Source of the DNA: Pontibacter mucosus | GTDB lineage: Bacteria > Bacteroidota > Bacteroidia > Cytophagales > Hymenobacteraceae | NCBI RefSeq assembly: GCF_003054055.1 | Contig: NZ_QBKI01000004.1 | Coordinates: 1 to 64,000, forward strand | DNA: 64,000 bases | Direction of reading: 5' to 3' | Shown: piece after piece, positions 1 through 64,000 of the stretch | Layout: each line of letters begins with the position of its first letter | Position numbering within the stretch: the first letter of the stretch is position 1 | The notes under the pieces: generated by a model | What the model was told of the DNA's origin: nothing | What the model saw: only the letters and a program-made list of their open reading frames with translations | Database searches by the model: none | Position numbers and translations under genes: made by a program

Positions 1-82
1 GACAACTTCCCTTGTTTGCCCATCTCACTCGATGGTGTCTTTCTTTATTTCCCTCCGGAGCCGTTCGCTCCGTGGCGGGGTG

Positions 83-113
83 CAAAGGTCGGAAACTTCT
101 TTTCAATCTCCAA
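83..113 (-). promoter_or_regulatory. Leftward promoter P1 of a five-promoter array
   Basis: Read on the minus strand, a -33 TTG (111-113) is followed after 20 bases by GACCTTTG (83-90), one mismatch from the Bacteroidota -7 element TAnnTTTG. It is the copy nearest the window edge and is followed by a GC-rich leader. Its target would lie left of position 1; an rRNA operon is inferred from the array arrangement. Confidence 0.6.
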
Positions 114-187
114 AACTTCGCTCAACTTTTTTTTCTTTTCTTTTTCTCCAGGACAACCTCCCGAAGGCTTCTCGCTGAAGCGGGCTG

Positions 188-217
188 CAAAGGTAAGCAA
201 CTTTTTCCATCCCGCAA
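188..217 (-). promoter_or_regulatory. Leftward promoter P2 of the array
   Basis: On the minus strand TTG (215-217), 19 bases, then TACCTTTG (188-195), an exact TAnnTTTG match. The transcribed start reads GCAGCCCGCTTC, a GC-rich initial segment that is similar in the P4 copy. Confidence 0.75.
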
Positions 218-279
218 GCACTTTCCAAAACTTTTTTTCTGACGCTTCCCGTCAGCGGCCTTCCTTCCGGAAGCGAGGA

Positions 280-309
280 CAAAGGTACGAACTCCTTTTT
301 ATCCGCCAA
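280..309 (-). promoter_or_regulatory. Leftward promoter P3 of the array
   Basis: On the minus strand TTG (307-309), 19 bases, then TACCTTTG (280-287). Same geometry as P2, P4 and P5, and the spacer is likewise A-rich. Confidence 0.75.
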
Positions 310-413
310 GCCTTTTTTCAAAAGTTTTTTCCTTCCTTCCCGGAGGCCTCCGCCAGGACGTGAACCCTGTGTTAAGAACCTCTCCTTTCAAGCGCTCCCG
401 GTTGAAGCGGCTG

Positions 414-443
414 CAAAGGTACGCATCCTTTTTTAACCCGCAA
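414..443 (-). promoter_or_regulatory. Leftward promoter P4 of the array
   Basis: On the minus strand TTG (441-443), 19 bases, then TACCTTTG (414-421), followed by GCAGCCGCTTC as in P2. An A-rich tract lies just upstream of the -33 element, resembling an UP-like element. Confidence 0.75.
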
Positions 444-518
444 GCATCCGTGGAAACTTTTTTTTCAGCGGGCGGACTCTCGTCCTTTCCCCTGCCCCAC
501 TCCTGCTGAACGGGGAGG

Positions 519-548
519 CAAAGGTAAGTAGAGTTTCCCCAGATGCAA
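519..548 (-). promoter_or_regulatory. Leftward promoter P5 of the array (most distal)
   Basis: On the minus strand TTG (546-548), 19 bases, then TACCTTTG (519-526). It is the furthest copy from the edge and lies about 140 bp beyond the purA terminator, so the array is insulated from purA transcription. Confidence 0.7.
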
Positions 549-690
549 GGCCCCCGCCCCTAAAAAAATGTTACCACAGCGGATATCGCTGAAAGCGAGG
601 GGGAAAGTTTTTCCCGGGCTTGCCCTAGCTGCCCCCGGGCGTGGGAAGGAAACACCTCCACAGGCGCCCTTTGCTCCCCTAAGGGGCCAC

Positions 691-718
691 GAAAAAGCCC
701 CGGATTGCTCCGAGGCTT
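691..718 (-). terminator. Rho-independent terminator of the purA operon
   Basis: A 10-bp stem (695-704 with 709-718, one G-T wobble) has a 4-base loop and is followed on the minus strand by a short T run. It lies 35 bp downstream of the purA stop codon. Confidence 0.8.
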
Positions 719-752
719 GTGTTTTCTTTTCTTCAAGTACAGCTTTTATACT

Positions 753-2036
753 TTAAGCACTTACGGCTTCTCTTCTTAGTGTGCTTTTTCTGTCTGGACC
801 TACCGATACAATGGTGATAGGCACCTGCAGGTGCTTCTCTAAAAACTGTAAGTAATTATTGAATGCCTCAGGCAACTCATCCACTGACTCTATCTTATTC
901 AGATCAACCTTCCATCCTGGCAGCGTTTCATACACAGGCTGTAGTCCTGCTTCTTCTAAAGAGTGCGGTACTTTATCCGTTATCTCGCCAGATGGCAGCT
1001 TATAGTGCGTACATACCTGAATGGTATCGAACTCTGTCAGCACATCGGCTTTCATCATGTTCAATTGCGTTACCCCATTCAGCATGATACTATACTTTAG
1101 CGTTGGCAGATCTACCCAGCCCGTGCGGCGAGGACGACCAGTAGTAGAACCAAACTCACGACCAGCCTGGCGGATCTCCTCCCCTACTTCATCCAGAAGC
1201 TCTGTTGGGAAAGGGCCGCTGCCTACGCGGGTGCAGTATGCTTTGAATATACCGTATACTTCGCCGATGTGCTTTGGCGCCACGCCCAAACCAGTGCAGG
1301 CCCCTGCTACTATCGTGCTGGAAGAAGTCACAAACGGATAGGTACCAAAGTCTACGTCGAGCAATGCGCCCTGGGCGCCCTCGGCAAGTATGCGCTTCCC
1401 GTTCTGCAGGGCTTCGTTGATCATATACTCAGAATCCACCAACTGTAAGGAGCGCAGTTGTTCTACAGCCTCGAAGAAAGCCTCTTCCTGCTCACTTATA
1501 TCCAGCGTCTGCCCGTAGAACTCTACCGTCTTGCGGTGACGCTCCACAAGCCTGTTATAACGATCACGGAAATCGTCAGCCAATATATCGCCTACTCTAA
1601 GGCCAACGCGGCCAATTTTGTCCTGGTACGTTGGGCCTATGCCTTTCAGCGTTGATCCGATCTTGCCACTTCCCAGCGCCTCTTCCGAAACGCGGTCAAG
1701 CACCTTATGCGACGGAAGTATAAGCGAGGCCTTCTTGGAAACGTAGAGGTTCTTAGTGGCATCTACTCCGCGGTCCTGCAGTTTCTGAAGCTCGGTGCGG
1801 AACACCACCGGGTCCAGCACTACGCCGTTGCCAATAATGTTCTTAATCTCTGGATGGAAGATACCCGAAGGGATTTGGTGCAATACATGCTTGGTGCCTT
1901 CGAATTCTAATGTGTGGCCTGCGTTCGGGCCTCCCTGGAAACGGGCTACTATATCATAGGTCGGGGCCAGTACGTCTACAATTTTGCCTTTGCCTTCGTC
2001 GCCCCACTGCAGACCTATTAAAATGTCAACTGCCAT
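753..2036 (-). CDS. purA: Adenylosuccinate synthetase
   Basis: Joins IMP and aspartate using GTP to make adenylosuccinate, the first committed step from IMP to AMP in the cytoplasm. At 427 residues it has the normal family length. The P-loop-like signature QWGDEGKGK sits at residues 10-18 with catalytic Asp13 and His41, and the second signature GIGPTYxDKxxRxGLR at about 132-147. The start is 8 bp downstream of the STAS gene stop, so it is the last gene of the rel-fur-STAS-purA operon. PurA uses GTP and is a known ppGpp-inhibited enzyme in other bacteria, which makes its place behind rel notable. Nothing in the sequence looks damaged. Confidence 0.97.
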   Translation of the reverse strand: MAVDILIGLQWGDEGKGKIVDVLAPTYDIVARFQGGPNAGHTLEFEGTKHVLHQIPSGIFHPEIKNIIGNGVVLDPVVFRTELQKLQDRGVDATKNLYVSKKASLILPSHKVLDRVSEEALGSGKIGSTLKGIGPTYQDKIGRVGLRVGDILADDFRDRYNRLVERHRKTVEFYGQTLDISEQEEAFFEAVEQLRSLQLVDSEYMINEALQNGKRILAEGAQGALLDVDFGTYPFVTSSSTIVAGACTGLGVAPKHIGEVYGIFKAYCTRVGSGPFPTELLDEVGEEIRQAGREFGSTTGRPRRTGWVDLPTLKYSIMLNGVTQLNMMKADVLTEFDTIQVCTHYKLPSGEITDKVPHSLEEAGLQPVYETLPGWKVDLNKIESVDELPEAFNNYLQFLEKHLQVPITIVSVGPDRKSTLRREAVSA

Positions 2037-2044
2037 TTAAGTGT

Positions 2045-2395
2045 TTAGTATGTTGATTCCTTTAAGAATTGTGCTGCGAACTCGTCGTTCTCAGCTATTG
2101 TAAATATCGCGTTCAGCTTGGTAACTATAAGGAGTTTGCGGATGTGGTCAGATGGCTTTATCAGCACGAGTTCTCCGCTCCGGTTCCTGAACTTAGTCAG
2201 CAGCGACACCAGCACGCCCATCCCACTGCTGTCCATAAAGCGCACGTGAGACAAATCTACAGCACAGAGCAGCACCTTTCCCTCCTGCAAGCCGTCTACA
2301 GCATCAATCATCTGCTGCGTGTCCTTGCCCGCTATAAGGTCGCCCTCCAAGCGGATGTACAGAATCTCATCCTTCAGCTCTGTCTGATACTTCAT
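2045..2395 (-). CDS. STAS-domain protein, anti-sigma-factor antagonist-like
   Basis: A 116-residue single-domain STAS protein of the SpoIIAA/RsbV type. Such proteins bind an anti-sigma kinase and are switched off by serine phosphorylation. The DSSGMG segment at residues 55-60 holds the expected phosphorylatable serines (Ser56/Ser57). I chose the start MKYQTEL at 2395 rather than an upstream Met at 2446, because the extra 17 residues do not fit the family and an AGGA-like ribosome site precedes this start. The gene overlaps the 3' end of the fur-like gene by 29 bp. No partner kinase or phosphatase is encoded in the window, so its target pathway is unknown. Confidence 0.85.
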
Positions 2396-2867
2396 GCTTT
2401 TGTTCCTCTGTCGCTTTTTTTGCCCGGCAATCGCCGCACACACCATATAAGTTCAGGGAGTGGTGCAAGATATGAAAATTTAGCAGTTCGCCCACCATAC
2501 TTTGAATCTGATGAACCCGCGGATCACAGAACTCCACCACCTTGTGGCATTCGGTGCAGATAACGTGGTCGTGCTGGCGGTAGCCATAAGATTTCTCGTA
2601 CTGCGCCAGGTTACGCCCAAACTGATGCTTGCTTACCAGATCGTTCTCTACCAGCAGGTCCAGGGTGTTGTATACGGTGGCCCGGCTCACGCGGTAGTTC
2701 TTGTTCTTCATGCTAATATAAAGCGATTCCACATCAAAGTGGCCGTCGCTGGAATAGATCTCCTCCAGGATGGCATAGCGCTCAGGTGTTTTACGTAAAC
2801 CTTTGCTCTCCAAGTATGCCGTGAAGATCTTTTTTACTTCCTCGAACTTCTTTTTATCCAATGCCAT
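2367..2867 (-). CDS. Fur/PerR-family metal-dependent repressor
   Basis: A 166-residue transcription regulator. An N-terminal winged helix contains the [14 protein letters not shown] recognition region, and a C-terminal metal/dimer domain contains two CxxC pairs (CTEC near residue 104 and CGDC near 143) that would hold a structural zinc. His-rich segments such as RQHDHVIC are typical regulatory-metal ligands. Sequence alone does not separate Fur (iron) from PerR (peroxide), so no symbol is given. It lies 27 bp after rel and overlaps the STAS gene start, so it is clearly co-transcribed. The acidic tail after the second CxxC is the least conserved part. Confidence 0.9.
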
Positions 2868-2894
2868 TTTCTTTTTCTAAAGTATAAAACCTCT

Positions 2895-5087
2895 CTAGTC
2901 GAAGCGCTCCACGGTAAGTATACCGTTTACCTTGCTCATGCGCTGGATTAGTTTGTCGAGATGGTTGGTGTCGTTTACGAATACCATGATGTTTCCCTCA
3001 AAGATGCCGTCATTGGAGTCGATGGTGATGGAGCGCATGTTTACCTTAAGGCTCGTCGATATTACTTTCGTCAGGTCGTTCACCAGGCCCACGCGGTCAG
3101 TACCCTTAATGCGGATACCCACCAGGAAGGCCAGCTCCTTCTGCTCCGTCCACTTGGTTTTAACAATGCGGTTACCGTAGTTGGACATAAGCTCTATAGC
3201 CCGTGTGCAGTTGGTGCGGTGTATCTCGATACCGTCCTCCTCCGTCTGGAAGCCAAACACATCGTCGCCCGGAATGGGATTGCAGCACTTAGACATGCGG
3301 TAGTCCCAGTTATCGGTGGTCTCTCCTATCACGAGCATGTCCGAGTTCACCCCTCTAATCTTCTGCACTTCCCTGTCAAAGGATTTCGGATCGAGCATGG
3401 AAGCGGCCTTATCCGTGGCAGCCGTAAAGATAACCTCCTTGATGTTCTTGATATCGATATGGCCGGTGGCAATTCTATAGTATAAATCCTGCAGTGCAGC
3501 CACATTAAAGAAGGCCTGCAGCTTGTTCATGTTCTGCTGGTTGTCGGCCACACCTATGTGCTGCAGCCTGGCCTCCAGCATGGCCTTGCCCTGCTCCGAC
3601 TTGTTTTTGCGTTCCTCGCGCAGGGCATCCTTTATGCGGGTGCGGGCCTTGGAGGTAACCACATACTGCAGCCACTCTTCGTTTGGCTTCTGCTTCTGCG
3701 AGGTCAGGATCTCTACTTGGTCCCCGTTCTTCAGTTTATAGCTGAGCGGCACCAGTTTCTGGTTTACCTTGGCACCCAGGCAGTGCAGGCCGATCTGCGA
3801 GTGGATCTCAAATGCAAAATCCAGGGCCGTGGACTTATCCGGAAGTATAATGAGCTCGCCTTTCGGTGTAAACACAAACACCTCTTCCACGAAAAGGTTT
3901 TTGCGGAACTCGTCCATGAACTCCAGCGCGTTGGCCGTGTTGTTCTCCAGCATGTCGCGCACCTTGTTTATCCACTGCTCCAGGGCCGACTCTGCCGAGG
4001 CGGCGCCTTCCGCTTTATACTTCCAGTGGGCTGCGTAACCGCGCTCGGCAATTTCGTCCATGCGCCGGGTGCGTATCTGCACCTCCACCCACTGCCCCGA
4101 CTTACTCATCACGGTGGTGTGCAGCGATTCGTAGCCGTTGGACTTAGGCGTGTTTACCCAGTCGCGCAGTCGGTCGGGGTTCGGCTGGTAAAAGTCTGTT
4201 ATAATAGAGTATACCTGCCAGCAGGCGGCTTTCTCGTTCTCCAGCGGCACGTCAAGTATAATCCGGACCGCAAACAGGTCGTAGATCTCATCAAAGGTGA
4301 TGTTCTGCTTCTTTATCTTTTTAAGGATAGAGTAGATGGACTTAGGCCTGCCCTTGATGTTGAACTTAAAGCCATACTTGCGCAGCTCCTCCTCAATGGG
4401 ATGTATAAAGTCTTTAATGAACTTGTTGCGGGCGCTGCGCGTCTGCCGGATCTTCCGGGAGATGTCTTTATAGGTAGCGGTGTCGGTATACTTCAGGTAT
4501 AAATCTTCGAGCTCAGATTTAATCGCGTACAGGCCCAGGCGGTGCGCCAGCGGCGCATACAGGTACATGGTCTCGGAGGCTATCTTGAGCTGCTTGTGGC
4601 GCGGCATGCTGCCGAGCGTGCGCATGTTATGCAGACGGTCAGCCAGCTTGATAAGTATAACCCGCACATCGTCGCTCAGCGTGAGGAGCATTTTCCGGAA
4701 GTTCTCGGCCTGCTGGGAGCTGCCGTAGTCGAACACGCCGGAGATTTTGGTCAGCCCCTCGATAATCTTGGCTACGCTCGGGCCAAACTCGCGCTCAATG
4801 TCCGATATCTCCAGGTCGGTGTCCTCCACCACATCGTGCAACAGGGCGGCCACGATGGAGGTGGTTCCCAACCCAATCTCCTCCACGGCTATCTGGGCCA
4901 CAGCCAGGGGGTGCAGAATATAAGGTTCGCCAGACTTCCGGCGCATGTCCTTGTGCGCCTCCAGGGAGGTATTAAAGGCTTTTTTGATAATCTTGGCATC
5001 GTTGTCCTTTAAAAAAGGCTTCGCATGCCGGAGCAACCTTCTGTAATGCCGCAGTATTTCTTTACGTTCTGCTTCTAAATCAATCAT
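2895..5087 (-). CDS. rel: Bifunctional (p)ppGpp synthetase/hydrolase (RelA/SpoT)
   Basis: Makes and degrades the alarmone (p)ppGpp in response to starvation. At 730 residues it has the full Rel architecture: an N-terminal HD hydrolase with His59 and the HD pair at residues 84-85 (LLHDVVEDT), then the synthetase domain with the NTPKSNGYESLH segment, a TGS domain (KGELIILPDKSTALDFAFEIH), a helical/CC region with the RMSKCCNPIPGD motif, and a C-terminal ACT domain. The intact HD residues suggest it is a true bifunctional enzyme, not a RelA-only synthetase. It is the first gene of the operon, with a promoter at 5170-5199 and about a 75-nt leader. Confidence 0.96.
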   Translation of the reverse strand: MIDLEAERKEILRHYRRLLRHAKPFLKDNDAKIIKKAFNTSLEAHKDMRRKSGEPYILHPLAVAQIAVEEIGLGTTSIVAALLHDVVEDTDLEISDIEREFGPSVAKIIEGLTKISGVFDYGSSQQAENFRKMLLTLSDDVRVILIKLADRLHNMRTLGSMPRHKQLKIASETMYLYAPLAHRLGLYAIKSELEDLYLKYTDTATYKDISRKIRQTRSARNKFIKDFIHPIEEELRKYGFKFNIKGRPKSIYSILKKIKKQNITFDEIYDLFAVRIILDVPLENEKAACWQVYSIITDFYQPNPDRLRDWVNTPKSNGYESLHTTVMSKSGQWVEVQIRTRRMDEIAERGYAAHWKYKAEGAASAESALEQWINKVRDMLENNTANALEFMDEFRKNLFVEEVFVFTPKGELIILPDKSTALDFAFEIHSQIGLHCLGAKVNQKLVPLSYKLKNGDQVEILTSQKQKPNEEWLQYVVTSKARTRIKDALREERKNKSEQGKAMLEARLQHIGVADNQQNMNKLQAFFNVAALQDLYYRIATGHIDIKNIKEVIFTAATDKAASMLDPKSFDREVQKIRGVNSDMLVIGETTDNWDYRMSKCCNPIPGDDVFGFQTEEDGIEIHRTNCTRAIELMSNYGNRIVKTKWTEQKELAFLVGIRIKGTDRVGLVNDLTKVISTSLKVNMRSITIDSNDGIFEGNIMVFVNDTNHLDKLIQRMSKVNGILTVERFD

Positions 5088-5169
5088 GTTTTACAACTAT
5101 GACACGCATGTAGCCCGCTCTGCCGGCCCATACCTATAAGTATAAATAAGCTGGCTGTGTTATAAGTTT

Positions 5170-5199
5170 CAAATATAAGTGATTAAAACATGCTGCCAA
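5170..5199 (-). promoter_or_regulatory. Promoter of the rel-fur-STAS-purA operon
   Basis: On the minus strand TTG (5197-5199), a 19-base spacer, then TATATTTG (5170-5177), an exact TAnnTTTG -7 element. It sits about 80 bp upstream of the rel start codon. Confidence 0.75.
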
Positions 5200-5273
5200 T
5201 ACAACCTGCCTCCGAAAACTGAGGCCAAAATATGAGCCGGTGCAAAAATATTTAAGAAATTTAGAGCAGTATA

Positions 5274-5303
5274 TTGCATTTAAGAAATCGTTGCTTACCT
5301 TTG
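5274..5303 (+). promoter_or_regulatory. Promoter of tRNA-Leu
   Basis: TTG (5274-5276), 19 bases, then TACCTTTG (5296-5303). This is the same geometry and -7 sequence as the array at 188-548, which supports reading that array as stable-RNA promoters. The mature tRNA begins about 27 bp after the -7 element. Confidence 0.8.
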
Positions 5304-5330
5304 CAACACTAAAACAAAGAGCACACGCAA

Positions 5331-5412
5331 GCGGATGTGGCGAAATTGGTAGACGCACTAGACTTAGGATCTAGCGCTGCGAGGCATGGGGGTTCGAGTC
5401 CCTCCATCCGCA
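5331..5412 (+). tRNA. tRNA-Leu (anticodon UAG)
   Basis: An 82-nt class II tRNA. The acceptor stem GCGGATG (5331-5337) pairs with CATCCGC (5405-5411) and A5412 is the discriminator. The anticodon loop CTTAGGA carries TAG at 5365-5367, the T-arm has GGTTCGAGTCC, and the D-loop has the usual GGTAGACGC. The long variable arm fits leucine. CCA is not encoded. The gene stands alone with its own promoter and terminator. Confidence 0.97.
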
Positions 5413-5428
5413 CAAACAAAACACGACG

Positions 5429-5462
5429 AACCCTCAACATTCCCTGTTGGGGGTTTGTTTTT
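5429..5462 (+). terminator. Terminator after tRNA-Leu
   Basis: An 11-bp stem (5429-5439 with 5445-5455) with a 5-base loop, followed by a T-rich tail. It lies 17 bp past the tRNA and ends transcription before tig. Confidence 0.85.
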
Positions 5463-5498
5463 AGTAGGTTATTCAGAAATCTTAAAAATTTATAAGCC

Positions 5499-6821
5499 TT
5501 GAATATTACATTAAACCAAACCGACAGCACCAATGCGCAACTGAAGGTGGTACTGGAAGAGGCGGACTACGCACCAAAGGTAGACCAGCAGGTAAAAGAA
5601 TATAGCAAAAAAGCCCAGATCAAAGGTTTCAGACCTGGCAAAGTGCCTGCAGGGCTTGTAAAGAAAATGTACGGCAAGAGCATCCTGGTGGAGCAGATCA
5701 ACAAGACGCTTCAGGAGGAGATCTCTAAGTACATCCGTGAAAACGACGTGAAACTGCTGGGCGAGCCGCTTCCGGTGGCAGAGCAGCCAGAAATAGACTG
5801 GGACAACCAGAAAACATTCGAGTTTACGTATGAGGTAGGCTTGCTGCCAGACTTCAACCTTCCGCTGGACAAAAGCGTAGAGGGCTACAAAGTTGAGCTG
5901 GACCAGAAAACAGTAGACGAGGCATACGAGAACCTGAAGCGTCAGTTCGGCAAAACAACTAACCCGGAAACAGTAGAGCAAGGCGACTTTGTGTCTGGCG
6001 AGCTGAAGCAGCTGGAAGGTGATTTCCAGTCTAAAACGCTTATCCCGACGAGCCGTATCGTGGATGGCGCAGACAAGTTTGTTGGCGCTAAAGTGGATGA
6101 CGTTATCCGTTTCGACATCCGCAAGACGTTTGGCGACGACAACGCTGCCCTGGCACACGTAACCGGCCTGAGCAAAGAGGTGGTAGCTGACCTGAACGGT
6201 GAGTTTGAGTTTATCGTGGAGAAGATCAACCGCACAGAGCCTGCCGAACTGAACGAAGAACTTTTCGACAAGCTTTTCGGTAAAGACGAAGTAAAAACAG
6301 AGGAAGAGTTTGACGCCAAGATCCGTGAGACGATCCTGGAGAACTACGAGCGTGAGGCTGACAACCTGCTGTACCGCAACATCATCGACACCCTTGTTGA
6401 CAACGTAGAGGCTGAAATCCCGACTGAGTTCTTCAAGCGCTGGATACAGGTAACGAACGACGGCAAGCTGACTGCCGAGCAAATCGAGGAGAACTTCGAC
6501 AAGTATGTTCGTGAGCTGAAGTGGTCCATGATCAAGAACAAGGTAGTTGAGGAGAACGACCTGAAGGTAACGAACGAGGAAGTTGTTGAGGCTACCAAAG
6601 AGAAAATGCTGGCCCAGTTTAACATGCCAGAGGTGCCTGAGGAGCTGATGGAGAGCATGAATAACTATGCCCAGCAGTATCTGCAGCAGGACAACGGCCG
6701 TAACTATATTAATGAGTACGAGCAATTGCTGGCCGAGAAGGTGCTCGCAAAACTTAAGGAGAAGATGACTGTTGTAGAGAAGACCATTACATCAGAGGAC
6801 TTCCGAAATATGTCGCTCTAA
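5499..6821 (+). CDS. tig: Trigger factor (ribosome-associated chaperone)
   Basis: Binds nascent chains at the ribosome exit tunnel and helps folding. At 440 residues the protein shows the N-terminal ribosome-binding domain with the region KAQIKGFRPGKVPAGLVKKM near residues 40-60 (the family loop is GFRxGKxP), a degenerate middle PPIase-like domain, and a helical C-terminal domain. The frame begins with TTG at 5499; no ATG occurs early enough to keep the conserved N-terminus, so a TTG start is the best reading. No Shine-Dalgarno site is visible. It is followed by clpP and clpX, the common bacterial order, but each gene has its own terminator. Confidence 0.95.
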   Translation: MNITLNQTDSTNAQLKVVLEEADYAPKVDQQVKEYSKKAQIKGFRPGKVPAGLVKKMYGKSILVEQINKTLQEEISKYIRENDVKLLGEPLPVAEQPEIDWDNQKTFEFTYEVGLLPDFNLPLDKSVEGYKVELDQKTVDEAYENLKRQFGKTTNPETVEQGDFVSGELKQLEGDFQSKTLIPTSRIVDGADKFVGAKVDDVIRFDIRKTFGDDNAALAHVTGLSKEVVADLNGEFEFIVEKINRTEPAELNEELFDKLFGKDEVKTEEEFDAKIRETILENYEREADNLLYRNIIDTLVDNVEAEIPTEFFKRWIQVTNDGKLTAEQIEENFDKYVRELKWSMIKNKVVEENDLKVTNEEVVEATKEKMLAQFNMPEVPEELMESMNNYAQQYLQQDNGRNYINEYEQLLAEKVLAKLKEKMTVVEKTITSEDFRNMSL

Positions 6822-6848
6822 ACGAGGCGCGCACATATAACTTTTAAT

Positions 6849-6885
6849 AAAAAAGTCCTTCGGAATTAGAAGGACTTTTTTATTT
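6849..6885 (+). terminator. Terminator of tig
   Basis: A perfect 12-bp stem (AAAAAGTCCTTC with its complement) around a 7-base loop, followed by T-rich sequence, 28 bp after the tig stop. Confidence 0.9.
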
Positions 6886-6911
6886 TTGATAAAACCGTAA
6901 ACCTAAACAAA

Positions 6912-7610
6912 ATGATGTTTAACAAAGACGAGTTCCGCAAATTTGCTGTAAAAGGCCAGGGCATGAGCAGCCTGGGCGTAGACCAATATATTAATCATGT
7001 AGAAGGCAGAGCCATGCACACCATCGAAAGCATGACTCGCTCTGTAATTGAGGAACGCCCCACTAACTTCCGTGAAATCGACGTATTCTCGCGCCTGATC
7101 ATGGACCGTATTATTTTCCTGGGCACGCAGGTGGATGACTTCATTGCCAATATCATCACGGCGCAGCTGCTGTTCCTGGAGTCGGCGGATGCCAAGAAAG
7201 ATATCCTGCTCTATATCAACAGCCCGGGTGGTTCCGTGTATGCCGGCCTCGGTATTTACGACACCATGCAGTACGTAAGCCCTGATGTGGCTACTATCTG
7301 CACCGGTCTGGCTGCTTCGATGGGTGCTGTGTTGCTGGCCGGAGGTGCCAAGAACAAGCGCTCTGCCCTGCCGCATGCCCGCATCATGATTCACCAGCCA
7401 ATGGGCGGTGCACAGGGCCAGGCATCGGATATTGAGATCACTGCCCGCGAAATCCTGAAGCTGAAGAAAGAGTTGTACGAGATACTGGCAGAGCACTCAG
7501 GCAAAACATACCAGGAGATCTATGACAACTCAGACCGCGATTACTGGATGCGCGCCGAGGAAGCCAAAGAGTATGGCCTGATAGACGAGGTATTGATCCG
7601 CAAGGCGTAA
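6912..7610 (+). CDS. clpP: ATP-dependent Clp protease proteolytic subunit
   Basis: The serine peptidase that forms the double-ring chamber of ClpXP/ClpAP and degrades unfolded proteins fed by the ATPase. The catalytic triad is visible: Ser136 in LAASMGA, His161 in RIMIHQP and Asp210 in DRDYW. At 232 residues it is slightly long for the family because of about 30 extra N-terminal residues, as is usual in Bacteroidota; this part may be processed. Two consecutive ATG codons (6912 and 6915) could both start the gene. clpX follows after 366 bp with its own promoter region. Confidence 0.97.
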
Positions 7611-7647
7611 AAAGCCAAGCGCACAAAGTATAAATAATACAATATAG

Positions 7648-7685
7648 AGGCCTGCTCAGATATTCTGTGCAGGCCTTTTATTTTG
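7648..7685 (+). terminator. Terminator of clpP
   Basis: An 8-bp stem AGGCCTGC (7648-7655) with GCAGGCCT (7669-7676) followed by TTTTATTTT. Confidence 0.85.
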
Positions 7686-7976
7686 TACCGCACACACACG
7701 GTGCTACTTCCTCAGAAGTTGCTTTTTGTAATTATTTTCAGGCGCCGCGAAAAACTTATCCACATACCCCTGTGTATATCATACAAACACAACTTGCTGG
7801 CTTAAAGCATATTACAATAAAATAGGAAAATATTTATTTTAAGATAAACACCCTCCTTTTAAATGTATCAGGAGATTTGGATTTAAATTTTTCTGCCTGC
7901 ATAAGTGTTCAATTTTGTACCTTTGCTTTACGCATTTGTAAAAGCTGCGTAAACTACTCTGGATCAATCGTTTCTT
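7686..7976 (+). promoter_or_regulatory. clpP-clpX intergenic region: clpX promoter and DnaA-box pair
   Basis: No gene is present. A perfect DnaA box TTATCCACA lies at 7756-7764, and a convergent one-mismatch box follows 5 bp later (TGTGTATAT, 7770-7778). An AT-rich stretch covers about 7800-7870. A -7 element TACCTTTG at 7918-7925 lies 51 bp before clpX; its -33 element is poor (CTG at 7893-7895, spacer 22). Confidence 0.55.
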
Positions 7977-9200
7977 ATGGCAGAAATTACTTGCTCATTT
8001 TGCGGCAAAAACAAGAAGGACGTTTCGGTGATGATCTCCGGCATCAACGCGCATATCTGCGACCGTTGTATCGGACAGGCACAGCAGATTTTGAATGAGG
8101 AGAACAAGATTCGCGCAAGCAGTCGTACTCCGAAATTCAACCTGATGAAGCCGAAAGAAATGAAGGCTTACCTTGACCAATTTGTGGTAGGACAGGACGA
8201 GGCGAAGAAGGTGATGTCGGTGGCGGTGTATAACCACTACAAGCGCCTGATGCAGCAACCTGCCGACGACGATGTGGTGATCGAGAAGTCGAACATCATC
8301 ATGGTGGGCGAAACCGGTACAGGCAAAACTTACCTGGCGCGCATGATGGCCGGTATCCTGCAGGTGCCTTTCTGTATTGCTGACGCTACTGTGCTTACGG
8401 AGGCTGGTTATGTGGGCGAAGACGTGGAAAGTATACTTACCCGCCTGCTACAGGCCGCTGACTACAACGTAGAGGCAGCCGAGCGCGGCATCGTGTACAT
8501 CGACGAAATTGACAAGATTGCCCGTAAGAGCGATAACCCCTCCATCACCCGCGACGTGAGCGGCGAAGGTGTGCAGCAGGCCCTACTGAAACTATTAGAG
8601 GGTACCACCGTGAACGTGCCGCCGCAAGGAGGCCGTAAGCACCCGGAGCAGAAAATGATCACCGTGAACACGGAAAACATCCTGTTCATCTGCGGTGGCG
8701 CCTTCGTAGGAATCGACCGTTTGATCAAAAACCGTCTGAACACGCGTCCTATTGGCTTCTCGAAGTCTAAGATGGACGAAGTGGCCGAAAGCGAAAGCTT
8801 CCTGAAGTACCTGACAGCACAGGATTTGAAAAACTTCGGCCTGATTCCGGAGCTGATCGGTCGTCTGCCCGTACTCACGCACCTGAACCCATTGGACAAG
8901 GAAACCCTGCGCCTGATCCTGCTCGAGCCAAAGAACTCTATTGTGAAGCAGTACAAGCGCCTGTTCCAGATGGAAAACATTGAGCTGACGTTTGACGAGC
9001 AGGCCCTGGAGTATATCGTAGAGAAGGCTTCGGAGTATAAACTTGGCGCCCGTGGTCTGCGCTCCATCTGCGAGGGCATCATGACAGACGCCATGTTTGA
9101 GTTGCCGTCGGAGGAAGGAACCAAGGAACTGGTTATCACCGGCGATTATGCCCGTGAGAAATTTGAGAAATCGAGCCTGAAGCAGCTGAAAGTAGCCTAA
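7977..9200 (+). CDS. clpX: ATP-dependent Clp protease ATP-binding subunit
   Basis: AAA+ unfoldase that recognises substrates and threads them into ClpP. An N-terminal zinc-binding domain has four cysteines (Cys6, Cys9, Cys28, Cys31). The Walker A motif GETGTGKT lies at residues 111-118, Walker B is in IVYIDEIDK, and the C-terminal sensor-2 region contains GARGLRSI. The length of 407 residues is normal. The AAGTATACTT palindrome found across the window lies inside the gene at 8429-8438. Codon use resembles that of its neighbours. Confidence 0.97.
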
Positions 9201-9207
9201 GGTAATT

Positions 9208-9263
9208 AAAGTATAAAAAAGAGGGCTGGTCAAAAATTTGACCAGCCCTCTTTTTTATACTTT
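9208..9263. terminator. Bidirectional terminator with a perfect 27-bp stem
   Basis: Arms at 9208-9234 and 9237-9263 are perfectly complementary around a 2-base loop, and the outermost pair of bases extends this to 28 bp. The outer arm ends are AAAGTATA and TATACTTT, the dispersed motif of this genome. A-runs and T-runs on both sides let it serve clpX (plus) and the small minus-strand gene. Confidence 0.9.
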
Positions 9264-9278
9264 ATTCTTTGCCCGTGC

Positions 9279-9398
9279 TTATACTTCCAGGTAATCATCC
9301 TCCCAATCTTCTTCCAAAGCCCTGTCAGAGGAGGCGCGGATGAGCAGCACGGATAGCATTAAACCAGTCAGCCCTAAGGCGATTAACAGCGATTTCAT
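9279..9398 (-). CDS. Small single-pass membrane peptide (39 aa), function unknown
   Basis: An ATG at 9398 opens a 39-residue frame closed by TAA at 9279. Residues 1-20 (MKSLLIALGLTGLMLSVLLI) form a hydrophobic transmembrane or signal-like segment, followed by a short basic/polar step and a strongly acidic tail (EEDWEDDYLEV). I do not recognise a family. It lies 88 bp downstream of lpxB on the same strand and ends 16 bp before the shared terminator, as a real last gene of the unit would. The charge pattern argues for a real peptide, but its size leaves this open. Confidence 0.5.
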   Translation of the reverse strand: MKSLLIALGLTGLMLSVLLIRASSDRALEEDWEDDYLEV

Positions 9399-9486
9399 AG
9401 TTTCGGGGTTTAGGTGTACAGCGATTTCTCCTGCCAGCTTTTAGCAGTTTTTTCTATACGGTTACACGCTGCGGGTAGGTTTAGCT

Positions 9487-10608
9487 TTATACTTGCTCAG
9501 CCTTCAGATAGCCCACCATCAGCTCTGCGGCACGTTCTGCGGTTCTAAAATCGCCAATCTTTTTACGCACCAGCGCGTATCCCTCCTGCTGCTTCTGCAT
9601 AAAGTGCTTGTCAAACAGCACCCGCTTTAGCTCTGCCACAATCTGCTTGGCGGTAAACTCCTCCTGGATCAGCTCGGTTACCACGGGCTTATCCGCAATC
9701 AAATTCACCAGCGAGATGTAAGGCACCTTTATCACCATCTTGCCGATAGTATAGGAAATAGCGCTTGTCTTGTAGCACACCACCTGCGGCACGCCGAACA
9801 AGGCTGTCTCCAAGGTGGCCGTGCCCGACGTAACCAGCGCCGCCTTGGCATGCGAGAGCAGGTCGTAAGTCTGATCGTAGACGATCTTGATATTGGGGTC
9901 TTTGTTATACTGCTCGTAGTAGTCTTTGGAGAAATTGCTCACACCGGCCACCACAAACTGAAAATCGCGGAAGTTGGGCAACACGCTCAGCATCACGTGC
10001 AGCATGTTCTCTATCTCTTGGCGGCGGCTGCCCGGAAGTATGGCAATGATGGGCTTGTTGTTGTAAAGCTTGTTTTTAGTGCGGAAATCAGCGCAGGCTA
10101 CGTGGTCGGTTACCGAGTCGTTCACGGGGTTGCCCACATAATCCACCTTGTAGTCGAAGCGGCCGTAGAAATCCTCCTCAAAGGGCATGATGACGAACAT
10201 GCGGTCCACCACTTTCTTGATGCCGTGCACGCGCCCCTGGTTCCAGGCCCAGATTTTGGGGGAGATGTAGTAGAATACCTTTATTCCCTGTTTTTTGGCA
10301 AAACGGGCAATGCGCATGTTAAAGCCAGCATAATCCACCAGGATAACCACATCCGGCTGGTAGCGCCGGATATCTTGCTTTGCCTCTTTCAGGAAACCCA
10401 GGATCTTACGCAGGCTCCTGAGCACCTCGGCAAATCCCATGAAGGCCATTTCCTGGTAGTGGCGCACCAGCTCCATACCGGCTGCCTGCATCATATCACC
10501 ACCCCAGCCCCTGATCTGCGCCTCCGGGTCTTGCTTGCGGAGTTGTTTGATCAGGTTAGACGCGTGCAGGTCGCCGGAGCGCTCGCCGGCTATGATATAA
10601 TACTTCAT
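9487..10608 (-). CDS. lpxB: Lipid-A-disaccharide synthase
   Basis: Joins UDP-2,3-diacylglucosamine and lipid X into the lipid A disaccharide at the inner membrane. The 373-residue protein opens with YYIIAGERSGDLHASNL, the family N-terminal signature, and contains the GWGGDMMQAAG, SPKIWAWNQGR and ILPGSRRQEI segments characteristic of LpxB. The terminal part (ATLETALFGVPQVVCYKTS) is the donor-binding region of GT-B glycosyltransferases. It begins 68 bp after queD and may be transcribed from the upstream btuF-btuC-queD unit. Confidence 0.96.
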   Translation of the reverse strand: MKYYIIAGERSGDLHASNLIKQLRKQDPEAQIRGWGGDMMQAAGMELVRHYQEMAFMGFAEVLRSLRKILGFLKEAKQDIRRYQPDVVILVDYAGFNMRIARFAKKQGIKVFYYISPKIWAWNQGRVHGIKKVVDRMFVIMPFEEDFYGRFDYKVDYVGNPVNDSVTDHVACADFRTKNKLYNNKPIIAILPGSRRQEIENMLHVMLSVLPNFRDFQFVVAGVSNFSKDYYEQYNKDPNIKIVYDQTYDLLSHAKAALVTSGTATLETALFGVPQVVCYKTSAISYTIGKMVIKVPYISLVNLIADKPVVTELIQEEFTAKQIVAELKRVLFDKHFMQKQQEGYALVRKKIGDFRTAERAAELMVGYLKAEQV

Positions 10609-10676
10609 GGGGTAAAGGGTCTTTTGGAGATCGTAAAATAAGGATAGCTGCGGAAAAGTATAGGCCGCTCACTAAA

Positions 10677-11099
10677 TTATTCTCCAAAGTACTCTACGTA
10701 GTTGCGTGGGGTTTCGTAAAGCTTCAGGCTGTGCAGCGTGGCGTTGTTTTTAGAGATTTCCTTCACGCGCGGCTCCAGAATTTTCCAGAACTCCACTACC
10801 AGGTTCTCAGTGCTGGCCAGCTTGTCCTCCATAAAGGCCACATCCAGGTTCAGGTTTTTGTGGTCCACCTTCTCGATGATGTGGGTGCGGATAAGGGTGC
10901 TGAGCTTCTTCAGGTCGATCACAAAGCCAGTGTCCGGGTCGGGCTTGCCCTTTACCGTCACGATCAGCTCGTAGTTGTGCCCATGCCAGTTGGTGTTGGC
11001 GCATGGCCCGAAAACCTCCTTGTTCTTAGCCAACGACCAGTTCGGGTTGAATAACTTGTGAGCTGCGTTAAAGTGCTCTAACCTGCTAACGTAAATCAT
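10677..11099 (-). CDS. queD: 6-carboxytetrahydropterin synthase (QueD/PTPS family)
   Basis: Converts dihydroneopterin triphosphate to 6-carboxytetrahydropterin, an early step of queuosine/7-deazaguanine synthesis. Zinc ligands are visible as His14 and the HGH pair His39/His41, with the catalytic Cys33 placed as in the C-x5-HGH motif. The 140-residue length is normal. The start codon directly follows the permease stop (no gap), so the two are translationally adjacent. No other queuosine gene is present in the window. Related PTPS-family enzymes differ in product, so the exact product is inferred. Confidence 0.9.
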   Translation of the reverse strand: MIYVSRLEHFNAAHKLFNPNWSLAKNKEVFGPCANTNWHGHNYELIVTVKGKPDPDTGFVIDLKKLSTLIRTHIIEKVDHKNLNLDVAFMEDKLASTENLVVEFWKILEPRVKEISKNNATLHSLKLYETPRNYVEYFGE

Positions 11100-12110
11100 T
11101 TATTCTTTAAAATTGTAATTCTTTTTGAACAGCAAATATACAAAGAAAGGAACACCAAAGAACGAAGTAATAATTCCGATAGGCAGCCCGGCAGGCGGAT
11201 AAATTATGCGCGAGAGCAAATCGCAGAGCAGCATGAACAAGCCGCCGATAAAAGCGCACAGCAGCAGGTTGCCCCTGCCCGTTGCGCCCAGCAGCCCGCG
11301 CGTGACGTGCGGAATTATCAGCCCAACGAACCCAATCGGCCCGGAAGTAGCCACGGCAAAGCCCGTCACCACTGACACTGTGCCCAGTATCACCCAGCGC
11401 GTTTGCGCCACTTGGATGCCCAAGGCCTGCGCCCTTTCCTCGCCCAGCAAAAGTATATTCAATTGTTTCTGGTAAAAGGCAAACAGCAGCAAGGCTATAC
11501 TTAACGCCGCCGCCGGGTAGGGCACCATCTCCCAACTGGCCCGCTCAAAGCTCCCCATCGACCAAAACACCACCGACCGCAGCTTGCCCTCCGAGTCGGA
11601 AAGAAAGGTGAACAGCCCCACCATGGCCGTAACCAGCGAGCTAAGGGCAATGCCCGCCAACAGCAGCTGCGCCGGAATGATTTGCCGTTTGCGGTAGCCC
11701 AGTATCACCACCACCAGCGTTACTAAGAAGGCACCGGCCAGCGCAAACACTGGCGGCAAGTATAAACCGGCCACCGTCATCGGCACAAATCCAAAGAACA
11801 CGACCACAGCCCCCAACGAAGCGCCCGAGGCTGTGCCCAGCAAGTAGGGGTCGGCCAGGCCGTTATTCACCATCGCCTGCATCAGGTACCCGCAAAAGGC
11901 CAGCGAGGCCCCTACTACCAGAGCGAGCAGCAGCCGCGGCAGGCGCAAATGAAGTATGGCAAAGTGCGTGGTATCGTCGGGGTTGTAGTGGAAGAGGGCG
12001 CTAAAGATGGTAGCTGCGTCGGTGTCAAAAGAGCCGACCTGCAGCCCCAGCAGCATGACCACCAAAATCAGCAATAGGGCAAGTATAAAGTATAAACCCC
12101 GCCGCATCAT
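11100..12110 (-). CDS. FecCD/BtuC-family ABC importer permease
   Basis: A 336-residue inner-membrane permease with about ten hydrophobic segments, of the family importing vitamin B12, heme or iron siderophores. The SLAFCGYLMQAMVNNGLADP segment and the GPIGFVGLIIPHVTR loop (the ATPase-coupling region) are diagnostic of FecCD permeases. It overlaps the upstream solute-binding gene by 4 bp (ATGA). No ATP-binding subunit is encoded nearby, so the importer must share an ATPase from elsewhere. The substrate cannot be fixed from sequence; cobalamin is the most likely guess. Confidence 0.9.
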   Translation of the reverse strand: MMRRGLYFILALLLILVVMLLGLQVGSFDTDAATIFSALFHYNPDDTTHFAILHLRLPRLLLALVVGASLAFCGYLMQAMVNNGLADPYLLGTASGASLGAVVVFFGFVPMTVAGLYLPPVFALAGAFLVTLVVVILGYRKRQIIPAQLLLAGIALSSLVTAMVGLFTFLSDSEGKLRSVVFWSMGSFERASWEMVPYPAAALSIALLLFAFYQKQLNILLLGEERAQALGIQVAQTRWVILGTVSVVTGFAVATSGPIGFVGLIIPHVTRGLLGATGRGNLLLCAFIGGLFMLLCDLLSRIIYPPAGLPIGIITSFFGVPFFVYLLFKKNYNFKE

Positions 12111-13012
12111 GGATATAGGAAGCCCTCCAGCTCCCGCAGCGACTCCACCACCCGCGGGCTGGGCCGCGACATCAGGTTATCGTCTGGTTTATAGAGGCGG
12201 TTATGTTGATAGGCTTTGATGCGGCGCAGCTCCGGGTACAGACTGAAGAACCTTTCCTCCAGCTCCTCCTTGGTGCCACCTAGCAGCACATCCGGGTTGA
12301 GCTTCAGCACGTACTCCCGCGTGAGCGCCGGGTAAGGCTGTTCAAAAACTTCCTGCACGGCATTCTCCGCACCCAGGATGCGCAGCTTATCAGTGAAGAT
12401 GGTGTTTTGCCCGTACACATAAATTGGGTCGCTCCAGGTAATGGCCAGCACTCTTTGCGGTTCATCTTTCTGGTGACGCGCCTTTATACTTGCCACCTCC
12501 TGCCGCAGCGAGTCCGTCAGCTGCCGCGACTGTTGCTCCCGGCCCATGATGCGGCCAATGTCCTCTATCCCCGTAAAGATGTCTTCTACCGTTCTATACT
12601 TTTGATAGTATACCGGCACGCCCAGTTGCTGCAGGCGCTCAGCCACCTCCAGCGGGGTAATGCCCTCCACTGTAAAAATCAGGTCCGGCTTCAGGACCAG
12701 CACCTGCTCGTAATCCACGGGGTAGTTGCTCACCAGCGGTTTCCGGTATACCGCTTCCGGGTAATCGTCGGTGGGCGTGCGGGCGATGATGGTGCTGGTG
12801 TCAAGCACGGCGTAGAGCATCTCGGTCATCGAGGAGGCAAAGGCGAACACGCGCTCGGGCTTTTTTTGAAGCGTCAGCTCACGGCCCAGGTCATCGGTCA
12901 GCACCAGCGCCTCTTGCGGCTGCCTCTCCGGCTGGCTGCACGATAACAGCAGCAGGCAAAGTATAGTATGAAGTATAAATCTGGCTCGTCTCAACGTATA
13001 GATGCCTGGCAC
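12107..13012 (-). CDS. ABC-importer substrate-binding lipoprotein, BtuF-like
   Basis: A 301-residue periplasmic binding protein. The N-terminus has a hydrophobic segment ending in a lipobox-like LLLLSC, so it is probably lipid-anchored. The mature part begins with a TDDLGRELTL segment and shows the PxRVFAFASSMTEMLYAV and PDLIFTVEGITP regions seen in BtuF/FepB-type class III binding proteins. It is transcribed with the FecCD permease (4-bp overlap) and is the first gene of the unit. The start is not certain: a Met at residue 1 precedes an Arg-rich stretch that could itself be part of the signal peptide. Cobalamin or an iron chelate is the expected ligand. Confidence 0.88.
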   Translation of the reverse strand: MPGIYTLRRARFILHTILCLLLLSCSQPERQPQEALVLTDDLGRELTLQKKPERVFAFASSMTEMLYAVLDTSTIIARTPTDDYPEAVYRKPLVSNYPVDYEQVLVLKPDLIFTVEGITPLEVAERLQQLGVPVYYQKYRTVEDIFTGIEDIGRIMGREQQSRQLTDSLRQEVASIKARHQKDEPQRVLAITWSDPIYVYGQNTIFTDKLRILGAENAVQEVFEQPYPALTREYVLKLNPDVLLGGTKEELEERFFSLYPELRRIKAYQHNRLYKPDDNLMSRPSPRVVESLRELEGFLYP

Positions 13013-13079
13013 GGGGCAGGCGGCTCGGTTTATTTTCGTAAATTTAACGCAATTTTAGATACAGGCTTAACAAAGACAT

Positions 13080-14045
13080 ATGATAGTAGTAACAGGCGCC
13101 GCCGGTTTCATTGCCAGCTGCCTCGTAGGCAGACTGAACCAGGACAACTTCAACGACATCGTGGTGGTGGACAACTTCTCCGTCGCCAAAAAGGAAGATA
13201 ACCTGAAGGGCAAGAAGATAAAGGAGTACGTAGACCGGGAGGACTTTTTTGAGTGGCTCGACGAGCATTACGAGGACGTGGAGTTCATCTTCCACCTGGG
13301 CGCTCGCACCGACACCACCGAGTTTAACAAGGATGTGTTCGACCTGCTGAACCTGAACTACTCCAAGCAGATGTGGAACGCCTGCGCCGAGTACCAGATT
13401 CCACTGGTTTATGCCTCGTCGGCGGCTACGTACGGCTCCGGCACGCTGGGCTACGACGATAACGAAGAAATCATCCCGCTCCTGAAGCCGCTGAATCCCT
13501 ACGGCGAGTCGAAAAACGACTTTGATATCTGGGCGCTGCAGCAAACTGCCAAGCCGTTCTTCTGGGCCGGCCTCAAATTCTTCAACGTATATGGCCCTAA
13601 CGAATACCACAAAGGCAAGATGGCTTCGGTTATTTTCCACGCTTATCACCAGATAAAAGAGCGCGGCAGTATGAAGCTGTTCCGTTCCCACAATCCCGAG
13701 TATGCCGACGGCGAGCAGATGCGCGACTTTGTGTATGTAAAAGATGTAGTAGACGTGTGTATGTTCCTGATGCACCACCGCAAGAACTCCGGCATCTACA
13801 ACCTCGGATCCGGTAAGGCCCGCACTTTTATGGCGCTTGCCCTGAATACGTTTGAGGCCATGGGCGTAGAGGCCAACATCGAGTTTATGGACACCCCCGA
13901 GAACCTGCGCGACAACTACCAGTACTTCACCGAGGCTAACATGCAAAAGCTGCGCTCCATCGGCTACGACAAGCCTTTTTATACCTTGGAGGAAGGCGTG
14001 AAAGATTACGTGCAGAACTACCTGATACCGGGGAAGTATTACTAG
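13080..14045 (+). CDS. hldD: ADP-L-glycero-D-manno-heptose 6-epimerase
   Basis: An extended short-chain dehydrogenase that epimerises ADP-heptose for lipopolysaccharide core synthesis. The NAD(P)-binding motif TGAAGFIAS is at residues 5-13, a catalytic YGESK motif lies near residue 140, and the region FFNVYGPNEYHKG matches the HldD family. Its length of 321 residues is typical. It is divergent from the btuF gene with only 67 bp between them. Its stop codon TAG is directly followed by a copy of a dispersed repeat, and then by a terminator. Confidence 0.93.
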   Translation: MIVVTGAAGFIASCLVGRLNQDNFNDIVVVDNFSVAKKEDNLKGKKIKEYVDREDFFEWLDEHYEDVEFIFHLGARTDTTEFNKDVFDLLNLNYSKQMWNACAEYQIPLVYASSAATYGSGTLGYDDNEEIIPLLKPLNPYGESKNDFDIWALQQTAKPFFWAGLKFFNVYGPNEYHKGKMASVIFHAYHQIKERGSMKLFRSHNPEYADGEQMRDFVYVKDVVDVCMFLMHHRKNSGIYNLGSGKARTFMALALNTFEAMGVEANIEFMDTPENLRDNYQYFTEANMQKLRSIGYDKPFYTLEEGVKDYVQNYLIPGKYY

Positions 14046-14087
14046 ACCGGTGATTTAAGGGGATTATCCTGATTGCTATGATTTTTA
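14046..14087 (+). repeat. Copy A of a stop-codon-linked dispersed repeat
   Basis: Begins at the base after the hldD stop codon with ACCGGTGATT and continues with GGATT, CTGATT and GATT blocks shared with copies at 14637, 15292 (minus) and 40908 (minus). Sequence between the blocks is degenerate. Confidence 0.7.
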
Positions 14088-14124
14088 AGGTCAAGTATGG
14101 CTTGAAGCTATACTTGACCTTTTG
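14087..14124 (+). terminator. Terminator of hldD, stem built on the AAGTAT motif
   Basis: About 16 paired bases with one wobble: AAGGTCAAGTAT... with ...ATACTTGACCTT around a TGA loop, followed by a T run. The stem centre is the dispersed AAGTAT/ATACTT motif in inverted pairing. Confidence 0.8.
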
Positions 14125-14178
14125 ATTTGATGCTGTATCTTGGAGCACTTTATACTTCAATAAACCAGATTTATACTT

Positions 14179-14637
14179 ATGAAGCACCTGTTAGCCCTTC
14201 TCATACTTTGCTGCCTTGGCTTTAGTGCCCAGGCACAGTCATCAAACCCCAGCTATAACAAAGCCCTTGCCGACTCTTTGGGCGCTGACGCGTATGGCAT
14301 GAAGCAGTACGTGCTAGTTATACTTAAAACCGGCACCAACACCACCACCGACAAAGAGAAGCTGAACGCATACTTCCGTGGGCACATGGAAAATATTGGC
14401 CGTTTGGCTAAGGAAGGAAAACTGGTGGTAGCCGGCCCGCTGGGCAAAAACGATAAGAACTACCGCGGCATTTTTATACTTGACGCCAAGACGGTGGAAG
14501 AAGCACAGAAAATGGTAGAAACGGATCCGGCCGTTAAAGCAAAGGTTTTTGAGGTAGAACTGTACCCCTGGTATGGCTCCGCCGCACTGCCGCTTTACCT
14601 GGAGACGCATAGCAAGATTGAGAAGGAGAAACCATAA
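14179..14637 (+). CDS. Secreted YciI-like domain protein
   Basis: A 152-residue protein with a cleavable signal peptide (residues 1-20, ending AQAQ) and a YciI-like ferredoxin fold (about residues 40-125: YVLVILKTG..., HMENIGRLAKEGKLVVAGPL). YciI proteins in the cytosol have His/Asp active-site pairs; here the family HxxN-like pattern is present in GHMENI. The Sec signal suggests a periplasmic version, whose substrate is unknown. The 3' end is directly followed by repeat copy B, which starts at the stop codon. Confidence 0.8.
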   Translation: MKHLLALLILCCLGFSAQAQSSNPSYNKALADSLGADAYGMKQYVLVILKTGTNTTTDKEKLNAYFRGHMENIGRLAKEGKLVVAGPLGKNDKNYRGIFILDAKTVEEAQKMVETDPAVKAKVFEVELYPWYGSAALPLYLETHSKIEKEKP

Positions 14638-14678
14638 CCAGTGATTAAAGAGGATTTTTCTGATTTACAAGATTCTAC
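14637..14678 (+). repeat. Copy B of the dispersed repeat, left flank of the GxxExxY gene
   Basis: Starts at the last base of the preceding stop codon (TAA) with ACCAGTGATTAAAG, then GGATTTTTCTGATTTAC. It is oriented inwards, toward the GxxExxY gene, opposite to copy C on the other side. Confidence 0.75.
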
Positions 14679-14723
14679 CCGAAGCATAGTTAAACGGAGT
14701 TGGCTGATTTTTGTGCTCCTGTT

Positions 14724-15158
14724 TTAACCTATTGTTTCAAATTTATGCTTGGCATTGTACAGCCTGCGAAATTCAAGGCTTTTTGAACCGAAGTTAATTA
14801 ATAAGCCTATTTCAAGGCCATAGGCCTCAAGGTAATTTATGGCCTGAGCAATATGCAGATCCTCAAGCTTAGCTACAGCTTTGAGCTCAACAGGAATTTT
14901 AGTATCTACCAGAAAGTCAACCCTTCTATTACCAACCTTTTCGCCTTTATAAAGAACAGGTATTTCAAACTCACGATGAATCTTTAAATTGCGTAGCAGC
15001 ATCTCCCTTTCCAGAGCTCTTTGGTAGATTACCTCAGGGAACCCACTTTTCAGGGTAGAATGCACCTCCATGGCAGCACCAATTATCTGAGAGGTTAAAT
15101 CTGCATACTTGTAGTTATAGGAAGGCATTGTTTTTACAGATTGAGAAGACCTACTCAT
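14724..15158 (-). CDS. GxxExxY protein, putative PD-(D/E)XK-fold
   Basis: A 144-residue member of the GxxExxY family, common in Bacteroidota and often present in several copies per genome; its function is not known. The name motif is residues 39-45 (GFPEVIY). A nuclease-like pattern of Asp (VDFLVD) and ELK (PVELKAV) follows and may be the core of a PD-(D/E)XK fold; this is inference. Two Met codons (residues 1 and 11) could be the start. The gene is flanked by inverted copies of a dispersed repeat, and no other gene is included between them, so the whole could be a small cassette. Confidence 0.8.
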   Translation of the reverse strand: MSRSSQSVKTMPSYNYKYADLTSQIIGAAMEVHSTLKSGFPEVIYQRALEREMLLRNLKIHREFEIPVLYKGEKVGNRRVDFLVDTKIPVELKAVAKLEDLHIAQAINYLEAYGLEIGLLINFGSKSLEFRRLYNAKHKFETIG

Positions 15159-15251
15159 AGTTAAACCTTTAGCTCTCCGCTTAACTACAAATTCTATTAT
15201 TAAATTCAGAATCGCATAAAGTATTTTGATAATCTTTTAGAATTACCTTAC

Positions 15252-15292
15252 GTCTAATCATCTTCATCAGAAATATCCCACTAATCACTGGT
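15252..15292 (-). repeat. Copy C of the dispersed repeat, right flank of the GxxExxY gene
   Basis: On the minus strand it begins directly after the TAG stop (15293-15295) of the barrel-protein gene with ACCAGTGATTAG, then GGATATTTCTGATG. It is inverted relative to copy B. Confidence 0.75.
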
Positions 15293-18200
15293 CTAGAAGA
15301 GCACCGACACCTGGGTTCTGCCGGTATGCACGGCCCCTACCCCGTTGGCTTTGCGCCCATCGTAGTTGAGGGAGATATTGAGGCCGTTGCTCAGGCGCTG
15401 CTGTACTATCAAGGACCAGGTCATGTTGTTGCCGGGGCGCAGGGCGTTCAGGATTTCATAGCCTACATAGGAGGTCTCGTCCCCCTCAAAGTCAATGTTC
15501 ACATACTTTACATTGCTGGTTACGGTACGCTTGCCCACCTGGCTCAACTTTGCTTCCAGGCCCAGCTCATGGAACGTACCCTCCTGCTCTACCTCCGATG
15601 CCTGCAGCACATCCTGTTTCAGTGAGAGCTGGTACTTGCTCGTGAAGCGCAGTTTGGTGTTTGGCTGGTAGGCCAGCTCCGGCGACACCTCCCGCGACTG
15701 TATCTTAAAATTCTTGGAGCTCAGGAAGTTCGACTGATTCTCGCGCACATTATAACCCAGGTTCAGCTGCGAGCTCAGCACTTCGGTCAGGTTCAGGCGG
15801 CTTATCAGCAGGTGGCTCAGCACGTTGCGGGTCTCCGTGCCGTTGGTGAGCAGCTGCTTTTGCTCGTTTTGCTGCACGGTATACTCCATGCCATACTTGG
15901 GGCTGCTGCGGTTAAAGTATACCGTGTGGCGCAACTGCTTCACCAGCGAGATAAGGAACTCATCCTCCACATCCTCACTGAAAGGATTGAAGCGCTGCCC
16001 AAGGTCGTTGTCGGTGGTTTTCTTGTTGATGCTGATAAAGCTGAGCATCGAGAAGTTGGAAAGCCTGGCCTTGATACCTGGCTCGTTTCGCCAGCTTCGG
16101 GGCGCGTTGGTCGTGAGGCGGTAGGTAAAAGTGTTGGTGTAGGCGTTCACGTACTCATCGGTGGGCAGGTAGATTTTGATGTAGCGACGCTGATCCACCG
16201 TTTGCGCCTCCAGGTAGTCGTTCAGGTTGTTGGGGTCGCCGCCGTCGCGCAGGTAGTAGGTGCCCAGCCCCGGCAAGGTCTCCTGAAAAATGTAGATGCG
16301 CTTGAGCTGCCGGCCGGTGCCTGTAGCATAGCTGAGTTCTGAGCGGAAGGCCCCGTCCACAAACGTGCCGTTGTAGTCAACTCTGGACTGGATGGTTTCC
16401 TCGTTTTTGCCGTTGCGCACCTGCAGCTTGCGGTAGGTGGCCTGCGCCTCCAGCGTATGGTCCTGCTTTAGCTTCTTCTGAAGTATGGCATTGTACGTCT
16501 GCGCCACCTCCGGGAAACCCATCGTGCCCACCCCGGTTGGGTAGCGGTCGCGGCGCTGTGCATAATCTAGGCGGAACTTCGTCTTGGTGGTATCGCCGCT
16601 TTCCAGGTAAAACAGGTGCTGTTCAAAGTACTGTGCCGAGCCTACCACAGAGTCGGTGTTGAGGGCAGTGAGACGGTTTTTGTCGAAGCTATACGTATAG
16701 CCAGGCGATATTTTACCCAGGTTATATTTCACATCCATACTTCCGCGGTACCACTGCGACTCGCGCTGCCCTTCCTTGCTGTCGAGCAGGAAAAAGCTGT
16801 TCTTAAACTCCAGCTTGCCCAGTTTTTTCAGTACATCCAGATGATGCTGCACCCCGTCGAGCTGCTCCTCGCGGTGGCGCCGGCTGATGCGGTAATTGAA
16901 CAGGTTGGCGGCATCCTGCGCCGCCCCTACTGAGAAGTTGAAGATATGGTCCTCGGCCTTTTTGGTGTTGGTTAAGCTCCAGTCACGGTCAAATTCAATG
17001 GGGCGGTAGCGGTCGATAGGTTCAAAGTATTCGTCGGTATACTCATAGTTGAGCGTGCTGTTAAGTTTATACTTGCCCAGGAAGGCAATAGGCCTATCCT
17101 GCACCACGTAGCCCACGCGCAAGCCTTTGCCATTGTCATCCCCTGAGTCGATGTCGGAAAAGCGGTTAAGGTCATGTTGCGAGGCAGCCCCTTCGGCAAA
17201 GAAACTCACGCCTTTCTGCAACTCATAGCTACCGCCAAACGTGATGAGTTGCTTCTTGCGCGGCGTGGGCAACACCCGCACCGGTGCGTAGCTTCCCTGC
17301 CTTACACCATTTATAGGAGCTACCCAGCGGTAGGCACGGCCATTTACGGCACCATTCACCGCCACATAGTCGCCATTGCCGGAGCCCACATTGGTAAAGC
17401 TGACGCTGTAGTGCGCCGAATCGGGGTGGGTAGAGTATACGTAGATGCGTTCCAGGTTTTGGCCGTTGCTGTAGGCCGTGTCGCGGCGGGCGTACAGGAT
17501 CTGGCCCGGGTCATAGGTCACACTGTCGGCACCCGAGGCGATGGCCTGGTTCAGGCTGTCGCCTATACTTGCCAGCAGGCGCTTTTGCTCGGAGTTCAGG
17601 CTCAGGTTCAGCAGACTGTTGGGGTTGTCGCTCTCGTTGTAGTAGTTACCGTATACTTTCAGCTTGCCCAGGTTCTGGTAGTGGTTCAGGTGGTAGATGC
17701 CCCGGCTGTAGTTCTGGTCCGAGTACTCAAAATCCACCCTAATCCGGGAGTTCTTGGTGATAACGTGCCGCGTGGTGAAGGTGATCTCCGCCTGGTTATA
17801 GTCTATCACATAATCGTAATCGTAGCCCCGCTGCAGCAGCACGCCATCCAGAAACACCCGTTCCGAGTTGGCCAGTACGATAATGAACAGTTCATTATTG
17901 GGGCCGCGCAAACGGTAGGGGCCCATCACGCCTTCCTGCGGTTGTATGGTTTGGGAGGCAAACTTTCCCTTCGATACCGAGGCCGCTACCGTAGTTACCC
18001 CCTGCCGTTCCGGACTTTTGCCCGTAACATAGCTGAAGGCGCCGCCCTGCACGTTCTTGTAAAACTGCATAAAGTAGGATGGTTTGCTCCGGAGAACCAC
18101 ATCGCCGGCGGTTAGCTGCCACAGCCGGTGCTGCAGTGTGATGTATACTTTGTCGAACTCCTGCAACTGCTGCGTATTGCCCTCCGGCTGAAACGGGATG

Positions 18201-18781
18201 TTTTGGTCGGTGATGGCTGCCGTTATACTGATGTCGTCCGTCAGCTTTCCGTCGAGCTGCAGGTTGAGGGCGGAGTTCACGAAAACGTTCTGCGTATTGC
18301 CAAACGACACGCCCCTGGAAATACTGCCCGTCTTGTTCAGCCCCGGCGTGCGAAAGATTTCCTCTTTGGTGCTGATATTCTCCTCGTAGAAAACGCCGCG
18401 CGGCGACCTTGTTTCCAGCTTGGCGATATCGCGTTTGAAGGCAGGCCGGGTCAGGCTCAGGGGCATCACCCTGAAACAGACCAGCACAGAATCAGGCAGC
18501 GGCAGCATGGTGCCCAGCGTATCGATGGCGACGGAGTCCGGGGCCGGAAAACGGGTAAAGGTGATGCTGTTGGAAGTATAATTATACTCGTAGCTGAAGG
18601 CCTCTGGGTTGGTGTGCTGCAGCGTAATGGAACTGGGCATAACCGTGAGGCTATCCAGCTCCTGTGGAAAATCGGCAACGGGCAACCACTTGCAGCGCTG
18701 GTTGCTGAGCGGGACCTGGGCAAGCAATGGCAGGCTCAACAGCCACAGCATCAGCACTATGCCCAGTCCTTTACTGTTCAT
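15293..18781 (-). CDS. Giant outer-membrane beta-barrel protein, unknown function
   Basis: A 1162-residue secreted protein. I chose the start MNSKGLGIVL at 18781 over an upstream Met at 18967, because it gives a clean signal peptide (hydrophobic residues 5-22 ending LLAQ). It overlaps the kinase gene by 11 bp. The N-terminal third (about 140-260: SISRGVSFGNTQNVFVNSALNLQL, TDQNIPFQPEGNTQQLQEFD) resembles the repeats of SprA-type proteins. The rest is alternating beta strands rich in Tyr/Arg/Asn and ends in a terminal Phe, typical of an outer-membrane barrel. At half the size of SprA it is not SprA itself. Function is not assigned. Confidence 0.75.
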   Translation of the reverse strand: MNSKGLGIVLMLWLLSLPLLAQVPLSNQRCKWLPVADFPQELDSLTVMPSSITLQHTNPEAFSYEYNYTSNSITFTRFPAPDSVAIDTLGTMLPLPDSVLVCFRVMPLSLTRPAFKRDIAKLETRSPRGVFYEENISTKEEIFRTPGLNKTGSISRGVSFGNTQNVFVNSALNLQLDGKLTDDISITAAITDQNIPFQPEGNTQQLQEFDKVYITLQHRLWQLTAGDVVLRSKPSYFMQFYKNVQGGAFSYVTGKSPERQGVTTVAASVSKGKFASQTIQPQEGVMGPYRLRGPNNELFIIVLANSERVFLDGVLLQRGYDYDYVIDYNQAEITFTTRHVITKNSRIRVDFEYSDQNYSRGIYHLNHYQNLGKLKVYGNYYNESDNPNSLLNLSLNSEQKRLLASIGDSLNQAIASGADSVTYDPGQILYARRDTAYSNGQNLERIYVYSTHPDSAHYSVSFTNVGSGNGDYVAVNGAVNGRAYRWVAPINGVRQGSYAPVRVLPTPRKKQLITFGGSYELQKGVSFFAEGAASQHDLNRFSDIDSGDDNGKGLRVGYVVQDRPIAFLGKYKLNSTLNYEYTDEYFEPIDRYRPIEFDRDWSLTNTKKAEDHIFNFSVGAAQDAANLFNYRISRRHREEQLDGVQHHLDVLKKLGKLEFKNSFFLLDSKEGQRESQWYRGSMDVKYNLGKISPGYTYSFDKNRLTALNTDSVVGSAQYFEQHLFYLESGDTTKTKFRLDYAQRRDRYPTGVGTMGFPEVAQTYNAILQKKLKQDHTLEAQATYRKLQVRNGKNEETIQSRVDYNGTFVDGAFRSELSYATGTGRQLKRIYIFQETLPGLGTYYLRDGGDPNNLNDYLEAQTVDQRRYIKIYLPTDEYVNAYTNTFTYRLTTNAPRSWRNEPGIKARLSNFSMLSFISINKKTTDNDLGQRFNPFSEDVEDEFLISLVKQLRHTVYFNRSSPKYGMEYTVQQNEQKQLLTNGTETRNVLSHLLISRLNLTEVLSSQLNLGYNVRENQSNFLSSKNFKIQSREVSPELAYQPNTKLRFTSKYQLSLKQDVLQASEVEQEGTFHELGLEAKLSQVGKRTVTSNVKYVNIDFEGDETSYVGYEILNALRPGNNMTWSLIVQQRLSNGLNISLNYDGRKANGVGAVHTGRTQVSVLF

Positions 18782-21700
18782 CCTGAAGCGGTAGCTGAAT
18801 AAAGAACGTTGTTCCCTGCCCTTCCTCCGTTTCGAACCAGATCTTGCCTCCGGCGCTCTCAATGCCGCGCTTGGCCACAGCCAGCCCAATACCCGACCCA
18901 GTATACTTTGTACTGAAGTTCGGGATAAATACTTTACCCTGTATCTCTTTGGGAATGCCGCTGCCATTGTCTCTGATCGAAATCAACACCTGCCGGCTAT
19001 CTTGCAGTTCCAGGCGCACCTTTATATGCGGCTTGCGGCTGGATGGCACCGCCTGAATAGCATTGAGCAGCAGGTTGTTAAACGTGCGCACCATCAGGCT
19101 CTCATCCGCGTTCACCACCACCTCCCGCTCCGGAATCTGCTTGGTAAGTATGGCCGTGGCCGGGTCGTTGTGCAGGTCAGCGGCTTTGTGCAGGGCGGCG
19201 GCAATATCCATCGGCTCTGGCTTCGGCTCCGGCATGGAGGTAAAGCTCGAAAACGAGGAGGCAATGTCGTTGAGGATGTTTATCTGGGTAATGAGCGTAT
19301 GCGAGATTTTCTCGATGAGTTGCTCGGTGTTCGGTCTTTTTTCCGCAATGGCCTTCTGCAGGTATTGCAGCGAGAGCTTCATAGGGGTAAGCGGGTTCTT
19401 GATCTCATGGGCCACCTGCCTGGCCATTTCGCGCCAAGCGGCTTCCTTCTCCTGCATGGCCAGTTCCTGCTTGTTTTGCTCCAGCGTCAGCAGCATGCGG
19501 TTGTACTCGCTCACCAGCATCCCAATCTCATCGGCGCCTTCATAGGCCAGCATCTCGTTCCTGCCCGTCAGGGAGGTTCGCTTCAGTTTTTCGGCCAGCA
19601 TGCGCAACGGTACCGTGAGGGCGCGTGAGGCAAAGAAGGTGAGCACCAGGAACAGAATAAACATCACGGAGAAGATGTTCATGATGGTGGTAATCAGGTC
19701 TATCAGCTTTAGATCCAGCTCCTTCTCCGAATCAAAGAACGGGATACCGATAAAGCCGGCCAGCTCCGTTGGGTATGCTTCGTCGCGCAGGGGCAGGTAA
19801 ATGGAGTTGAAGCTCAGGTTTCCGGCCTGCTCCTCCAGCAGCACACGCAGCGCCTGCCGCTCCGAGATAGCCGCGAAAGCCTCCGGGTTCACGAGCTTGG
19901 ACAAAAGCCCTGTCTCAAATATCAGGGGTTGACTGGTTACCAGCAGCATGCCGTTACGGTCGTAGATGTTGATGTCTGCCTCTGCGATGGCGGCAATCTC
20001 GGTCACGCTTCGCTGCAACTGCCGCTGTCGCTGCAGCAGCCTGCGGCTAAGCTGCTGCGACAGATGCTCCTGTATGGCCTCACCGCGCTGCTCATACCTG
20101 GTCATCAGGTCTTTCTTATAGGAGGCCGTCACCAAGCCTGCCGTGGTTATACTTACCAGCAGCAATGGCAGCAAAATACCAAAGTTGAGGAAAATCTGGA
20201 TTTTGGCACTGAAGTTCGGCCTGAAGTCGCGCAGCCGGTGCCGCTGCAGCAGCAGGTACAGCAAGCCGCTTAAGATAAGCCCCGCCACATAACTCAGAAA
20301 CAGGAAAGAGAAATTCGAGAGCACCTCGCGCCCGCCATACTTGCCTGTGGTGATGATCAGGGTTTGCCCGTTGGTGCTCTGCACCCCGTAATGGTGCGAG
20401 TCATCCTGCGGAAGCCCCAGCCGGAACAGTTCCGGCTTGCTCAGCAGGTCGCGGTCGAAGTTGGTGGCGTAATCATACTCGCCCTCGCTGTAACGCAGCT
20501 TGTTGCCGCTGTAGATGGCATAACTGAGCATCTCAGGCCCAAACGGCTGGTTATACTTCTGGTCCACCAACAGCTCGGGCACCACACTGTTTGGCAAAAG
20601 CCGCTTCAGTGTCAGTTGCAGGGCTATGGTACCATAATGCGTGGCGCTGATAGGTACCTGTATCAGTTTGAGGTATGTCCTGGCGTTGTAGCGGGTGGGG
20701 TCTTTTAGCAGGAACAGATCCCTGTGCTCGGTGCGCATCTGCGGATGGTCAAATACCTGCCGGAGTTGTTGCAGGGTAATGGCTGAGGTGTCAGCGCTCT
20801 CCAGTGTTCTGCCCTGCCCGTCGAACAGCATGACGTTAATCTCATACTTGTCGAAGTAATCGCTCAGGTACTGCCGGGTTATTTTTCGCCTGATAAAGGA
20901 GGCATCCACATAGGGTCCCATCATCTTCATCCTGATCAGTTCATCCCCCGCAATCTCCGAGGCCACCTGGTTCAGCTGGTACTCCCCCAGAATATCGTTA
21001 TCCTGCAGAATATTGAAGGCGAGGTTCTGCTTGTAGGTCTTCAGGTCGTTGTGGTAATGGGCAAACTGCGCCACCGCCCCGGTGATTGCACTCACAATCA
21101 CCACCAGAAAAAAGAGCAGATACGTGCGGTAAGCAAAGCTGATGGCGTGCTTATGCTGGGAGGCAAGTATGATGATAGCCCAGAACAGGAGGCCTAGCAG
21201 GAGAACAGAAAACAATTCAGGCGTGAAAACCGCTGCAAACAGCAAGAGTATCGCTGAAATGATCATCAGCGCCTTATAGGGCCAAAACGTTGACTCCTTG
21301 GGCACCAGAACCGACACCATCGTGGCCAGCACATAGGTAAACATGCAAAGCGACAGGGTGTTGATCACCATAATGCCATACAGCACCACCTTGTACCTTG
21401 TAATCTCCAGCGACTGTGTTACATCCAGCAACAGGGGCGAGTTGTGGTAGATGCTGTAATAGAACCTGAACTGCAGCAACAACAGGAAAAAGAAGATCAG
21501 CATGCTCATGATAACCAGGTAACGGCTCCGCTCCCTTGGCATGGCCTGCAATTGAGAGGCCACACGGTTCATCCTGAAGAGGTAAATACCTGACCCCGCA
21601 ACTGCTGCCAGCAAAAGTACATTCAGCAGCAAATCGCCCACCGACGGCGACCAGAAGGAGGCCGCGTAAAGCTTAGGGTCAAACAGCTCTACATCTACCA

Positions 21701-22481
21701 CCGCGAAAGGAAGGTTCAGCAAGATCAGGGCCACCCGCATACTTCCCAGCAGCAACAGCAACAGCAGTATACCATGGCTGTAGGCCCCCTTCCGTAAAAA
21801 CCGCCGACTGACACTGCTGGCAAAAAGTATAAAAAACACGATCCCAGCCACAAACAAACCTACCTGCAGCCGCACATAGCCCGAGGTTTTGTGCGATTGC
21901 TCAAAGTTCAGGGAGAAGAGGAACTGCCCCTCAGCCGTATAGACCTGCGGCAAGGAGGGCTCGGGGGTAAGGATAAGCTGCAGGTTTGCCTGCTGAAACA
22001 CCTCCTCATCGAGTTTCGGTTTCAGGTAAGCGTTGTTAATCCGGTAATCTATCTGCAGCGGAATGTATACATCTATGGTATACGGTAACCTTTGCTGCCG
22101 AACCACCACAAAGCGCCCATACTCGTTCTCAATGGCAAAAACGCCCTGCGCCACGGGCGGAAGGTCTGGCTGCGGCGCAATGGTGTGGCTGGACCAAAAA
22201 ACCAGGTTCTGCATGCGGTAAACGAAAACCGGGTAATCAGCCTTCTTCAGCAGCGTCGAAAAGGAAATAGTGTTCTGCCCCAGGTTAGCGAATATACGCT
22301 CTCCCTGTTGGTTAGCCTTATCGATGCAGTGGTGTACGCGTTGGGTAATCCGTTCGGCTTCTTCCTGATGGTCCTGCTTTGTAGAGCCTGGCGAAAGCCA
22401 GTTAAAATGCAGTGTCGCTATCGCTATAAAGCACAGCAACGACGCGAGGAATAGCAGAAATGGCGTAAGCTTCCGGTTCAA
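18771..22481 (-). CDS. NtrY-like membrane sensor histidine kinase
   Basis: A 1236-residue kinase. An N-terminal membrane anchor and sensor part is followed by a cluster of about seven transmembrane segments (about residues 200-480), then a large extracytoplasmic domain, a further membrane segment, a HAMP domain (RALTVPLRMLAEKLKRTSL), and HisKA with the phospho-accepting His near residue 1022 (VAHEIKNPLTP). The ATPase domain follows: N-box NLLLNAIQAV, G1 DNGSGIP, G2 GSGIGLAVAKRG. No response regulator gene lies near. It is the first of a two-gene unit with the outer-membrane barrel gene. A role in envelope sensing is plausible but unproven. Confidence 0.88.
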   Translation of the reverse strand: MNRKLTPFLLFLASLLCFIAIATLHFNWLSPGSTKQDHQEEAERITQRVHHCIDKANQQGERIFANLGQNTISFSTLLKKADYPVFVYRMQNLVFWSSHTIAPQPDLPPVAQGVFAIENEYGRFVVVRQQRLPYTIDVYIPLQIDYRINNAYLKPKLDEEVFQQANLQLILTPEPSLPQVYTAEGQFLFSLNFEQSHKTSGYVRLQVGLFVAGIVFFILFASSVSRRFLRKGAYSHGILLLLLLLGSMRVALILLNLPFAVVDVELFDPKLYAASFWSPSVGDLLLNVLLLAAVAGSGIYLFRMNRVASQLQAMPRERSRYLVIMSMLIFFFLLLLQFRFYYSIYHNSPLLLDVTQSLEITRYKVVLYGIMVINTLSLCMFTYVLATMVSVLVPKESTFWPYKALMIISAILLLFAAVFTPELFSVLLLGLLFWAIIILASQHKHAISFAYRTYLLFFLVVIVSAITGAVAQFAHYHNDLKTYKQNLAFNILQDNDILGEYQLNQVASEIAGDELIRMKMMGPYVDASFIRRKITRQYLSDYFDKYEINVMLFDGQGRTLESADTSAITLQQLRQVFDHPQMRTEHRDLFLLKDPTRYNARTYLKLIQVPISATHYGTIALQLTLKRLLPNSVVPELLVDQKYNQPFGPEMLSYAIYSGNKLRYSEGEYDYATNFDRDLLSKPELFRLGLPQDDSHHYGVQSTNGQTLIITTGKYGGREVLSNFSFLFLSYVAGLILSGLLYLLLQRHRLRDFRPNFSAKIQIFLNFGILLPLLLVSITTAGLVTASYKKDLMTRYEQRGEAIQEHLSQQLSRRLLQRQRQLQRSVTEIAAIAEADINIYDRNGMLLVTSQPLIFETGLLSKLVNPEAFAAISERQALRVLLEEQAGNLSFNSIYLPLRDEAYPTELAGFIGIPFFDSEKELDLKLIDLITTIMNIFSVMFILFLVLTFFASRALTVPLRMLAEKLKRTSLTGRNEMLAYEGADEIGMLVSEYNRMLLTLEQNKQELAMQEKEAAWREMARQVAHEIKNPLTPMKLSLQYLQKAIAEKRPNTEQLIEKISHTLITQINILNDIASSFSSFTSMPEPKPEPMDIAAALHKAADLHNDPATAILTKQIPEREVVVNADESLMVRTFNNLLLNAIQAVPSSRKPHIKVRLELQDSRQVLISIRDNGSGIPKEIQGKVFIPNFSTKYTGSGIGLAVAKRGIESAGGKIWFETEEGQGTTFFIQLPLQDEQ

Positions 22482-22598
22482 GGCAAGGTAGTTTAACCAC
22501 TAAAGTAAGTAAAAGACGGGATAAGCGCTATACTTCAAGAATCGTGCTAATGTATCGTTACCAGAGGGCGGGCCTCCAAACATGAAGCATGGCAGCCA
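22482..22598. other. Short spacer between the kinase start and the respiratory operon terminator
   Basis: Carries no gene that I can support. An AAGTAT/ATACTT copy lies near 22530. I see no clear TAnnTTTG element for the kinase. Confidence 0.5.
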
Positions 22599-22647
22599 TA
22601 AAAAAGATGCCTATACACTGCAGCAGTGGCTGCAGTGTATAGGCATC
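22599..22647 (-). terminator. Strong terminator of the respiratory operon
   Basis: A perfect 18-bp stem (22606-22623 with 22630-22647) around a 6-base loop, followed on the minus strand by six T residues. It sits 22 bp downstream of the last operon gene. Confidence 0.92.
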
Positions 22648-22668
22648 AACCTCTTAGAGCCTTTACCC

Positions 22669-22935
22669 TTAGGCTTTATTCGTTTTTTTACGGCTATTCT
22701 TGTACCACAGGAAACCGACAGTACCGAGCAAAACATAGGGTATAACCATCAGATAGAGTATACCCATGTTCAGGCCACTGCCTACTTCGTTGCCCGACGC
22801 ATCACTTCCGCTTCCTACGTTAGACTCCACTGTAGCCCGGCACATGGCACACTGGCTGTACGCGTCCGTGGAAACAAACACGAGCACGAATGCCAGTGTT
22901 AAAGCCATCAGTACTTTCGATATGTTCTGTCTCAT
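22669..22935 (-). CDS. Small CxxC membrane protein at the end of the oxidase operon
   Basis: An 88-residue protein starting at MRQNISKV (22935); an upstream Met at 23043 would add residues without family support. It has a signal/transmembrane segment (about 8-22), then QCAMCRATVESN with a CxxC pair, a Gly/Ser linker, a second transmembrane segment (about 53-75) and a basic tail. Similar small proteins occur at this place in other Bacteroidota oxidase operons, but I know of no proven function. The exported CxxC could act in copper or redox handling of the oxidase; this is inference from the neighbours. Confidence 0.75.
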   Translation of the reverse strand: MRQNISKVLMALTLAFVLVFVSTDAYSQCAMCRATVESNVGSGSDASGNEVGSGLNMGILYLMVIPYVLLGTVGFLWYKNSRKKTNKA

Positions 22936-22964
22936 CACTTCTGGGAAATATGGTAGTAAGATAA

Positions 22965-23519
22965 TTATGCGTAATAGGGTGAGATCAGCAAGTACACCAA
23001 TACCCCTGTTACGGCTACATATAGCCAAATAGGGAACGTCCATCTAGAAATACGACGGTGGCGCTTGAGTTGATTCGTAATGCCAAAGTATACTGACAGC
23101 AGCACCAACGGTACAATCACAATTGCCAGCACAATATGTGTTAGAAGTATAAAATAGTAGATGTACTTCAGCAAACCGTCACCTCCGTAAACAGTGCGCT
23201 GCCCCAGGAAGTGGTAGGTTACGTAAGACACCAAAAACACCGCCGACAAACCGAAGGCAAATAGCATGGCCCTTCTGTGCACTTTCGTGTTGCCGCGTTT
23301 CACGTTCACATACCCCACTACCAGCGTAATAGCCGTGATAGAGTTGATGAAGGCATGGAAGCCAGGCAGGTAAGACACGTCCACATTCGCGTCACCTGAT
23401 TTAGGCATAAAAAACAACAGCGCCACGAGTACCGGTATGGCCACCGAAAGGATGGCTATTACGGTCATGAATTTGCGATCGCGCTCGTTTGTCAGGTTAT
23501 TTTCTCTTACTGTATTCAT
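22965..23519 (-). CDS. DUF420 membrane protein (CtaM-like oxidase assembly factor)
   Basis: A 184-residue protein with about five transmembrane segments and the DUF420 features HAFINSITAITLVVGY, KVHRRAMLFAFGLS and the His of LLTHIVLA. Relatives of this family in Firmicutes (CtaM) are needed for assembly of heme-copper oxidases. I set the start at MNTVREN (23519), which overlaps the Sco gene by 23 bp. It is placed among the assembly genes of the operon, in keeping with such a role. Confidence 0.85.
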   Translation of the reverse strand: MNTVRENNLTNERDRKFMTVIAILSVAIPVLVALLFFMPKSGDANVDVSYLPGFHAFINSITAITLVVGYVNVKRGNTKVHRRAMLFAFGLSAVFLVSYVTYHFLGQRTVYGGDGLLKYIYYFILLTHIVLAIVIVPLVLLSVYFGITNQLKRHRRISRWTFPIWLYVAVTGVLVYLLISPYYA

Positions 23520-24159
23520 CCAGCAACACGTTAATTTCAAGTACAAGGCGGTCTACATCTTCAGGATCGGTACCTAAATAAACGCCACGAACTTTTTTTT
23601 CTTTATCAACCAGCACAAGCCGGTTACTTGGCATGTACCTATCTTCCTGCTTCTTGTAAGGCTCCTTAAAGCCAACGGCTAGGGCGGCAACTTCTGCTGT
23701 ATCACCTGTTAGGACGTACCATTTAGCTTCCAAAGGCTTATACTCCTTCGCTAGTTGCTTCAATCCGTCGTTAGTACCGGCACTGTCCTGCATCGCAAAG
23801 GTAACAAGTTTCACCTGCTCAATGTTTGCAAAAGCTTCCTGCACGCGCACAAACTGTGAAAGTATGGTCTGACACTCGCGCTCACACGCTGTACCGGTAA
23901 AATGTGCCACATATACAGTACCATCCAGGTCTTGCTGGGTAATGCTTCCACCTGAAAGCTTTTCCAGCTTAAAGGACGGCACCTGCTGAAACACGGTATC
24001 ACCTGCAGCATCGTATACCACATCACCTTCCCTATCGAGTTTGGGGTAGTATGTTTTCAGTGAGAAATGGTGCGTCCCGAAGACACTGATAAACACAAAA
24101 ACAAGAATAGGCACTAATAGTAGGAGACCTAATATTAGTGCCTTTATAGGTTTCATCAA
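23497..24159 (-). CDS. SCO1/SenC-family copper chaperone-like protein
   Basis: A 220-residue membrane-anchored thioredoxin-fold protein; the N-terminal hydrophobic segment (about 7-28) anchors it. The redox/copper motif CxxxC is present as CERECQ (TGTACERECQTIL). Sco proteins deliver copper to the CuA site of cytochrome oxidase subunit II, which is encoded in the same operon. The third copper ligand of the family, a His just before the FxLVD strand, appears to be replaced: the segment here reads YMPSNRLVLVD. If so, its copper affinity may differ or it may act mainly as a thiol reductase. Confidence 0.88.
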   Translation of the reverse strand: MMKPIKALILGLLLLVPILVFVFISVFGTHHFSLKTYYPKLDREGDVVYDAAGDTVFQQVPSFKLEKLSGGSITQQDLDGTVYVAHFTGTACERECQTILSQFVRVQEAFANIEQVKLVTFAMQDSAGTNDGLKQLAKEYKPLEAKWYVLTGDTAEVAALAVGFKEPYKKQEDRYMPSNRLVLVDKEKKVRGVYLGTDPEDVDRLVLEINVLLDEYSKRK

Positions 24160-24173
24160 GAAAGTATACTTTG

Positions 24174-24515
24174 CTATTTAAAGTAGTTCGTTATGGACTC
24201 GTAGTAATAGCTACCCTCTGCCAGCAGTGCCACCATCAGCCATACCACCAACGCCAGCGGGATGATGATAGACCAGATAAGCGACTTTGCCTCATGCTTC
24301 AGGTGCATGAACTCCGCCACGATGTAGAATGCCTTAAAGATCGTCAGGATGATGAAAATAGCGTTACGGGCTGTACCTGCGTCCATTGTAAAGGCGAAGA
24401 GGAACTCAAGTGCCGTTAGTCCAACAAGTATGAAAAACGTTCTCCAGATAGCCTTTGTCTGCGGCTTAGGAATCTCAGCTGTTTGTTGAAAATCGTTTTC
24501 GATGTGATGTGCCAT
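24174..24515 (-). CDS. Cytochrome c oxidase subunit IV (caa3-type small subunit)
   Basis: A 113-residue protein with three transmembrane segments, of the prokaryotic oxidase subunit IV family. The segment TIFKAFYIVAEFMHLKHEAKSL, with its His residues, is typical. It lies between subunit III and the assembly genes and probably stabilises the oxidase. The C-terminus is short and ends near the Sco start. Confidence 0.88.
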   Translation of the reverse strand: MAHHIENDFQQTAEIPKPQTKAIWRTFFILVGLTALEFLFAFTMDAGTARNAIFIILTIFKAFYIVAEFMHLKHEAKSLIWSIIIPLALVVWLMVALLAEGSYYYESITNYFK

Positions 24516-24581
24516 AGTGCTGTGATATGTTTCTGTGATGCCGGCTTTTTAAACGGCATCAACCAAAAGCTTTCTTTAAAA

Positions 24582-25328
24582 TTAGATCAGGTAGAAGAAG
24601 GTAAACACGAATACCCAAACAAGGTCAACGAAGTGCCAGTAAAGGCCTATCTTTTCAACCATCTCATAGTGTCCACGTTTGTGATACACTCCGTTTACGG
24701 TGCTGATGAAGGCGACAATCAGCAGCGTCCAGCCAATAAATACGTGGAAGCCGTGGAACCCTGTGATAAAGAAGAAAAGGTTAGCGAACAACGGCGGGCC
24801 ATACTGGTTAAAGGCCATCGAGGCACCATGGTATGTAGTGCCATCCGGCAGCAGCATGCCTTCATCTGTACCAACTATAAAGTGCGTCCATTCCCAGGCC
24901 TGGCAAGCAAGGAAAGTAGCGCCAAACAGAATTGTCCAGAGCAACCACTTCTCAACATCCTTCTTGTCCATGCGGTGTCCTGCCTCCACTGCCAGCACCA
25001 TCGTTACTGAGCTGAAGATCAGGATCATCGTCATCAAAGCCACAAAAGCCAGTGGCAGGTCTACCCCATGAAAACCAGGGAAGGCGTTAAATACTTTTTC
25101 CGGGATTGGCCACCACTCCGTGGAGAAGGTAAACGCTTCAGCTTCACCAGTGTATGGTGTGTGCGCATGGCGGGTCAGTCCGTAAACAATAAGAAAAGCA
25201 CCAAAGGTAAAAGCGTCAGAGAGCAGGAAAAACCACATCATGAGTTTACCATAGCTCGCCTTCATTGGTTCGTTACCACCGTCCCAAGTACCCGACTTAG
25301 GTGCTTCCAGCGTAGTTGAAGTAGACAT
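24582..25328 (-). CDS. ctaE: Cytochrome c oxidase subunit III
   Basis: A 248-residue membrane protein with seven hydrophobic segments. The GFHGFHVFIGWTLL and GLYWHFVDLVWVFVF segments carry the conserved His and Trp residues of subunit III. It lies directly behind a second, shorter subunit III homologue; such pairs are common in Bacteroidota oxidase operons. It is one of the three core subunits with CoxA and CoxB. The other copy is the gene just upstream. Confidence 0.93.
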   Translation of the reverse strand: MSTSTTLEAPKSGTWDGGNEPMKASYGKLMMWFFLLSDAFTFGAFLIVYGLTRHAHTPYTGEAEAFTFSTEWWPIPEKVFNAFPGFHGVDLPLAFVALMTMILIFSSVTMVLAVEAGHRMDKKDVEKWLLWTILFGATFLACQAWEWTHFIVGTDEGMLLPDGTTYHGASMAFNQYGPPLFANLFFFITGFHGFHVFIGWTLLIVAFISTVNGVYHKRGHYEMVEKIGLYWHFVDLVWVFVFTFFYLI

Positions 25329-25352
25329 AGTGTTATGTATTGAAAAGCGTGT

Positions 25353-25940
25353 TTAGTGATTTAATCTTAAGAATACGTACAAATATAGCCAAAGTCCACC
25401 TAAAAAGTGCCAGTACACCGTGCACAATTGTATACGCAGCATTTTCTTAGAATGCACCCGGTATTTCAGGCTGCTGCTCAGCACAATCGCCACAAATATT
25501 AGCCCCGTAATGAGGTGGAAACCGTGAACACCGGTGAGAACATAGAGAAAAGAACCTGCAGGGTTACTGCCTGTACCGCCAAAATAAATGTTATGCTGCA
25601 CCAGGTCCGCCCATCCGTACCACTGCCCTACCAGGAAAGCAATGCCCAGGCCAAGGGTCAGAAATAACATCAGCTTCAATCTTCCCACGTTGTTTTCCTT
25701 AGCTGAGTTATGAGCCAGTTGCATGGTCACGGAGCTAAGTATGATGACAATCGTGTTCACCAGAAGTATACCTGGAAGGTTAAACTCCAGCCAGTTTCCT
25801 TCTTCTCTTCTTACGATGTAAGCACTTGTAAAAGCCGCAAACATCATAATAATACTAATAATAATCAACCACAGGGAAAACTTTAGCGGATGCACGCCGT
25901 GGTCGTTATCTTCTTCTATAGGAAAATTAGCCATTACCAT
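25353..25940 (-). CDS. Cytochrome c oxidase subunit III-like protein, short form
   Basis: A 195-residue subunit III homologue with five membrane segments. The LTGVHGFHLITGL and CTVYWHFLGGLWLYLYV segments match the family. It lacks the extra segments of the 248-residue copy downstream. It is separated from that gene by 24 bp and from ctaB by only 2 bp. Together with the neighbouring copy it may form a split or paired subunit III. Confidence 0.9.
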   Translation of the reverse strand: MVMANFPIEEDNDHGVHPLKFSLWLIIISIIMMFAAFTSAYIVRREEGNWLEFNLPGILLVNTIVIILSSVTMQLAHNSAKENNVGRLKLMLFLTLGLGIAFLVGQWYGWADLVQHNIYFGGTGSNPAGSFLYVLTGVHGFHLITGLIFVAIVLSSSLKYRVHSKKMLRIQLCTVYWHFLGGLWLYLYVFLRLNH

Positions 25941-25942
25941 AC

Positions 25943-26839
25943 CTAAATTTTATCTAACACAAAGGCAATCTGCACAATAGGCAGATATAAAAATGATCCA
26001 AACATGATACTCATGGCCGCTTTCTTAGAGCAGGTGCGCATCAGGTAAAATGTCTGAGCCAGGAACAACACGCCGCATACAACCGCAATCATAGCCGAGG
26101 TAATCCCTGTCATGCCGAACTGCAGCGGCAGCAGACTCATCGGAATCAACACCAGCGTATAAGTCATAATCTGGATAGCTGTTTTCAGGTTTTTACCACC
26201 AGCCATTGGCAGCATCTTAAAACCAGCTTTCTTGTAATCATCATCCAGCACCCAGGCAATGGCCCAGAAGTGCGGAAACTGCCAGAAGAACTGTATGCCG
26301 AATAGTATGACTGCCTCGATCTCAATAGCGCCGGTCGCAGCTACCCACCCAATTAGTGGAGGCATTGCCCCAGGTATGGCACCGACAAATACACATATAG
26401 GGCTAATTTGCTTTAGAGGCGTATAGATAAACCCATAAAGCACCAGCGACAGGAGCGAAAGTGCAGCAGCAAGCGGGTTAAAGTATAAACCTAGCAGCAA
26501 AGTACCTGCAGCTGCCAAAAGCAGGCAGAAAACTGCAGCCTCTGTTACAGTTACGTTCCCTGTCGGAAGAGGCCTCTTGGCTGTGCGCTTCATCAGCTTG
26601 TCCAGATCTTTTTCTATGATCTGATTGATGATGTTTGCTGCACCCGTCACCAACAATCCTCCAAGCATTACCAGCCCGATATCAAACCACCGGGCATTCG
26701 GGTTTCCTAGTATAAAACCTATAGCACTGGAAAAAGCAACAGTTAGGCTAAGCCTGAACTTCAGTAACTGAAAATATGCTGTTGCTTTATTCATGGTAGA
26801 ATCATGCAGTAGTGTATCGGTCTTGGTCGTATACATCAT
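25943..26839 (-). CDS. ctaB: Protoheme IX farnesyltransferase (heme O synthase)
   Basis: Transfers a farnesyl group to protoheme to give heme O, the precursor of heme A. The 298-residue membrane protein has the NIINQIIEKDLDKLMKRTAKRPLP motif region of UbiA-type prenyltransferases (NxxxDxxxD-like, about residues 65-89). Its start overlaps the ctaA stop by 4 bp (ATGA), and two adjacent Met codons could begin it. It lies with ctaA in the operon so heme A production and apo-oxidase are made together. Confidence 0.95.
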   Translation of the reverse strand: MMYTTKTDTLLHDSTMNKATAYFQLLKFRLSLTVAFSSAIGFILGNPNARWFDIGLVMLGGLLVTGAANIINQIIEKDLDKLMKRTAKRPLPTGNVTVTEAAVFCLLLAAAGTLLLGLYFNPLAAALSLLSLVLYGFIYTPLKQISPICVFVGAIPGAMPPLIGWVAATGAIEIEAVILFGIQFFWQFPHFWAIAWVLDDDYKKAGFKMLPMAGGKNLKTAIQIMTYTLVLIPMSLLPLQFGMTGITSAMIAVVCGVLFLAQTFYLMRTCSKKAAMSIMFGSFLYLPIVQIAFVLDKI

Positions 26840-27912
26840 TTATGAACAACTACTTGCGGTACTGGTGCCTTTTTTGAGGCGTAATAATAAATAATCAGAA
26901 TCTGAAACTGCACCCCGAACAGCAAAGCTGCAAAAGTAAGGTGTAGTGGTTGTAGTACTGGTGGAATGGCAAAGTATGCCATAATGATACCGAATACTAT
27001 CTCTGCCCCAACCAGCATAAGCATTACATTTGTCAGCTTTGAAAGTTGCCTGTTCTGTAATTTATAGAGCTGTAGGGCCACATATACATGCAGGGCCACC
27101 AACAATATTGAAAACGTTCTGTGGACATAGAAGCTAACTCCTAACTGATCAACCCACGTTTCCCTGTTAGCTCCTCCCGTCATGGAGGAAATAAGATCTA
27201 CCTCTTCTCTTACCTGTGTTCCTATAAGGATCTGACCAAAGGTTAAAATAGCCAACAACCACATTCCAGCGCCAATCTTCGGCATGTAATTATACTTCAC
27301 TGTAATGCTGTCTTTGCTGGCACGTGTCACAGCATACTGCAACATCGCCACCAAAACCAGCGCCAGTGCCATATGGATGGTGATGGTAACGGGAAGTAAG
27401 TTTGTAGAAACTACAATGGAACCAAGCCAGCCTTGAAACCCGACCAACACCAAGCTTCCCAGGGCCAGGTAAAAGACTGCTTTATCGCTCTTTAAATAAG
27501 GACGAGCATAAATAACAGTCAGGAAAATAAAGATACCGATCAGTGCCCCCACAAGCCGATTGATGTACTCGATCCAGGTTTTCGTTACATTAAACTCCGT
27601 CTCAATGTACTGGCTGGGATGCGAGAAAATGGCGTCAGCAACTTTATCAAAGCCCAGTTTATCCAGGTAGCCCGCAAGCCTTTGGTTCTTTTCGATCCGC
27701 TGATGCTTGTAAACCTCCAGGTAATCCTCTGGCAATTGGCTAACATCAGTCGGAGGAACCCAACTGCCAAAGCACTTTGGCCAGTCCGGGCACCCCATTC
27801 CTGAACCTGTGCTTCGCACGATTCCTCCGACTAATATTAGAAAGTAAACAGCAAATACTGTTAGTACTCCAATTCTTCTAAATCTTTTGTATTGAGAAGA
27901 TTTGTTAGCCAT
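26836..27912 (-). CDS. ctaA: Heme A synthase (COX15/CtaA)
   Basis: Oxidises the C8 methyl of heme O to a formyl group to make heme A. The 358-residue protein has eight membrane segments, with the family motifs GGIVRSTGSGMGCPDWPKCFG (first loop), EYINRLVGA, and paired His residues at TIHMALALV, YVHRTFSILL and LHLTFAALL. The start at 27912 lies 8 bp after the CoxA stop. ctaB follows with a 4-bp overlap. Confidence 0.95.
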   Translation of the reverse strand: MANKSSQYKRFRRIGVLTVFAVYFLILVGGIVRSTGSGMGCPDWPKCFGSWVPPTDVSQLPEDYLEVYKHQRIEKNQRLAGYLDKLGFDKVADAIFSHPSQYIETEFNVTKTWIEYINRLVGALIGIFIFLTVIYARPYLKSDKAVFYLALGSLVLVGFQGWLGSIVVSTNLLPVTITIHMALALVLVAMLQYAVTRASKDSITVKYNYMPKIGAGMWLLAILTFGQILIGTQVREEVDLISSMTGGANRETWVDQLGVSFYVHRTFSILLVALHVYVALQLYKLQNRQLSKLTNVMLMLVGAEIVFGIIMAYFAIPPVLQPLHLTFAALLFGVQFQILIIYYYASKKAPVPQVVVHK

Positions 27913-27920
27913 TATAAGCC

Positions 27921-29750
27921 TTATTCAAAATCTTTCTCGTTCGGCAAGTTGGAAGACTGCGTCTGTGAGAAAGGAACTGTCTGTGGAATATAATCTTCAG
28001 CAGCACCTGGCTTGCTGTAGTCATATGGCCATCTGTAAACTGCTGGAATCTCGCCGGGCCAGTTACCGTGGCCTGGCAGAACAGGTGTAGTCCACTCCAG
28101 CGTGTTAGAGTGCCATGGGTTCTCGGTAGCTCTCCTACCGCGGAAGATACTGTACACAAAGTTGAACAGGAAGATGAACTGCGCAACAAAGCCAAAAATC
28201 GCAGCAAGACTGATAAAGGTGTTCAGGTCGGTGAAGATGTTGAACGTTTCAAAACCTGTCCAGTTATAGTATCTTCTTGGGAAGCCGGCAATACCGATGT
28301 AGTGCATTGGCATGAACACCAGGTATACGGCTATAAATGTCAACCAGAAGTGAATGTAGCCGAGCTTTTCATCCATCATTCGGCCAAACATTTTAGGATA
28401 CCAGTGGTACACACCGCAGAACATACCAAAGAATGCAGCAGCACCCATTACCAGGTGGAAGTGAGCCACTACGAAGTAGGTATCGTGCAACTGAATGTCC
28501 AGCGCTGAGTTACCCAGGATAATCCCTGTTAAACCACCTGAGATGAAGAGTGATACGAAGCCAATGGCAAACAACATGGCTGCCGTGAAGCGAACATTGC
28601 CTCTCCAAATAGTAGCAATCCAGTTAAACACCTTCACCGCCGACGGTACGGCAATGATCAGGGTCAGGAACATGAAGACCGAACCCAGGAAGGGGTTCAT
28701 GCCGGTCACGAACATGTGGTGTGCCCATACTACGAAAGAAAGTACAGCAATGCCCACCATTGAACCAATCATAGCTCGGTAACCGAAGATCGGCTTACGG
28801 GCGTTAGTAGCAATTACTTCAGAAACAAGACCCATAGCAGGAAGGATCACAATGTATACTTCCGGGTGGCCCAGGAACCAGAACAAGTGCTGGAAAAGGA
28901 TAGCGCTACCACCTGTGTTTGACAGAGCTTGCCCTGCTATATAAATATCAGAAAGGAAAAAGCTTGTCCCGAAGCTACGGTCAAAAATAAGCAACAGCGC
29001 TGCGGATAGTAACACCGGGAATGCCAGAAGACCAAGTACTGCAGTCAGCAGGAATGCCCAAATCGTGAGCGGAATCTTGGTCATTGACATGCCTTTGGTA
29101 CGCAGGTTAATTACTGTGGTGATATAGTTTACACCGCCCAGCAGCTGCGATACAATAAACAGAGCCATGGAAATCAACCACATGGTCATACCATCCCCTG
29201 AGCCCTGGATAGCTTCTGGAAGTGCACTTAGTGGAGGGTAAACCGTCCAGCCACCAGCTGCAGGTCCTGTCTCGATGAACAGCGACCAGAACATGATAAC
29301 ACTGGCTATAAAGAACACCCAGAAAGAAAGCATGTTCATAAAGCCGGAGGCCATGTCGCGGGCCCCAATCTGTAACGGAATCAAAAAGTTACTGAAAGTA
29401 CCGCTCAGGCCCGCCGTCAGCACGAAGAACACCATGATGGTACCATGCATGGTTACCAGTGCCAGGTAGAACTCCGGGTTCAGCTTTCCATTTTCAATCC
29501 AGCCTCCCAGGATTGGCTCCAGGAAAGTGAACGTTGCCTCTGGCCAGCCCAGTTGCAGACGGAAAAGGATAGACAAGAAACCACCAACAAATGCCCAGAA
29601 AATACCCATAAACAGATACTGCTTGGCAATTACTTTATGGTCTAGGCTGAAGATGTACTTCTCAAAAAAGTTTTGATCGTGGTGATGCTCATCATGCTCT
29701 TCATGCACATGATGTACATCCCTGGTCATCGAAATATCTGTACTCGACAT
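27921..29750 (-). CDS. ctaD: Cytochrome c oxidase subunit I
   Basis: The catalytic subunit with heme a, heme a3 and CuB. It is 609 residues with twelve membrane segments. The GHPEVY motif with the proton-channel Glu and cross-linked Tyr marks an A1-type oxidase. The segment HDTYFVVAHFHLVMGA supplies the heme a3/heme a His ligands. The N-terminal tail (residues about 12-27) is rich in His, possibly a metal-binding tail. It has a C-terminal soluble tail ending LPNEKDFE. It is preceded by subunit II and followed by ctaA. Confidence 0.97.
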   Translation of the reverse strand: MSSTDISMTRDVHHVHEEHDEHHHDQNFFEKYIFSLDHKVIAKQYLFMGIFWAFVGGFLSILFRLQLGWPEATFTFLEPILGGWIENGKLNPEFYLALVTMHGTIMVFFVLTAGLSGTFSNFLIPLQIGARDMASGFMNMLSFWVFFIASVIMFWSLFIETGPAAGGWTVYPPLSALPEAIQGSGDGMTMWLISMALFIVSQLLGGVNYITTVINLRTKGMSMTKIPLTIWAFLLTAVLGLLAFPVLLSAALLLIFDRSFGTSFFLSDIYIAGQALSNTGGSAILFQHLFWFLGHPEVYIVILPAMGLVSEVIATNARKPIFGYRAMIGSMVGIAVLSFVVWAHHMFVTGMNPFLGSVFMFLTLIIAVPSAVKVFNWIATIWRGNVRFTAAMLFAIGFVSLFISGGLTGIILGNSALDIQLHDTYFVVAHFHLVMGAAAFFGMFCGVYHWYPKMFGRMMDEKLGYIHFWLTFIAVYLVFMPMHYIGIAGFPRRYYNWTGFETFNIFTDLNTFISLAAIFGFVAQFIFLFNFVYSIFRGRRATENPWHSNTLEWTTPVLPGHGNWPGEIPAVYRWPYDYSKPGAAEDYIPQTVPFSQTQSSNLPNEKDFE

Positions 29751-29805
29751 ATTCTTTAAAGAATTTTATATGCTACAACTCAGTTTTCAATTCTTCAGCT
29801 GTTCC

Positions 29806-30843
29806 CTATTCTGCATCAGCTACCAGTACTGCTGAAGGCTCCTGCTGGAATTTAGCCAGTACCTGTGGGTTTTGCTCCACAAAAGGCTTTTGGCTAGCCA
29901 GCCATGCCTCGTAATCCTCTGGCTCATCTACGATGATAACATAGCGCATCGCAAAGTGACCACGACCGCAGATCTCAGTACAAGCCAGCTCATACTTAAA
30001 GTCCGGGTTACCGGTCTCGGTAGCCATCTCAGCTGTAGTCTTGGTTGGTACAAACCAGAACTTAGTAGGCATGCCTGGCACTGCGTCCATTTTCAAGCGG
30101 AAGTGCGGCATAAACACACTGTGAATCACATCTCTTGATCTGATTTTCAGCAATACCGGTTTGCCCTTCGGAACATGGATCTGAAGCGGGTTGATGATGT
30201 CATCGTGCGAGTTTGGGTCACTGAAATCTACACCCAGTTCATTAGTAGCATCAATCAAGGAAGTTTTGGCCACGCCAAGTTTGCCATCCGGTCCAGGGTA
30301 GCGAACCATCCAGTTAAACTGCTTACCCACGATTTCTACCACCACTGCGTCTTCAGGGGCAGCGCTGGTGATTTTTGTCCAGGTTTGCCAGCCACCGAAT
30401 ACCAGCAGTGCCATAACAACAGCAGGAATCATTGTCCAAACGATCTCTAGCTTGTTATTGTGCGGGTAATAATATGCGCGCTTGTCATCTTTGTGCTGGT
30501 ACTTGTAAGAGTAGATAAACAGCAATATCTGTGTAATGACGAACACAATACCGATAACAATCATGGTTGTCCAGAACAAATTGTCTGTCCATTCACCATG
30601 CAGAGATGCCAGCGGAAGGTTCATGTCATCCCAGGCATCTACAAATGACCAGGCAAACGCTGCGCCACCTACTATCAGGAAGAGTAGCAGCATCATACCA
30701 TTCACGCGGTTGCTAACTTTTGTTGTACCGGCTGCCCGCTCCGTTGATCCTCGGAAAATCGACGCAAGCGTTCCTATCCTGAAAAGCAGGTACAGGATAA
30801 CCAGTAATAGAATAATGGATAAACCAATGGCGATCGTAATCAT
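29806..30843 (-). CDS. ctaC: Cytochrome c oxidase subunit II
   Basis: A 345-residue CuA-bearing subunit. Two to three N-terminal membrane segments are followed by the cupredoxin domain; CuA ligands are seen in LACTEICGRGHFAMRYV (two Cys, His, Met) and MPHFRLKMD. No C-terminal CxxCH cytochrome domain is present, so this is not the fused caa3 form. The electron donor is likely the ActE/ActA cytochrome domains. It is 24 bp downstream of actF. Confidence 0.95.
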   Translation of the reverse strand: MITIAIGLSIILLLVILYLLFRIGTLASIFRGSTERAAGTTKVSNRVNGMMLLLFLIVGGAAFAWSFVDAWDDMNLPLASLHGEWTDNLFWTTMIVIGIVFVITQILLFIYSYKYQHKDDKRAYYYPHNNKLEIVWTMIPAVVMALLVFGGWQTWTKITSAAPEDAVVVEIVGKQFNWMVRYPGPDGKLGVAKTSLIDATNELGVDFSDPNSHDDIINPLQIHVPKGKPVLLKIRSRDVIHSVFMPHFRLKMDAVPGMPTKFWFVPTKTTAEMATETGNPDFKYELACTEICGRGHFAMRYVIIVDEPEDYEAWLASQKPFVEQNPQVLAKFQQEPSAVLVADAE

Positions 30844-30867
30844 TATATAACGCTTTTAGTATAGTCT

Positions 30868-32118
30868 CTAAACATGATGGTGTACACTCTCCTCCAGGAA
30901 CGGGTGATTTACAGGCACCAAAGAGGCTTTTGTGAGTCCCTTTGTGAAGGCCAGCAAGAACACGCCTAGGAATACGAGCGCTGTGCCGATCTCAATGAAT
31001 CCAATACCTGCATCAGTTCGTAATGTGCCTGGCATCATCATCAGGTAGAAGTCGAACCAGTGTCCGATAAGGATGGCAATCGTCACGATTTTCAACATGA
31101 TCATCTGACGCTTCGCATCTCTTGTCATCAGAACAAGGAAAGGGAACACAAAGTTAACCACAAGGTTCGCATAAAAGATCCAGGTATACTGGCCGTTATT
31201 TCCGCTAAGTCTTTCAGTAAAGTAAATTACCTCTTCCGGCATGTTAGCATACCAGTACAGCAGGAACTGGGAGAACCAGATGTATGTCCAGAAGATGGAG
31301 AAAGCAAACACAAATTTACCCAGATCGTGCAGGTGGTTGGCGTTTACCATCTTAAGATACCCGTTCTGCTTCAGAATGATTACGGTAAGCGTGATAGCAG
31401 CAAGGCCCGATACCCACCAGCTTGCAAACACATACCAGCCAAACATCGTAGAGAACCAGTGGGTATCAATGGACAACACCCAGTCCCACGCTGAAGTAGA
31501 AGAAGTAATACCAAAGATTACCAGGAAGATAGCTGAAATGCGAATGCTTTTATGGTAGGAATTTGTGCCACCATTCAAGTCTTCATTGAGAGCCTCTTTT
31601 CTAAGCCACAGAGAAAACCAAATCCACAAACCGAAGTATAAAACCATTCGGATCAGGAAGAAGGCTGTGTTCAGATAGCCCGACTTTCCGGCAATGATTG
31701 GATCGTAACGGTCATCGTTGATATCATACAGGTAATCGTGTGTCCAGTGGAAAATGTCATGTCCGCCAAACAGGAAAACCACCAGCATTACCGCACCACC
31801 TATCGGCAGGAAGTAGTTTAGCGCCAGTGCAACCCTTTTAATCAGTACAGACCAACCTGCATACGCCACATATTGTACGGCTACGAAGAAGGTGCCAATA
31901 AGGGCGATACCCGTAAAATAAACGTTATTCAGCCACAAGTTCACGAACAAGCGCTTCGACCATGAGGCAGGCTCATGACCCGCAGCCTCACCGTGACCTG
32001 CTCCCCCACCTGCGGCCATAAAAATGATACCTGCTATAAGTAAAACCACACCTACAGCTATCATTAAGAAAAACTTGTTATTTGTTTTTCTGGAAATGAT
32101 GAGTCTTTCTTCTGTCAT
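30868..32118 (-). CDS. actF: Alternative complex III subunit ActF
   Basis: A 416-residue membrane protein with about ten segments, homologous to ActC/NrfD-type proteins but without redox cofactors. ActF is part of the quinol-binding membrane arm of alternative complex III. Segments GHDIFHWTHDYLYD and FWTYIWFSQFLLYWYANMPEE are typical. It is placed between actE and the oxidase genes, the standard order of this operon. Its C-terminal tail is His-rich (EESVHHHV). Confidence 0.93.
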   Translation of the reverse strand: MTEERLIISRKTNNKFFLMIAVGVVLLIAGIIFMAAGGGAGHGEAAGHEPASWSKRLFVNLWLNNVYFTGIALIGTFFVAVQYVAYAGWSVLIKRVALALNYFLPIGGAVMLVVFLFGGHDIFHWTHDYLYDINDDRYDPIIAGKSGYLNTAFFLIRMVLYFGLWIWFSLWLRKEALNEDLNGGTNSYHKSIRISAIFLVIFGITSSTSAWDWVLSIDTHWFSTMFGWYVFASWWVSGLAAITLTVIILKQNGYLKMVNANHLHDLGKFVFAFSIFWTYIWFSQFLLYWYANMPEEVIYFTERLSGNNGQYTWIFYANLVVNFVFPFLVLMTRDAKRQMIMLKIVTIAILIGHWFDFYLMMMPGTLRTDAGIGFIEIGTALVFLGVFLLAFTKGLTKASLVPVNHPFLEESVHHHV

Positions 32119-32143
32119 TATCCCTTTATTTTATGCCTTAGTC

Positions 32144-32797
32144 TTAGTTATTAGGAGTTCCGGTTACAGGGTTTTCGGTTCCGGTTTCAGCAGCTTCCTG
32201 AGAAGCCTCATCAGAAACTGTTGTGCCTGTCTCCCCTTTCTGTAGTTGCTGTACATACATCACGATTTTCCAACGTTCTTCGGGGTTTACCTGAGAACCG
32301 TGTGGAAGCATACGGCCGCGGCCATACGTGATAACATGGTAAAGATGACCGGCAGGAAGTTCAGCAACTCGACCGGCAGTATAGGATGGCACACCTTTGA
32401 ACTTCTGCCCTACCAGGCCCTGGCCATCACCTTCAGCACCGTGGCAAGGTGAGCAAAAGCGAGTATAAAGCACCTTACCCTCGGCCAGGTTTGCTGATGT
32501 CGGTTTTAGAGGATTCTTTAACTCTGCGCCGGCAGATTCGGCATTGTCTTCAGATAAGTACAGGTTGTACCCTTGCTTTCCACGCGCGATGGTGCCTTTC
32601 ACAGGCTCACGCATGTTCATACCAGCCGGGTTAAACTTGTTCTCTTTGATTTGAGAATAAGGGTCCAAAGGTACTGAGTGGTACATGTCCGGGGCGAACT
32701 CCAGCCCTGGGTCTTGATCGTTACTGCAGGAAATGAGAACTGCAGCAGAGAAAAGTACAGCGGAGGCTTTAAAGCCAGTGTTTATGAATCTTTTCAT
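32144..32797 (-). CDS. actE: Alternative complex III monoheme cytochrome ActE
   Basis: A 217-residue lipoprotein c-type cytochrome. The signal segment ends in a lipobox LISC (Cys24), and the heme-binding motif CSPCH lies near residue 115 (FCSPCHGAEGDG). A distal Met likely ligates heme (GRMLPHGSQV). It may transfer electrons from ActA to oxidase CuA. The last ~30 residues are Glu/Thr-rich and disordered. The ATG overlaps the actD stop by one base. Confidence 0.94.
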   Translation of the reverse strand: MKRFINTGFKASAVLFSAAVLISCSNDQDPGLEFAPDMYHSVPLDPYSQIKENKFNPAGMNMREPVKGTIARGKQGYNLYLSEDNAESAGAELKNPLKPTSANLAEGKVLYTRFCSPCHGAEGDGQGLVGQKFKGVPSYTAGRVAELPAGHLYHVITYGRGRMLPHGSQVNPEERWKIVMYVQQLQKGETGTTVSDEASQEAAETGTENPVTGTPNN

Positions 32798-33321
32798 TAT
32801 TTTACTACCTCCTTCTCATTAACCTCAATAGCACCGTTAGAGCGAAGCAGGTCATTCAGAGCGGCCACATCGGTTACCCCTTCCTTTACTTCTATTGCCA
32901 TTACAAACTTATCGTCTGTTGAGCGCTTGTCAAAAACATTCACTTTCATTGAGGGTTTCAGCTTGGACACGATGAAGAATGTGATCACCATGCCGAACGC
33001 ACTGAAAAGAACCGTTAATTCAAATGTTACCGGGATGAACGATGGCAGTGCGATGTGCGGCTTACCACCAATAATCATCGGCCAGTCAAAGCCCATCATC
33101 CAAATCTGCATCCACAAAGCGAAAGACATACCTGTAAGGCCTGCAAAGAAAGCCACAATCGGCAGCCTTGAGCGCTTAATGCCTAACACATCGTCAATGC
33201 CGTGCACAGGAAAGGGAGAAAATACGTCGTAAATCTTTGTACCGCCTGCGCGGATGTTTTCGATGGCTGTCAGCAGCACATCTTCATCATCATAAATGCC
33301 TAGAATAAACTTTTTATTCAT
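32797..33321 (-). CDS. actD: Alternative complex III subunit ActD (DUF3341)
   Basis: A 174-residue membrane protein of the DUF3341 family. It has an N-terminal soluble domain ([23 protein letters not shown]) followed by two membrane segments (about 55-75 and 95-118) and a soluble tail. It is a cofactor-free structural subunit of the Act complex. It overlaps actC by 8 bp and actE by one base. Confidence 0.94.
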
Positions 33322-34741
33322 TGTGATGTGTATTAGAGTTCAAATCCTTATCAGTGGCATGCATTGTAGCAGCGCTTTTCGGGTGTTTCACCTCCGATGA
33401 AGACTTCAGGATGGCCTTCACCTCCGCCATATTGATCACCGGGAAAAACTTACAGAACAGCAGGAAGAGCGTAAAGAACAGTCCGATAGTGCCTACATAT
33501 ACCCCAACATCGATGATGGTTGGCGAGAACATTGCCCAGGAGGATGGCAGGTAGTCTCTGTGAAGCGATGTTACGATGATTACGAAACGCTCGAACCACA
33601 TACCGATGTTTACGAAGATAGAGATGATGAAGGTGGCGGTCAGGCTTCGTCTGATTTTTCTGAACCAGAAGAGCTGAGGGGTAATTACGTTACAGGTCAT
33701 CATAGACCAGTAAGCCCACCAGTAAGGACCGAAAGCACGGTTGATGAAGGCATACTGCTCATACTCCACGCCTGAGTACCATGCAATGAAGAACTCCGTT
33801 GTATAAGCAATACCTACAATAGAACCCGTCAGGATGATTACCTTGTTCATCGACTCGATGTGCTCCAGCGTGATGTAGTCTTCCAGGTAGAACACCTTTC
33901 TGGTGATAATCATCAGGGTAAGTACCATCGCGAAGCCAGAGAAGATTGCACCAGCCACAAAGTATGGCGGGAAGATGGTAGTGTGCCATCCCGGAATTAC
34001 AGAGGTAGCAAAGTCGAAGGATACGATAGTGTGCACTGAAAGTACCAGAGGGGTAGCCAGACCAGCCAGAATCAGGGAAACTGTTTCGTAGCGAGACCAG
34101 TGCTTGGCCGAACCAGTCCAGCCGAATGACAGTAGCGCGTAGGCTCTTCTGGCAATCGGACCAGTTGCTCTGTCGCGGATGGTGGCAAAGTCCGGAATCA
34201 GGCCAATGTACCAGAACACGAGCGATACCGAGAAATATGTCGAGATCGCGAATACGTCCCAGAGAAGCGGTGAGTTAAAGTTTACCCACAGTGAGCCAAA
34301 CGTGTTTGGCAGTGGGAGTACCCAGTAAGCCAGCCAAGGGCGGCCCATGTGCAGTACAGGGAACATAGCCGCACAAATTACGGCGAAGATCGTCATCGCC
34401 TCAGCTGCACGGTTAATGGAAGTTCTCCACTTCTGGCGGAACAGCAAAAGGATGGCTGAAATCAGCGTACCAGCGTGACCGATACCCACCCACCACACGA
34501 AGTTGGTGATGTCCCATGCCCAACCTACTGTCTTATTCAAACCCCATTCGCCGATACCATACCAAAGTGTGCGGTATACAGAGTAGATAAATATAGCTAA
34601 GCCAACCAGTGCAACGGCAAGGGCAGCCGCCCAACGAACGTTGGGCTTGGCCTCCACCTGTCTGCAGACATCTTCCGTGATGTCGTGGTATGTTTTACCC
34701 CCCGTTACCAGAGGCTCTCTTATCGGAGATACATGCTGCAT
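33314..34741 (-). CDS. actC: Alternative complex III subunit ActC (NrfD-like)
   Basis: A 475-residue, ten-segment NrfD/PsrC-type quinol-oxidising membrane subunit. The sequence [33 protein letters not shown] has the conserved His and Arg of quinol-binding NrfD proteins. It anchors the ActB iron-sulfur protein to the membrane. It is longer than NrfD (about 320) as usual for ActC. It follows actB by 20 bp. Confidence 0.95.
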
Positions 34742-34761
34742 AAAGCTCTCAGTATTTAATG

Positions 34762-37752
34762 TTAAGCTAAGTTTCTAATTTTAGTCAGGTATGTGATGTT
34801 CGGCTGAACGTTCAATTCTTCCAACACGTGGAAGGCACGCTCACCCTGCTGACGGGCCAGTATCTTAGAGATACGGCTTTCAGGGTCCTTCATGTCACCG
34901 AACACGATTGCCTCAGTAGGGCAAGACTGGGCGCAGGCCGTCACGATTTCGCCGTCTTTCGGTCTTCTGTTCTCGCGTTTTGCCTCCAGCTTACCTAACT
35001 GCACACGCTGCACGCAGAAAGAGCATTTCTCCATCACACCCCTGCCACGCACTGTCACATCCGGGTTCAGCACCATCTTGCCAAGGTCGTTGTTCATCGG
35101 CTCGTTAAAGCCGAACTTATCGTTGTTGGCATAGGCAAACCAGTTGAAGCGACGCACTTTGTAAGGGCAGTTGTTCGCGCAGTAACGTGTACCTACGCAG
35201 CGGTTGTAAGCCATCTGGTTGATGCCTTCCGAGCTGTGCATGGTAGCGGCAACAGGGCACACTGTCTCGCATGGCGCGTGGTTACAGTGCTGGCAAAGCA
35301 TCGGCTGGAAGATAACGGTTGGGTTATCGGCCGGGTGCTCCATCTCAGCGTAATCCTTCGGCTCATGCTCCTTGGCGCTGTAGTATCTGTCGATGCGCAT
35401 CCAGTGCATCTCACGACGCATCAGCACCTCGGCTTTACCTACCACCGGAATGTTGTTCTCCACGTTACAGCTCATCGTACAGGCGCCACATCCGATACAG
35501 GAGTTCAGGTCGATGACCATACCCCAGTGGTGGTTCTTGTACTCGTAGTCATCCCAAAGAGAGATGGCAGCCGGTTTAGCCGGACCCTCGTGTGTGGCAA
35601 TGCGCACATACTTGGTCACCTCTTTCGGGTTCTCCTTATACTTAGCGAAGGAGTTCTCCTGCACCACAATACGGTCCATGATAGTATGGTGCGTCTGTGT
35701 TTGTGCAATAGGAGAAGTAGCGTTAGTTTTCTCAAGCTTAACGCCGCTTGTATACAATACAGCGCCGTCATTTACCGTTGCTATACTATAAGCGCTTGCG
35801 CCCAAGCCTTTGGCAACTGGCATTACATCCAGGTCACGGCCAAAGCCCATAGCAATAGCCACTGTGCCGTTAGCCTGTCCTGGTTGGATAAGGGCTGGCA
35901 ATTCAATGCTTTCGTTGTTTGCAAACGTAACTTTCAGCACATCGTCCTGCTTAACGCCCATATCCACAGCCATCTGGCGCGGCATCGCCACGTAGTTACC
36001 CCAGGTAGCCTTAGAAACCGGATCTGGAAGCTCTTGCAGCCATGGGTTGTTCGAGTTCTCGCCTCCGGCACCCATGGACACTTTCTCATATACTACGGCC
36101 TCAATAGCGGATGGCTGTATTTTTCTGATAGCGCTTGATGCCGTTGAAGCAGGTGCGCTTACTTTCAGCAGACTCGTGCCGTTTTCCAGCACGCCATCGT
36201 GCACCGCTTTTTCCCATCCTTCGTTAAAGTTTCCGCTGATAACCGTTCTCCAGTTATTGCGCATGTACTCGTAGAAGTCTGTGCTTTGGTTGCTCCACAC
36301 CAGCAGGCTGTCCTGCATCTGGCGCGTTGTAAAGATTGGGCTGATTACCGGCTGAGAAATGCTCAGGAAGCCTCTCTTCGGCTCAAAGTCGTTCCAGGAC
36401 TCCAGGTAATGGTGGTCCGGCGTTACGAAGTCAGCCAGTTTAGCTGTCTCCTCTACCCTATCTGCAAAAGAAACCTTCAGACCTACTTTCTGTAAGCCGG
36501 AAGCTACTCTGGCAGCTAGCGGGTGGTTGTAAACAGGGTTCGCATTGTAGAAGAACACAGCACCTACGGAGCCAGCGTTCATTTCTTCAATCAAACGGAG
36601 CATCGCCGCGTCGTTACCCTGCTTCACATAGTATGGCGCAGCAGTATCGATCGTAGAGCCTTCGGCGCCAAGGGCCGTGTTGATGGCCTTCACCAGTTCC
36701 TGAACACCTGGGTCGTTCGAGCCGGATACTACCAGCGCTTTGCCTCTGTTTGCCTGCAGGTCTTTCACAACAGTAGCCAGCAACTTGGCATCCACAGCCG
36801 TTCCTGAAGCGGAACCACCTGTTACCGCGCTGTGAAGTGCAGACACGAGGGCTGCCTCCTCAGATGGCTTGATAGGCACGCGCACGTCGGCGTTTGAACC
36901 AGTAAGCGACAGGATTGTCTCAAACTGGTAGTGACGCGACATTGCTGGGTTGTCAGGGTTAATTTTTCTGGTCTCGATGTATTGCTTTGCAAACGGAACC
37001 GGAGCTACCCAGGTGCCCAGAAAGTCAGCGTTGATACCTACAATGATATTGGCTTTGCTGAAATCATACCCTGGGATAACACCGCCGTTAGCCTGAAGCA
37101 GGCCGGAAGCAGAGTTAACATCATAAGTCACGTGCTCAAAGTTGCCGAAGCGGGAGCCGAACTCATCGATAAGCTTTTTAGTGGACGGGCTGATGATAGT
37201 AGAAGACACGAAAGCCACTTTGCCGCTCACATTGGCAAGGCGGGACTTAATCTGGTTATCAACCTCCTCCCATTTCGCCTCCTTTCCAGCAATCAGCGGG
37301 AAGCGCAGGCGGTTGTTATCGTACAGGCCAAGCAGGGAGCCTTGTGCCTTCGGGCTTGTTCCCAGTGGCGTAAGTCCTGAGCTTGGGTTTGGTTCAATCT
37401 TAATTGGACGAGCTTCACGGGTCTTTACCAGGATGCTGTTGTAATCTCCGCCCTGGTAGAACGTAGAAGCATACCAGTTGGCAACGCCTGGCTCAACGTC
37501 AACGGGCTTGTTCAGGTATGGGATTGCCTTACGCACCGGAGCCTCACAAGAAGCCAGTGATACGGCTGCCATGCTAAAGCCCAGCAGTTTTAAGAAGTCA
37601 CGGCGGTGAGTTTTTCCGCTTGAAGCAGATTCTCCCCCCTCCGCTCCATTGATCGGCAGGAATTCTGGAAACTCGTTATGAGCATGCTTTTCGAATTCAG
37701 GAGTGTTTTCCAACTCCTCAATTCCTTTCCAGTATTTTATTCTGTCTTGCAT
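34762..37752 (-). CDS. actB: Alternative complex III iron-sulfur subunit ActB
   Basis: A 996-residue fused molybdopterin-enzyme-like and ferredoxin protein of the quinol:cytochrome c oxidoreductase. The N-terminal part resembles MoCo oxidoreductases, which in ActB carries no cofactor. The C-terminal third carries four cysteine clusters ([38 protein letters not shown] with ACAQSCP). A Tat-like motif [11 protein letters not shown] near residue 55 fits the Tat-variant signal. I chose [10 protein letters not shown] (37752) over an upstream Met at 37851. Electrons pass from quinol in ActC to the hemes of ActA. Confidence 0.94.
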
Positions 37753-37795
37753 ATTATATCTAGAAAACTCGAATGCTAAATAAAATGGATATTGA

Positions 37796-39112
37796 TTAGT
37801 AGTGGCACTTAGAACACTCCGAGCCACCGTTGGAAGACACTGTGAAGGCACCTTTAGAAGATGATTCGTGCAGCTCTACCAGCTTATCGTAGTAGCCGTT
37901 ACCCTCTGTGTTCAGCGGCGTTTCGCGGTGACAGTCTATACACCAGCCCATGGTGAGGGGAGAATACTGGTAAACCACATCCATTTCCTGGATTGGGCCG
38001 TGGCAGGTCTGGCACTCTACGCCACCCACCTGCGTATGCTGCGAGTGGTTGAAGTAAGCCAGGTCCGGCAGGTTGTGGATACGAACCCACTGAATCGGCT
38101 CGTTGCGCTCAATGGCTCTGTAAATCTTCTGGATCTCGGCCGACTCCGTTTTGATCTGGCTGTGGCAGTTCATACAGATGTTTGCCGAAGGAATGCTGGC
38201 GCTTTTGCTCTCGTATACTGTTGTGTGGCAGTAGTTACAGTCAATCTGGTGCTCACCTGCGTGCAGTTTGTGCGAGAAAGCGATTGGCTGCTTCGGCGCA
38301 TACCCCTGCTGAATACCGATGCCCATTGTCTTCTCAATAGTCAGATCCAGCAACACTACCACAAAGATCAGCACAACCAATGAGCGGACAGCGTTGGATT
38401 TGTACACTTTGGAGAAGTCGAAGCGCTGGTTAACCACCTCAGCATCATACTCGTTCAGCTGACGGTTCTTGTTCAGGTAGTTCTTCAGGAGGGAGGTAAT
38501 CAGAAGCAGTGTCACCACCAGCACAATCAGCACGATAATCAGCACCACCAGCACAATGTCCAGGTAACCTCCTATGGCGCCAATGGCGTCCGTTCCTACA
38601 TTCTCTCCGGCAACAGCTCCCTCTGGACCGGCAGCAGGTGCAGAAACCACACCTTTACCTGAGTCGATGTAAGCGAAGATAGACTTGATCTCGTCGTCAG
38701 AGAAGGCGAATGAAGGCATCGCCTGCTTGTTGAACTGATTGTAGATAGCCACTGCATCAGCATCACCCGACTGGATGAGTGCCTGTGAGTTTTTCGTCCA
38801 ACTGATCAACCATGACTCGCTGCGCTTCTTTGTCACACCCTGCAAGCCTGGGCCTACAATCACGTCGCTGCCAGCAGAGTGGCAAACGGCACAGTTGTTC
38901 TTAAAAAGCGCCTCGCCTGCCGAGATCACCGCCGGATCCCCGGTCGTCACTTCCGCACCTTCGGTAGCACCAGGGTCTACACCTTTCTGGGCCACCTCCG
39001 CCTGTTCACTTGCCTGTGCAAACGCACCGAACGAAACCACCAGGGCTAACAGGAAGGTGTACAAAATTTTGGATTGAGTTTTAAGTATACAGCTAATCAT
39101 AGCCAAGATCAC
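37796..39112 (-). CDS. actA: Multiheme cytochrome ActA with an extra N-terminal heme domain
   Basis: A 438-residue c-type cytochrome. It holds six CxxCH motifs: Cys74-His78 in a monoheme cytochrome-c domain (about 62-153), then five in the C-terminal part at residues 292, 313, 367, 391 and 433. ActA is pentaheme, so the first domain is an added cytochrome c. A signal peptide (about 16-32) and a central membrane segment (about 185-208) with a second (243-256) fit a membrane-anchored periplasmic protein. It is the first gene of the operon. Confidence 0.94.
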   Translation of the reverse strand: MILAMISCILKTQSKILYTFLLALVVSFGAFAQASEQAEVAQKGVDPGATEGAEVTTGDPAVISAGEALFKNNCAVCHSAGSDVIVGPGLQGVTKKRSESWLISWTKNSQALIQSGDADAVAIYNQFNKQAMPSFAFSDDEIKSIFAYIDSGKGVVSAPAAGPEGAVAGENVGTDAIGAIGGYLDIVLVVLIIVLIVLVVTLLLITSLLKNYLNKNRQLNEYDAEVVNQRFDFSKVYKSNAVRSLVVLIFVVVLLDLTIEKTMGIGIQQGYAPKQPIAFSHKLHAGEHQIDCNYCHTTVYESKSASIPSANICMNCHSQIKTESAEIQKIYRAIERNEPIQWVRIHNLPDLAYFNHSQHTQVGGVECQTCHGPIQEMDVVYQYSPLTMGWCIDCHRETPLNTEGNGYYDKLVELHESSSKGAFTVSSNGGSECSKCHY

Positions 39113-39153
39113 TTGTGTTTAGTATATGATATGGTGAATTTACTTTACGGGCA

Positions 39154-39183
39154 CAAATCTACTATGCGAATTCCATTATTCAA
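39154..39183 (-). promoter_or_regulatory. Promoter of the act-cox operon
   Basis: On the minus strand TTG (39181-39183), a spacer of 19 bases, then TAGATTTG (39154-39161), an exact TAnnTTTG. The predicted transcript starts about 35 nt upstream of actA. I see no other equally good promoter inside the 16-gene unit. Confidence 0.8.
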
Positions 39184-39581
39184 ACAGAATAGGTTTATTA
39201 TTTGCCCTCATCGGCCCCCCCCCTCTTTTACTCCAGTAACACCCTCTAAAAACCCATTTTCACACTGATTTAAGGGTTTTTATTTATAATCATTCTAAAT
39301 AACTACAACCTTCCAATCAGAAACACCCACTTGTTTTTACTATATTTTACATAGATTTATCACCATTTACAATACTACTTGTTTGGCTTATCTCATTTTA
39401 ACTTACACATTAAATTATTGCACTATTTTATTCATGAATTATTTATATATGGGAAGCCTTCATATATAATAAGTGCTGTTCAACGAGCTACCTTTATATA
39501 TATATGTATACTTGGCGCCTCCCGCCTGACGATTACTTACCTGCAGGATACCATGCTTTACTTAATAATCAAAACTACCTA
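39184..39581. other. AT-rich intergenic stretch between actA and rpsF
   Basis: Between two divergent operons. The sequence is AT-rich, with a C-rich run near 39220. It carries no open frame with a recognisable product and no further regulatory signal that I can defend. Confidence 0.5.
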
Positions 39582-39612
39582 TTGATTATTTAAAATAAGC
39601 AGCTTACCTTTG
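39582..39612 (+). promoter_or_regulatory. Promoter of rpsF-rpsR-rplI
   Basis: TTG (39582-39584), 20 bases, then TACCTTTG (39605-39612), about 31 bp upstream of rpsF. It is the same type as the tRNA and rRNA-like promoters. Confidence 0.8.
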
Positions 39613-39643
39613 CAGGCTAAATTTATAACCATAAATCGAACCG

Positions 39644-40012
39644 ATGGAATTGAGAAATTACGAAACTGTCTTCATTCTGACTCCGTTGCTCAACGAGACT
39701 CAGATGCAGGAAACGGTCGAGAAGTTCAGAGAGGTGCTAAAGGAAAATGGCGCCGACATTATCCACGAAGAAAACTGGGGTCTTCGTAAATTGGCTTACC
39801 CAATCCAGAAGAAGTCTACAGGCTTCTATCACCTGATCGAGTTCAAAGCGCCTACTAACGTAGTTGACGCGCTGGAACTGGCTTATCGCCGTGATGAAAA
39901 AGTAGTTCGTTTCCTAACAACCGCCCTTGATAAGCACGCAGTGACTTACAACGAGCGCAGAAGAAACGGCGAGTTCAAATCACAAGCTAAAAAAGAGGAG
40001 GTTAAAGGATAA
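39644..40012 (+). CDS. rpsF: 30S ribosomal protein S6
   Basis: A 122-residue small-subunit protein that pairs with S18 on the platform of the 30S. The N-terminus [13 protein letters not shown] and the middle [26 protein letters not shown] are diagnostic of bacterial S6. The C-terminal tail ([15 protein letters not shown]) is lysine/glutamate rich. The last base of its stop codon overlaps the rpsR ATG. It is the first gene of a classical rpsF-rpsR-rplI operon. Confidence 0.98.
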
Positions 40013-40263
40013 TGAGCTTAGTTAACGAAAAAGTCCACAAACAAGAGAACCGTCAGAAATACTGCCGTTTCAAAAAGAGCGGTATCAAGTATATCGACTA
40101 CAAGGATGGTAACTTCCTGCTGAAGTTCGTGAACGAGCAGGGCAAGATCCTTCCAAGAAGACTTACAGGCACTAGCCTGAAGTTCCAGCGCAAAGTGTCT
40201 CAGGCGGTAGCCAGAGCAAGACACCTTGCCATTTTACCTTATGTAACGGATTCTTTAAAATAA
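40012..40263 (+). CDS. rpsR: 30S ribosomal protein S18
   Basis: An 83-residue basic protein. The core [15 protein letters not shown]..., [31 protein letters not shown] is the S18 signature and provides the S6-binding surface. It overlaps rpsF by 1 bp and is followed by rplI after 12 bp with an AGGAGG-like site (TAAGGAGGTC), one of the few good Shine-Dalgarno sequences here. Confidence 0.98.
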
Positions 40264-40275
40264 GGAGGTCAGACG

Positions 40276-40719
40276 ATGGAAGTAATACTGAAAGATGACG
40301 TTAAAGGCCTCGGCTATAAGAACGATATTGTAGAGGTAAGACCTGGTTATGGCCGTAACTACCTGATCCCGCAGGGTCTGGCGGTTATCGCTGACAAATC
40401 AAGCAAGAAAGTAGTAGCCGAAAACATCCGTCAGGCTGCTCACAAAGCTGAGAAAATCAAGAACGACGCGCAGGAGCTGGCTAACAGCATCGGCGACTTG
40501 ACAGTTGAGATTCCTGCTAAAGTGGGTGAAACTGGTAAGATCTTCGGTTCTGTAACTACGCTGCAGCTTTCTGAGGCCCTGAAGGCCAAAGGCTTTGATG
40601 TAGACCGTAAGCGTATCTCTTTCGACCAGGACGTGAAGTCTGCCGGCGAGTATACTGCTACCCTGAGCCTGCACAAAGAGGTGAAGCACCAAGTGAAATT
40701 CAACGTAGTGGCTGAGTAA
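40276..40719 (+). CDS. rplI: 50S ribosomal protein L9
   Basis: A 147-residue protein whose N-terminal domain (MEVILKDDVKGLGYKNDIVEVRPGYGRNYLIPQGLAV) binds 23S rRNA and is joined by a long helix to the C-terminal domain. A strong ribosome site precedes the ATG. It is the last gene of the operon, followed by a terminator 24 bp later. Length and motifs are normal. Confidence 0.98.
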   Translation: MEVILKDDVKGLGYKNDIVEVRPGYGRNYLIPQGLAVIADKSSKKVVAENIRQAAHKAEKIKNDAQELANSIGDLTVEIPAKVGETGKIFGSVTTLQLSEALKAKGFDVDRKRISFDQDVKSAGEYTATLSLHKEVKHQVKFNVVAE

Positions 40720-40742
40720 GCCTGCTTGAGTATATTATTATG

Positions 40743-40780
40743 AAAAGCGTCCTGTCCCGAAAGGCAGGACGCTTTTTTTG
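40743..40780 (+). terminator. Terminator of the rpsF-rpsR-rplI operon
   Basis: An 11-bp stem (AAAGCGTCCTG with CAGGACGCTTT) around a 10-base loop, followed by seven T residues. Confidence 0.92.
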
Positions 40781-40868
40781 TACAGCCAAGTTTAAGACAC
40801 CCGGAAGTAAAAGGTTTTTGGGGTTGTTGCGGATAAGGAACTGAAGCAGTTTATACTTTATTACTCCG

Positions 40869-40908
40869 AAAAAATCCTGGAATCACGTAATCCTAAAAAC
40901 TCTGGTCC
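40869..40908 (-). repeat. Copy D of the dispersed repeat
   Basis: On the minus strand it reads ACCAGAGTTTTTAGGATTACGTGATTCC, matching copies A-C in the ACCAG, AGGATT, TGATT and GATT blocks. Unlike the others it does not abut a stop codon; it lies between the rplI terminator and the GSCFA gene. Confidence 0.5.
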
Positions 40909-40968
40909 GTTTCATAATATCAAAAAGTCTTTTGTCCTTTGTCTCATACTCCATTGTCATAGTAAAGT

Positions 40969-41949
40969 ATGTTCCGAACCGAAGTACAGGTCTCCCCCTC
41001 CACCTTAAGCCTTGGCCTGCAGCAGCCGGTGCTGACTGTTGGCTCCTGCTTTGCCGAGGTAATTGGCGCTAAGCTGCAACAATACAAAGTGGATGTGCTG
41101 GTAAATCCTTTTGGCACCATCTTCAACCCTATATCGGTAAGTTTGCTGTTGCAAGCAGCCGCGGGCAGGTCTTATACTTTTGAGGAGCACTTGGTGCAGC
41201 AAAACGGCATCTGGTACGCCTACGACCTCCACTCCTCCCTCTCCAGCGCCAGCAAAGAAGCGCTGCTACAAAACGTGCAGAAGAGGCTTTCCCAAACAAA
41301 CCAGTACCTGCAAAACGCCTCGTTGCTGATCATCACCTTAGGTACCGCCATTGCCTACCGGCTGCAGGAAAGCGGCAAGCTGGTAGCCAACTGCCACAAG
41401 CTACCCGCCGCCAACTTCACGCGCGAACTGCTGACGGTAGAGGAAATGAAAGCCGCTTTTGAGCAAATGCTGGCACAGCTGAAACAGGTGAACCCAGGTA
41501 TAAACGTGCTGCTTACGGTAAGCCCGGTGCGTCATATAAAAGAGACGATAGAGCTGAACAGCGTGAGCAAGGCCAGCCTGCGTGTGCTTTGCCACCAACT
41601 GCAGCAGGAGCATGAGCAGGTTCTATACTTTCCAGCCTACGAGATAATGATGGACGACCTGCGGGATTACCGCTTCTACAAGGAGGACATGCTGCACCCG
41701 ACGACGGTGGCTGAGGCCTACATCTGGCAGAAGTTTGTGGACGCCTATTATGCACCAGAGTTCCGGCAGTTTATGGGGCAGTGGGAGAAAATACAGCGTG
41801 CCGTGGCCCACAAGCCGTTCCATCCGCAGTCGGAGGGGCACCAGCAATTCCTGAGAAACACGCTAAACCAGCTGGAGACCCTGCACCAGCAGTACCACAT
41901 CGACACCAGCCTGGAAGCAGAAATACTGCAAAAACAGCTCCTGCCCTAG
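40969..41949 (+). CDS. GSCFA-domain protein
   Basis: A 326-residue protein named for the motif GSCFA, which is present near the N-terminus (LTVGSCFAEVIG, about residues 24-35). The family resembles GDSL/SGNH esterases; the Ser of GSCF and a later DXXH-like element (KEDMLHPTTVAEAYIW) fit that layout. No signal peptide is visible. The substrate is not known. The downstream YyaL-like gene begins 191 bp later and this spacer holds several AAGTATA copies. Confidence 0.85.
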   Translation: MFRTEVQVSPSTLSLGLQQPVLTVGSCFAEVIGAKLQQYKVDVLVNPFGTIFNPISVSLLLQAAAGRSYTFEEHLVQQNGIWYAYDLHSSLSSASKEALLQNVQKRLSQTNQYLQNASLLIITLGTAIAYRLQESGKLVANCHKLPAANFTRELLTVEEMKAAFEQMLAQLKQVNPGINVLLTVSPVRHIKETIELNSVSKASLRVLCHQLQQEHEQVLYFPAYEIMMDDLRDYRFYKEDMLHPTTVAEAYIWQKFVDAYYAPEFRQFMGQWEKIQRAVAHKPFHPQSEGHQQFLRNTLNQLETLHQQYHIDTSLEAEILQKQLLP

Positions 41950-42140
41950 CTACAAGGGCTTTCCGGACACCTTTGCCGGCCAGGCCCGTACAATCCTGTG
42001 ACCGGGCCAAAGCCACAGACGTTTCTACGATAGTCTATTTATACTTTGCTACCATACTCCTGCAACGTATAAAGTCTATACTTTCCGGCCTTGCTAAAGT
42101 ATAGCCAAGCCGCTGTGCCTCCCGCTTAACCCTTAGAGCC

Positions 42141-44207
42141 ATGACAGGAAACAAGAAACCCAACAGACTGATACACGAGAGCAGCCCCTACTTGCTGCAG
42201 CACGCCCATAACCCGGTGGACTGGTACCCCTGGGGCGAGGAGGCGCTGCAGAAGGCAAAGCAGGAGGACAAGCCTATCTTGGTAAGTATAGGCTATGCCG
42301 CCTGCCACTGGTGCCACGTGATGGAGCGCGAAGCCTTTGAGCATAAAAGTATAGCCGAGCTCATGAACAGGCACTTTGTCTGCATAAAAGTGGACCGGGA
42401 GGAGCGCCCGGATGTGGATGCCGTGTACATGGACGCCATCAGCGCGATGGGCCTGCAGGGCGGCTGGCCGCTGAATGTGTTCCTGACTCCGGAGGCAAAA
42501 CCGTTTTACGGGGGCACCTATTTCCCGCCCAAGCAGTGGAAAGAGCTGCTTGACAGCATTGCCGAAGCATACACCAGCCACAGGCAGGAACTGGACGAGT
42601 CGGCGGAGCAGTTTGCCCAGCACCTGAACCAGAACGAACTGGCAAAGTATGGCCTGCAGCAAAAGAACTACCATGTGCGTGAGGATGACTTCAAGCTGAT
42701 TGGGCATAACCTGAGCAGGAACTTTGACAAAAAGTATGGCGGCCTGGGTGGCGCGCCCAAGTTTCCGATGCCTGTCAACTACCTCTTCCTGCTGCGCTAC
42801 CACCACCACACCAGCGACCAAACCATCCTCAACCACATCAACCTTACCCTGCGTGAGATGGCCTATGGCGGCATCTATGACCAGGTTGGCGGTGGCTTTG
42901 CGCGCTACTCGGTGGATGAGGAGTGGCTGGTGCCGCACTTCGAGAAGATGCTTTACGACAATGCCCAGTTAGTCAGTTTATACGCCGAAGCTTACCAGGC
43001 CACCCGGGAGTCGCTGTACCATGATGTGGTGTACCAGACCATCGGCTTTCTGGAGCGCGAGCTGATGAGCGAAGAGGGCGGCTTCTACTCCTCCCTCGAT
43101 GCCGACAGCGAAGGCGAGGAAGGCCGGTTTTATACGTTTACCAAGGATGAGCTGCAGGACCTGCTGGGCGACGAGGAACCGCTTTTCTCCAAGTACTACC
43201 ACGCCACCGTGACGGGCAACTTTGAGCACGGCCGTAACATCCTGCACCGCCGCATCCCCGACGAGAAGTTTGCCAAAGAGAACGAGCTGGAGCAGGATGT
43301 GCTGGAGGAGATGGTAACCACCTGGAAGGAGAAACTGATGGAGGTACGTGCCCACCGCGTGCGCCCGGCGCTGGACGACAAGGTGCTGACCTCCTGGAAC
43401 GCGCTGATGCTGAAAGGGCTTGCGGATGCTTACCTGGTGTTCGGCAACAAGCATTTCCTGGAGCTGGCCCTCCAAAACGCGCGGTTTATACTTGCCAACC
43501 TGAAAAAAGGTGATAAGCTCTACCATACTTACAAGGCCGGCAAGGCGAGCGTAGACGGGTTTCTGGATGATTACGCTTTTCTGATACGGGCGCTGCTGCG
43601 CCTGTATGAGGTAACGTTTGAGGAGCAGTGGCTGCTGGGGGCCAGGCGCCTGACCGATTATACCTTGGAAAATTTCTTTGATGAGACAGAAGGTTTGTTC
43701 TTTTACACTGATAAGACAGCCGAGCAACTGATAGCCCGCAAGAAGGAGATTTTGGACAATGTGGTTCCGTCGTCTAATTCGGTGATGGCCACCAACCTGC
43801 ACCTGCTCGGTTTATACTTTGATGAGGAGCGTTATACTTCCCTCTCCGACGACATGCTGGCCAGCGTGAAGGAGCTGCTGCTGAAGGAACCCTCGCACAT
43901 GGGCAACTGGGCTTCTTTATACTTTCATAAGCTCACACCTACCGCCGAAGTGGTGATTGTGGGTCCGGAGGCACCGGAGATGCGCGCCGAGCTTACCTCC
44001 TTCTACACCCCAAACATCATACTCGCTGGCGCAGAAGGGGCAGGCAATACAAACATTCCGCTGCTGGAGCACAGAACCGCCATCAACGGAAAAACAACGG
44101 TGTATGTCTGTTATAACAGAACCTGCCAACTGCCGGTGCACACGGCTGCCCAGGCCCTGAAACAGTTGCAGGGCGCTGAAATGCAGCCTAAGTTTCCTTC
44201 GTTGTAA
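42141..44207 (+). CDS. YyaL/SSP411-family protein with thioredoxin-like N-terminus (DUF255)
   Basis: A 688-residue protein. The N-terminal thioredoxin-like domain has the CHWCH active-site pattern at residues 55-59 ([16 protein letters not shown]). The rest is an alpha-toroid of glycosidase-like repeats, e.g. [19 protein letters not shown]-type segments and [14 protein letters not shown]. No signal peptide is seen. The family's biochemical role is not established. The gene is one of the densest in AAGTATA/TATACTT copies (for example near 42283, 43811, 43831, 43916), which fall in different reading frames. Confidence 0.92.
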
Positions 44208-44214
44208 CCTGAAC

Positions 44215-44246
44215 AGGCGATGAGAAATAGCCCCAGCTCATCGCCT
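44215..44246. terminator. Bidirectional terminator between YyaL-like and SDR genes
   Basis: A 10-bp stem AGGCGATGAG (44215-44224) with CTCATCGCCT (44237-44246), placed between two convergent genes 8 bp from each stop. Its T-tracts are weak, so termination strength is uncertain. Confidence 0.6.
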
Positions 44247-44253
44247 ACTTATA

Positions 44254-44991
44254 TTACGAATTGCTCATAATCCGCACCATTTCGTCTATCTCCTCCCGGC
44301 TGGCCAAGCGCGCCTTCTCCGACCGGCCATAGCCCACTTCCAGCTCGCCGGCTGCCATGCGTTTCATAATGCTATCGGTGAACTCATCTACCGGTACACC
44401 CATGGTATGAATGCCTACTCCTCCCAGGTCGGTATCCACGGCGGGCGGCACAATTTCGATGACGTTTATACTTGTGTGGGCCAACTCATGCCGCAGCGTC
44501 ATGGTAAAGGAGTGAATCGCGGCTTTGGTGGCACTATATACCGAGGCAAACGTGCCCGGGGTAAACGCCAGCCCGGAGGACACGTTGAGGATAGCGGCCC
44601 GCTCCTGTTGCTGCAGATGCGGGATAAACAGCGCGGAGAGGTGAATCGGCGCCTCCACATTGATAGCAATCTCCTGCCTCCGCACCGACCAGGGCTCCCG
44701 GTCCTCCAAAAAGCTTCCCCTCCGCTGGATGCCCGCGTTGTTGACCAGTACATTCAGCTTTGGAAATGCCTTCGTGGCCCATTCGAACAATTCCAGGCGT
44801 TGCGCTTCCTCGGCCACATCACACACCCGGATGTGCAGCGCCGGGTGCTTCTGCCGGGCTTCCTGCAGCTTATCTTCCCTCCTGCCACAAATAATCACTT
44901 CACTTCCTGCTTTCAGAAAGCGCTCGGCCAGGGCAAAACCAATGCCAGTGGCGCCCCCTGTTATCAGTACTGTATTTCCGCCTAAATTCAT
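44254..44991 (-). CDS. Short-chain dehydrogenase/reductase (SDR)
   Basis: A 245-residue NAD(P)-dependent SDR. The cofactor motif TGGATGIG is at about residues 10-17, NNAG near 85, and the catalytic YxxxK is YSATKAA near residue 155, with a Ser upstream (NVSSGLAF). The protein most resembles the DltE-type group of SDRs. No neighbour suggests the substrate. The gene is convergent with the YyaL-like gene and divergent from the amidohydrolase gene. Confidence 0.92.
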   Translation of the reverse strand: MNLGGNTVLITGGATGIGFALAERFLKAGSEVIICGRREDKLQEARQKHPALHIRVCDVAEEAQRLELFEWATKAFPKLNVLVNNAGIQRRGSFLEDREPWSVRRQEIAINVEAPIHLSALFIPHLQQQERAAILNVSSGLAFTPGTFASVYSATKAAIHSFTMTLRHELAHTSINVIEIVPPAVDTDLGGVGIHTMGVPVDEFTDSIMKRMAAGELEVGYGRSEKARLASREEIDEMVRIMSNS

Positions 44992-45201
44992 GCTTTCTCC
45001 TTACTGCTCTGCCCTTTTTGTTGAGCTTAACTTTGTTGTAACACGTAACCTATCCCCCAGTTTGTACTCCTTTTCCGTCGGATAGGGTGCTCAGAATATA
45101 GGAAATCTGTTTATAGTTTAAACTCCTATCTGGCTACACTTCCCTTTGTGACTCTGAATGCTTAAATTACGTGCTGAAACCAACTAATCTTCAATCTACT
45201 A

Positions 45202-48200
45202 ATGATGAAACGTACCTACCTGGGTATGGTACTGGCTGCGGCGCTTGCTCTCCCTTTCGGCGCGGCTCATGCTCAGGACTCCAAAAAAGAAGACGCTAAA
45301 TGGAAAGTGGATGCCGCACACGGCCCACAGAAGGAAGTCACCATCACCACCAACGAAGGCACCTGGATGAGCGTGGATGTGAGCCCGGACGGCAAAGAGA
45401 TCGTATTCGACATGCTGGGCGATATCTACATCATGCCTATCTCAGGGGGCAAAGCCAAAGTGTTGCGAACAGGACGCCCGTATGAGGTGCAGCCCCGCTT
45501 CAGCCCCGACGGCAAGTATATTTCCTTTACCTCTGATGCAGGTGGTGGCGATAACATCTGGGTGATGAAGCGCGACGGCTCTGATGCCAGGCAAATTACC
45601 AACGAAAACTTCCGCCTGCTCAACAACGCCGTCTGGACACCGGATGGAGAGTTTATCGTGGCGCGCAAGCACTTTACCAACACCCGCTCTTTGGGAGCTG
45701 GTGAGATGTGGATGTACCATCGCACGGGCGGCACGGGCGTGCAGCTGACTAAGCGCAAAAACGACCAGCAGGATGCCGGGGAGCCGTTTGTGTCGCCGGA
45801 CGGCAAGTATGTGTACTTCTCAGAGGACATGAGTGGTGGCTCAAACTTTGAGTATAACAAAGACCCGAACGGGCAGATTTACGTGATTCGCCGCGTGGAC
45901 CGCAACACAGGCGAGATTGAGAACGTGGTAACCGGCAACGGTGGCTCCGTACGCCCTGTCGTAAGCCGCGACGGCAAGCAGATTGCCTTCGTGCGCCGCG
46001 TACGTACCAAGTCGGTGCTGTTTGTGCACGACCTGAAAACCGGCGAAGAGTGGCCGGTTTACGACAAGCTGAGCCACGACCAGCAGGAAGCCTGGGCCAT
46101 TTTCGGCGTATACCCTTACTTCTCCTGGACTCCGGATAACAAGCACATCGTGTTCTGGGCCGATGGTAAAATCAACAAAGTAGATGTTGCCTCCAAGCAG
46201 GTTTCCAATATTCCGTTTGAGGCCTCAACCACCCACTACATTACCGACATTGTGCGCCACGAGCACAGCAAGAACGGCGGCGTTTCGCCGGATAAGTTTA
46301 CGGCCAAGGCGATTCGCCACGCCGTGACCTCGCCGGATGGCAAGACGCTGGTGTTTAACGCGGCAGGCTACATCTACAAGAAAGAGCTGCCAAACGGCAA
46401 GCCGGAGCGCATCACCAAGAGCCAGGAGTTTGAGTTCTATCCTTCCTTCTCTCCGGATGGCAAGCACATTGTGTACGCTACCTGGCACGACGACAACTTC
46501 GGTGGCCTCTACAAGCTCGATATCCGCAAGAAGAACGCCAAGCCGACGAAGCTGACTTATGAGAAAGGCTTTTATACTTCGCCTAAGTTCTCTCCGAACG
46601 GAAAGTATATCGTCTACAGCAAAGAGGGCGGCAACAACCACATGGGTTACGCGCACGGTAAGGAAAAAGGTATTTTCTACATGCCGGCCGATGGTGGCAA
46701 GGCTACGCTGGTGCAGGAGCGCGGCTCCAACCCGCAGTTCAACGCCACTTCTGACCGTATTTTCTACACCGGCTACCAGGATGGCAAGTATGCCTTCAAG
46801 AGCATCGACCTGAACGGCAAAAATGAGCAGACGCACTATACATCCAAGTATACCGACCAATTCTACCCAAGCCCGGACAACAAGTGGATTGGCTTTGTGG
46901 AGCTGTTCAACGGTTACATCGCACCGTTTACGGCCAACGGTTCCGGCGCGGACCTGAGCGCCGACTCGAAGGCTGTTCCGGTAGCCCGCTTCACCCGCGA
47001 CGCCGGCACGAGCATCCACTGGTCAGCTGACAGCAAGAAGATTAACTGGGTGCTGGGCGACGAGTACTTCTCCAACGACCTGAAAAACCGCTTCAAGTTT
47101 GTAGAAGGCGCGCCGGAAGAACTGCCTGCCATCGATACGACAGGCACTAAGATTGGCCTGGAGCTGAAGACCGACATCCCACAAGGCAAAGTGGCCTTTA
47201 CCAACGCCCGCATCATCACCATGAAGGGCGATGAGGTGATTGAAGGCGGAACGATTGTAGTGGACGGCAACCGCATTGTGGCGGTGGGCAAAGGCATCAA
47301 TGTGCCAACTGACGCGAAAGTGATTGACGCTGCCGGCAAAACCATTATGCCGGGCCTGGTGGACGTGCACGCGCACCTGGGCACCTTCCGCCTGGGCATG
47401 AGCCCGCAGAAACAGTGGTCCTACTTTGCCAACCTGGCTTATGGCGTTACCACCACCCACGACCCATCTTCTACGACCGAAATGGTGTTCAGCCAGTCGG
47501 AGGCCGTGAAGTCGGGCGCAATGGTAGGGCCGCGTATCTACTCTACCGGTACGATTCTCTACGGTGCCGACGGCAACTTTAAAGCCGTAATCAACAGCCT
47601 CGACGATGCCCGTTCGCACCTGCGCCGCATCAAAGCCGTGGGTGGTTTCTCGGTGAAGAGCTACAACCAGCCACGCCGTGAGCAGCGCCAGCAGGTAATT
47701 CAGGCAGCGCGCGAGCTGGACATGAGCGTGTACCCGGAGGGCGGTTCTACCTTCTTCCACAACATGACCATGATTCTGGACGGACACACCGGCGTGGAGC
47801 ACAACATTCCGGTAGCCCCGCTTTACAAAGACGTGCTGGAGCTGTGGAAAGCCTCCAAGGTAGGCTATACACCAACGCTGATTGTAAACTACGGTGCCAC
47901 CAACGGCGAGTACTACTGGTACCAGAAAACCAATGTATGGGAGAAAGACCGTCTGCTCAAGTTTACGCCACGCTCTGTCATCGACGGTCGCGCCCGCTTC
48001 GTGACGCAAGTGCCGGACGAGGAGTATGAGAATGGCTACTTCGCTACCTCCCGTGCAGCCAAAGCTCTGACGGATAATGGCGTAAAAGTGAACCTAGGTG
48101 CACACGGCCAGTTGCAAGGCTTGGGAGCCCACTGGGAACTGTGGATGCTGCAGCAAGGCGGTATGACGAACCACGAAGCCCTGCGCGCTGCCACGCTGAA

Positions 48201-48504
48201 CGGAGCTGAGTACATCGGCATGGGCCACGAGCTTGGTTCCCTGGAAACCGGCAAGCTGGCTGACCTCATCGTACTGGACGCCAACCCGCTGGAGAATATC
48301 CAGAACTCGGAGCAGGTGAAGTATACGATGGTGAACGGTCGCCTGTACGATGCCGCCACCATGGCTGAAATCGGCAACTACAACAAGCAACCGGGCAAGT
48401 TCTGGTGGGAGAACGACAAGTACGCCACCGCGTTTGACTGGCACGAAGGCACCGACACCCGCTTTGAGGGTATCGCCGGTGAGCACTGCACTTGCCGCCA
48501 CTAA
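45202..48504 (+). CDS. Secreted propeller-amidohydrolase fusion protein
   Basis: A 1100-residue exported protein. A signal peptide (1-24, ending AHAQ) precedes a TolB/WD40-like propeller with repeated SPDGKxI units (about 55-640), and then a metal-dependent amidohydrolase domain with the HxH motif in GLVDVHAHLG near residue 722, EHNIPV-type His at about 872 and a terminal GHELGSLETGKLADLIVLD signature. Family members are periplasmic or surface peptidase/amidase-like enzymes with unknown substrates. It is followed by a terminator. A wide divergent spacer of 210 bp precedes it. Confidence 0.92.
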   Translation: MMKRTYLGMVLAAALALPFGAAHAQDSKKEDAKWKVDAAHGPQKEVTITTNEGTWMSVDVSPDGKEIVFDMLGDIYIMPISGGKAKVLRTGRPYEVQPRFSPDGKYISFTSDAGGGDNIWVMKRDGSDARQITNENFRLLNNAVWTPDGEFIVARKHFTNTRSLGAGEMWMYHRTGGTGVQLTKRKNDQQDAGEPFVSPDGKYVYFSEDMSGGSNFEYNKDPNGQIYVIRRVDRNTGEIENVVTGNGGSVRPVVSRDGKQIAFVRRVRTKSVLFVHDLKTGEEWPVYDKLSHDQQEAWAIFGVYPYFSWTPDNKHIVFWADGKINKVDVASKQVSNIPFEASTTHYITDIVRHEHSKNGGVSPDKFTAKAIRHAVTSPDGKTLVFNAAGYIYKKELPNGKPERITKSQEFEFYPSFSPDGKHIVYATWHDDNFGGLYKLDIRKKNAKPTKLTYEKGFYTSPKFSPNGKYIVYSKEGGNNHMGYAHGKEKGIFYMPADGGKATLVQERGSNPQFNATSDRIFYTGYQDGKYAFKSIDLNGKNEQTHYTSKYTDQFYPSPDNKWIGFVELFNGYIAPFTANGSGADLSADSKAVPVARFTRDAGTSIHWSADSKKINWVLGDEYFSNDLKNRFKFVEGAPEELPAIDTTGTKIGLELKTDIPQGKVAFTNARIITMKGDEVIEGGTIVVDGNRIVAVGKGINVPTDAKVIDAAGKTIMPGLVDVHAHLGTFRLGMSPQKQWSYFANLAYGVTTTHDPSSTTEMVFSQSEAVKSGAMVGPRIYSTGTILYGADGNFKAVINSLDDARSHLRRIKAVGGFSVKSYNQPRREQRQQVIQAARELDMSVYPEGGSTFFHNMTMILDGHTGVEHNIPVAPLYKDVLELWKASKVGYTPTLIVNYGATNGEYYWYQKTNVWEKDRLLKFTPRSVIDGRARFVTQVPDEEYENGYFATSRAAKALTDNGVKVNLGAHGQLQGLGAHWELWMLQQGGMTNHEALRAATLNGAEYIGMGHELGSLETGKLADLIVLDANPLENIQNSEQVKYTMVNGRLYDAATMAEIGNYNKQPGKFWWENDKYATAFDWHEGTDTRFEGIAGEHCTCRH

Positions 48505-48525
48505 CAGGCGTAAGTATGAAGTATA

Positions 48526-48560
48526 AAAAAGGGCTGCCCCATCCGGAGCAGCCCTTTTTC
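48526..48560 (+). terminator. Terminator of the amidohydrolase gene
   Basis: A 7-bp GC-rich stem (GGGCTGC with GCAGCCC), extended by A-T pairs, with a T-rich tail. Two AAGTAT copies lie just before it (48512-48525). Confidence 0.85.
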
Positions 48561-48576
48561 CTTCAATTAAGTCAAG

Positions 48577-48637
48577 TATGGCGCGAGCGTCCTCGCTCGT
48601 GTCTAAGTATAGCAGGGGCCTCTGGCCCTGTTATGAT
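48577..48637. repeat. REP element, left of the RAYT gene
   Basis: Holds two hairpins: CGAGCG/CGCTCG at 48584-48599 and CAGGGGCC/GGCCCTG at 48613-48630. The same two hairpins occur inverted at 49200-49264. The AAGTAT motif is included at both its start and middle. Confidence 0.8.
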
Positions 48638-49168
48638 TTATACTTCTGCCAAATTTAAATCACTGTCCGGATTGGCACTACTAAAAGTATAATAAGCAGC
48701 ATCTGTTACCAAGCCCGCTACCACAGGATTTTGTTCAATATAGTCTATCTTCTGCTGGAATATCTTTGTATCAGTTAAGTCTATGGGATGGTTGTGCTGC
48801 TGCCAAAACTGGAATTCTTTATTGTGCCTAATACTTTGTTTAAAAAAGCGAAACAAGTGTAATAACCACTCCTTTCTGCTTTCCATCGGATTGTTCTCAA
48901 TTAAGTTGATGATACGCTTTGCTGTATAGCTTTTAAAATCACGTAGTATATCACTTAGGTTGCCCCTCTCTGCAGAACAAATTATATACAAATGGCTGGG
49001 CATAAGACAGTAGCTATAAATCCTTAGGCCCTTTTGCTTGCTGCAGTAATTGAGGTTTGCAACTACTTCATCGGCATATTCTCTTCTGGTAAAAATGTCA
49101 ATCCAGCCAACAACTGTTAGTGTGACGAAGAATGTGCCATCCGGATGAATTTTATACTTTTCAGACAT
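48638..49168 (-). CDS. REP-associated tyrosine transposase (RAYT, Y1-type)
   Basis: A 176-residue single-domain Y1 transposase-like protein of the IS200/RAYT family. I chose the start MSEKYKIHPD at 49168; the longer frame would read through the right REP. The metal-binding site, normally HUH, reads His59-Leu-Tyr61 in SYCLMPSHLYII, so the second His is a Tyr. The likely nucleophile is Tyr143 in KIDYIEQNPV, aligned with the catalytic Tyr of other RAYTs. Inverted REPs flank both ends. Whether it is active is therefore uncertain. Confidence 0.85.
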   Translation of the reverse strand: MSEKYKIHPDGTFFVTLTVVGWIDIFTRREYADEVVANLNYCSKQKGLRIYSYCLMPSHLYIICSAERGNLSDILRDFKSYTAKRIINLIENNPMESRKEWLLHLFRFFKQSIRHNKEFQFWQQHNHPIDLTDTKIFQQKIDYIEQNPVVAGLVTDAAYYTFSSANPDSDLNLAEV

Positions 49169-49199
49169 GCCAATTAATACGGACCCAACGTTGTAAAGT

Positions 49200-49264
49200 A
49201 TAAAATGTAAAGGGGCCAGAGGCCCCACTATAGTAGGTCACGAGCGTGGACGCTCGCGCCATGA
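49200..49264. repeat. REP element, right of the RAYT gene
   Basis: Inverted copy of the left REP: hairpins GGGGCC/GGCCCC at 49212-49226 and CGAGCG/CGCTCG at 49241-49256. The pair gives a symmetrical REP-RAYT-REP unit of about 690 bp. Confidence 0.8.
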
Positions 49265-49282
49265 TCAATCAACAACCCACAA

Positions 49283-50470
49283 TTACTTCACCGCCTCCAG
49301 CACGCGCTTGAACAACTCGTTCTGCTTGCCATCATGCCAGCGCCATACTATCACAAGGTTATGCTCGGGGTCTACCCACACGGTATTTTGGCCGGCACCT
49401 AAGGCAGCGTAACTCGTAGCTGGGGCATCGGGCCAAGCTTTGCCTTCCGGGTTAAGCCACCACAGGTAGCCGTAGTCTGCCTTTATGGGGCCTGGCGAAG
49501 TTGCTTCCTTCACCCATTCCTCCGCTACCAGCTGCTTATCTTTCCAGCGGCCGTTGCGCAGGAACAGGTACCCGAAGCGTGCCTCGTCGCGGGTGCTTAT
49601 CCAGAGGCCGCCGCCCCAACGCGTGCCGCCGCTCACCGAGGGCATCTGCTGGCCGTTTACCATTGCTGTAGAATTGCGGTAAGACACCCATTGCCAGGTT
49701 TGGGAAGCACCGATGGGGTCCATGATTTCGTCTTTGAGCACCTGCGGCAGCGGTTTCTCCCACACCCGCAGCAAAGAAAGGGCAAAACGATTGATACGCG
49801 TATCGTTATACTCGTAGAAGGTGCCCGGCTCCTGCAGCTCGCGTGGTTTACGCTCCCCACGGCCAAAGGCTTCCTTCCCAACAAAATCATGTTTCTTACC
49901 CCACAGTTCGCCCTCCCACTCGCTGGTTTGGTGGGCATGGTGCGCCCAGGTAACCTTGCTGTTGTGCTCCGACTCATACCCTCCGTCCTGCGCATACTTC
50001 GCCACGGGGTCGTTTATACTTTGAATAATTCCCTTATCCAGAGCCAAACCAAGTATGGTAGACAGAAAACTTTTGGCCACACTGTAGGTGGGGTCCGCGG
50101 CTTTGGTATCGCCCCACTCCGCCACAATATAGCCGTCTTTCAGGATGATGCCATTGGTACTAGCCCTGGTAGCGGGGAGTGGCCCCAGCGGCTCCCCGAA
50201 AATCTCTTTCTGCGTGGAGAAATCCTTCTCCATTTGCGTGGTTTCCTGCTGCTTCGCCCACTCCACGGCCTTCTGTAGTTTGGCCGCATCCAGGCCTACC
50301 TCCTCAGGGCTTTTCCGCTCCCAATCCTCTCCCGGACCCGGATAATAATATAAAGATTTCGTTTGCTGCTCCGGCAGGCTGGCCGTAGTAGTGCTTTGCG
50401 GTTGCGACTGGCAGGACGAAAGTCCCAAGGCCAGGAGCAGCGCGAGGTAGGTGTGCTTCAGCATTTTCAA
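49283..50470 (-). CDS. Serine hydrolase of the class C beta-lactamase family, lipoprotein
   Basis: A 395-residue secreted hydrolase. The signal ends in a lipobox-like LSSC, so it is probably lipid-anchored. The catalytic SxxK is SVAK near residue 131 (TYSVAKSFL) and the second motif YxN is YEYND near residue 218. The family includes penicillin-binding-protein-like peptidases, esterases and beta-lactamases; this member is not identifiable as any single one. Its neighbours (RAYT and DsbA-like genes) do not help. Confidence 0.9.
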   Translation of the reverse strand: MKMLKHTYLALLLALGLSSCQSQPQSTTTASLPEQQTKSLYYYPGPGEDWERKSPEEVGLDAAKLQKAVEWAKQQETTQMEKDFSTQKEIFGEPLGPLPATRASTNGIILKDGYIVAEWGDTKAADPTYSVAKSFLSTILGLALDKGIIQSINDPVAKYAQDGGYESEHNSKVTWAHHAHQTSEWEGELWGKKHDFVGKEAFGRGERKPRELQEPGTFYEYNDTRINRFALSLLRVWEKPLPQVLKDEIMDPIGASQTWQWVSYRNSTAMVNGQQMPSVSGGTRWGGGLWISTRDEARFGYLFLRNGRWKDKQLVAEEWVKEATSPGPIKADYGYLWWLNPEGKAWPDAPATSYAALGAGQNTVWVDPEHNLVIVWRWHDGKQNELFKRVLEAVK

Positions 50471-50576
50471 CGTATGGATTTACCGCACAATCTACTAAAA
50501 TTCTGGATGCGCGCTACAGGACCAGTAACCTTAACACAGGGAGAGCGGTTGATAGATTTAACAAAGTATAAATCCG

Positions 50577-51170
50577 ATGTTACAGATAAAAGTATACTCC
50601 GACTATGTGTGCCCTTACTGCTTTCTGGGCGAGGTGGTGCTGGAGCGGGCGCTAAAAGGGCTGGAAGACAAGGTGCAGGTGGAATGGATGCCCTTCGAGC
50701 TGCGCCCTTACCCTACCCCCACGCTAAAACCCGAGGAGGATTACCTGCAAACTACCTGGGCCAACTCTGTGTACCCTATGGCCAAACAACTGAACGTGCC
50801 GATTGTACTGCCCAAGGTATCGCCGCAACCCTACACGCACCTGGCGTTTGAGGGCTACCAATTTGCCAAAGAGCAGGGGCTGGGAGAAGCCTACACGCAC
50901 CGCCTGTTCACAGCTTTTTTCCAGGAGGAGCAGGATATTGGAGATATAGCGGTGCTGGTAAAACTGGCAAAAGAAATAGGGCTGGACGAGGCGGCTTACC
51001 GGCAGGCGCTGGAGACACGAAAGTATAAAGCGGTACACGCGCAGGAGTTGAAGCAAGCTTATGAGACCCGTATCACGGCAGTGCCCACCTTCATCATTGC
51101 CGATAAGCAAGTGCGTGGCCTGCTGCGCGAAGAGGATTTGCGCCGTTTTATAAAACTGGAGCTGGAGTAA
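50577..51170 (+). CDS. DsbA-family oxidoreductase (FrnE-like)
   Basis: A 197-residue cytoplasmic thioredoxin-fold protein of the FrnE group. The active-site pair CPYC is at residues 12-15 (SDYVCPYCFLGE). The DsbA-type helical insert follows, and the strand TAVPTFIIADK holds the conserved cis-Pro (about residue 173). It lacks a signal peptide, as FrnE proteins do. FrnE members are linked to oxidative and polyketide-related thiol chemistry; its role here is unknown. The stop lies next to a terminator built on AAGTAT. Confidence 0.9.
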   Translation: MLQIKVYSDYVCPYCFLGEVVLERALKGLEDKVQVEWMPFELRPYPTPTLKPEEDYLQTTWANSVYPMAKQLNVPIVLPKVSPQPYTHLAFEGYQFAKEQGLGEAYTHRLFTAFFQEEQDIGDIAVLVKLAKEIGLDEAAYRQALETRKYKAVHAQELKQAYETRITAVPTFIIADKQVRGLLREEDLRRFIKLELE

Positions 51171-51172
51171 AG

Positions 51173-51230
51173 TATAAAAGTATGAGAGAGACAAATGTGC
51201 CATCCCTCTCATACTTTATAGCTCGGGTTG
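51173..51230. terminator. Terminator with AAGTAT-containing arms
   Basis: Left arm TATAAAAGTATGAGAG (51173-51188) pairs with CTCTCATACTTTATA (51216-51230) with one bulged A. The dispersed motif is present in inverted orientation in both arms. Confidence 0.7.
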
Positions 51231-51332
51231 ATTTAAAACAATCATGAAGGTGTAAACCCACCCCTACCCCTCCAAGGAGGGGAATTTCTAAGTGAACAGA
51301 GGGGGATTAATCACGACTTTATACTTCAAAAT

Positions 51333-52121
51333 TTACCACCCTCCGCGGCGCTTGCCTCCTCCAAGTATGCCTCCTAATAAACTACCCAGCCCGCCGGAGC
51401 CCATGCTGCTGTAGCCTTTGCGGCCGTTCAGCCCGCCAAGAATAGATATCAGGGAGCCCATGCCTCCGCCGCTTCGGTACCTGCCGCCACCCATCATACC
51501 GCTTCCCAATAGTCCGCCAAGCATACCGCCCATCATACCGCCACCATAGCGCTTGCTCCGACGGCCGCCCATCATATTGGCAATTACAAGAGGCGCCAGT
51601 ATACCCAGCATGCCCTGTACCATCTGCGGAGAGATACCGGCATTCTTAAACGTATCGCCGAAACCATTCTTGTTCAGGAAGCTCTGCGACGTTGGGTCCT
51701 CGCCTTGCTGTTGTGCTTGGTCGGCCTTTTGCACGTAATCCTCCAGGATGCTGTACTGCTTCTGGTCCACGCCCAGGTAGGTGGCCATGTCTTCTATATG
51801 CTTCTTTTCTTCGGGCGTATACTGGCCGTCGGACTTGGCAAAACTGATGATATCCGTGATGAGCGAAAAACGGAGCGGACTGGACTTCAGCACGTCCAGG
51901 CACTTTTGCAGGCTTATCTGGGAGGGGTTCTTGGCTACTGCCTCCACCTCCTGCCGCAGGTTCTCGGGCAGTTCTGCCGCCTCCCCCATCATGTATAAAA
52001 ATTCCAGTTCCTCGTCTGAGGCGTGCCCGTCGGCCGAGGCCATACTTGCCAAAGCGCAAAAGTATGCCCCTTTCTCCTGTATCGGGTAATCTTTAAGTAG
52101 CGTGGTTTGCTCCTGTTCCAT
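51333..52121 (-). CDS. TerB-like domain protein with Gly-rich tail
   Basis: A 262-residue protein. The first ~140 residues form a TerB-like helical domain (SMASADGHASDEELEFLYMM and the similar SFAKSDGQYTPEEKKHIEDMA, two acidic EF-hand-like loops). TerB-like domains are associated with tellurite-resistance and other metal-linked complexes. The C-terminal ~80 residues are Gly/Met/Arg-rich and contain repeats of GGMLGG and MGGG; this tail has hydrophobic patches but no clear membrane span. No signal peptide is found. The function is not assigned. Confidence 0.8.
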   Translation of the reverse strand: MEQEQTTLLKDYPIQEKGAYFCALASMASADGHASDEELEFLYMMGEAAELPENLRQEVEAVAKNPSQISLQKCLDVLKSSPLRFSLITDIISFAKSDGQYTPEEKKHIEDMATYLGVDQKQYSILEDYVQKADQAQQQGEDPTSQSFLNKNGFGDTFKNAGISPQMVQGMLGILAPLVIANMMGGRRSKRYGGGMMGGMLGGLLGSGMMGGGRYRSGGGMGSLISILGGLNGRKGYSSMGSGGLGSLLGGILGGGKRRGGW

Positions 52122-52300
52122 GTGCGTGTATACTTAGTGTGCTTTGTTTAAACGGCTGAGGATGAAGCTAAGTTGGCATCAGGAGAGGCTATACTTTACC
52201 AGAATCGCATTTTATACTTTGGCTATCTTTTCATGCCCATACTTTGCAGCGCCTTGCAGACAGCTAGTTGACATTTATACTTTTCAGAAGTCCATAAATG
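52122..52300. other. Intergenic stretch rich in the TATACTT motif
   Basis: Four or more ATACTT copies occur within ~180 bp, all in one orientation (near 52190, 52213, 52240, 52277). I see no gene. Confidence 0.5.
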
Positions 52301-52305
52301 CAAAA

Positions 52306-52334
52306 AGCCGGGCTAGTACCCCGGCTCTTTTTCT
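52306..52334 (-). terminator. Terminator of the 775-residue T9SS protein gene
   Basis: A 7-bp stem AGCCGGG/CCCGGCT (52306-52326) with T-rich sequence on the minus strand. It shares its sequence with the terminator of the 2392-residue gene. Confidence 0.8.
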
Positions 52335-52349
52335 TTAAACCCTATTACT

Positions 52350-54677
52350 CTATTTCTTCAAAAGCTTGAAATTATTGGCCTGGCCATTCATTTCAGTTCT
52401 TACAAAATAGATTCCTTTCGGCAGCGACTGCCATAATATTATCTTCTCCAGCGAGCGGCCTTTGCTCACCTCGAATTGCTGTGTCATAACGGACCTGCCC
52501 ATGGCGTCCAGCACCTGCACGTTCAGTTTGCCCGACTCGTCTGCGTTCAGTTCCAGGTTCACCTCGCTCTCAAACGGGTTCGGGAAAGCCTTCAGGCTGT
52601 AGTTGCTCACCTCGCCAAAGCTCACGGCCTTGGTGGTGAAATACTCGAATTGACCATCCATGTCTATTTGCTTGAGGCGGTAATAGCGCGTGCCATACTT
52701 GCCGTTTTCGGTGTCTTTGAAAGTATAAACCTGCTTGATAACGGTGTTGCCGTTCCTGGTCGGCACGAAGTCCAGCTTGCGGAAGTTGAAGCCATCCTGA
52801 GACACCTGCACCTCAAAGCCGGTGTTGTTCTCCTCAGAGGCCGTGGCCCACTCCAGCAGCACGTTGTTCCCCTGCTTGACCGCCGTGAAGTAGATGATTT
52901 CTACCGGGAGGGGGTTGATAGGAGTTGTCTCAATTCGTAGTGGGGTTGGATCATAACATACGCCTGAGATTGGTGTGATGTCGCATCTTAAGTAGAACTC
53001 CTCATTAGGCACGCTTGGAATCTCCAATATTTCTGAATTTCCACCAACTACTGTTTCTAAGCCATTTCTTATCATGTACCATCTAAAGGACTGTGCATCG
53101 CCCCTATTCTGCATATCGGAGAACACCTGATAAGTTGCTTGCTTTCCGGGTTCTACAGTTGTCTGTCCAACTAAATTTATAGACCCGTTAGATGTTAAGA
53201 CCTCCTGCAGCACCATATTTACCGGATTAGATGTTGTGCTACATCCATTCGAATTTGTGACCTTAACTATGTAGGCACCTGTTTCAGATGGTGTGTGGTT
53301 AAATCTGGTAGCGCCCGGAATTTCCACACCATCTCTGTACCATTGGTAAGCATAAGCTGGGTCTGTAGCTACAGACAAGTTAGTTCTACTAGCCGCTGTA
53401 GCCGGACAGTAGGACGTGGGGCCATTTGCCGTTATGCTAGCCGGAGGAAGAGGATTTACCGTAACTTGCATACTTGCCCTAGTTGCACTATGGCAACCTT
53501 GAGCACTAACAGCTGCTACTGATACTTGACCAGACTGTGCAGAATTAGTAAAGTTTACAGTAATAGTATTAGTATTTGCTCCGCTAACTATGCTTGCTCC
53601 AGTAGGAACTAGCCAGTTGTAGGTTACACCTGTTACCTGAGGCACGGAATAAACAACACCCTCCGTGCCTACACAAACACTAGAATTACCTGTAATGGAA
53701 CCGGGTGTTGCCGGAAGTTGATTAACAGTAACAGTAACTGATCTTGGACTGCTTTCGCAGCCTGCTGCAGTAGCAACAGTAGTATAGTATGTAGTCGTTT
53801 CGCCTAAAGATGGAATTGTTAAAGTAGCTCCTGTTTGATTTGGAATATGTACACCATTGTTATAATCAGCTTGGGATGCATACCATCTATATGTTTCACC
53901 TGCTGTAGCATTAGCTCCCGAGGCACTTAATACAGCTTGTCCTGAGCCACATGCAGGTGGAGCCGTGGAGATGCCAACAGTAGGAACAGTAATATTTGCA
54001 GGGCAGGACTCTTCTGTGATGACAATGTCATCTACGTACATCCATGATTTATTGTCAGTAGATGTATGTAATCTAAAACCTACATATATAACTTGTTCAG
54101 GAGTCTGAAGCACGTTTCCGCTAAATTGAAAGCTTTTGGTTGAATAACTCGAAGAGTTAACATTAACATTTGCTCCATGCGACACAGTGCCCGTCATATT
54201 AGTAAAATTAGGGTCAGCAGATGTCACCAAAGTGATTTGTCCTGAGGATGCAGACTTATTACCACCTGTACCAGTACCACTTTTGGCTTTCAAAGTAGCT
54301 TTATAGGTATACCCTTTTCTAAAGACAAAACCATTAGTGAGCTTAATTAAGCCATTGTACTGACGGTTGTTTGTGCCATTGTTACCGACACCAGGAGTAG
54401 CCTCAATCCACGCAGCATTCCCAGTACTGACATTATTTATAGTTTCACCACCATCTGTAGCAATCTCAAAATACTTTGTGTTATCATAAGTAGGAGGGTT
54501 GCTACCTGCATCAGGTAATATAATTAGTTGAAAACCTGTACCGCTTACATCACCTTTTGTAGTATTATTAAAATTCTGTATTTCTGAAAACTGCCCAACC
54601 GCAGTCCCACTACTAAAAACAGCAGCCAGCAGCAAAGCCCAGAACAAACAGGCAGAACGAGTAAAAATTTGTTTCAT
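52350..54677 (-). CDS. T9SS type A cargo protein with Ig/PKD-like domains
   Basis: A 775-residue secreted protein. A signal peptide (1-29) precedes an N-terminal beta-sandwich (about 30-230), then Ig-like/PKD-like segments (TETYRWYASQ..., VTYNWLVPTGA..., YAYQWYRDG...). The C-terminus has the family linker PLPVEIIYFTAVKQGNNVLLEW and a type A sorting domain (AFPNPFESEVNLEL, YFVRTEMNGQ...KLLKK). It should be exported by the type IX system to the cell surface. The 3' half is nearly identical to the 2392-residue gene next to it. Confidence 0.9.
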   Translation of the reverse strand: MKQIFTRSACLFWALLLAAVFSSGTAVGQFSEIQNFNNTTKGDVSGTGFQLIILPDAGSNPPTYDNTKYFEIATDGGETINNVSTGNAAWIEATPGVGNNGTNNRQYNGLIKLTNGFVFRKGYTYKATLKAKSGTGTGGNKSASSGQITLVTSADPNFTNMTGTVSHGANVNVNSSSYSTKSFQFSGNVLQTPEQVIYVGFRLHTSTDNKSWMYVDDIVITEESCPANITVPTVGISTAPPACGSGQAVLSASGANATAGETYRWYASQADYNNGVHIPNQTGATLTIPSLGETTTYYTTVATAAGCESSPRSVTVTVNQLPATPGSITGNSSVCVGTEGVVYSVPQVTGVTYNWLVPTGASIVSGANTNTITVNFTNSAQSGQVSVAAVSAQGCHSATRASMQVTVNPLPPASITANGPTSYCPATAASRTNLSVATDPAYAYQWYRDGVEIPGATRFNHTPSETGAYIVKVTNSNGCSTTSNPVNMVLQEVLTSNGSINLVGQTTVEPGKQATYQVFSDMQNRGDAQSFRWYMIRNGLETVVGGNSEILEIPSVPNEEFYLRCDITPISGVCYDPTPLRIETTPINPLPVEIIYFTAVKQGNNVLLEWATASEENNTGFEVQVSQDGFNFRKLDFVPTRNGNTVIKQVYTFKDTENGKYGTRYYRLKQIDMDGQFEYFTTKAVSFGEVSNYSLKAFPNPFESEVNLELNADESGKLNVQVLDAMGRSVMTQQFEVSKGRSLEKIILWQSLPKGIYFVRTEMNGQANNFKLLKK

Positions 54678-55174
54678 AAAAAGGGGTTTAAAGGGTTTTT
54701 GGTTGTATTCAGTTGGTTGTGTGTATCAGTTTTTGCTGAAATTTTTAGGCAATAGCATTCCACCCACGCTTTTGGGCGTGCTATTTTAAATCGGGTTATT
54801 TCCAGCTTTGGGTGCTACCTGTTGGAGAGCCTGGCAGTGAGGCATTTCCATACTTTGTTACACCATTTGGCTATGGCTGGGCTACCTGAATTGCCTGAAA
54901 ATTTTACTTAATAATTACAGAAACAGTCTATTTAACGAGACAAGTATAAAGCAAAAAAGTGATACAGTATATATAGAAGGAGTTAATTTTTTAACTAACC
55001 CAATTATAAATTGCACTGATATTTAATTATGTTAAAACAATAAACAGGTAAGTTATAGTGTAATCATTCCAATAGATACACTACAAAACCATACCATAAA
55101 TGGTATATATTAAATAAACAATATAATCGTTTATCCTATGTTAAATTGTGTCAAAATATTTTCATAAAAACGCA
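54678..55174. other. Intergenic region between the two T9SS genes
   Basis: AT-rich spacer with no credible gene. A perfect palindrome ATACCAT-AA-ATGGTAT lies at 55091-55106 and might be an operator. A CACGC/GCGTG hairpin is near 54763. An AAGTATA copy lies at about 54941. Confidence 0.5.
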
Positions 55175-55205
55175 AAAGAGCCGGGTAAAATACCCGGCTC
55201 TTTCA
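55175..55205 (-). terminator. Terminator of the 2392-residue T9SS protein gene
   Basis: A perfect 13-bp stem AAAGAGCCGGGTA/TACCCGGCTCTTT (55175-55187 with 55191-55203) with a 3-base loop. Confidence 0.88.
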
Positions 55206-55227
55206 GCTTTAAACCCTATTAATGTTC

Positions 55228-58200
55228 TTATTCTCTCAGCATCTTAATCTGGTGCATCTTGCCGTCCAGGTAAACCCGGAGGAAGTACACACCGTGTGGC
55301 AGGTCACCCCTGATGTCAAGATTCACCGTGTTGAAGCCCTCTTCCACCACCACGGTCTGCTCCATCAACTGACGGCCGACGGCGTTCCACATGGTTACCT
55401 GCACCTGCCCGCTGTTCTCGGCAGCAATGTCCAGGGTAATCTTCGTGGTGAATGGGTTCGGGAAGGCTTTCACCTTGCTGGCCACCTCACTGAAGGTTAC
55501 AGCCTTGGTAGTGAAATACTCGAACCTGCCATCTTCATCAATCTGCTTCAGGCGGTAGTAGCGGGTGCCGCGCTTGCCGTTCTCCTTATCGTTGTACTGG
55601 TACACCTGCTTGATAACAGTGTTGCCATTCTTGGTCGGCACGAAGTCCAGCTTGCGGAAGTTGAAGCCGTCCTGCGACACCTGCACCTCGAAGCCGGTGT
55701 TGTTCTCCTCAGAAGCCGTAGCCCACTCCAGCAGCACGTTGTTACCCTGCTTGGCCGCCGTGAAGTAAATGATCTCTACCGGGAGGGGAACTGCAGGCAC
55801 TGTTGTATACCTTCCTGCATAAACCGTATAGCAAGCACTTTCATCGGCGACCACATCCACTCTTACAGCGAATGTACCGCCTGGTATCGATTGTATGGTC
55901 AATACTGGCCCGTTTACTTCCGGCACAACTACCCAATTACCGTCTTCGCCGTCGCCAGTGTACCAGGTATAAGAGATAGCATCGCCGTTATCCTCGAAAG
56001 TGTTACTTGCCGTGAACCTGGCTAGCTTACCTGACTCCAGTTGCTTTGACTCAATCACTTCCCCAGCTTCATTGGTGATAATGATATCTCCTTTCGGTTC
56101 TATGCGCTTATCTTCAATTACAGTTGCCTGTCCTACTGTAGTTGTACAGCCGGTAGTGCCGTTGGTTCCACGAATGCTGTAAGTTCCGGCAAGCACTGGT
56201 CCGAGTGTAATTTCTCCTCCTGTGCCATTTGCCGAGCTACCCACAAGCTGTCCGGATGAATTGAGCAACTGATATGCTACCCCACTTTGCGAATTAGAGA
56301 TAGTAACCATAGCCCCTGAGCTTGGGTATTCCGTAGTTACCTCGCAATAGCTGCCGCCAGTGGCTGCAATGGCAAGTGGAAGCGGGTTCTCTGCTACAGT
56401 TATTGAACCAGACATGTCTCTCGGACAGGCCGCTCTGCCAGGCTGGCTGGCTACCGTTATTGCTCTTACAGCATAAGTACCTGCCGTGAAGCTTCCGGTG
56501 AAGTTGAAAGCCCCTGATTGACTCGCAGTTCTTGTAACTGTTGCCACCTGTGTACCATTTCTCAAAAGGTTATAAGTGGTATTAGGCTCTGACCCACTTA
56601 GGCCTATCGTAACACCTGAACCTGCACAGTAGCTTGTGGCACTGCTGGTAATATCATAGACAGTTGGCAATGGTGTAATATTCAGCTGCAAGTTTTGTGA
56701 AGTCACTACTGGTGGGCATGTACCTCTTACCTCCACATAGTATAAGCCTGCATCTGCAGCGGTAGCACTGGCAATGTTAAGCGTTGCTGATGTAGCACCT
56801 GAGATTCTACCGCCATTACTTAATAGACTTCCCGCACTATTAGGATTATCGCTGGCGCGCTTGAACCACTGGTAAGTCAAGCCGGTTCCCGTTGCATTTA
56901 CAGAGAGTGTAGCTGTATTACCCACGCAGGCAGCATTTACTGTCGTGCTAGTTATAGCAGGCACAGTATTGACGTTCATGGTTACCTCAGTAGAGGTAGT
57001 GCCTCCTGCACAGTTCCCACTTAACGGGTCTTGGCTGTCTGTATCAGAGGTAAACACTATTGTTACCACATCGCCCTGTACAAAGTTCCTATTTGGACCA
57101 ACAGTCGTCCAGGTTAATGCATCAGCATTGCCTGAGTAGCGGGTGGTATTGAATGTGGTTCCATTTATACGCCACTCTAACACCAGATTGATGTTGCTCC
57201 AGAACGGAAACTCTGAATTGAGGTTAGCTGTAAATGTAACTGCATCACCAGGGCATATCGGGTTACTGTTAGCCGTTAGTGTAATATCATAGTTGTACAG
57301 CTGCGAGGTATAAGTTCTGGAGGATATTCTTCTGTTAAAGTTAGGTCCGCATGCAGTTGTGTTAGATGTCACATAAACTGCGTAATAATCCAGAGAAGAC
57401 AAACCTGCATTACTAAAGATTGGAGTTCCAGGGCCTATATTATTCTCCTGGTTCTTAGTCCACTGGTAAGTAAACCCACTCTCTAACCGCACCCCGTTTG
57501 CACCGAAGTTGATAATCGGGTTAAAGTACCTGTAAGCGTTTTGTTTGATAATATCTGGCGTATTTGCTGGGAATGGGTAGTTAGGGTTAGCAACCGGTAA
57601 CTCTAAAGGCCCAATCAACCTGCCACTTGCATCCACTGGATCTCCATTCGCATTGGTTAAGTATGGATAGATAATAGACTCTGCGTCACGCACAATCCAC
57701 GCTTCGTGGTTCACATTGTCACCCTGGCAGAAAGGCTTCAGAGAAGATATCACCACCACTCTGTACTGCGACTCTCTAACAGTAACTGTCTTCTCAGCGA
57801 AACTTGTACAGCCCTGTCCGTTAGTGAAAGCATAGCGGATAGTATGTGTACCTGGGCCTGCAGCACATGGTGAGAAAGTTCTAGTAGTGTTATTTATACC
57901 AGGACCAGAGAATGTACCTCCTGTTGGCGAACCAGTCAGTGTTACGCTACTACCACCAGTATAGAAGATATCTCCATCATTCAGTCCTGAGAAACTTACT
58001 GTAGGCACTGGGTTTACTGTAATCGTAACTGTAGGCGATGTGATAGCATTACATGGTGAAGAACTTACAACTCTTCTGAATGATGTTGTAGTAGTTAATG
58101 CGCCCGGCTGGTAGTTTCTACCATTATTCGTTCCTGCTGCGGCAACCCAGGCACCATTAGCGCCTACCCGCTGTTCCCAGAGGTAAGTATAAGTACCTGT

Positions 58201-61200
58201 ACCACCTGTTGGCAGGCTACCGTTAATCTGAGTAGGCGTTCCCTCAGAACATATAGTTGTCTGTGTAGCAGTTATAGTATTGTTGCTTATAACTGGTGTG
58301 AAAGTTACTGCTACAGGCTCGCTAAAGCTCTCACACTGGCCTCCGCTCACCACTCTCCTGAAATATACAGTAGTTGAAGACGTCACTGATCTGCTTGCCG
58401 GAGTATAAGTAGCAGTGTTCGCTCCGGTTCCATTCGTCACATTGGTAAAAGTACCACTAGCAGAAGTACTGGTTTGCCACTGGAAAGTATAAGGAGTACT
58501 GCCGCCACTCAAGCTTGTACCTGCCGCCTGGCCTAGAGCTGCCACCGGAGAGTTGGAACAAACAGTTTGTGCTCCAGAAATCTGGTTGCCAGCAATCGGT
58601 GAGTTAACAATTATGGCCACTGCATTGCTTTCGCTTGAGCAGTTCTCAGAAGTCACCACACGGCGGTAGTATATAGTACCCAAGGTAGTAGTGGATGGCG
58701 TGTAGCTAATCTGATTGCTTGTACCCGGTGCTGTAGTCCACTGGTCTGAGCCGTTAGGGCTTTGCTGCCACTGGTAGGTCTTAGCATTAACGCCACCTGT
58801 CACTGCTCCACCAAGCGCAGAGGCTGTGGCGCCTTGGCAGTAGGTAGCAGCACCGGAGATAGTATTGGCTGTTATAGCTGGAGTTACGGTCACCCCAATC
58901 ACATTACTTACATTATTTGCACACTCTCCCGAAGTAACTAAACGGCGGTAATACACTGTACCTGCAGTTGCTGTAGATGGTGTATAGGTAGCTGCTGTTG
59001 CGCTAGTAATATTTGTAAATGTACCTGTTGCACTTGAGCTGCTCTGCCACTGGTACGTATAAGCTCCTGTACCGCCAGCAACTGCACCACCTAGTGCTGT
59101 AGCTTCTGCACCCTGGCAATATGCCTGTACACCAGCAATTGTGTTTTCGGTGATACTTGGTGTTACGGTAACGGCAAAGGTATTACTAGTGCTAGTGCAA
59201 GTACCAGAGATAATAGTACGGCGATAATAAATTGTGCCTGCAGTTGCGGTAGATGGCGTATAGTTGGCTACATTATTAGTGCCTGCCGCTGCGCCCCAAG
59301 TTGTTTCATCTGTACTTTGCTCCCAAAGGTAAGTATAGTTTCCTGTGCCGCCACTTAGAGTACCAGCTGTAATTAAAGGTGTGGCTGTAGCGTTTTGACA
59401 GTAAGCCGCAGTGCCTGTAATAGTATTATTGGCAATAAACGGCTGTACTGTCAGTGTGATAGTACTAGTCGCTGTATTACATGCTGTAGTTGCATTCTGG
59501 GCTTGTAGTGTAATAGTAGCGGTACCTGGGCGCGATGCATTCACTATAACAGTAGAGGTTACCTCGCCTGTCACAGGGTCCAGCACATCATTACTACCAG
59601 ACACTGTGAAGTTAGCATTATTAGAAGTCCAGGTGGCTTCTCTATCTGTGCCTGAATAGATACCTGTTACCGTAAAAGAAGTGGTTCCGGCACTATTCTG
59701 ACAGATAGTTCTTGCAGCAGGTGCAGGGGCCACTATGTTTGCTGTTGGTTGTGGCAATACTGTTACCTCCTGTGGTAACGATGTCTTGGTACACAGCTGA
59801 GTATCTTCGTCTTCTTCGTTGGTATTACTTACCACTACCCTATAGAAACCCTCGTCTTCTGCCTCATAAACTCGATCTTGTGCTCCAGCAATTGCCTCAA
59901 AGTCAGTGCCGTTCTCACTAAACTCCCACTGATACAAATAGATTTGCCCTGGAGGAGCCTGATTAGCTGAGAATCTTACGAAACCACCCTCACAAAAAGT
60001 AGTAGACCCTGTAACTAAAATGGTAGCCTCGTCAGGCACATCCGCTACTTTTACTGCAATAGGCGTTGACGTAAGTGTGCAGCCTTTATCTGTTCTAACT
60101 GTAACGTAGTATGTTCCGGTTGTTGTAGCCTGGTAAGAGCTAGCGTTGCCAACAGGCGCCTCACTCGCCGTGCTAAACCACTGATAATTATAACCAACCA
60201 CATTTTCTACCACTAACTCCACATAGTTCTCTGGGCAGAACTCTGTTGGGCCTATGGGTGTGATAGTTACGTTCGGAAGAGGATTCACAACAACTGTTAC
60301 TGTCTGTGCCACCGACTCACAGCCATCGGTTGTACCATATACCGTGTAGGTGGTGGTTTCCGTTGGCCTTACATTTATACTTGCACCAGTAGCTGGCCCT
60401 TCTATACCAGTAGTAGGCTCCCAACGGTACGTAGTAGCCCCACTTGCTGTAAGCGTTGTGCGCTCACCTGCACATACCTCTGTGTTAGGGCTTACTGTAA
60501 CTTCAGGCAAGGCCTTTACTATTATTGTCTGAGTGGCTGTATTAGTACACCCGTTTCCATTAGTGAAAGTATAAGTGATTTCATGATCTCCCACACCCGC
60601 TACTGCCGGATCAAATATGCCATCCACTACACCAGTGCCTGAATAATTACCATTAGCAGGATCGCCTCCTGTTAATGCGAATGGTGCAGCACTTATGCAG
60701 ACAGCTTCAATAGGAGCCAGTGTAACTACTGGTAGCGGATTCTCTGTAACTGTGATAACATTAGAGTTGGTAGCGCATCCGTTTGTGGTTACTACCACCC
60801 TGTAGTCACCAGAGGCATCAGCAACAAACGAGGTACCTATGGCATCCTCAATATCGTCGCCGTTTAGTTGCCACTGGTAAGATGCCCCTTCTACAGGCGT
60901 TACATTCAACTGTACAGTACCCTCAGCACAGAACTCAACTGGTCCACTAGCCTCTATTTCAGCTACCGGAAATGCATTAACGGCAACTGTGAAGTTGGCT
61001 GGGGCGCCAGGTTTACCACAGGCATTGAGCGCTGTAACTGACAATACCACAGTGCCAGCCTCTTCTCCGAAAGATAAAGTAGCGGTGGCAGCAGTAGCGC
61101 CAGCCGTAATAGTTGCCGAACCAGACACTACAGTCCATTGGTAAGAAGTAGCCCCGGAAACAGCTGCGATGGAGTAATTTCCAGTGCTGTTAACGCAAAC

Positions 61201-62406
61201 AGAAGCAGCTCCGGCCACATCACCAGGAGTGAGTAGCGGAACAACCGTTTTGGAAAAAGCTTCGGATGCTAAGCCATTATGGGGCGGTCCGGTTGGGTTT
61301 CTGACTACTATACTTAGAGTACCTGCAGCGGCAAGCTCTGTTTCTGTAACTGTTGTCGTTAAGGATGTTCTGCTGGCTACTGTAGCAGGTCTTTCACTGC
61401 CGTTTATTAACACAACAGCACCAGTGCCAAAGTTGGTACCAGTGATAGTCAGTGTAGTAGCAGGATCACCTTGTGAGATACATTCAGGCGTTACGCTGGT
61501 GATAGTAGGTCGCTGGTTGTTAACTACAAATGCATTGCTGGTAGCTTGCGCAAGAGTGCCGCTGGAGGCTATTAACGTGTAACCATCTCCCGGTAAGTCT
61601 ATTCTCAGGTTGCTGAAAGTAGCAACACCATTTACTGCAGCAACCGGATTTGTACCGCTTAACGTGCCGCCGCCAGGGTTTGTACCTATGGCAAGTGCAA
61701 CTGATGCAGTTGCACCCGGTCCGGTCGTAACGGTGTTACCAAACTGGTCTACCACGGCAACCTGTGGTGCTGGATTTATAGTTGCTCCAATAGCTGTATT
61801 AGTTGGCTGCTGTCTGAAGGCTAAACCTCTGGCAGCACCAGCAGCCATTGTAAGATTAGCAACAGTTGTGTTAGAACCTAACCCGGAAATATTAGCATTA
61901 CCCTCAATAAAAACTGTTCCTGTAGAGGGTAAAGGAACCGCACCTGAAATTGGTTGTACCTGAATCCCGCTTATGGTGATAGCTTCAGTGTTATTACCAC
62001 TGTTATTATAGGTAATATTAAATGTAAGGGTTTTATTGTCTGTAGATATTGTTGGCCTGAAAATTCTATTAGAATTAATATTTCCACCACTGCTTCTTAG
62101 GGAAACAGCGGTACCACTATTAGGATTAAACCTCCAGTTATCTTCTACTTTTAAAACTAAAGTACTGGTATTAAAGTCTCCTCCAATTTCCTCCCTTATT
62201 ACCACATCTCCTATCCCAACAAATCCTGGGGTGGCACCATTCTGGGCTTGGTCTACTGTGGCACTTACATTAACAGGTGTAATTGGAGTAATGGCTGCCC
62301 ATAAATAGACTGTTGTAATTAAAGCAAACAGGAAAACGCCAGACAAAGCTATGTACCTTTTTGCCTGGGATGCCTGCGCAATCAACTGAGTAAAACGTTG
62401 TTTCAT
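55228..62406 (-). CDS. Giant T9SS cargo adhesin-like protein with tandem Ig-like repeats
   Basis: A 2392-residue surface protein. The N-terminal 36 residues form a long signal peptide with a hydrophobic core near 18-36. Several Ig/PKD-like segments follow (IPT-like TITSVTPECISQGDPATTL near residue 305). Five tandem repeats of about 90-100 residues occur at nucleotides about 58,010-59,440, each with xxNTIxGxxxYCQGA... and YTYQWQ/YLWEQ... elements. Ig-like units continue to a type A C-terminal sorting domain (KAFPNPFTTKITLDI, YFLRVYLDGKMHQIKMLRE). It is probably an adhesion or matrix protein at the cell surface. Confidence 0.9.
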   Translation of the reverse strand: MKQRFTQLIAQASQAKRYIALSGVFLFALITTVYLWAAITPITPVNVSATVDQAQNGATPGFVGIGDVVIREEIGGDFNTSTLVLKVEDNWRFNPNSGTAVSLRSSGGNINSNRIFRPTISTDNKTLTFNITYNNSGNNTEAITISGIQVQPISGAVPLPSTGTVFIEGNANISGLGSNTTVANLTMAAGAARGLAFRQQPTNTAIGATINPAPQVAVVDQFGNTVTTGPGATASVALAIGTNPGGGTLSGTNPVAAVNGVATFSNLRIDLPGDGYTLIASSGTLAQATSNAFVVNNQRPTITSVTPECISQGDPATTLTITGTNFGTGAVVLINGSERPATVASRTSLTTTVTETELAAAGTLSIVVRNPTGPPHNGLASEAFSKTVVPLLTPGDVAGAASVCVNSTGNYSIAAVSGATSYQWTVVSGSATITAGATAATATLSFGEEAGTVVLSVTALNACGKPGAPANFTVAVNAFPVAEIEASGPVEFCAEGTVQLNVTPVEGASYQWQLNGDDIEDAIGTSFVADASGDYRVVVTTNGCATNSNVITVTENPLPVVTLAPIEAVCISAAPFALTGGDPANGNYSGTGVVDGIFDPAVAGVGDHEITYTFTNGNGCTNTATQTIIVKALPEVTVSPNTEVCAGERTTLTASGATTYRWEPTTGIEGPATGASINVRPTETTTYTVYGTTDGCESVAQTVTVVVNPLPNVTITPIGPTEFCPENYVELVVENVVGYNYQWFSTASEAPVGNASSYQATTTGTYYVTVRTDKGCTLTSTPIAVKVADVPDEATILVTGSTTFCEGGFVRFSANQAPPGQIYLYQWEFSENGTDFEAIAGAQDRVYEAEDEGFYRVVVSNTNEEDEDTQLCTKTSLPQEVTVLPQPTANIVAPAPAARTICQNSAGTTSFTVTGIYSGTDREATWTSNNANFTVSGSNDVLDPVTGEVTSTVIVNASRPGTATITLQAQNATTACNTATSTITLTVQPFIANNTITGTAAYCQNATATPLITAGTLSGGTGNYTYLWEQSTDETTWGAAAGTNNVANYTPSTATAGTIYYRRTIISGTCTSTSNTFAVTVTPSITENTIAGVQAYCQGAEATALGGAVAGGTGAYTYQWQSSSSATGTFTNITSATAATYTPSTATAGTVYYRRLVTSGECANNVSNVIGVTVTPAITANTISGAATYCQGATASALGGAVTGGVNAKTYQWQQSPNGSDQWTTAPGTSNQISYTPSTTTLGTIYYRRVVTSENCSSESNAVAIIVNSPIAGNQISGAQTVCSNSPVAALGQAAGTSLSGGSTPYTFQWQTSTSASGTFTNVTNGTGANTATYTPASRSVTSSTTVYFRRVVSGGQCESFSEPVAVTFTPVISNNTITATQTTICSEGTPTQINGSLPTGGTGTYTYLWEQRVGANGAWVAAAGTNNGRNYQPGALTTTTSFRRVVSSSPCNAITSPTVTITVNPVPTVSFSGLNDGDIFYTGGSSVTLTGSPTGGTFSGPGINNTTRTFSPCAAGPGTHTIRYAFTNGQGCTSFAEKTVTVRESQYRVVVISSLKPFCQGDNVNHEAWIVRDAESIIYPYLTNANGDPVDASGRLIGPLELPVANPNYPFPANTPDIIKQNAYRYFNPIINFGANGVRLESGFTYQWTKNQENNIGPGTPIFSNAGLSSLDYYAVYVTSNTTACGPNFNRRISSRTYTSQLYNYDITLTANSNPICPGDAVTFTANLNSEFPFWSNINLVLEWRINGTTFNTTRYSGNADALTWTTVGPNRNFVQGDVVTIVFTSDTDSQDPLSGNCAGGTTSTEVTMNVNTVPAITSTTVNAACVGNTATLSVNATGTGLTYQWFKRASDNPNSAGSLLSNGGRISGATSATLNIASATAADAGLYYVEVRGTCPPVVTSQNLQLNITPLPTVYDITSSATSYCAGSGVTIGLSGSEPNTTYNLLRNGTQVATVTRTASQSGAFNFTGSFTAGTYAVRAITVASQPGRAACPRDMSGSITVAENPLPLAIAATGGSYCEVTTEYPSSGAMVTISNSQSGVAYQLLNSSGQLVGSSANGTGGEITLGPVLAGTYSIRGTNGTTGCTTTVGQATVIEDKRIEPKGDIIITNEAGEVIESKQLESGKLARFTASNTFEDNGDAISYTWYTGDGEDGNWVVVPEVNGPVLTIQSIPGGTFAVRVDVVADESACYTVYAGRYTTVPAVPLPVEIIYFTAAKQGNNVLLEWATASEENNTGFEVQVSQDGFNFRKLDFVPTKNGNTVIKQVYQYNDKENGKRGTRYYRLKQIDEDGRFEYFTTKAVTFSEVASKVKAFPNPFTTKITLDIAAENSGQVQVTMWNAVGRQLMEQTVVVEEGFNTVNLDIRGDLPHGVYFLRVYLDGKMHQIKMLRE

Positions 62407-63173
62407 AAAATGTGGGAATAAGATTGGGGTTTAAGGCTGTATGCTTTGGCCTTGGTGATGCTTGTGGGTCAGGTGAAACGAAAGCCTGGGGCTTTACAGT
62501 AGGGCAAAGTATAGCTAGGCAATAGGTTTATTAGCCGATTTTACCAGCTAAAACCATATTGCAGATAGGCTAAGTCTAGTCAACCTATAGAGTTGGGGAT
62601 ATAGAGCGCAGGAAGAAAATGTGATTCAGGCTACCTCGCTTTGGCCAGGCCCTTAAGGGGCACCACGCACATAGTAGGGGGTAGTGGCTATAGGCATATA
62701 TTCTATTTCTATAGTTTTTTGTTATTATTCAAAGAGAATATACCCAAGTTACTATAAATTGTTACAGAGGCAACGTAATATTTATTCTTAAAATAGTATA
62801 TAATCCTATAGGATTGTACTGCTAAAACTGCCTCATAAACTACTGTTAGTATGCCACATACAGCTTAACACATATACAGGTATGATTTTTTACTATCTAG
62901 GACGCATTGAATTGCACTAAAATAATTTCAATTTTATCTTAAATTTCTTCGTGCATCCACCCTAAAACATTCACCTTCTGAAAGAAGAGGCACTGTGAAA
63001 TGTGGGCACAGGTGGTGGAAGTATACTTAGTATGGGTAGAGTTTATCATACTTGGGGTGAAGTATAAATAGGCATCTAATCAACAACTTACACATGTTAG
63101 CGAAGGCAAATGATTAAGTTCTAGCGTTTAGTTTAACGCTTGTACTATTAAACTCGCCCTTAAAGAGTGTTTC
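62407..63173. other. Long intergenic region upstream of the adhesin and carboxypeptidase genes
   Basis: 767 bp, AT-rich, without a gene that I can support. It holds a perfect 14-bp palindrome AATCCTATAGGATT (62802-62815) and a cluster of AAGTAT copies at 63019-63066 including the palindrome AAGTATACTT (63019-63028). Confidence 0.5.
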
Positions 63174-63202
63174 TTGCACCAGGCGCCTGTATTTTATACT
63201 TG
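63174..63202 (+). promoter_or_regulatory. Probable promoter of the M14 peptidase gene
   Basis: TTG (63174-63176), 18 bases, then TATACTTG (63195-63202), one mismatch from TAnnTTTG. It is 69 bp before the start codon. Confidence 0.45.
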
Positions 63203-63270
63203 CAAAAGCCTCAGCAAAACAGGAAATTGCAGGTATAACCAAACATCTAACCTATTCTTCACCTTTATTC

Positions 63271-64000
63271 ATGAAAAACCTACGCATGCTTGCTGTAGCG
63301 GCCATGCTGGGCCTTAGCCCGGCCGTGGTGGCGCAGCAAACCGAGACGCCGCTTTCCTACTACCTGCCAGCCCAGTTCAGCTACAACAGCAGTATCCCCA
63401 CGCCTAAAGACATCCTAGGGTATAATGTGGGTGAGTGGCACGCCAGCCACGACCAACTGGTGATGTTCATGCGCGAGATGGCGAACCTGTCAGACCGTAT
63501 CAGCATCACCGAGTATGGCCGCACGCACGAAAACCGCCCGCTGTATTTGCTCACCGTCACCTCGCCTAAAAACCACCAGAACATTGAGAAAATAAAGGAG
63601 CAGCACCGCCAACTCACCGACCCGGAAAAATCCGGGAGCCTGAACATAAAGGATATGCCGGCGGTGGTATGGATGGGCTATAGCGTGCACGGCAACGAAC
63701 CCAGCGGCAGCAACGCCTCCCTGCTGGCCGTGTACCACCTGGCAGCCGCGCAGGGTCCGGAGATAGAGAAACTACTGGATGAAACCATCATCCTCATTGA
63801 CCCCTCCATTAACCCCGATGGCATGAACCGCTTTGCCAGCTGGGTGAACTCGCACCGCAGCAAGAACCTGGTCACCGACCCCAATAGCGCCGAGTTTAGC
63901 GAGGCCTGGCCCCGTGGCCGCACCAACCACTACTGGTTCGACCTGAACCGCGACTGGCTGCCGCTGCAGCACCCGGAGTCGAAGGGCAGGCTGGCCAAGT
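63271..64000 (+). CDS. M14-family zinc carboxypeptidase (partial, cut by window end)
   Basis: ATG at 63271 opens a frame that stays open to the window edge (243 residues seen). A signal peptide (1-22, ending VVAQ) is followed by the catalytic domain. The zinc ligands HxxE are His140 and Glu143 (SVHGNEPSG), and NPDGMNRF (181-188) with DLNRDWLPLQHPE (about 224-236) match M14 carboxypeptidases of the Bacteroidota type. The third zinc His and the catalytic Glu would be to the right of the edge. Presumably periplasmic or secreted. Confidence 0.9.
   Translation, partial: MKNLRMLAVAAMLGLSPAVVAQQTETPLSYYLPAQFSYNSSIPTPKDILGYNVGEWHASHDQLVMFMREMANLSDRISITEYGRTHENRPLYLLTVTSPKNHQNIEKIKEQHRQLTDPEKSGSLNIKDMPAVVWMGYSVHGNEPSGSNASLLAVYHLAAAQGPEIEKLLDETIILIDPSINPDGMNRFASWVNSHRSKNLVTDPNSAEFSEAWPRGRTNHYWFDLNRDWLPLQHPESKGRLAK

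What the first reader, a model, noticed from the sequence alone, without database searches (positions are those of the whole stretch)
9201..13020. A highly iterated AAGTAT/ATACTT motif runs through the whole window
Seen: the hexamer AAGTAT and its complement, mostly extended as AAGTATA or AAGTATG, recur far beyond chance. In 9201-13020 I count about 16 copies where about two are expected for a random hexamer on both strands. Copies lie in all reading frames, on both strands, in genes and spacers, and the self-complementary form AAGTATACTT occurs at 8429-8438, 24161-24172 and 63019-63028. The density is lower (about 10 in 24,200-34,000) in the respiratory operon. This resembles DNA-uptake sequences (USS/DUS) or cyanobacterial HIP1, or a replication/segregation or restriction-related signal. 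The inference that it has a genome-wide role is mine.
Basis: partly seen in the sequence, partly recalled or inferred. Interest (0 to 1): 0.75.

Follow-up and report, generated by a model that had tools for sequence, protein, structure and literature searches.

The report
Dialect-forming iterated DNA motif in Pontibacter
The genome of this Pontibacter bacterium carries thousands of copies of a short DNA word, related species carry differently spelled versions of it, and the pattern looks like a self-recognition tag for DNA taken up from the surroundings, a kind of tag best known from two other bacterial families.

Summary
The genome is a Pontibacter (Bacteroidota). The real unit is the non-palindromic (A)AAGTATAAA: 4,337 copies, 2171 forward and 2166 reverse, against 32 for the reversed control. 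Coding copies exceed synonymous shuffles 23-fold.

The new finding is dialects: one Pontibacter clade carries AGGTATAG, another AACTATAG, some genomes two forms, a few none; TATA is shared. Old sites convert in place. Four of 16 sampled stretches are poor in copies; the three typed look accessory.

This is the anatomy of DNA-uptake sequences (DUS/USS). HIP1 fits badly (asymmetric; two methyltransferase families do not track it). Chi/KOPS fits badly (60:40 strand bias; same-composition words 57:43). Type IV pili, the known DUS machinery, were not found, so uptake would need another machine. One lineage with broken comEC, dprA and ComEA-like genes has the weakest enrichment of eight AAG genomes compared, but an intact lineage is almost as sparse and another broken one shows no decay.

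Uptake is inferred: no receptor was found and no experiment was possible.

The parts
1..64000 (.). AAGTAT motif field: 81 forward and 83 reverse copies, 105 of them AAGTATA
9201..13020 (.).
8429..8438 (.). Head-to-head overlapping pair AAGTATACTT, inside clpX (7977-9200)
24162..24171 (.). Head-to-head overlapping pair AAGTATACTT
63019..63028 (.). Head-to-head overlapping pair AAGTATACTT
12081..12094 (+). Two AAGTATA copies head to tail at 12081 and 12088 (7-base spacing; same-orientation neighbours at this spacing occur 24 times in 464 kb)
9209..9215 (+). AAGTATA copy; other + copies in the segment start at 10656, 11451, 11758, 12081, 12088, 12959 and 12971, AAGTATG at 10036 and 11952
35637..39082 (.). 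Longest stretch of the window without AAGTATA or AAGTATG (3446 bp), in and next to the respiratory operon gene 34762-37851

Best explanation
The motif most likely works as a DNA-uptake (self-recognition) sequence. A surface or periplasmic DNA receptor of Pontibacter would prefer fragments that carry (A)AAGTATAAA. Taken-up DNA would pass through ComEC and recombine by DprA/RecA, so alleles with a good motif would be copied into genomes more often than alleles without one and would accumulate wherever they are tolerated. When the receptor's specificity drifts, the favoured spelling changes and old sites convert one by one, which gives the dialects (AAGTATAAA, AGGTATAG, AACTATAG and perhaps a GGTATR and a TATATA form). 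Shown here: copy number, symmetry, coding-independent enrichment, dialects, in-place switching, retention at orthologous sites, poverty in some accessory-type regions, presence of comEC/dprA/ComEA-like genes, no convincing type IV pilus ATPase. Inferred: uptake itself, the receptor, and the recombination drive.
For: (1) 4,337 AAGTATAAA copies vs 32 reversed controls; orientation balanced, and over 50 genomes of the genus 33,321 forward vs 33,339 reverse. (2) Genes in all frames; about 25x in both coding and noncoding DNA over a motif-masked background; densest between convergent genes (9.5/kb), tandem 7.4/kb, divergent 4.2/kb. (3) Dialects: of 50 genomes 20 AAG, 16 AGG or AAC, 3 both, 8 weak, 3 none, by thresholds of mine. 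On a 39-row tree of one respiratory protein AGG is one clade (10 rows, support 100) and AAC plus a mixed genome is one clade (5 rows, 100); 6 changes in all. (4) In-place switching: AGG to AAG at 16.5% of 339 aligned sites vs 4.8% for GC-matched words; AAC to AAG at 3.4% of 436 vs 0.1% GC-matched, 0.45% all words. (5) Orthologous copies kept 20 of 26 vs 54% of matched words (90% identity) and 19 of 31 vs 30% (81% identity). (6) 4 of 16 sampled 20-kb stretches of G000 hold only 0.35-0.95 AAGTATA/kb against 1.9-3.9 in the other 12; three of the four were typed: metal/RND efflux, polysaccharide and glycan-utilisation genes. (7) No stop in the matched domain of comEC and dprA in 48 of 50 genomes; ComEA-like HHH gene open in 49 of 50. 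G043 has lost all three while 26 of 30 other frames at these loci are clean. It has the lowest ratio to the reversed control of the 20 AAG genomes (18.7, next 27.7), the lowest enrichment of 8 AAG genomes modelled (10.4x vs 16-71x) and 233 AAGTATAAA/Mb vs 413-914 in its sister clade (8 genomes).
Against: No uptake experiment and no receptor. No type IV pilus/T2SS ATPase in 50 genomes beyond borderline partial hits of at most 26 bits (up to 31 candidates per genome were scored), whereas the ComP receptor of DUS is a pilin. DUF5689, linked to transformation in Riemerella, is found in 22 of 50 genomes, not in this one, and does not track the motif. Motif-free genomes (G033, G050, G051) keep open comEC, dprA and HHH genes. 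G029 has a low density (261/Mb) with open genes. G017, rich in its dialect, has a shorter comEC frame (561 aa against 702-736 in the other unbroken ones), not examined. The excess of one-mismatch copies in G043 is not unusual (ratio 1.66; 0.93-1.86 in 7 others), and its small excess retention (0.65 vs 0.59 background) and few private sites (7 of 45) rest on small numbers. G009 has broken comEC and dprA yet an undiminished motif, which needs the loss to be recent or an assembly error. In one search the pooled species pairs are not independent and single words with 40 or more copies switch up to 52%. Against distant same-dialect relatives the retention excess fades (L028 6 of 18 vs 24%; mixed L039 3 of 18 vs 18%). 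Only one gene was used for the trees.
Confidence: 0.55

Rival explanations
1. A HIP1-like motif, created or kept by a DNA methyltransferase and an associated repair bias, with dialects following changes of methyltransferase specificity.
For: Very dense (one AAGTATA per 412 bp), and alternate HIPs that replace HIP1 together with a cognate methyltransferase are described (PMC4390886, abstract and part 1 of 8).
Against: The three main motifs are not palindromes. N6/N4 methyltransferases PF01555 are absent from 19 of 50 genomes, including motif-rich G013, G031, G034, G035, G036, G041 and G049. PF07669 hits occur in 47 of 50, but full-length enzymes are scattered and motif-rich genomes such as G003, G006, G034, G038 and G044 show only weak partial hits. 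One-mismatch neighbours of AAGTATA are not depleted as a motif-making repair would predict: 18 of 21 are at or above expectation, the lowest 0.74x. Other methyltransferase families (PF02384, PF02086, PF00145) were not tested.
Confidence: 0.13
2. Binding site of an unknown abundant DNA-binding protein (nucleoid, segregation or recombination factor) under selection in its own right, unrelated to DNA uptake.
For: Genome-wide, both strands, conserved at orthologous sites; spacing is clustered and copies are dense between genes.
Against: Strand bias is 60:40, hardly above 57:43 for words of the same composition, so it is not Chi- or KOPS-like. Direct selection on thousands of sites scattered over frames, with whole-genome dialect changes, is hard to imagine without a drive (inference). 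Some accessory-type regions are poor in it.
Confidence: 0.22
3. Composition or codon-usage artefact: a frequent lysine-tyrosine or other codon pair inflates the word.
For: Part of the copies are in frame as AAG TAT (107 of 558 coding AAGTATA).
Against: Coding copies are 8.7x (7-mer) and 23x (9-mer) above synonymous shuffles, use all frames and both strands, and spacers are denser than genes. Relatives with similar G+C lack it.
Confidence: 0.02
4. Relics of short mobile elements or repeat families that carry the motif.
For: Copies cluster at short spacing.
Against: Flanks beyond one base before and two bases after AAGTATA are near background over 1,126 copies; copies sit inside genes in all frames and convert in place to other dialects.
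Confidence: 0.02

Closest known systems
DNA uptake sequences (DUS) and their dialects, Neisseriaceae
   Same: Short non-palindromic word in many copies; dialects around a conserved core (CTG there, TATA here), distributed along the species tree; overlapping dyad pairs occur (PMC3630211, passages).
   Different: Phylum; no convincing type IV pilus ATPase here, so a ComP-type pilin receptor is unlikely; uptake preference untested; about 830 nine-mers per Mb and about 2,400 seven-mers per Mb in 464 kb.
Uptake signal sequences (USS), Pasteurellaceae
   Same: Asymmetric word starting AAGT (AAGTGCGGT, recalled), both orientations, genes and spacers (recalled).
   Different: Different word after AAGT; no flanking T-tracts here (the USS tracts are recalled); the USS receptor is predicted to be a minor pilin (PMC12616744, title and abstract start in a listing).
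HIP1 and alternate HIPs, cyanobacteria
   Same: Dense motif, replaced by other motifs in some lineages (PMC4390886, abstract and part 1 of 8).
   Different: HIPs are palindromes with cognate methyltransferases; the three main motifs here are asymmetric and two methyltransferase families tested do not track them.
Transformation system of Riemerella (Bacteroidota)
   Same: ComEC, DprA and an HHH-domain protein are needed there (PMC8459023, abstract and passages); homologues are conserved in Pontibacter; its machinery is described as unlike the known ones.
   Different: No uptake motif is named in the passages seen, only a test of preference for own DNA in R. columbina (PMC7965970, passages); the DUF5689 protein was not found in this genome.

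Membership tests
DUS/USS uptake sequence | Asymmetric word of about 9-12 bases, hundreds to thousands of copies, both orientations | tested here: met
   AAGTATAAA 2171 forward, 2166 reverse, control 21/11; logo
DUS/USS uptake sequence | Dialects with a conserved core following phylogeny | tested here: met
   AAG, AGG and AAC forms, TATA shared; 39-row tree, 6 changes
DUS/USS uptake sequence | Present in core genome, poor in acquired DNA | tested here: met
   12 of 16 sampled 20-kb stretches have 1.9-3.9 AAGTATA/kb; of the 4 poor ones (0.35-0.95/kb) three were typed and hold accessory-type genes, one was not typed. That they are acquired is inferred from gene type and G+C
DUS/USS uptake sequence | Transformation genes present, and motif decays when they are lost | tested here: inconclusive
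   comEC, dprA and HHH genes conserved; G043 lost all three and has the lowest enrichment, but G029 is nearly as low with open genes and G009 shows no decay
DUS/USS uptake sequence | Uptake by type IV pilus/pseudopilus with a pilin receptor | tested here: not met
   PF00437 ATPase: only borderline partial hits (best 25.9 bits, cut-off 24.9) in 50 genomes; pilins themselves were not searched
DUS/USS uptake sequence | Motif raises uptake or transformation in experiment | not testable with these tools
   needs bench work
HIP1/alternate HIP | Palindromic motif | tested here: not met
   AAGTATAAA, AGGTATAG and AACTATAG are asymmetric; the palindrome AAGTATACTT is below expectation at order 6. The possible TATATA form of G052 is palindromic
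HIP1/alternate HIP | Cognate methyltransferase present with the motif | tested here: inconclusive
   PF01555 in 31 of 50 and PF07669 in 47 of 50 do not track the motif; other families not tested
Chi / KOPS / AIMS | Strong skew to one replication strand | tested here: not met
   59.7% on the strand that GC skew marks as leading, on 400 kb; same-composition words 57% pooled, 40-77% singly over 67 words

The most novel reading that the evidence does not exclude
Pontibacter has an independently evolved, type IV pilus-free, sequence-specific DNA-uptake system with at least three dialects (perhaps five) within one genus, to judge by the searches made the first uptake-sequence system in Bacteroidota. 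Species change dialect by converting many sites in place, so the genus would show dialect evolution in progress (G038, G040 and G056 carry two forms at once).
Probability: 0.5. Interest if true: 0.9.

Novelty: new variant of a known kind. Interest (0 to 1): 0.8.

Why it matters
Uptake sequences are the clearest case of bacteria choosing their own DNA, yet they are known mainly from two families that both use type IV pili (the latter from a passage of PMC7965970). A dialect-forming motif in a distant phylum without that machinery would suggest that such systems arise independently, would offer a genus with several dialects, mixed genomes and losses for testing whether drive or selection builds them, and would point to an unknown DNA receptor in Bacteroidota. 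It is directly testable in cultured species. The listings of the searches showed no title or abstract start that reports it; the library holds open-access papers only, and I saw listings, not full texts, apart from the four papers named in this report.

Tried and rejected
Maximum-order Markov test of the hexamer: weak signal (1.39x), not used as a criterion because sub-words are inflated. Palindrome as the unit: rejected. Codon artefact and repeat-element relics: rejected. Strand signal: rejected. Type IV pilus ATPase: not found. DUF5689 as receptor: not in this genome and not tracking. Gene neighbourhood of comEC in 10 genomes: no candidate receptor stood out. Methyltransferases PF01555 and PF07669: not tracking. 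Vsr-like repair from depleted neighbours: not seen. Decay signature in G043 by one-mismatch copies: not distinctive. Coding/noncoding split in G043: unusable, the codon-based gene caller found only 51% coding there, although open frames of 100 aa or more cover 82.5%. Private-site counts: too few. In the ortholog survey, 4 of 25 tested frames of G043 were broken, two of them parts of comEC and the HHH gene. G009's general frame integrity was not tested. Samples of 23-40 kb do not settle dialects in weak genomes; G051's GGTAGAG excess is partly a local tandem array. Rows dropped: alignments count only positions aligned in the species compared; spacer classes use gaps of 15-600 bp; a 5.1-kb contig (L181, 0.19 AAGTATA/kb, G+C 29%) was left out of the 16 stretches.
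Full report
What was checked. The window is G000:C4:1-64000 of a 5.23 Mb genome in 23 contigs. The nearest named relative found by an alternative-complex-III-type respiratory protein (window 34762-37851) is Pontibacter chinhatensis, 96% identical.

The unit. In 464 kb (C1:1-400000 plus the window) AAGTATA has 1,126 copies against 66 expected by an order-2 model, AAGTATAAA 414 against 5.3, AAAGTATAAA 201 against 1.7. Around 1,126 copies of AAGTATA the only marked further preferences are A before (47%), then A (60%) or G (22%) with almost no T (2%), then A (45%); beyond that the flanks are near background. AAGTATG is a lesser variant (340 copies; 7x over a motif-masked background).

Genome-wide and symmetric. 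AAGTATAAA: 2,171 forward and 2,166 reverse in this genome against 21 and 11 for the reversed word. Over 50 genomes of the genus the sums are 33,321 and 33,339. On 400 kb, 59.7% of AAGTATA copies lie on the strand that GC skew marks as leading, but words of the same composition show 57% pooled.

Not a coding effect. Copies occur in all frames and both orientations of genes (the forward frame that would hold a stop is empty for AAGTATAAA); 30 synonymous shuffles give 6.4 +- 2.0 coding copies of AAGTATAAA where 146 are found. Spacers hold 5.8 AAGTATA/kb and genes 1.5/kb, densest between convergent genes (9.5/kb), then tandem (7.4/kb), then divergent (4.2/kb). Relative to their own motif-masked background, genes and spacers are equally enriched (25x and 26x). 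Spacing is clustered, not even. Genes were called by a simple script of mine.

Dialects. In 80 loci around the same respiratory gene, many Pontibacter loci have AAGTATA among their top four 7-mers, one group has AGGTATA/GGTATAG, another AACTATA/ACTATAG, at similar densities; loci outside Pontibacter show none of these among their top four. The logos share TATA followed by a purine and differ just before it. On a 39-row protein tree AGG (10 rows, support 100) is a clade and AAC (4 rows, support 86) forms a clade of 5 with mixed L039 (support 100); 15 rows are AAG (L039 and the window counted there), 10 are none (3 of them outgroups); 6 changes suffice. Combining whole-genome counts of AAGTATAAA and ARSTATAG, 20 of 50 genomes are AAG, 16 AGG or AAC, 3 both, 8 weak, 3 none (thresholds mine). 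Two further forms are possible: TATATA in G052 (360 vs 92 in 100 kb) and a GGTATR form in G054 and L037.

Turnover. Window copies aligned to same-dialect species are kept more often than AT-matched words: L025 20 of 26 (54% matched), L026 14 of 26 (25%), L090 10 of 25 (29%), L066 19 of 31 (30%), L056 13 of 26 (23%), L027 12 of 26 (27%), L028 6 of 18 (24%). The excess is absent in mixed L039 (3 of 18, 18%). In other dialects few are kept: L031 0 of 17, L033 3 of 17, L046 0 of 20, L041 2 of 20; in motif-poor L043 3 of 21. Old sites turn into the new dialect: AGG sites align to AAG at 16.5% of 339 positions (GC-matched words 4.8%), AAC sites to AAG at 3.4% of 436 (0.1%; all words 0.45%). These pool 16 species pairs that are not independent, and single words with 40 or more copies reach up to 52%.

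Poor regions. Of 16 sampled 20-kb stretches of G000, 12 hold 1.9-3.9 AAGTATA/kb and 4 hold 0.35-0.95/kb. Ten proteins of three poor stretches were typed: a heavy-metal ATPase and RND efflux region, a low-GC polysaccharide region, and a TonB receptor/glycosyl hydrolase region; the fourth (L167) was not typed.

Candidate machinery. comEC is present in 50 of 50 genomes, with a stop inside the matched domain only in G009 and G043 (G017's frame is short, 561 aa); dprA is broken in the same two; a ComEA-like HHH protein of 304-346 aa is open in 49 and broken in G043 (my count of listed rows). No convincing type IV pilus ATPase was found in any. Riemerella, another Bacteroidota, transforms with ComEC, DprA, an HHH protein and partners of unknown function (PMC8459023, abstract and passages), and R. 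columbina is reported to prefer its own DNA (PMC7965970, passages). The Riemerella-type DUF5689 family has members in 22 of 50 genomes, not in G000, without relation to the motif.

A natural experiment. G043 is the sister row of the clade that holds G000 (41 rows, 30 of the 50 genomes and 11 named loci). Its comEC (1 frame change, 2 stops), HHH gene (4 and 4) and dprA (2 and 3) are broken, while 26 of 30 other frames compared at these three loci are clean; the four others are 156-255 aa long. Its open reading frames are otherwise of normal length, so assembly error is unlikely. It has 233 AAGTATAAA/Mb against 413-914 in the 8 genomes of the sister clade, the lowest ratio to the reversed control among 20 AAG genomes (18.7; next 27.7) and the lowest enrichment of AAGTATAA in eight AAG genomes modelled (10.4x vs 16-71x). 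Its excess retention of shared sites is the smallest of six (0.65 vs 0.59 background; others +0.12 to +0.18) and it has the fewest private AAGTATA sites (7 of 45; others 8 to 16). These numbers are small, G029 (261/Mb) is almost as sparse with open genes, and the one-mismatch test shows nothing special. G009 (AGG-type) has broken comEC and dprA, the latter 92% identical to the open copy of G016, and no loss of motif, as expected only if the loss is recent; assembly error was not excluded there.

Judgement. The pattern matches uptake sequences in copy number, asymmetry, balance, frames, spacers, poverty in accessory-type DNA and dialects. It fails the pilus-machinery criterion and lacks the decisive experiment, so it is filed as working like a DUS, not as a proven member. 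HIP-like methylation is less likely but not closed, since only two methyltransferase families were tested.

Noticed in passing
L153, L154, L241-L243 (genome G052): TATATA is about 4x over-represented and dispersed (360 vs 92 in 100 kb), possibly a further, palindromic dialect.
   Followed up: partly
L252, L253 (genome G054) and L037: GGTATGG/GGGTATA/GGTATAA words are enriched, possibly another dialect.
   Followed up: partly
L081, L068, L072: Other words are enriched in relatives: ACCTAGG (L081, Solirubrum), GGGCCCC (L068) and CTAGCCC (L072), both Hymenobacter.
   Followed up: no
genome G023 (same order, other family): 13 copies of AAGTATACTT against 1 of the reversed control in 2.6 Mb, above the other non-Pontibacter genomes relative to control.
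   Followed up: no
window 1-64000: CTCGAG (2 vs 13.5 expected) and GGGCCC (4 vs 17.4) are avoided, as restriction sites often are.
   Followed up: no
G043: loci L163, L164, L185, L235: comEC, dprA and a ComEA-like HHH gene are all broken in one Pontibacter genome, which suggests they act in one pathway in this genus.
   Followed up: yes
L151 about 11050-11080 and 11500-11525: GGTAGAG repeats at 8-bp spacing in genome G051, small tandem arrays.
   Followed up: no
C1:282000 of G000: Cumulative GC skew turns here, a possible replication origin.
   Followed up: no
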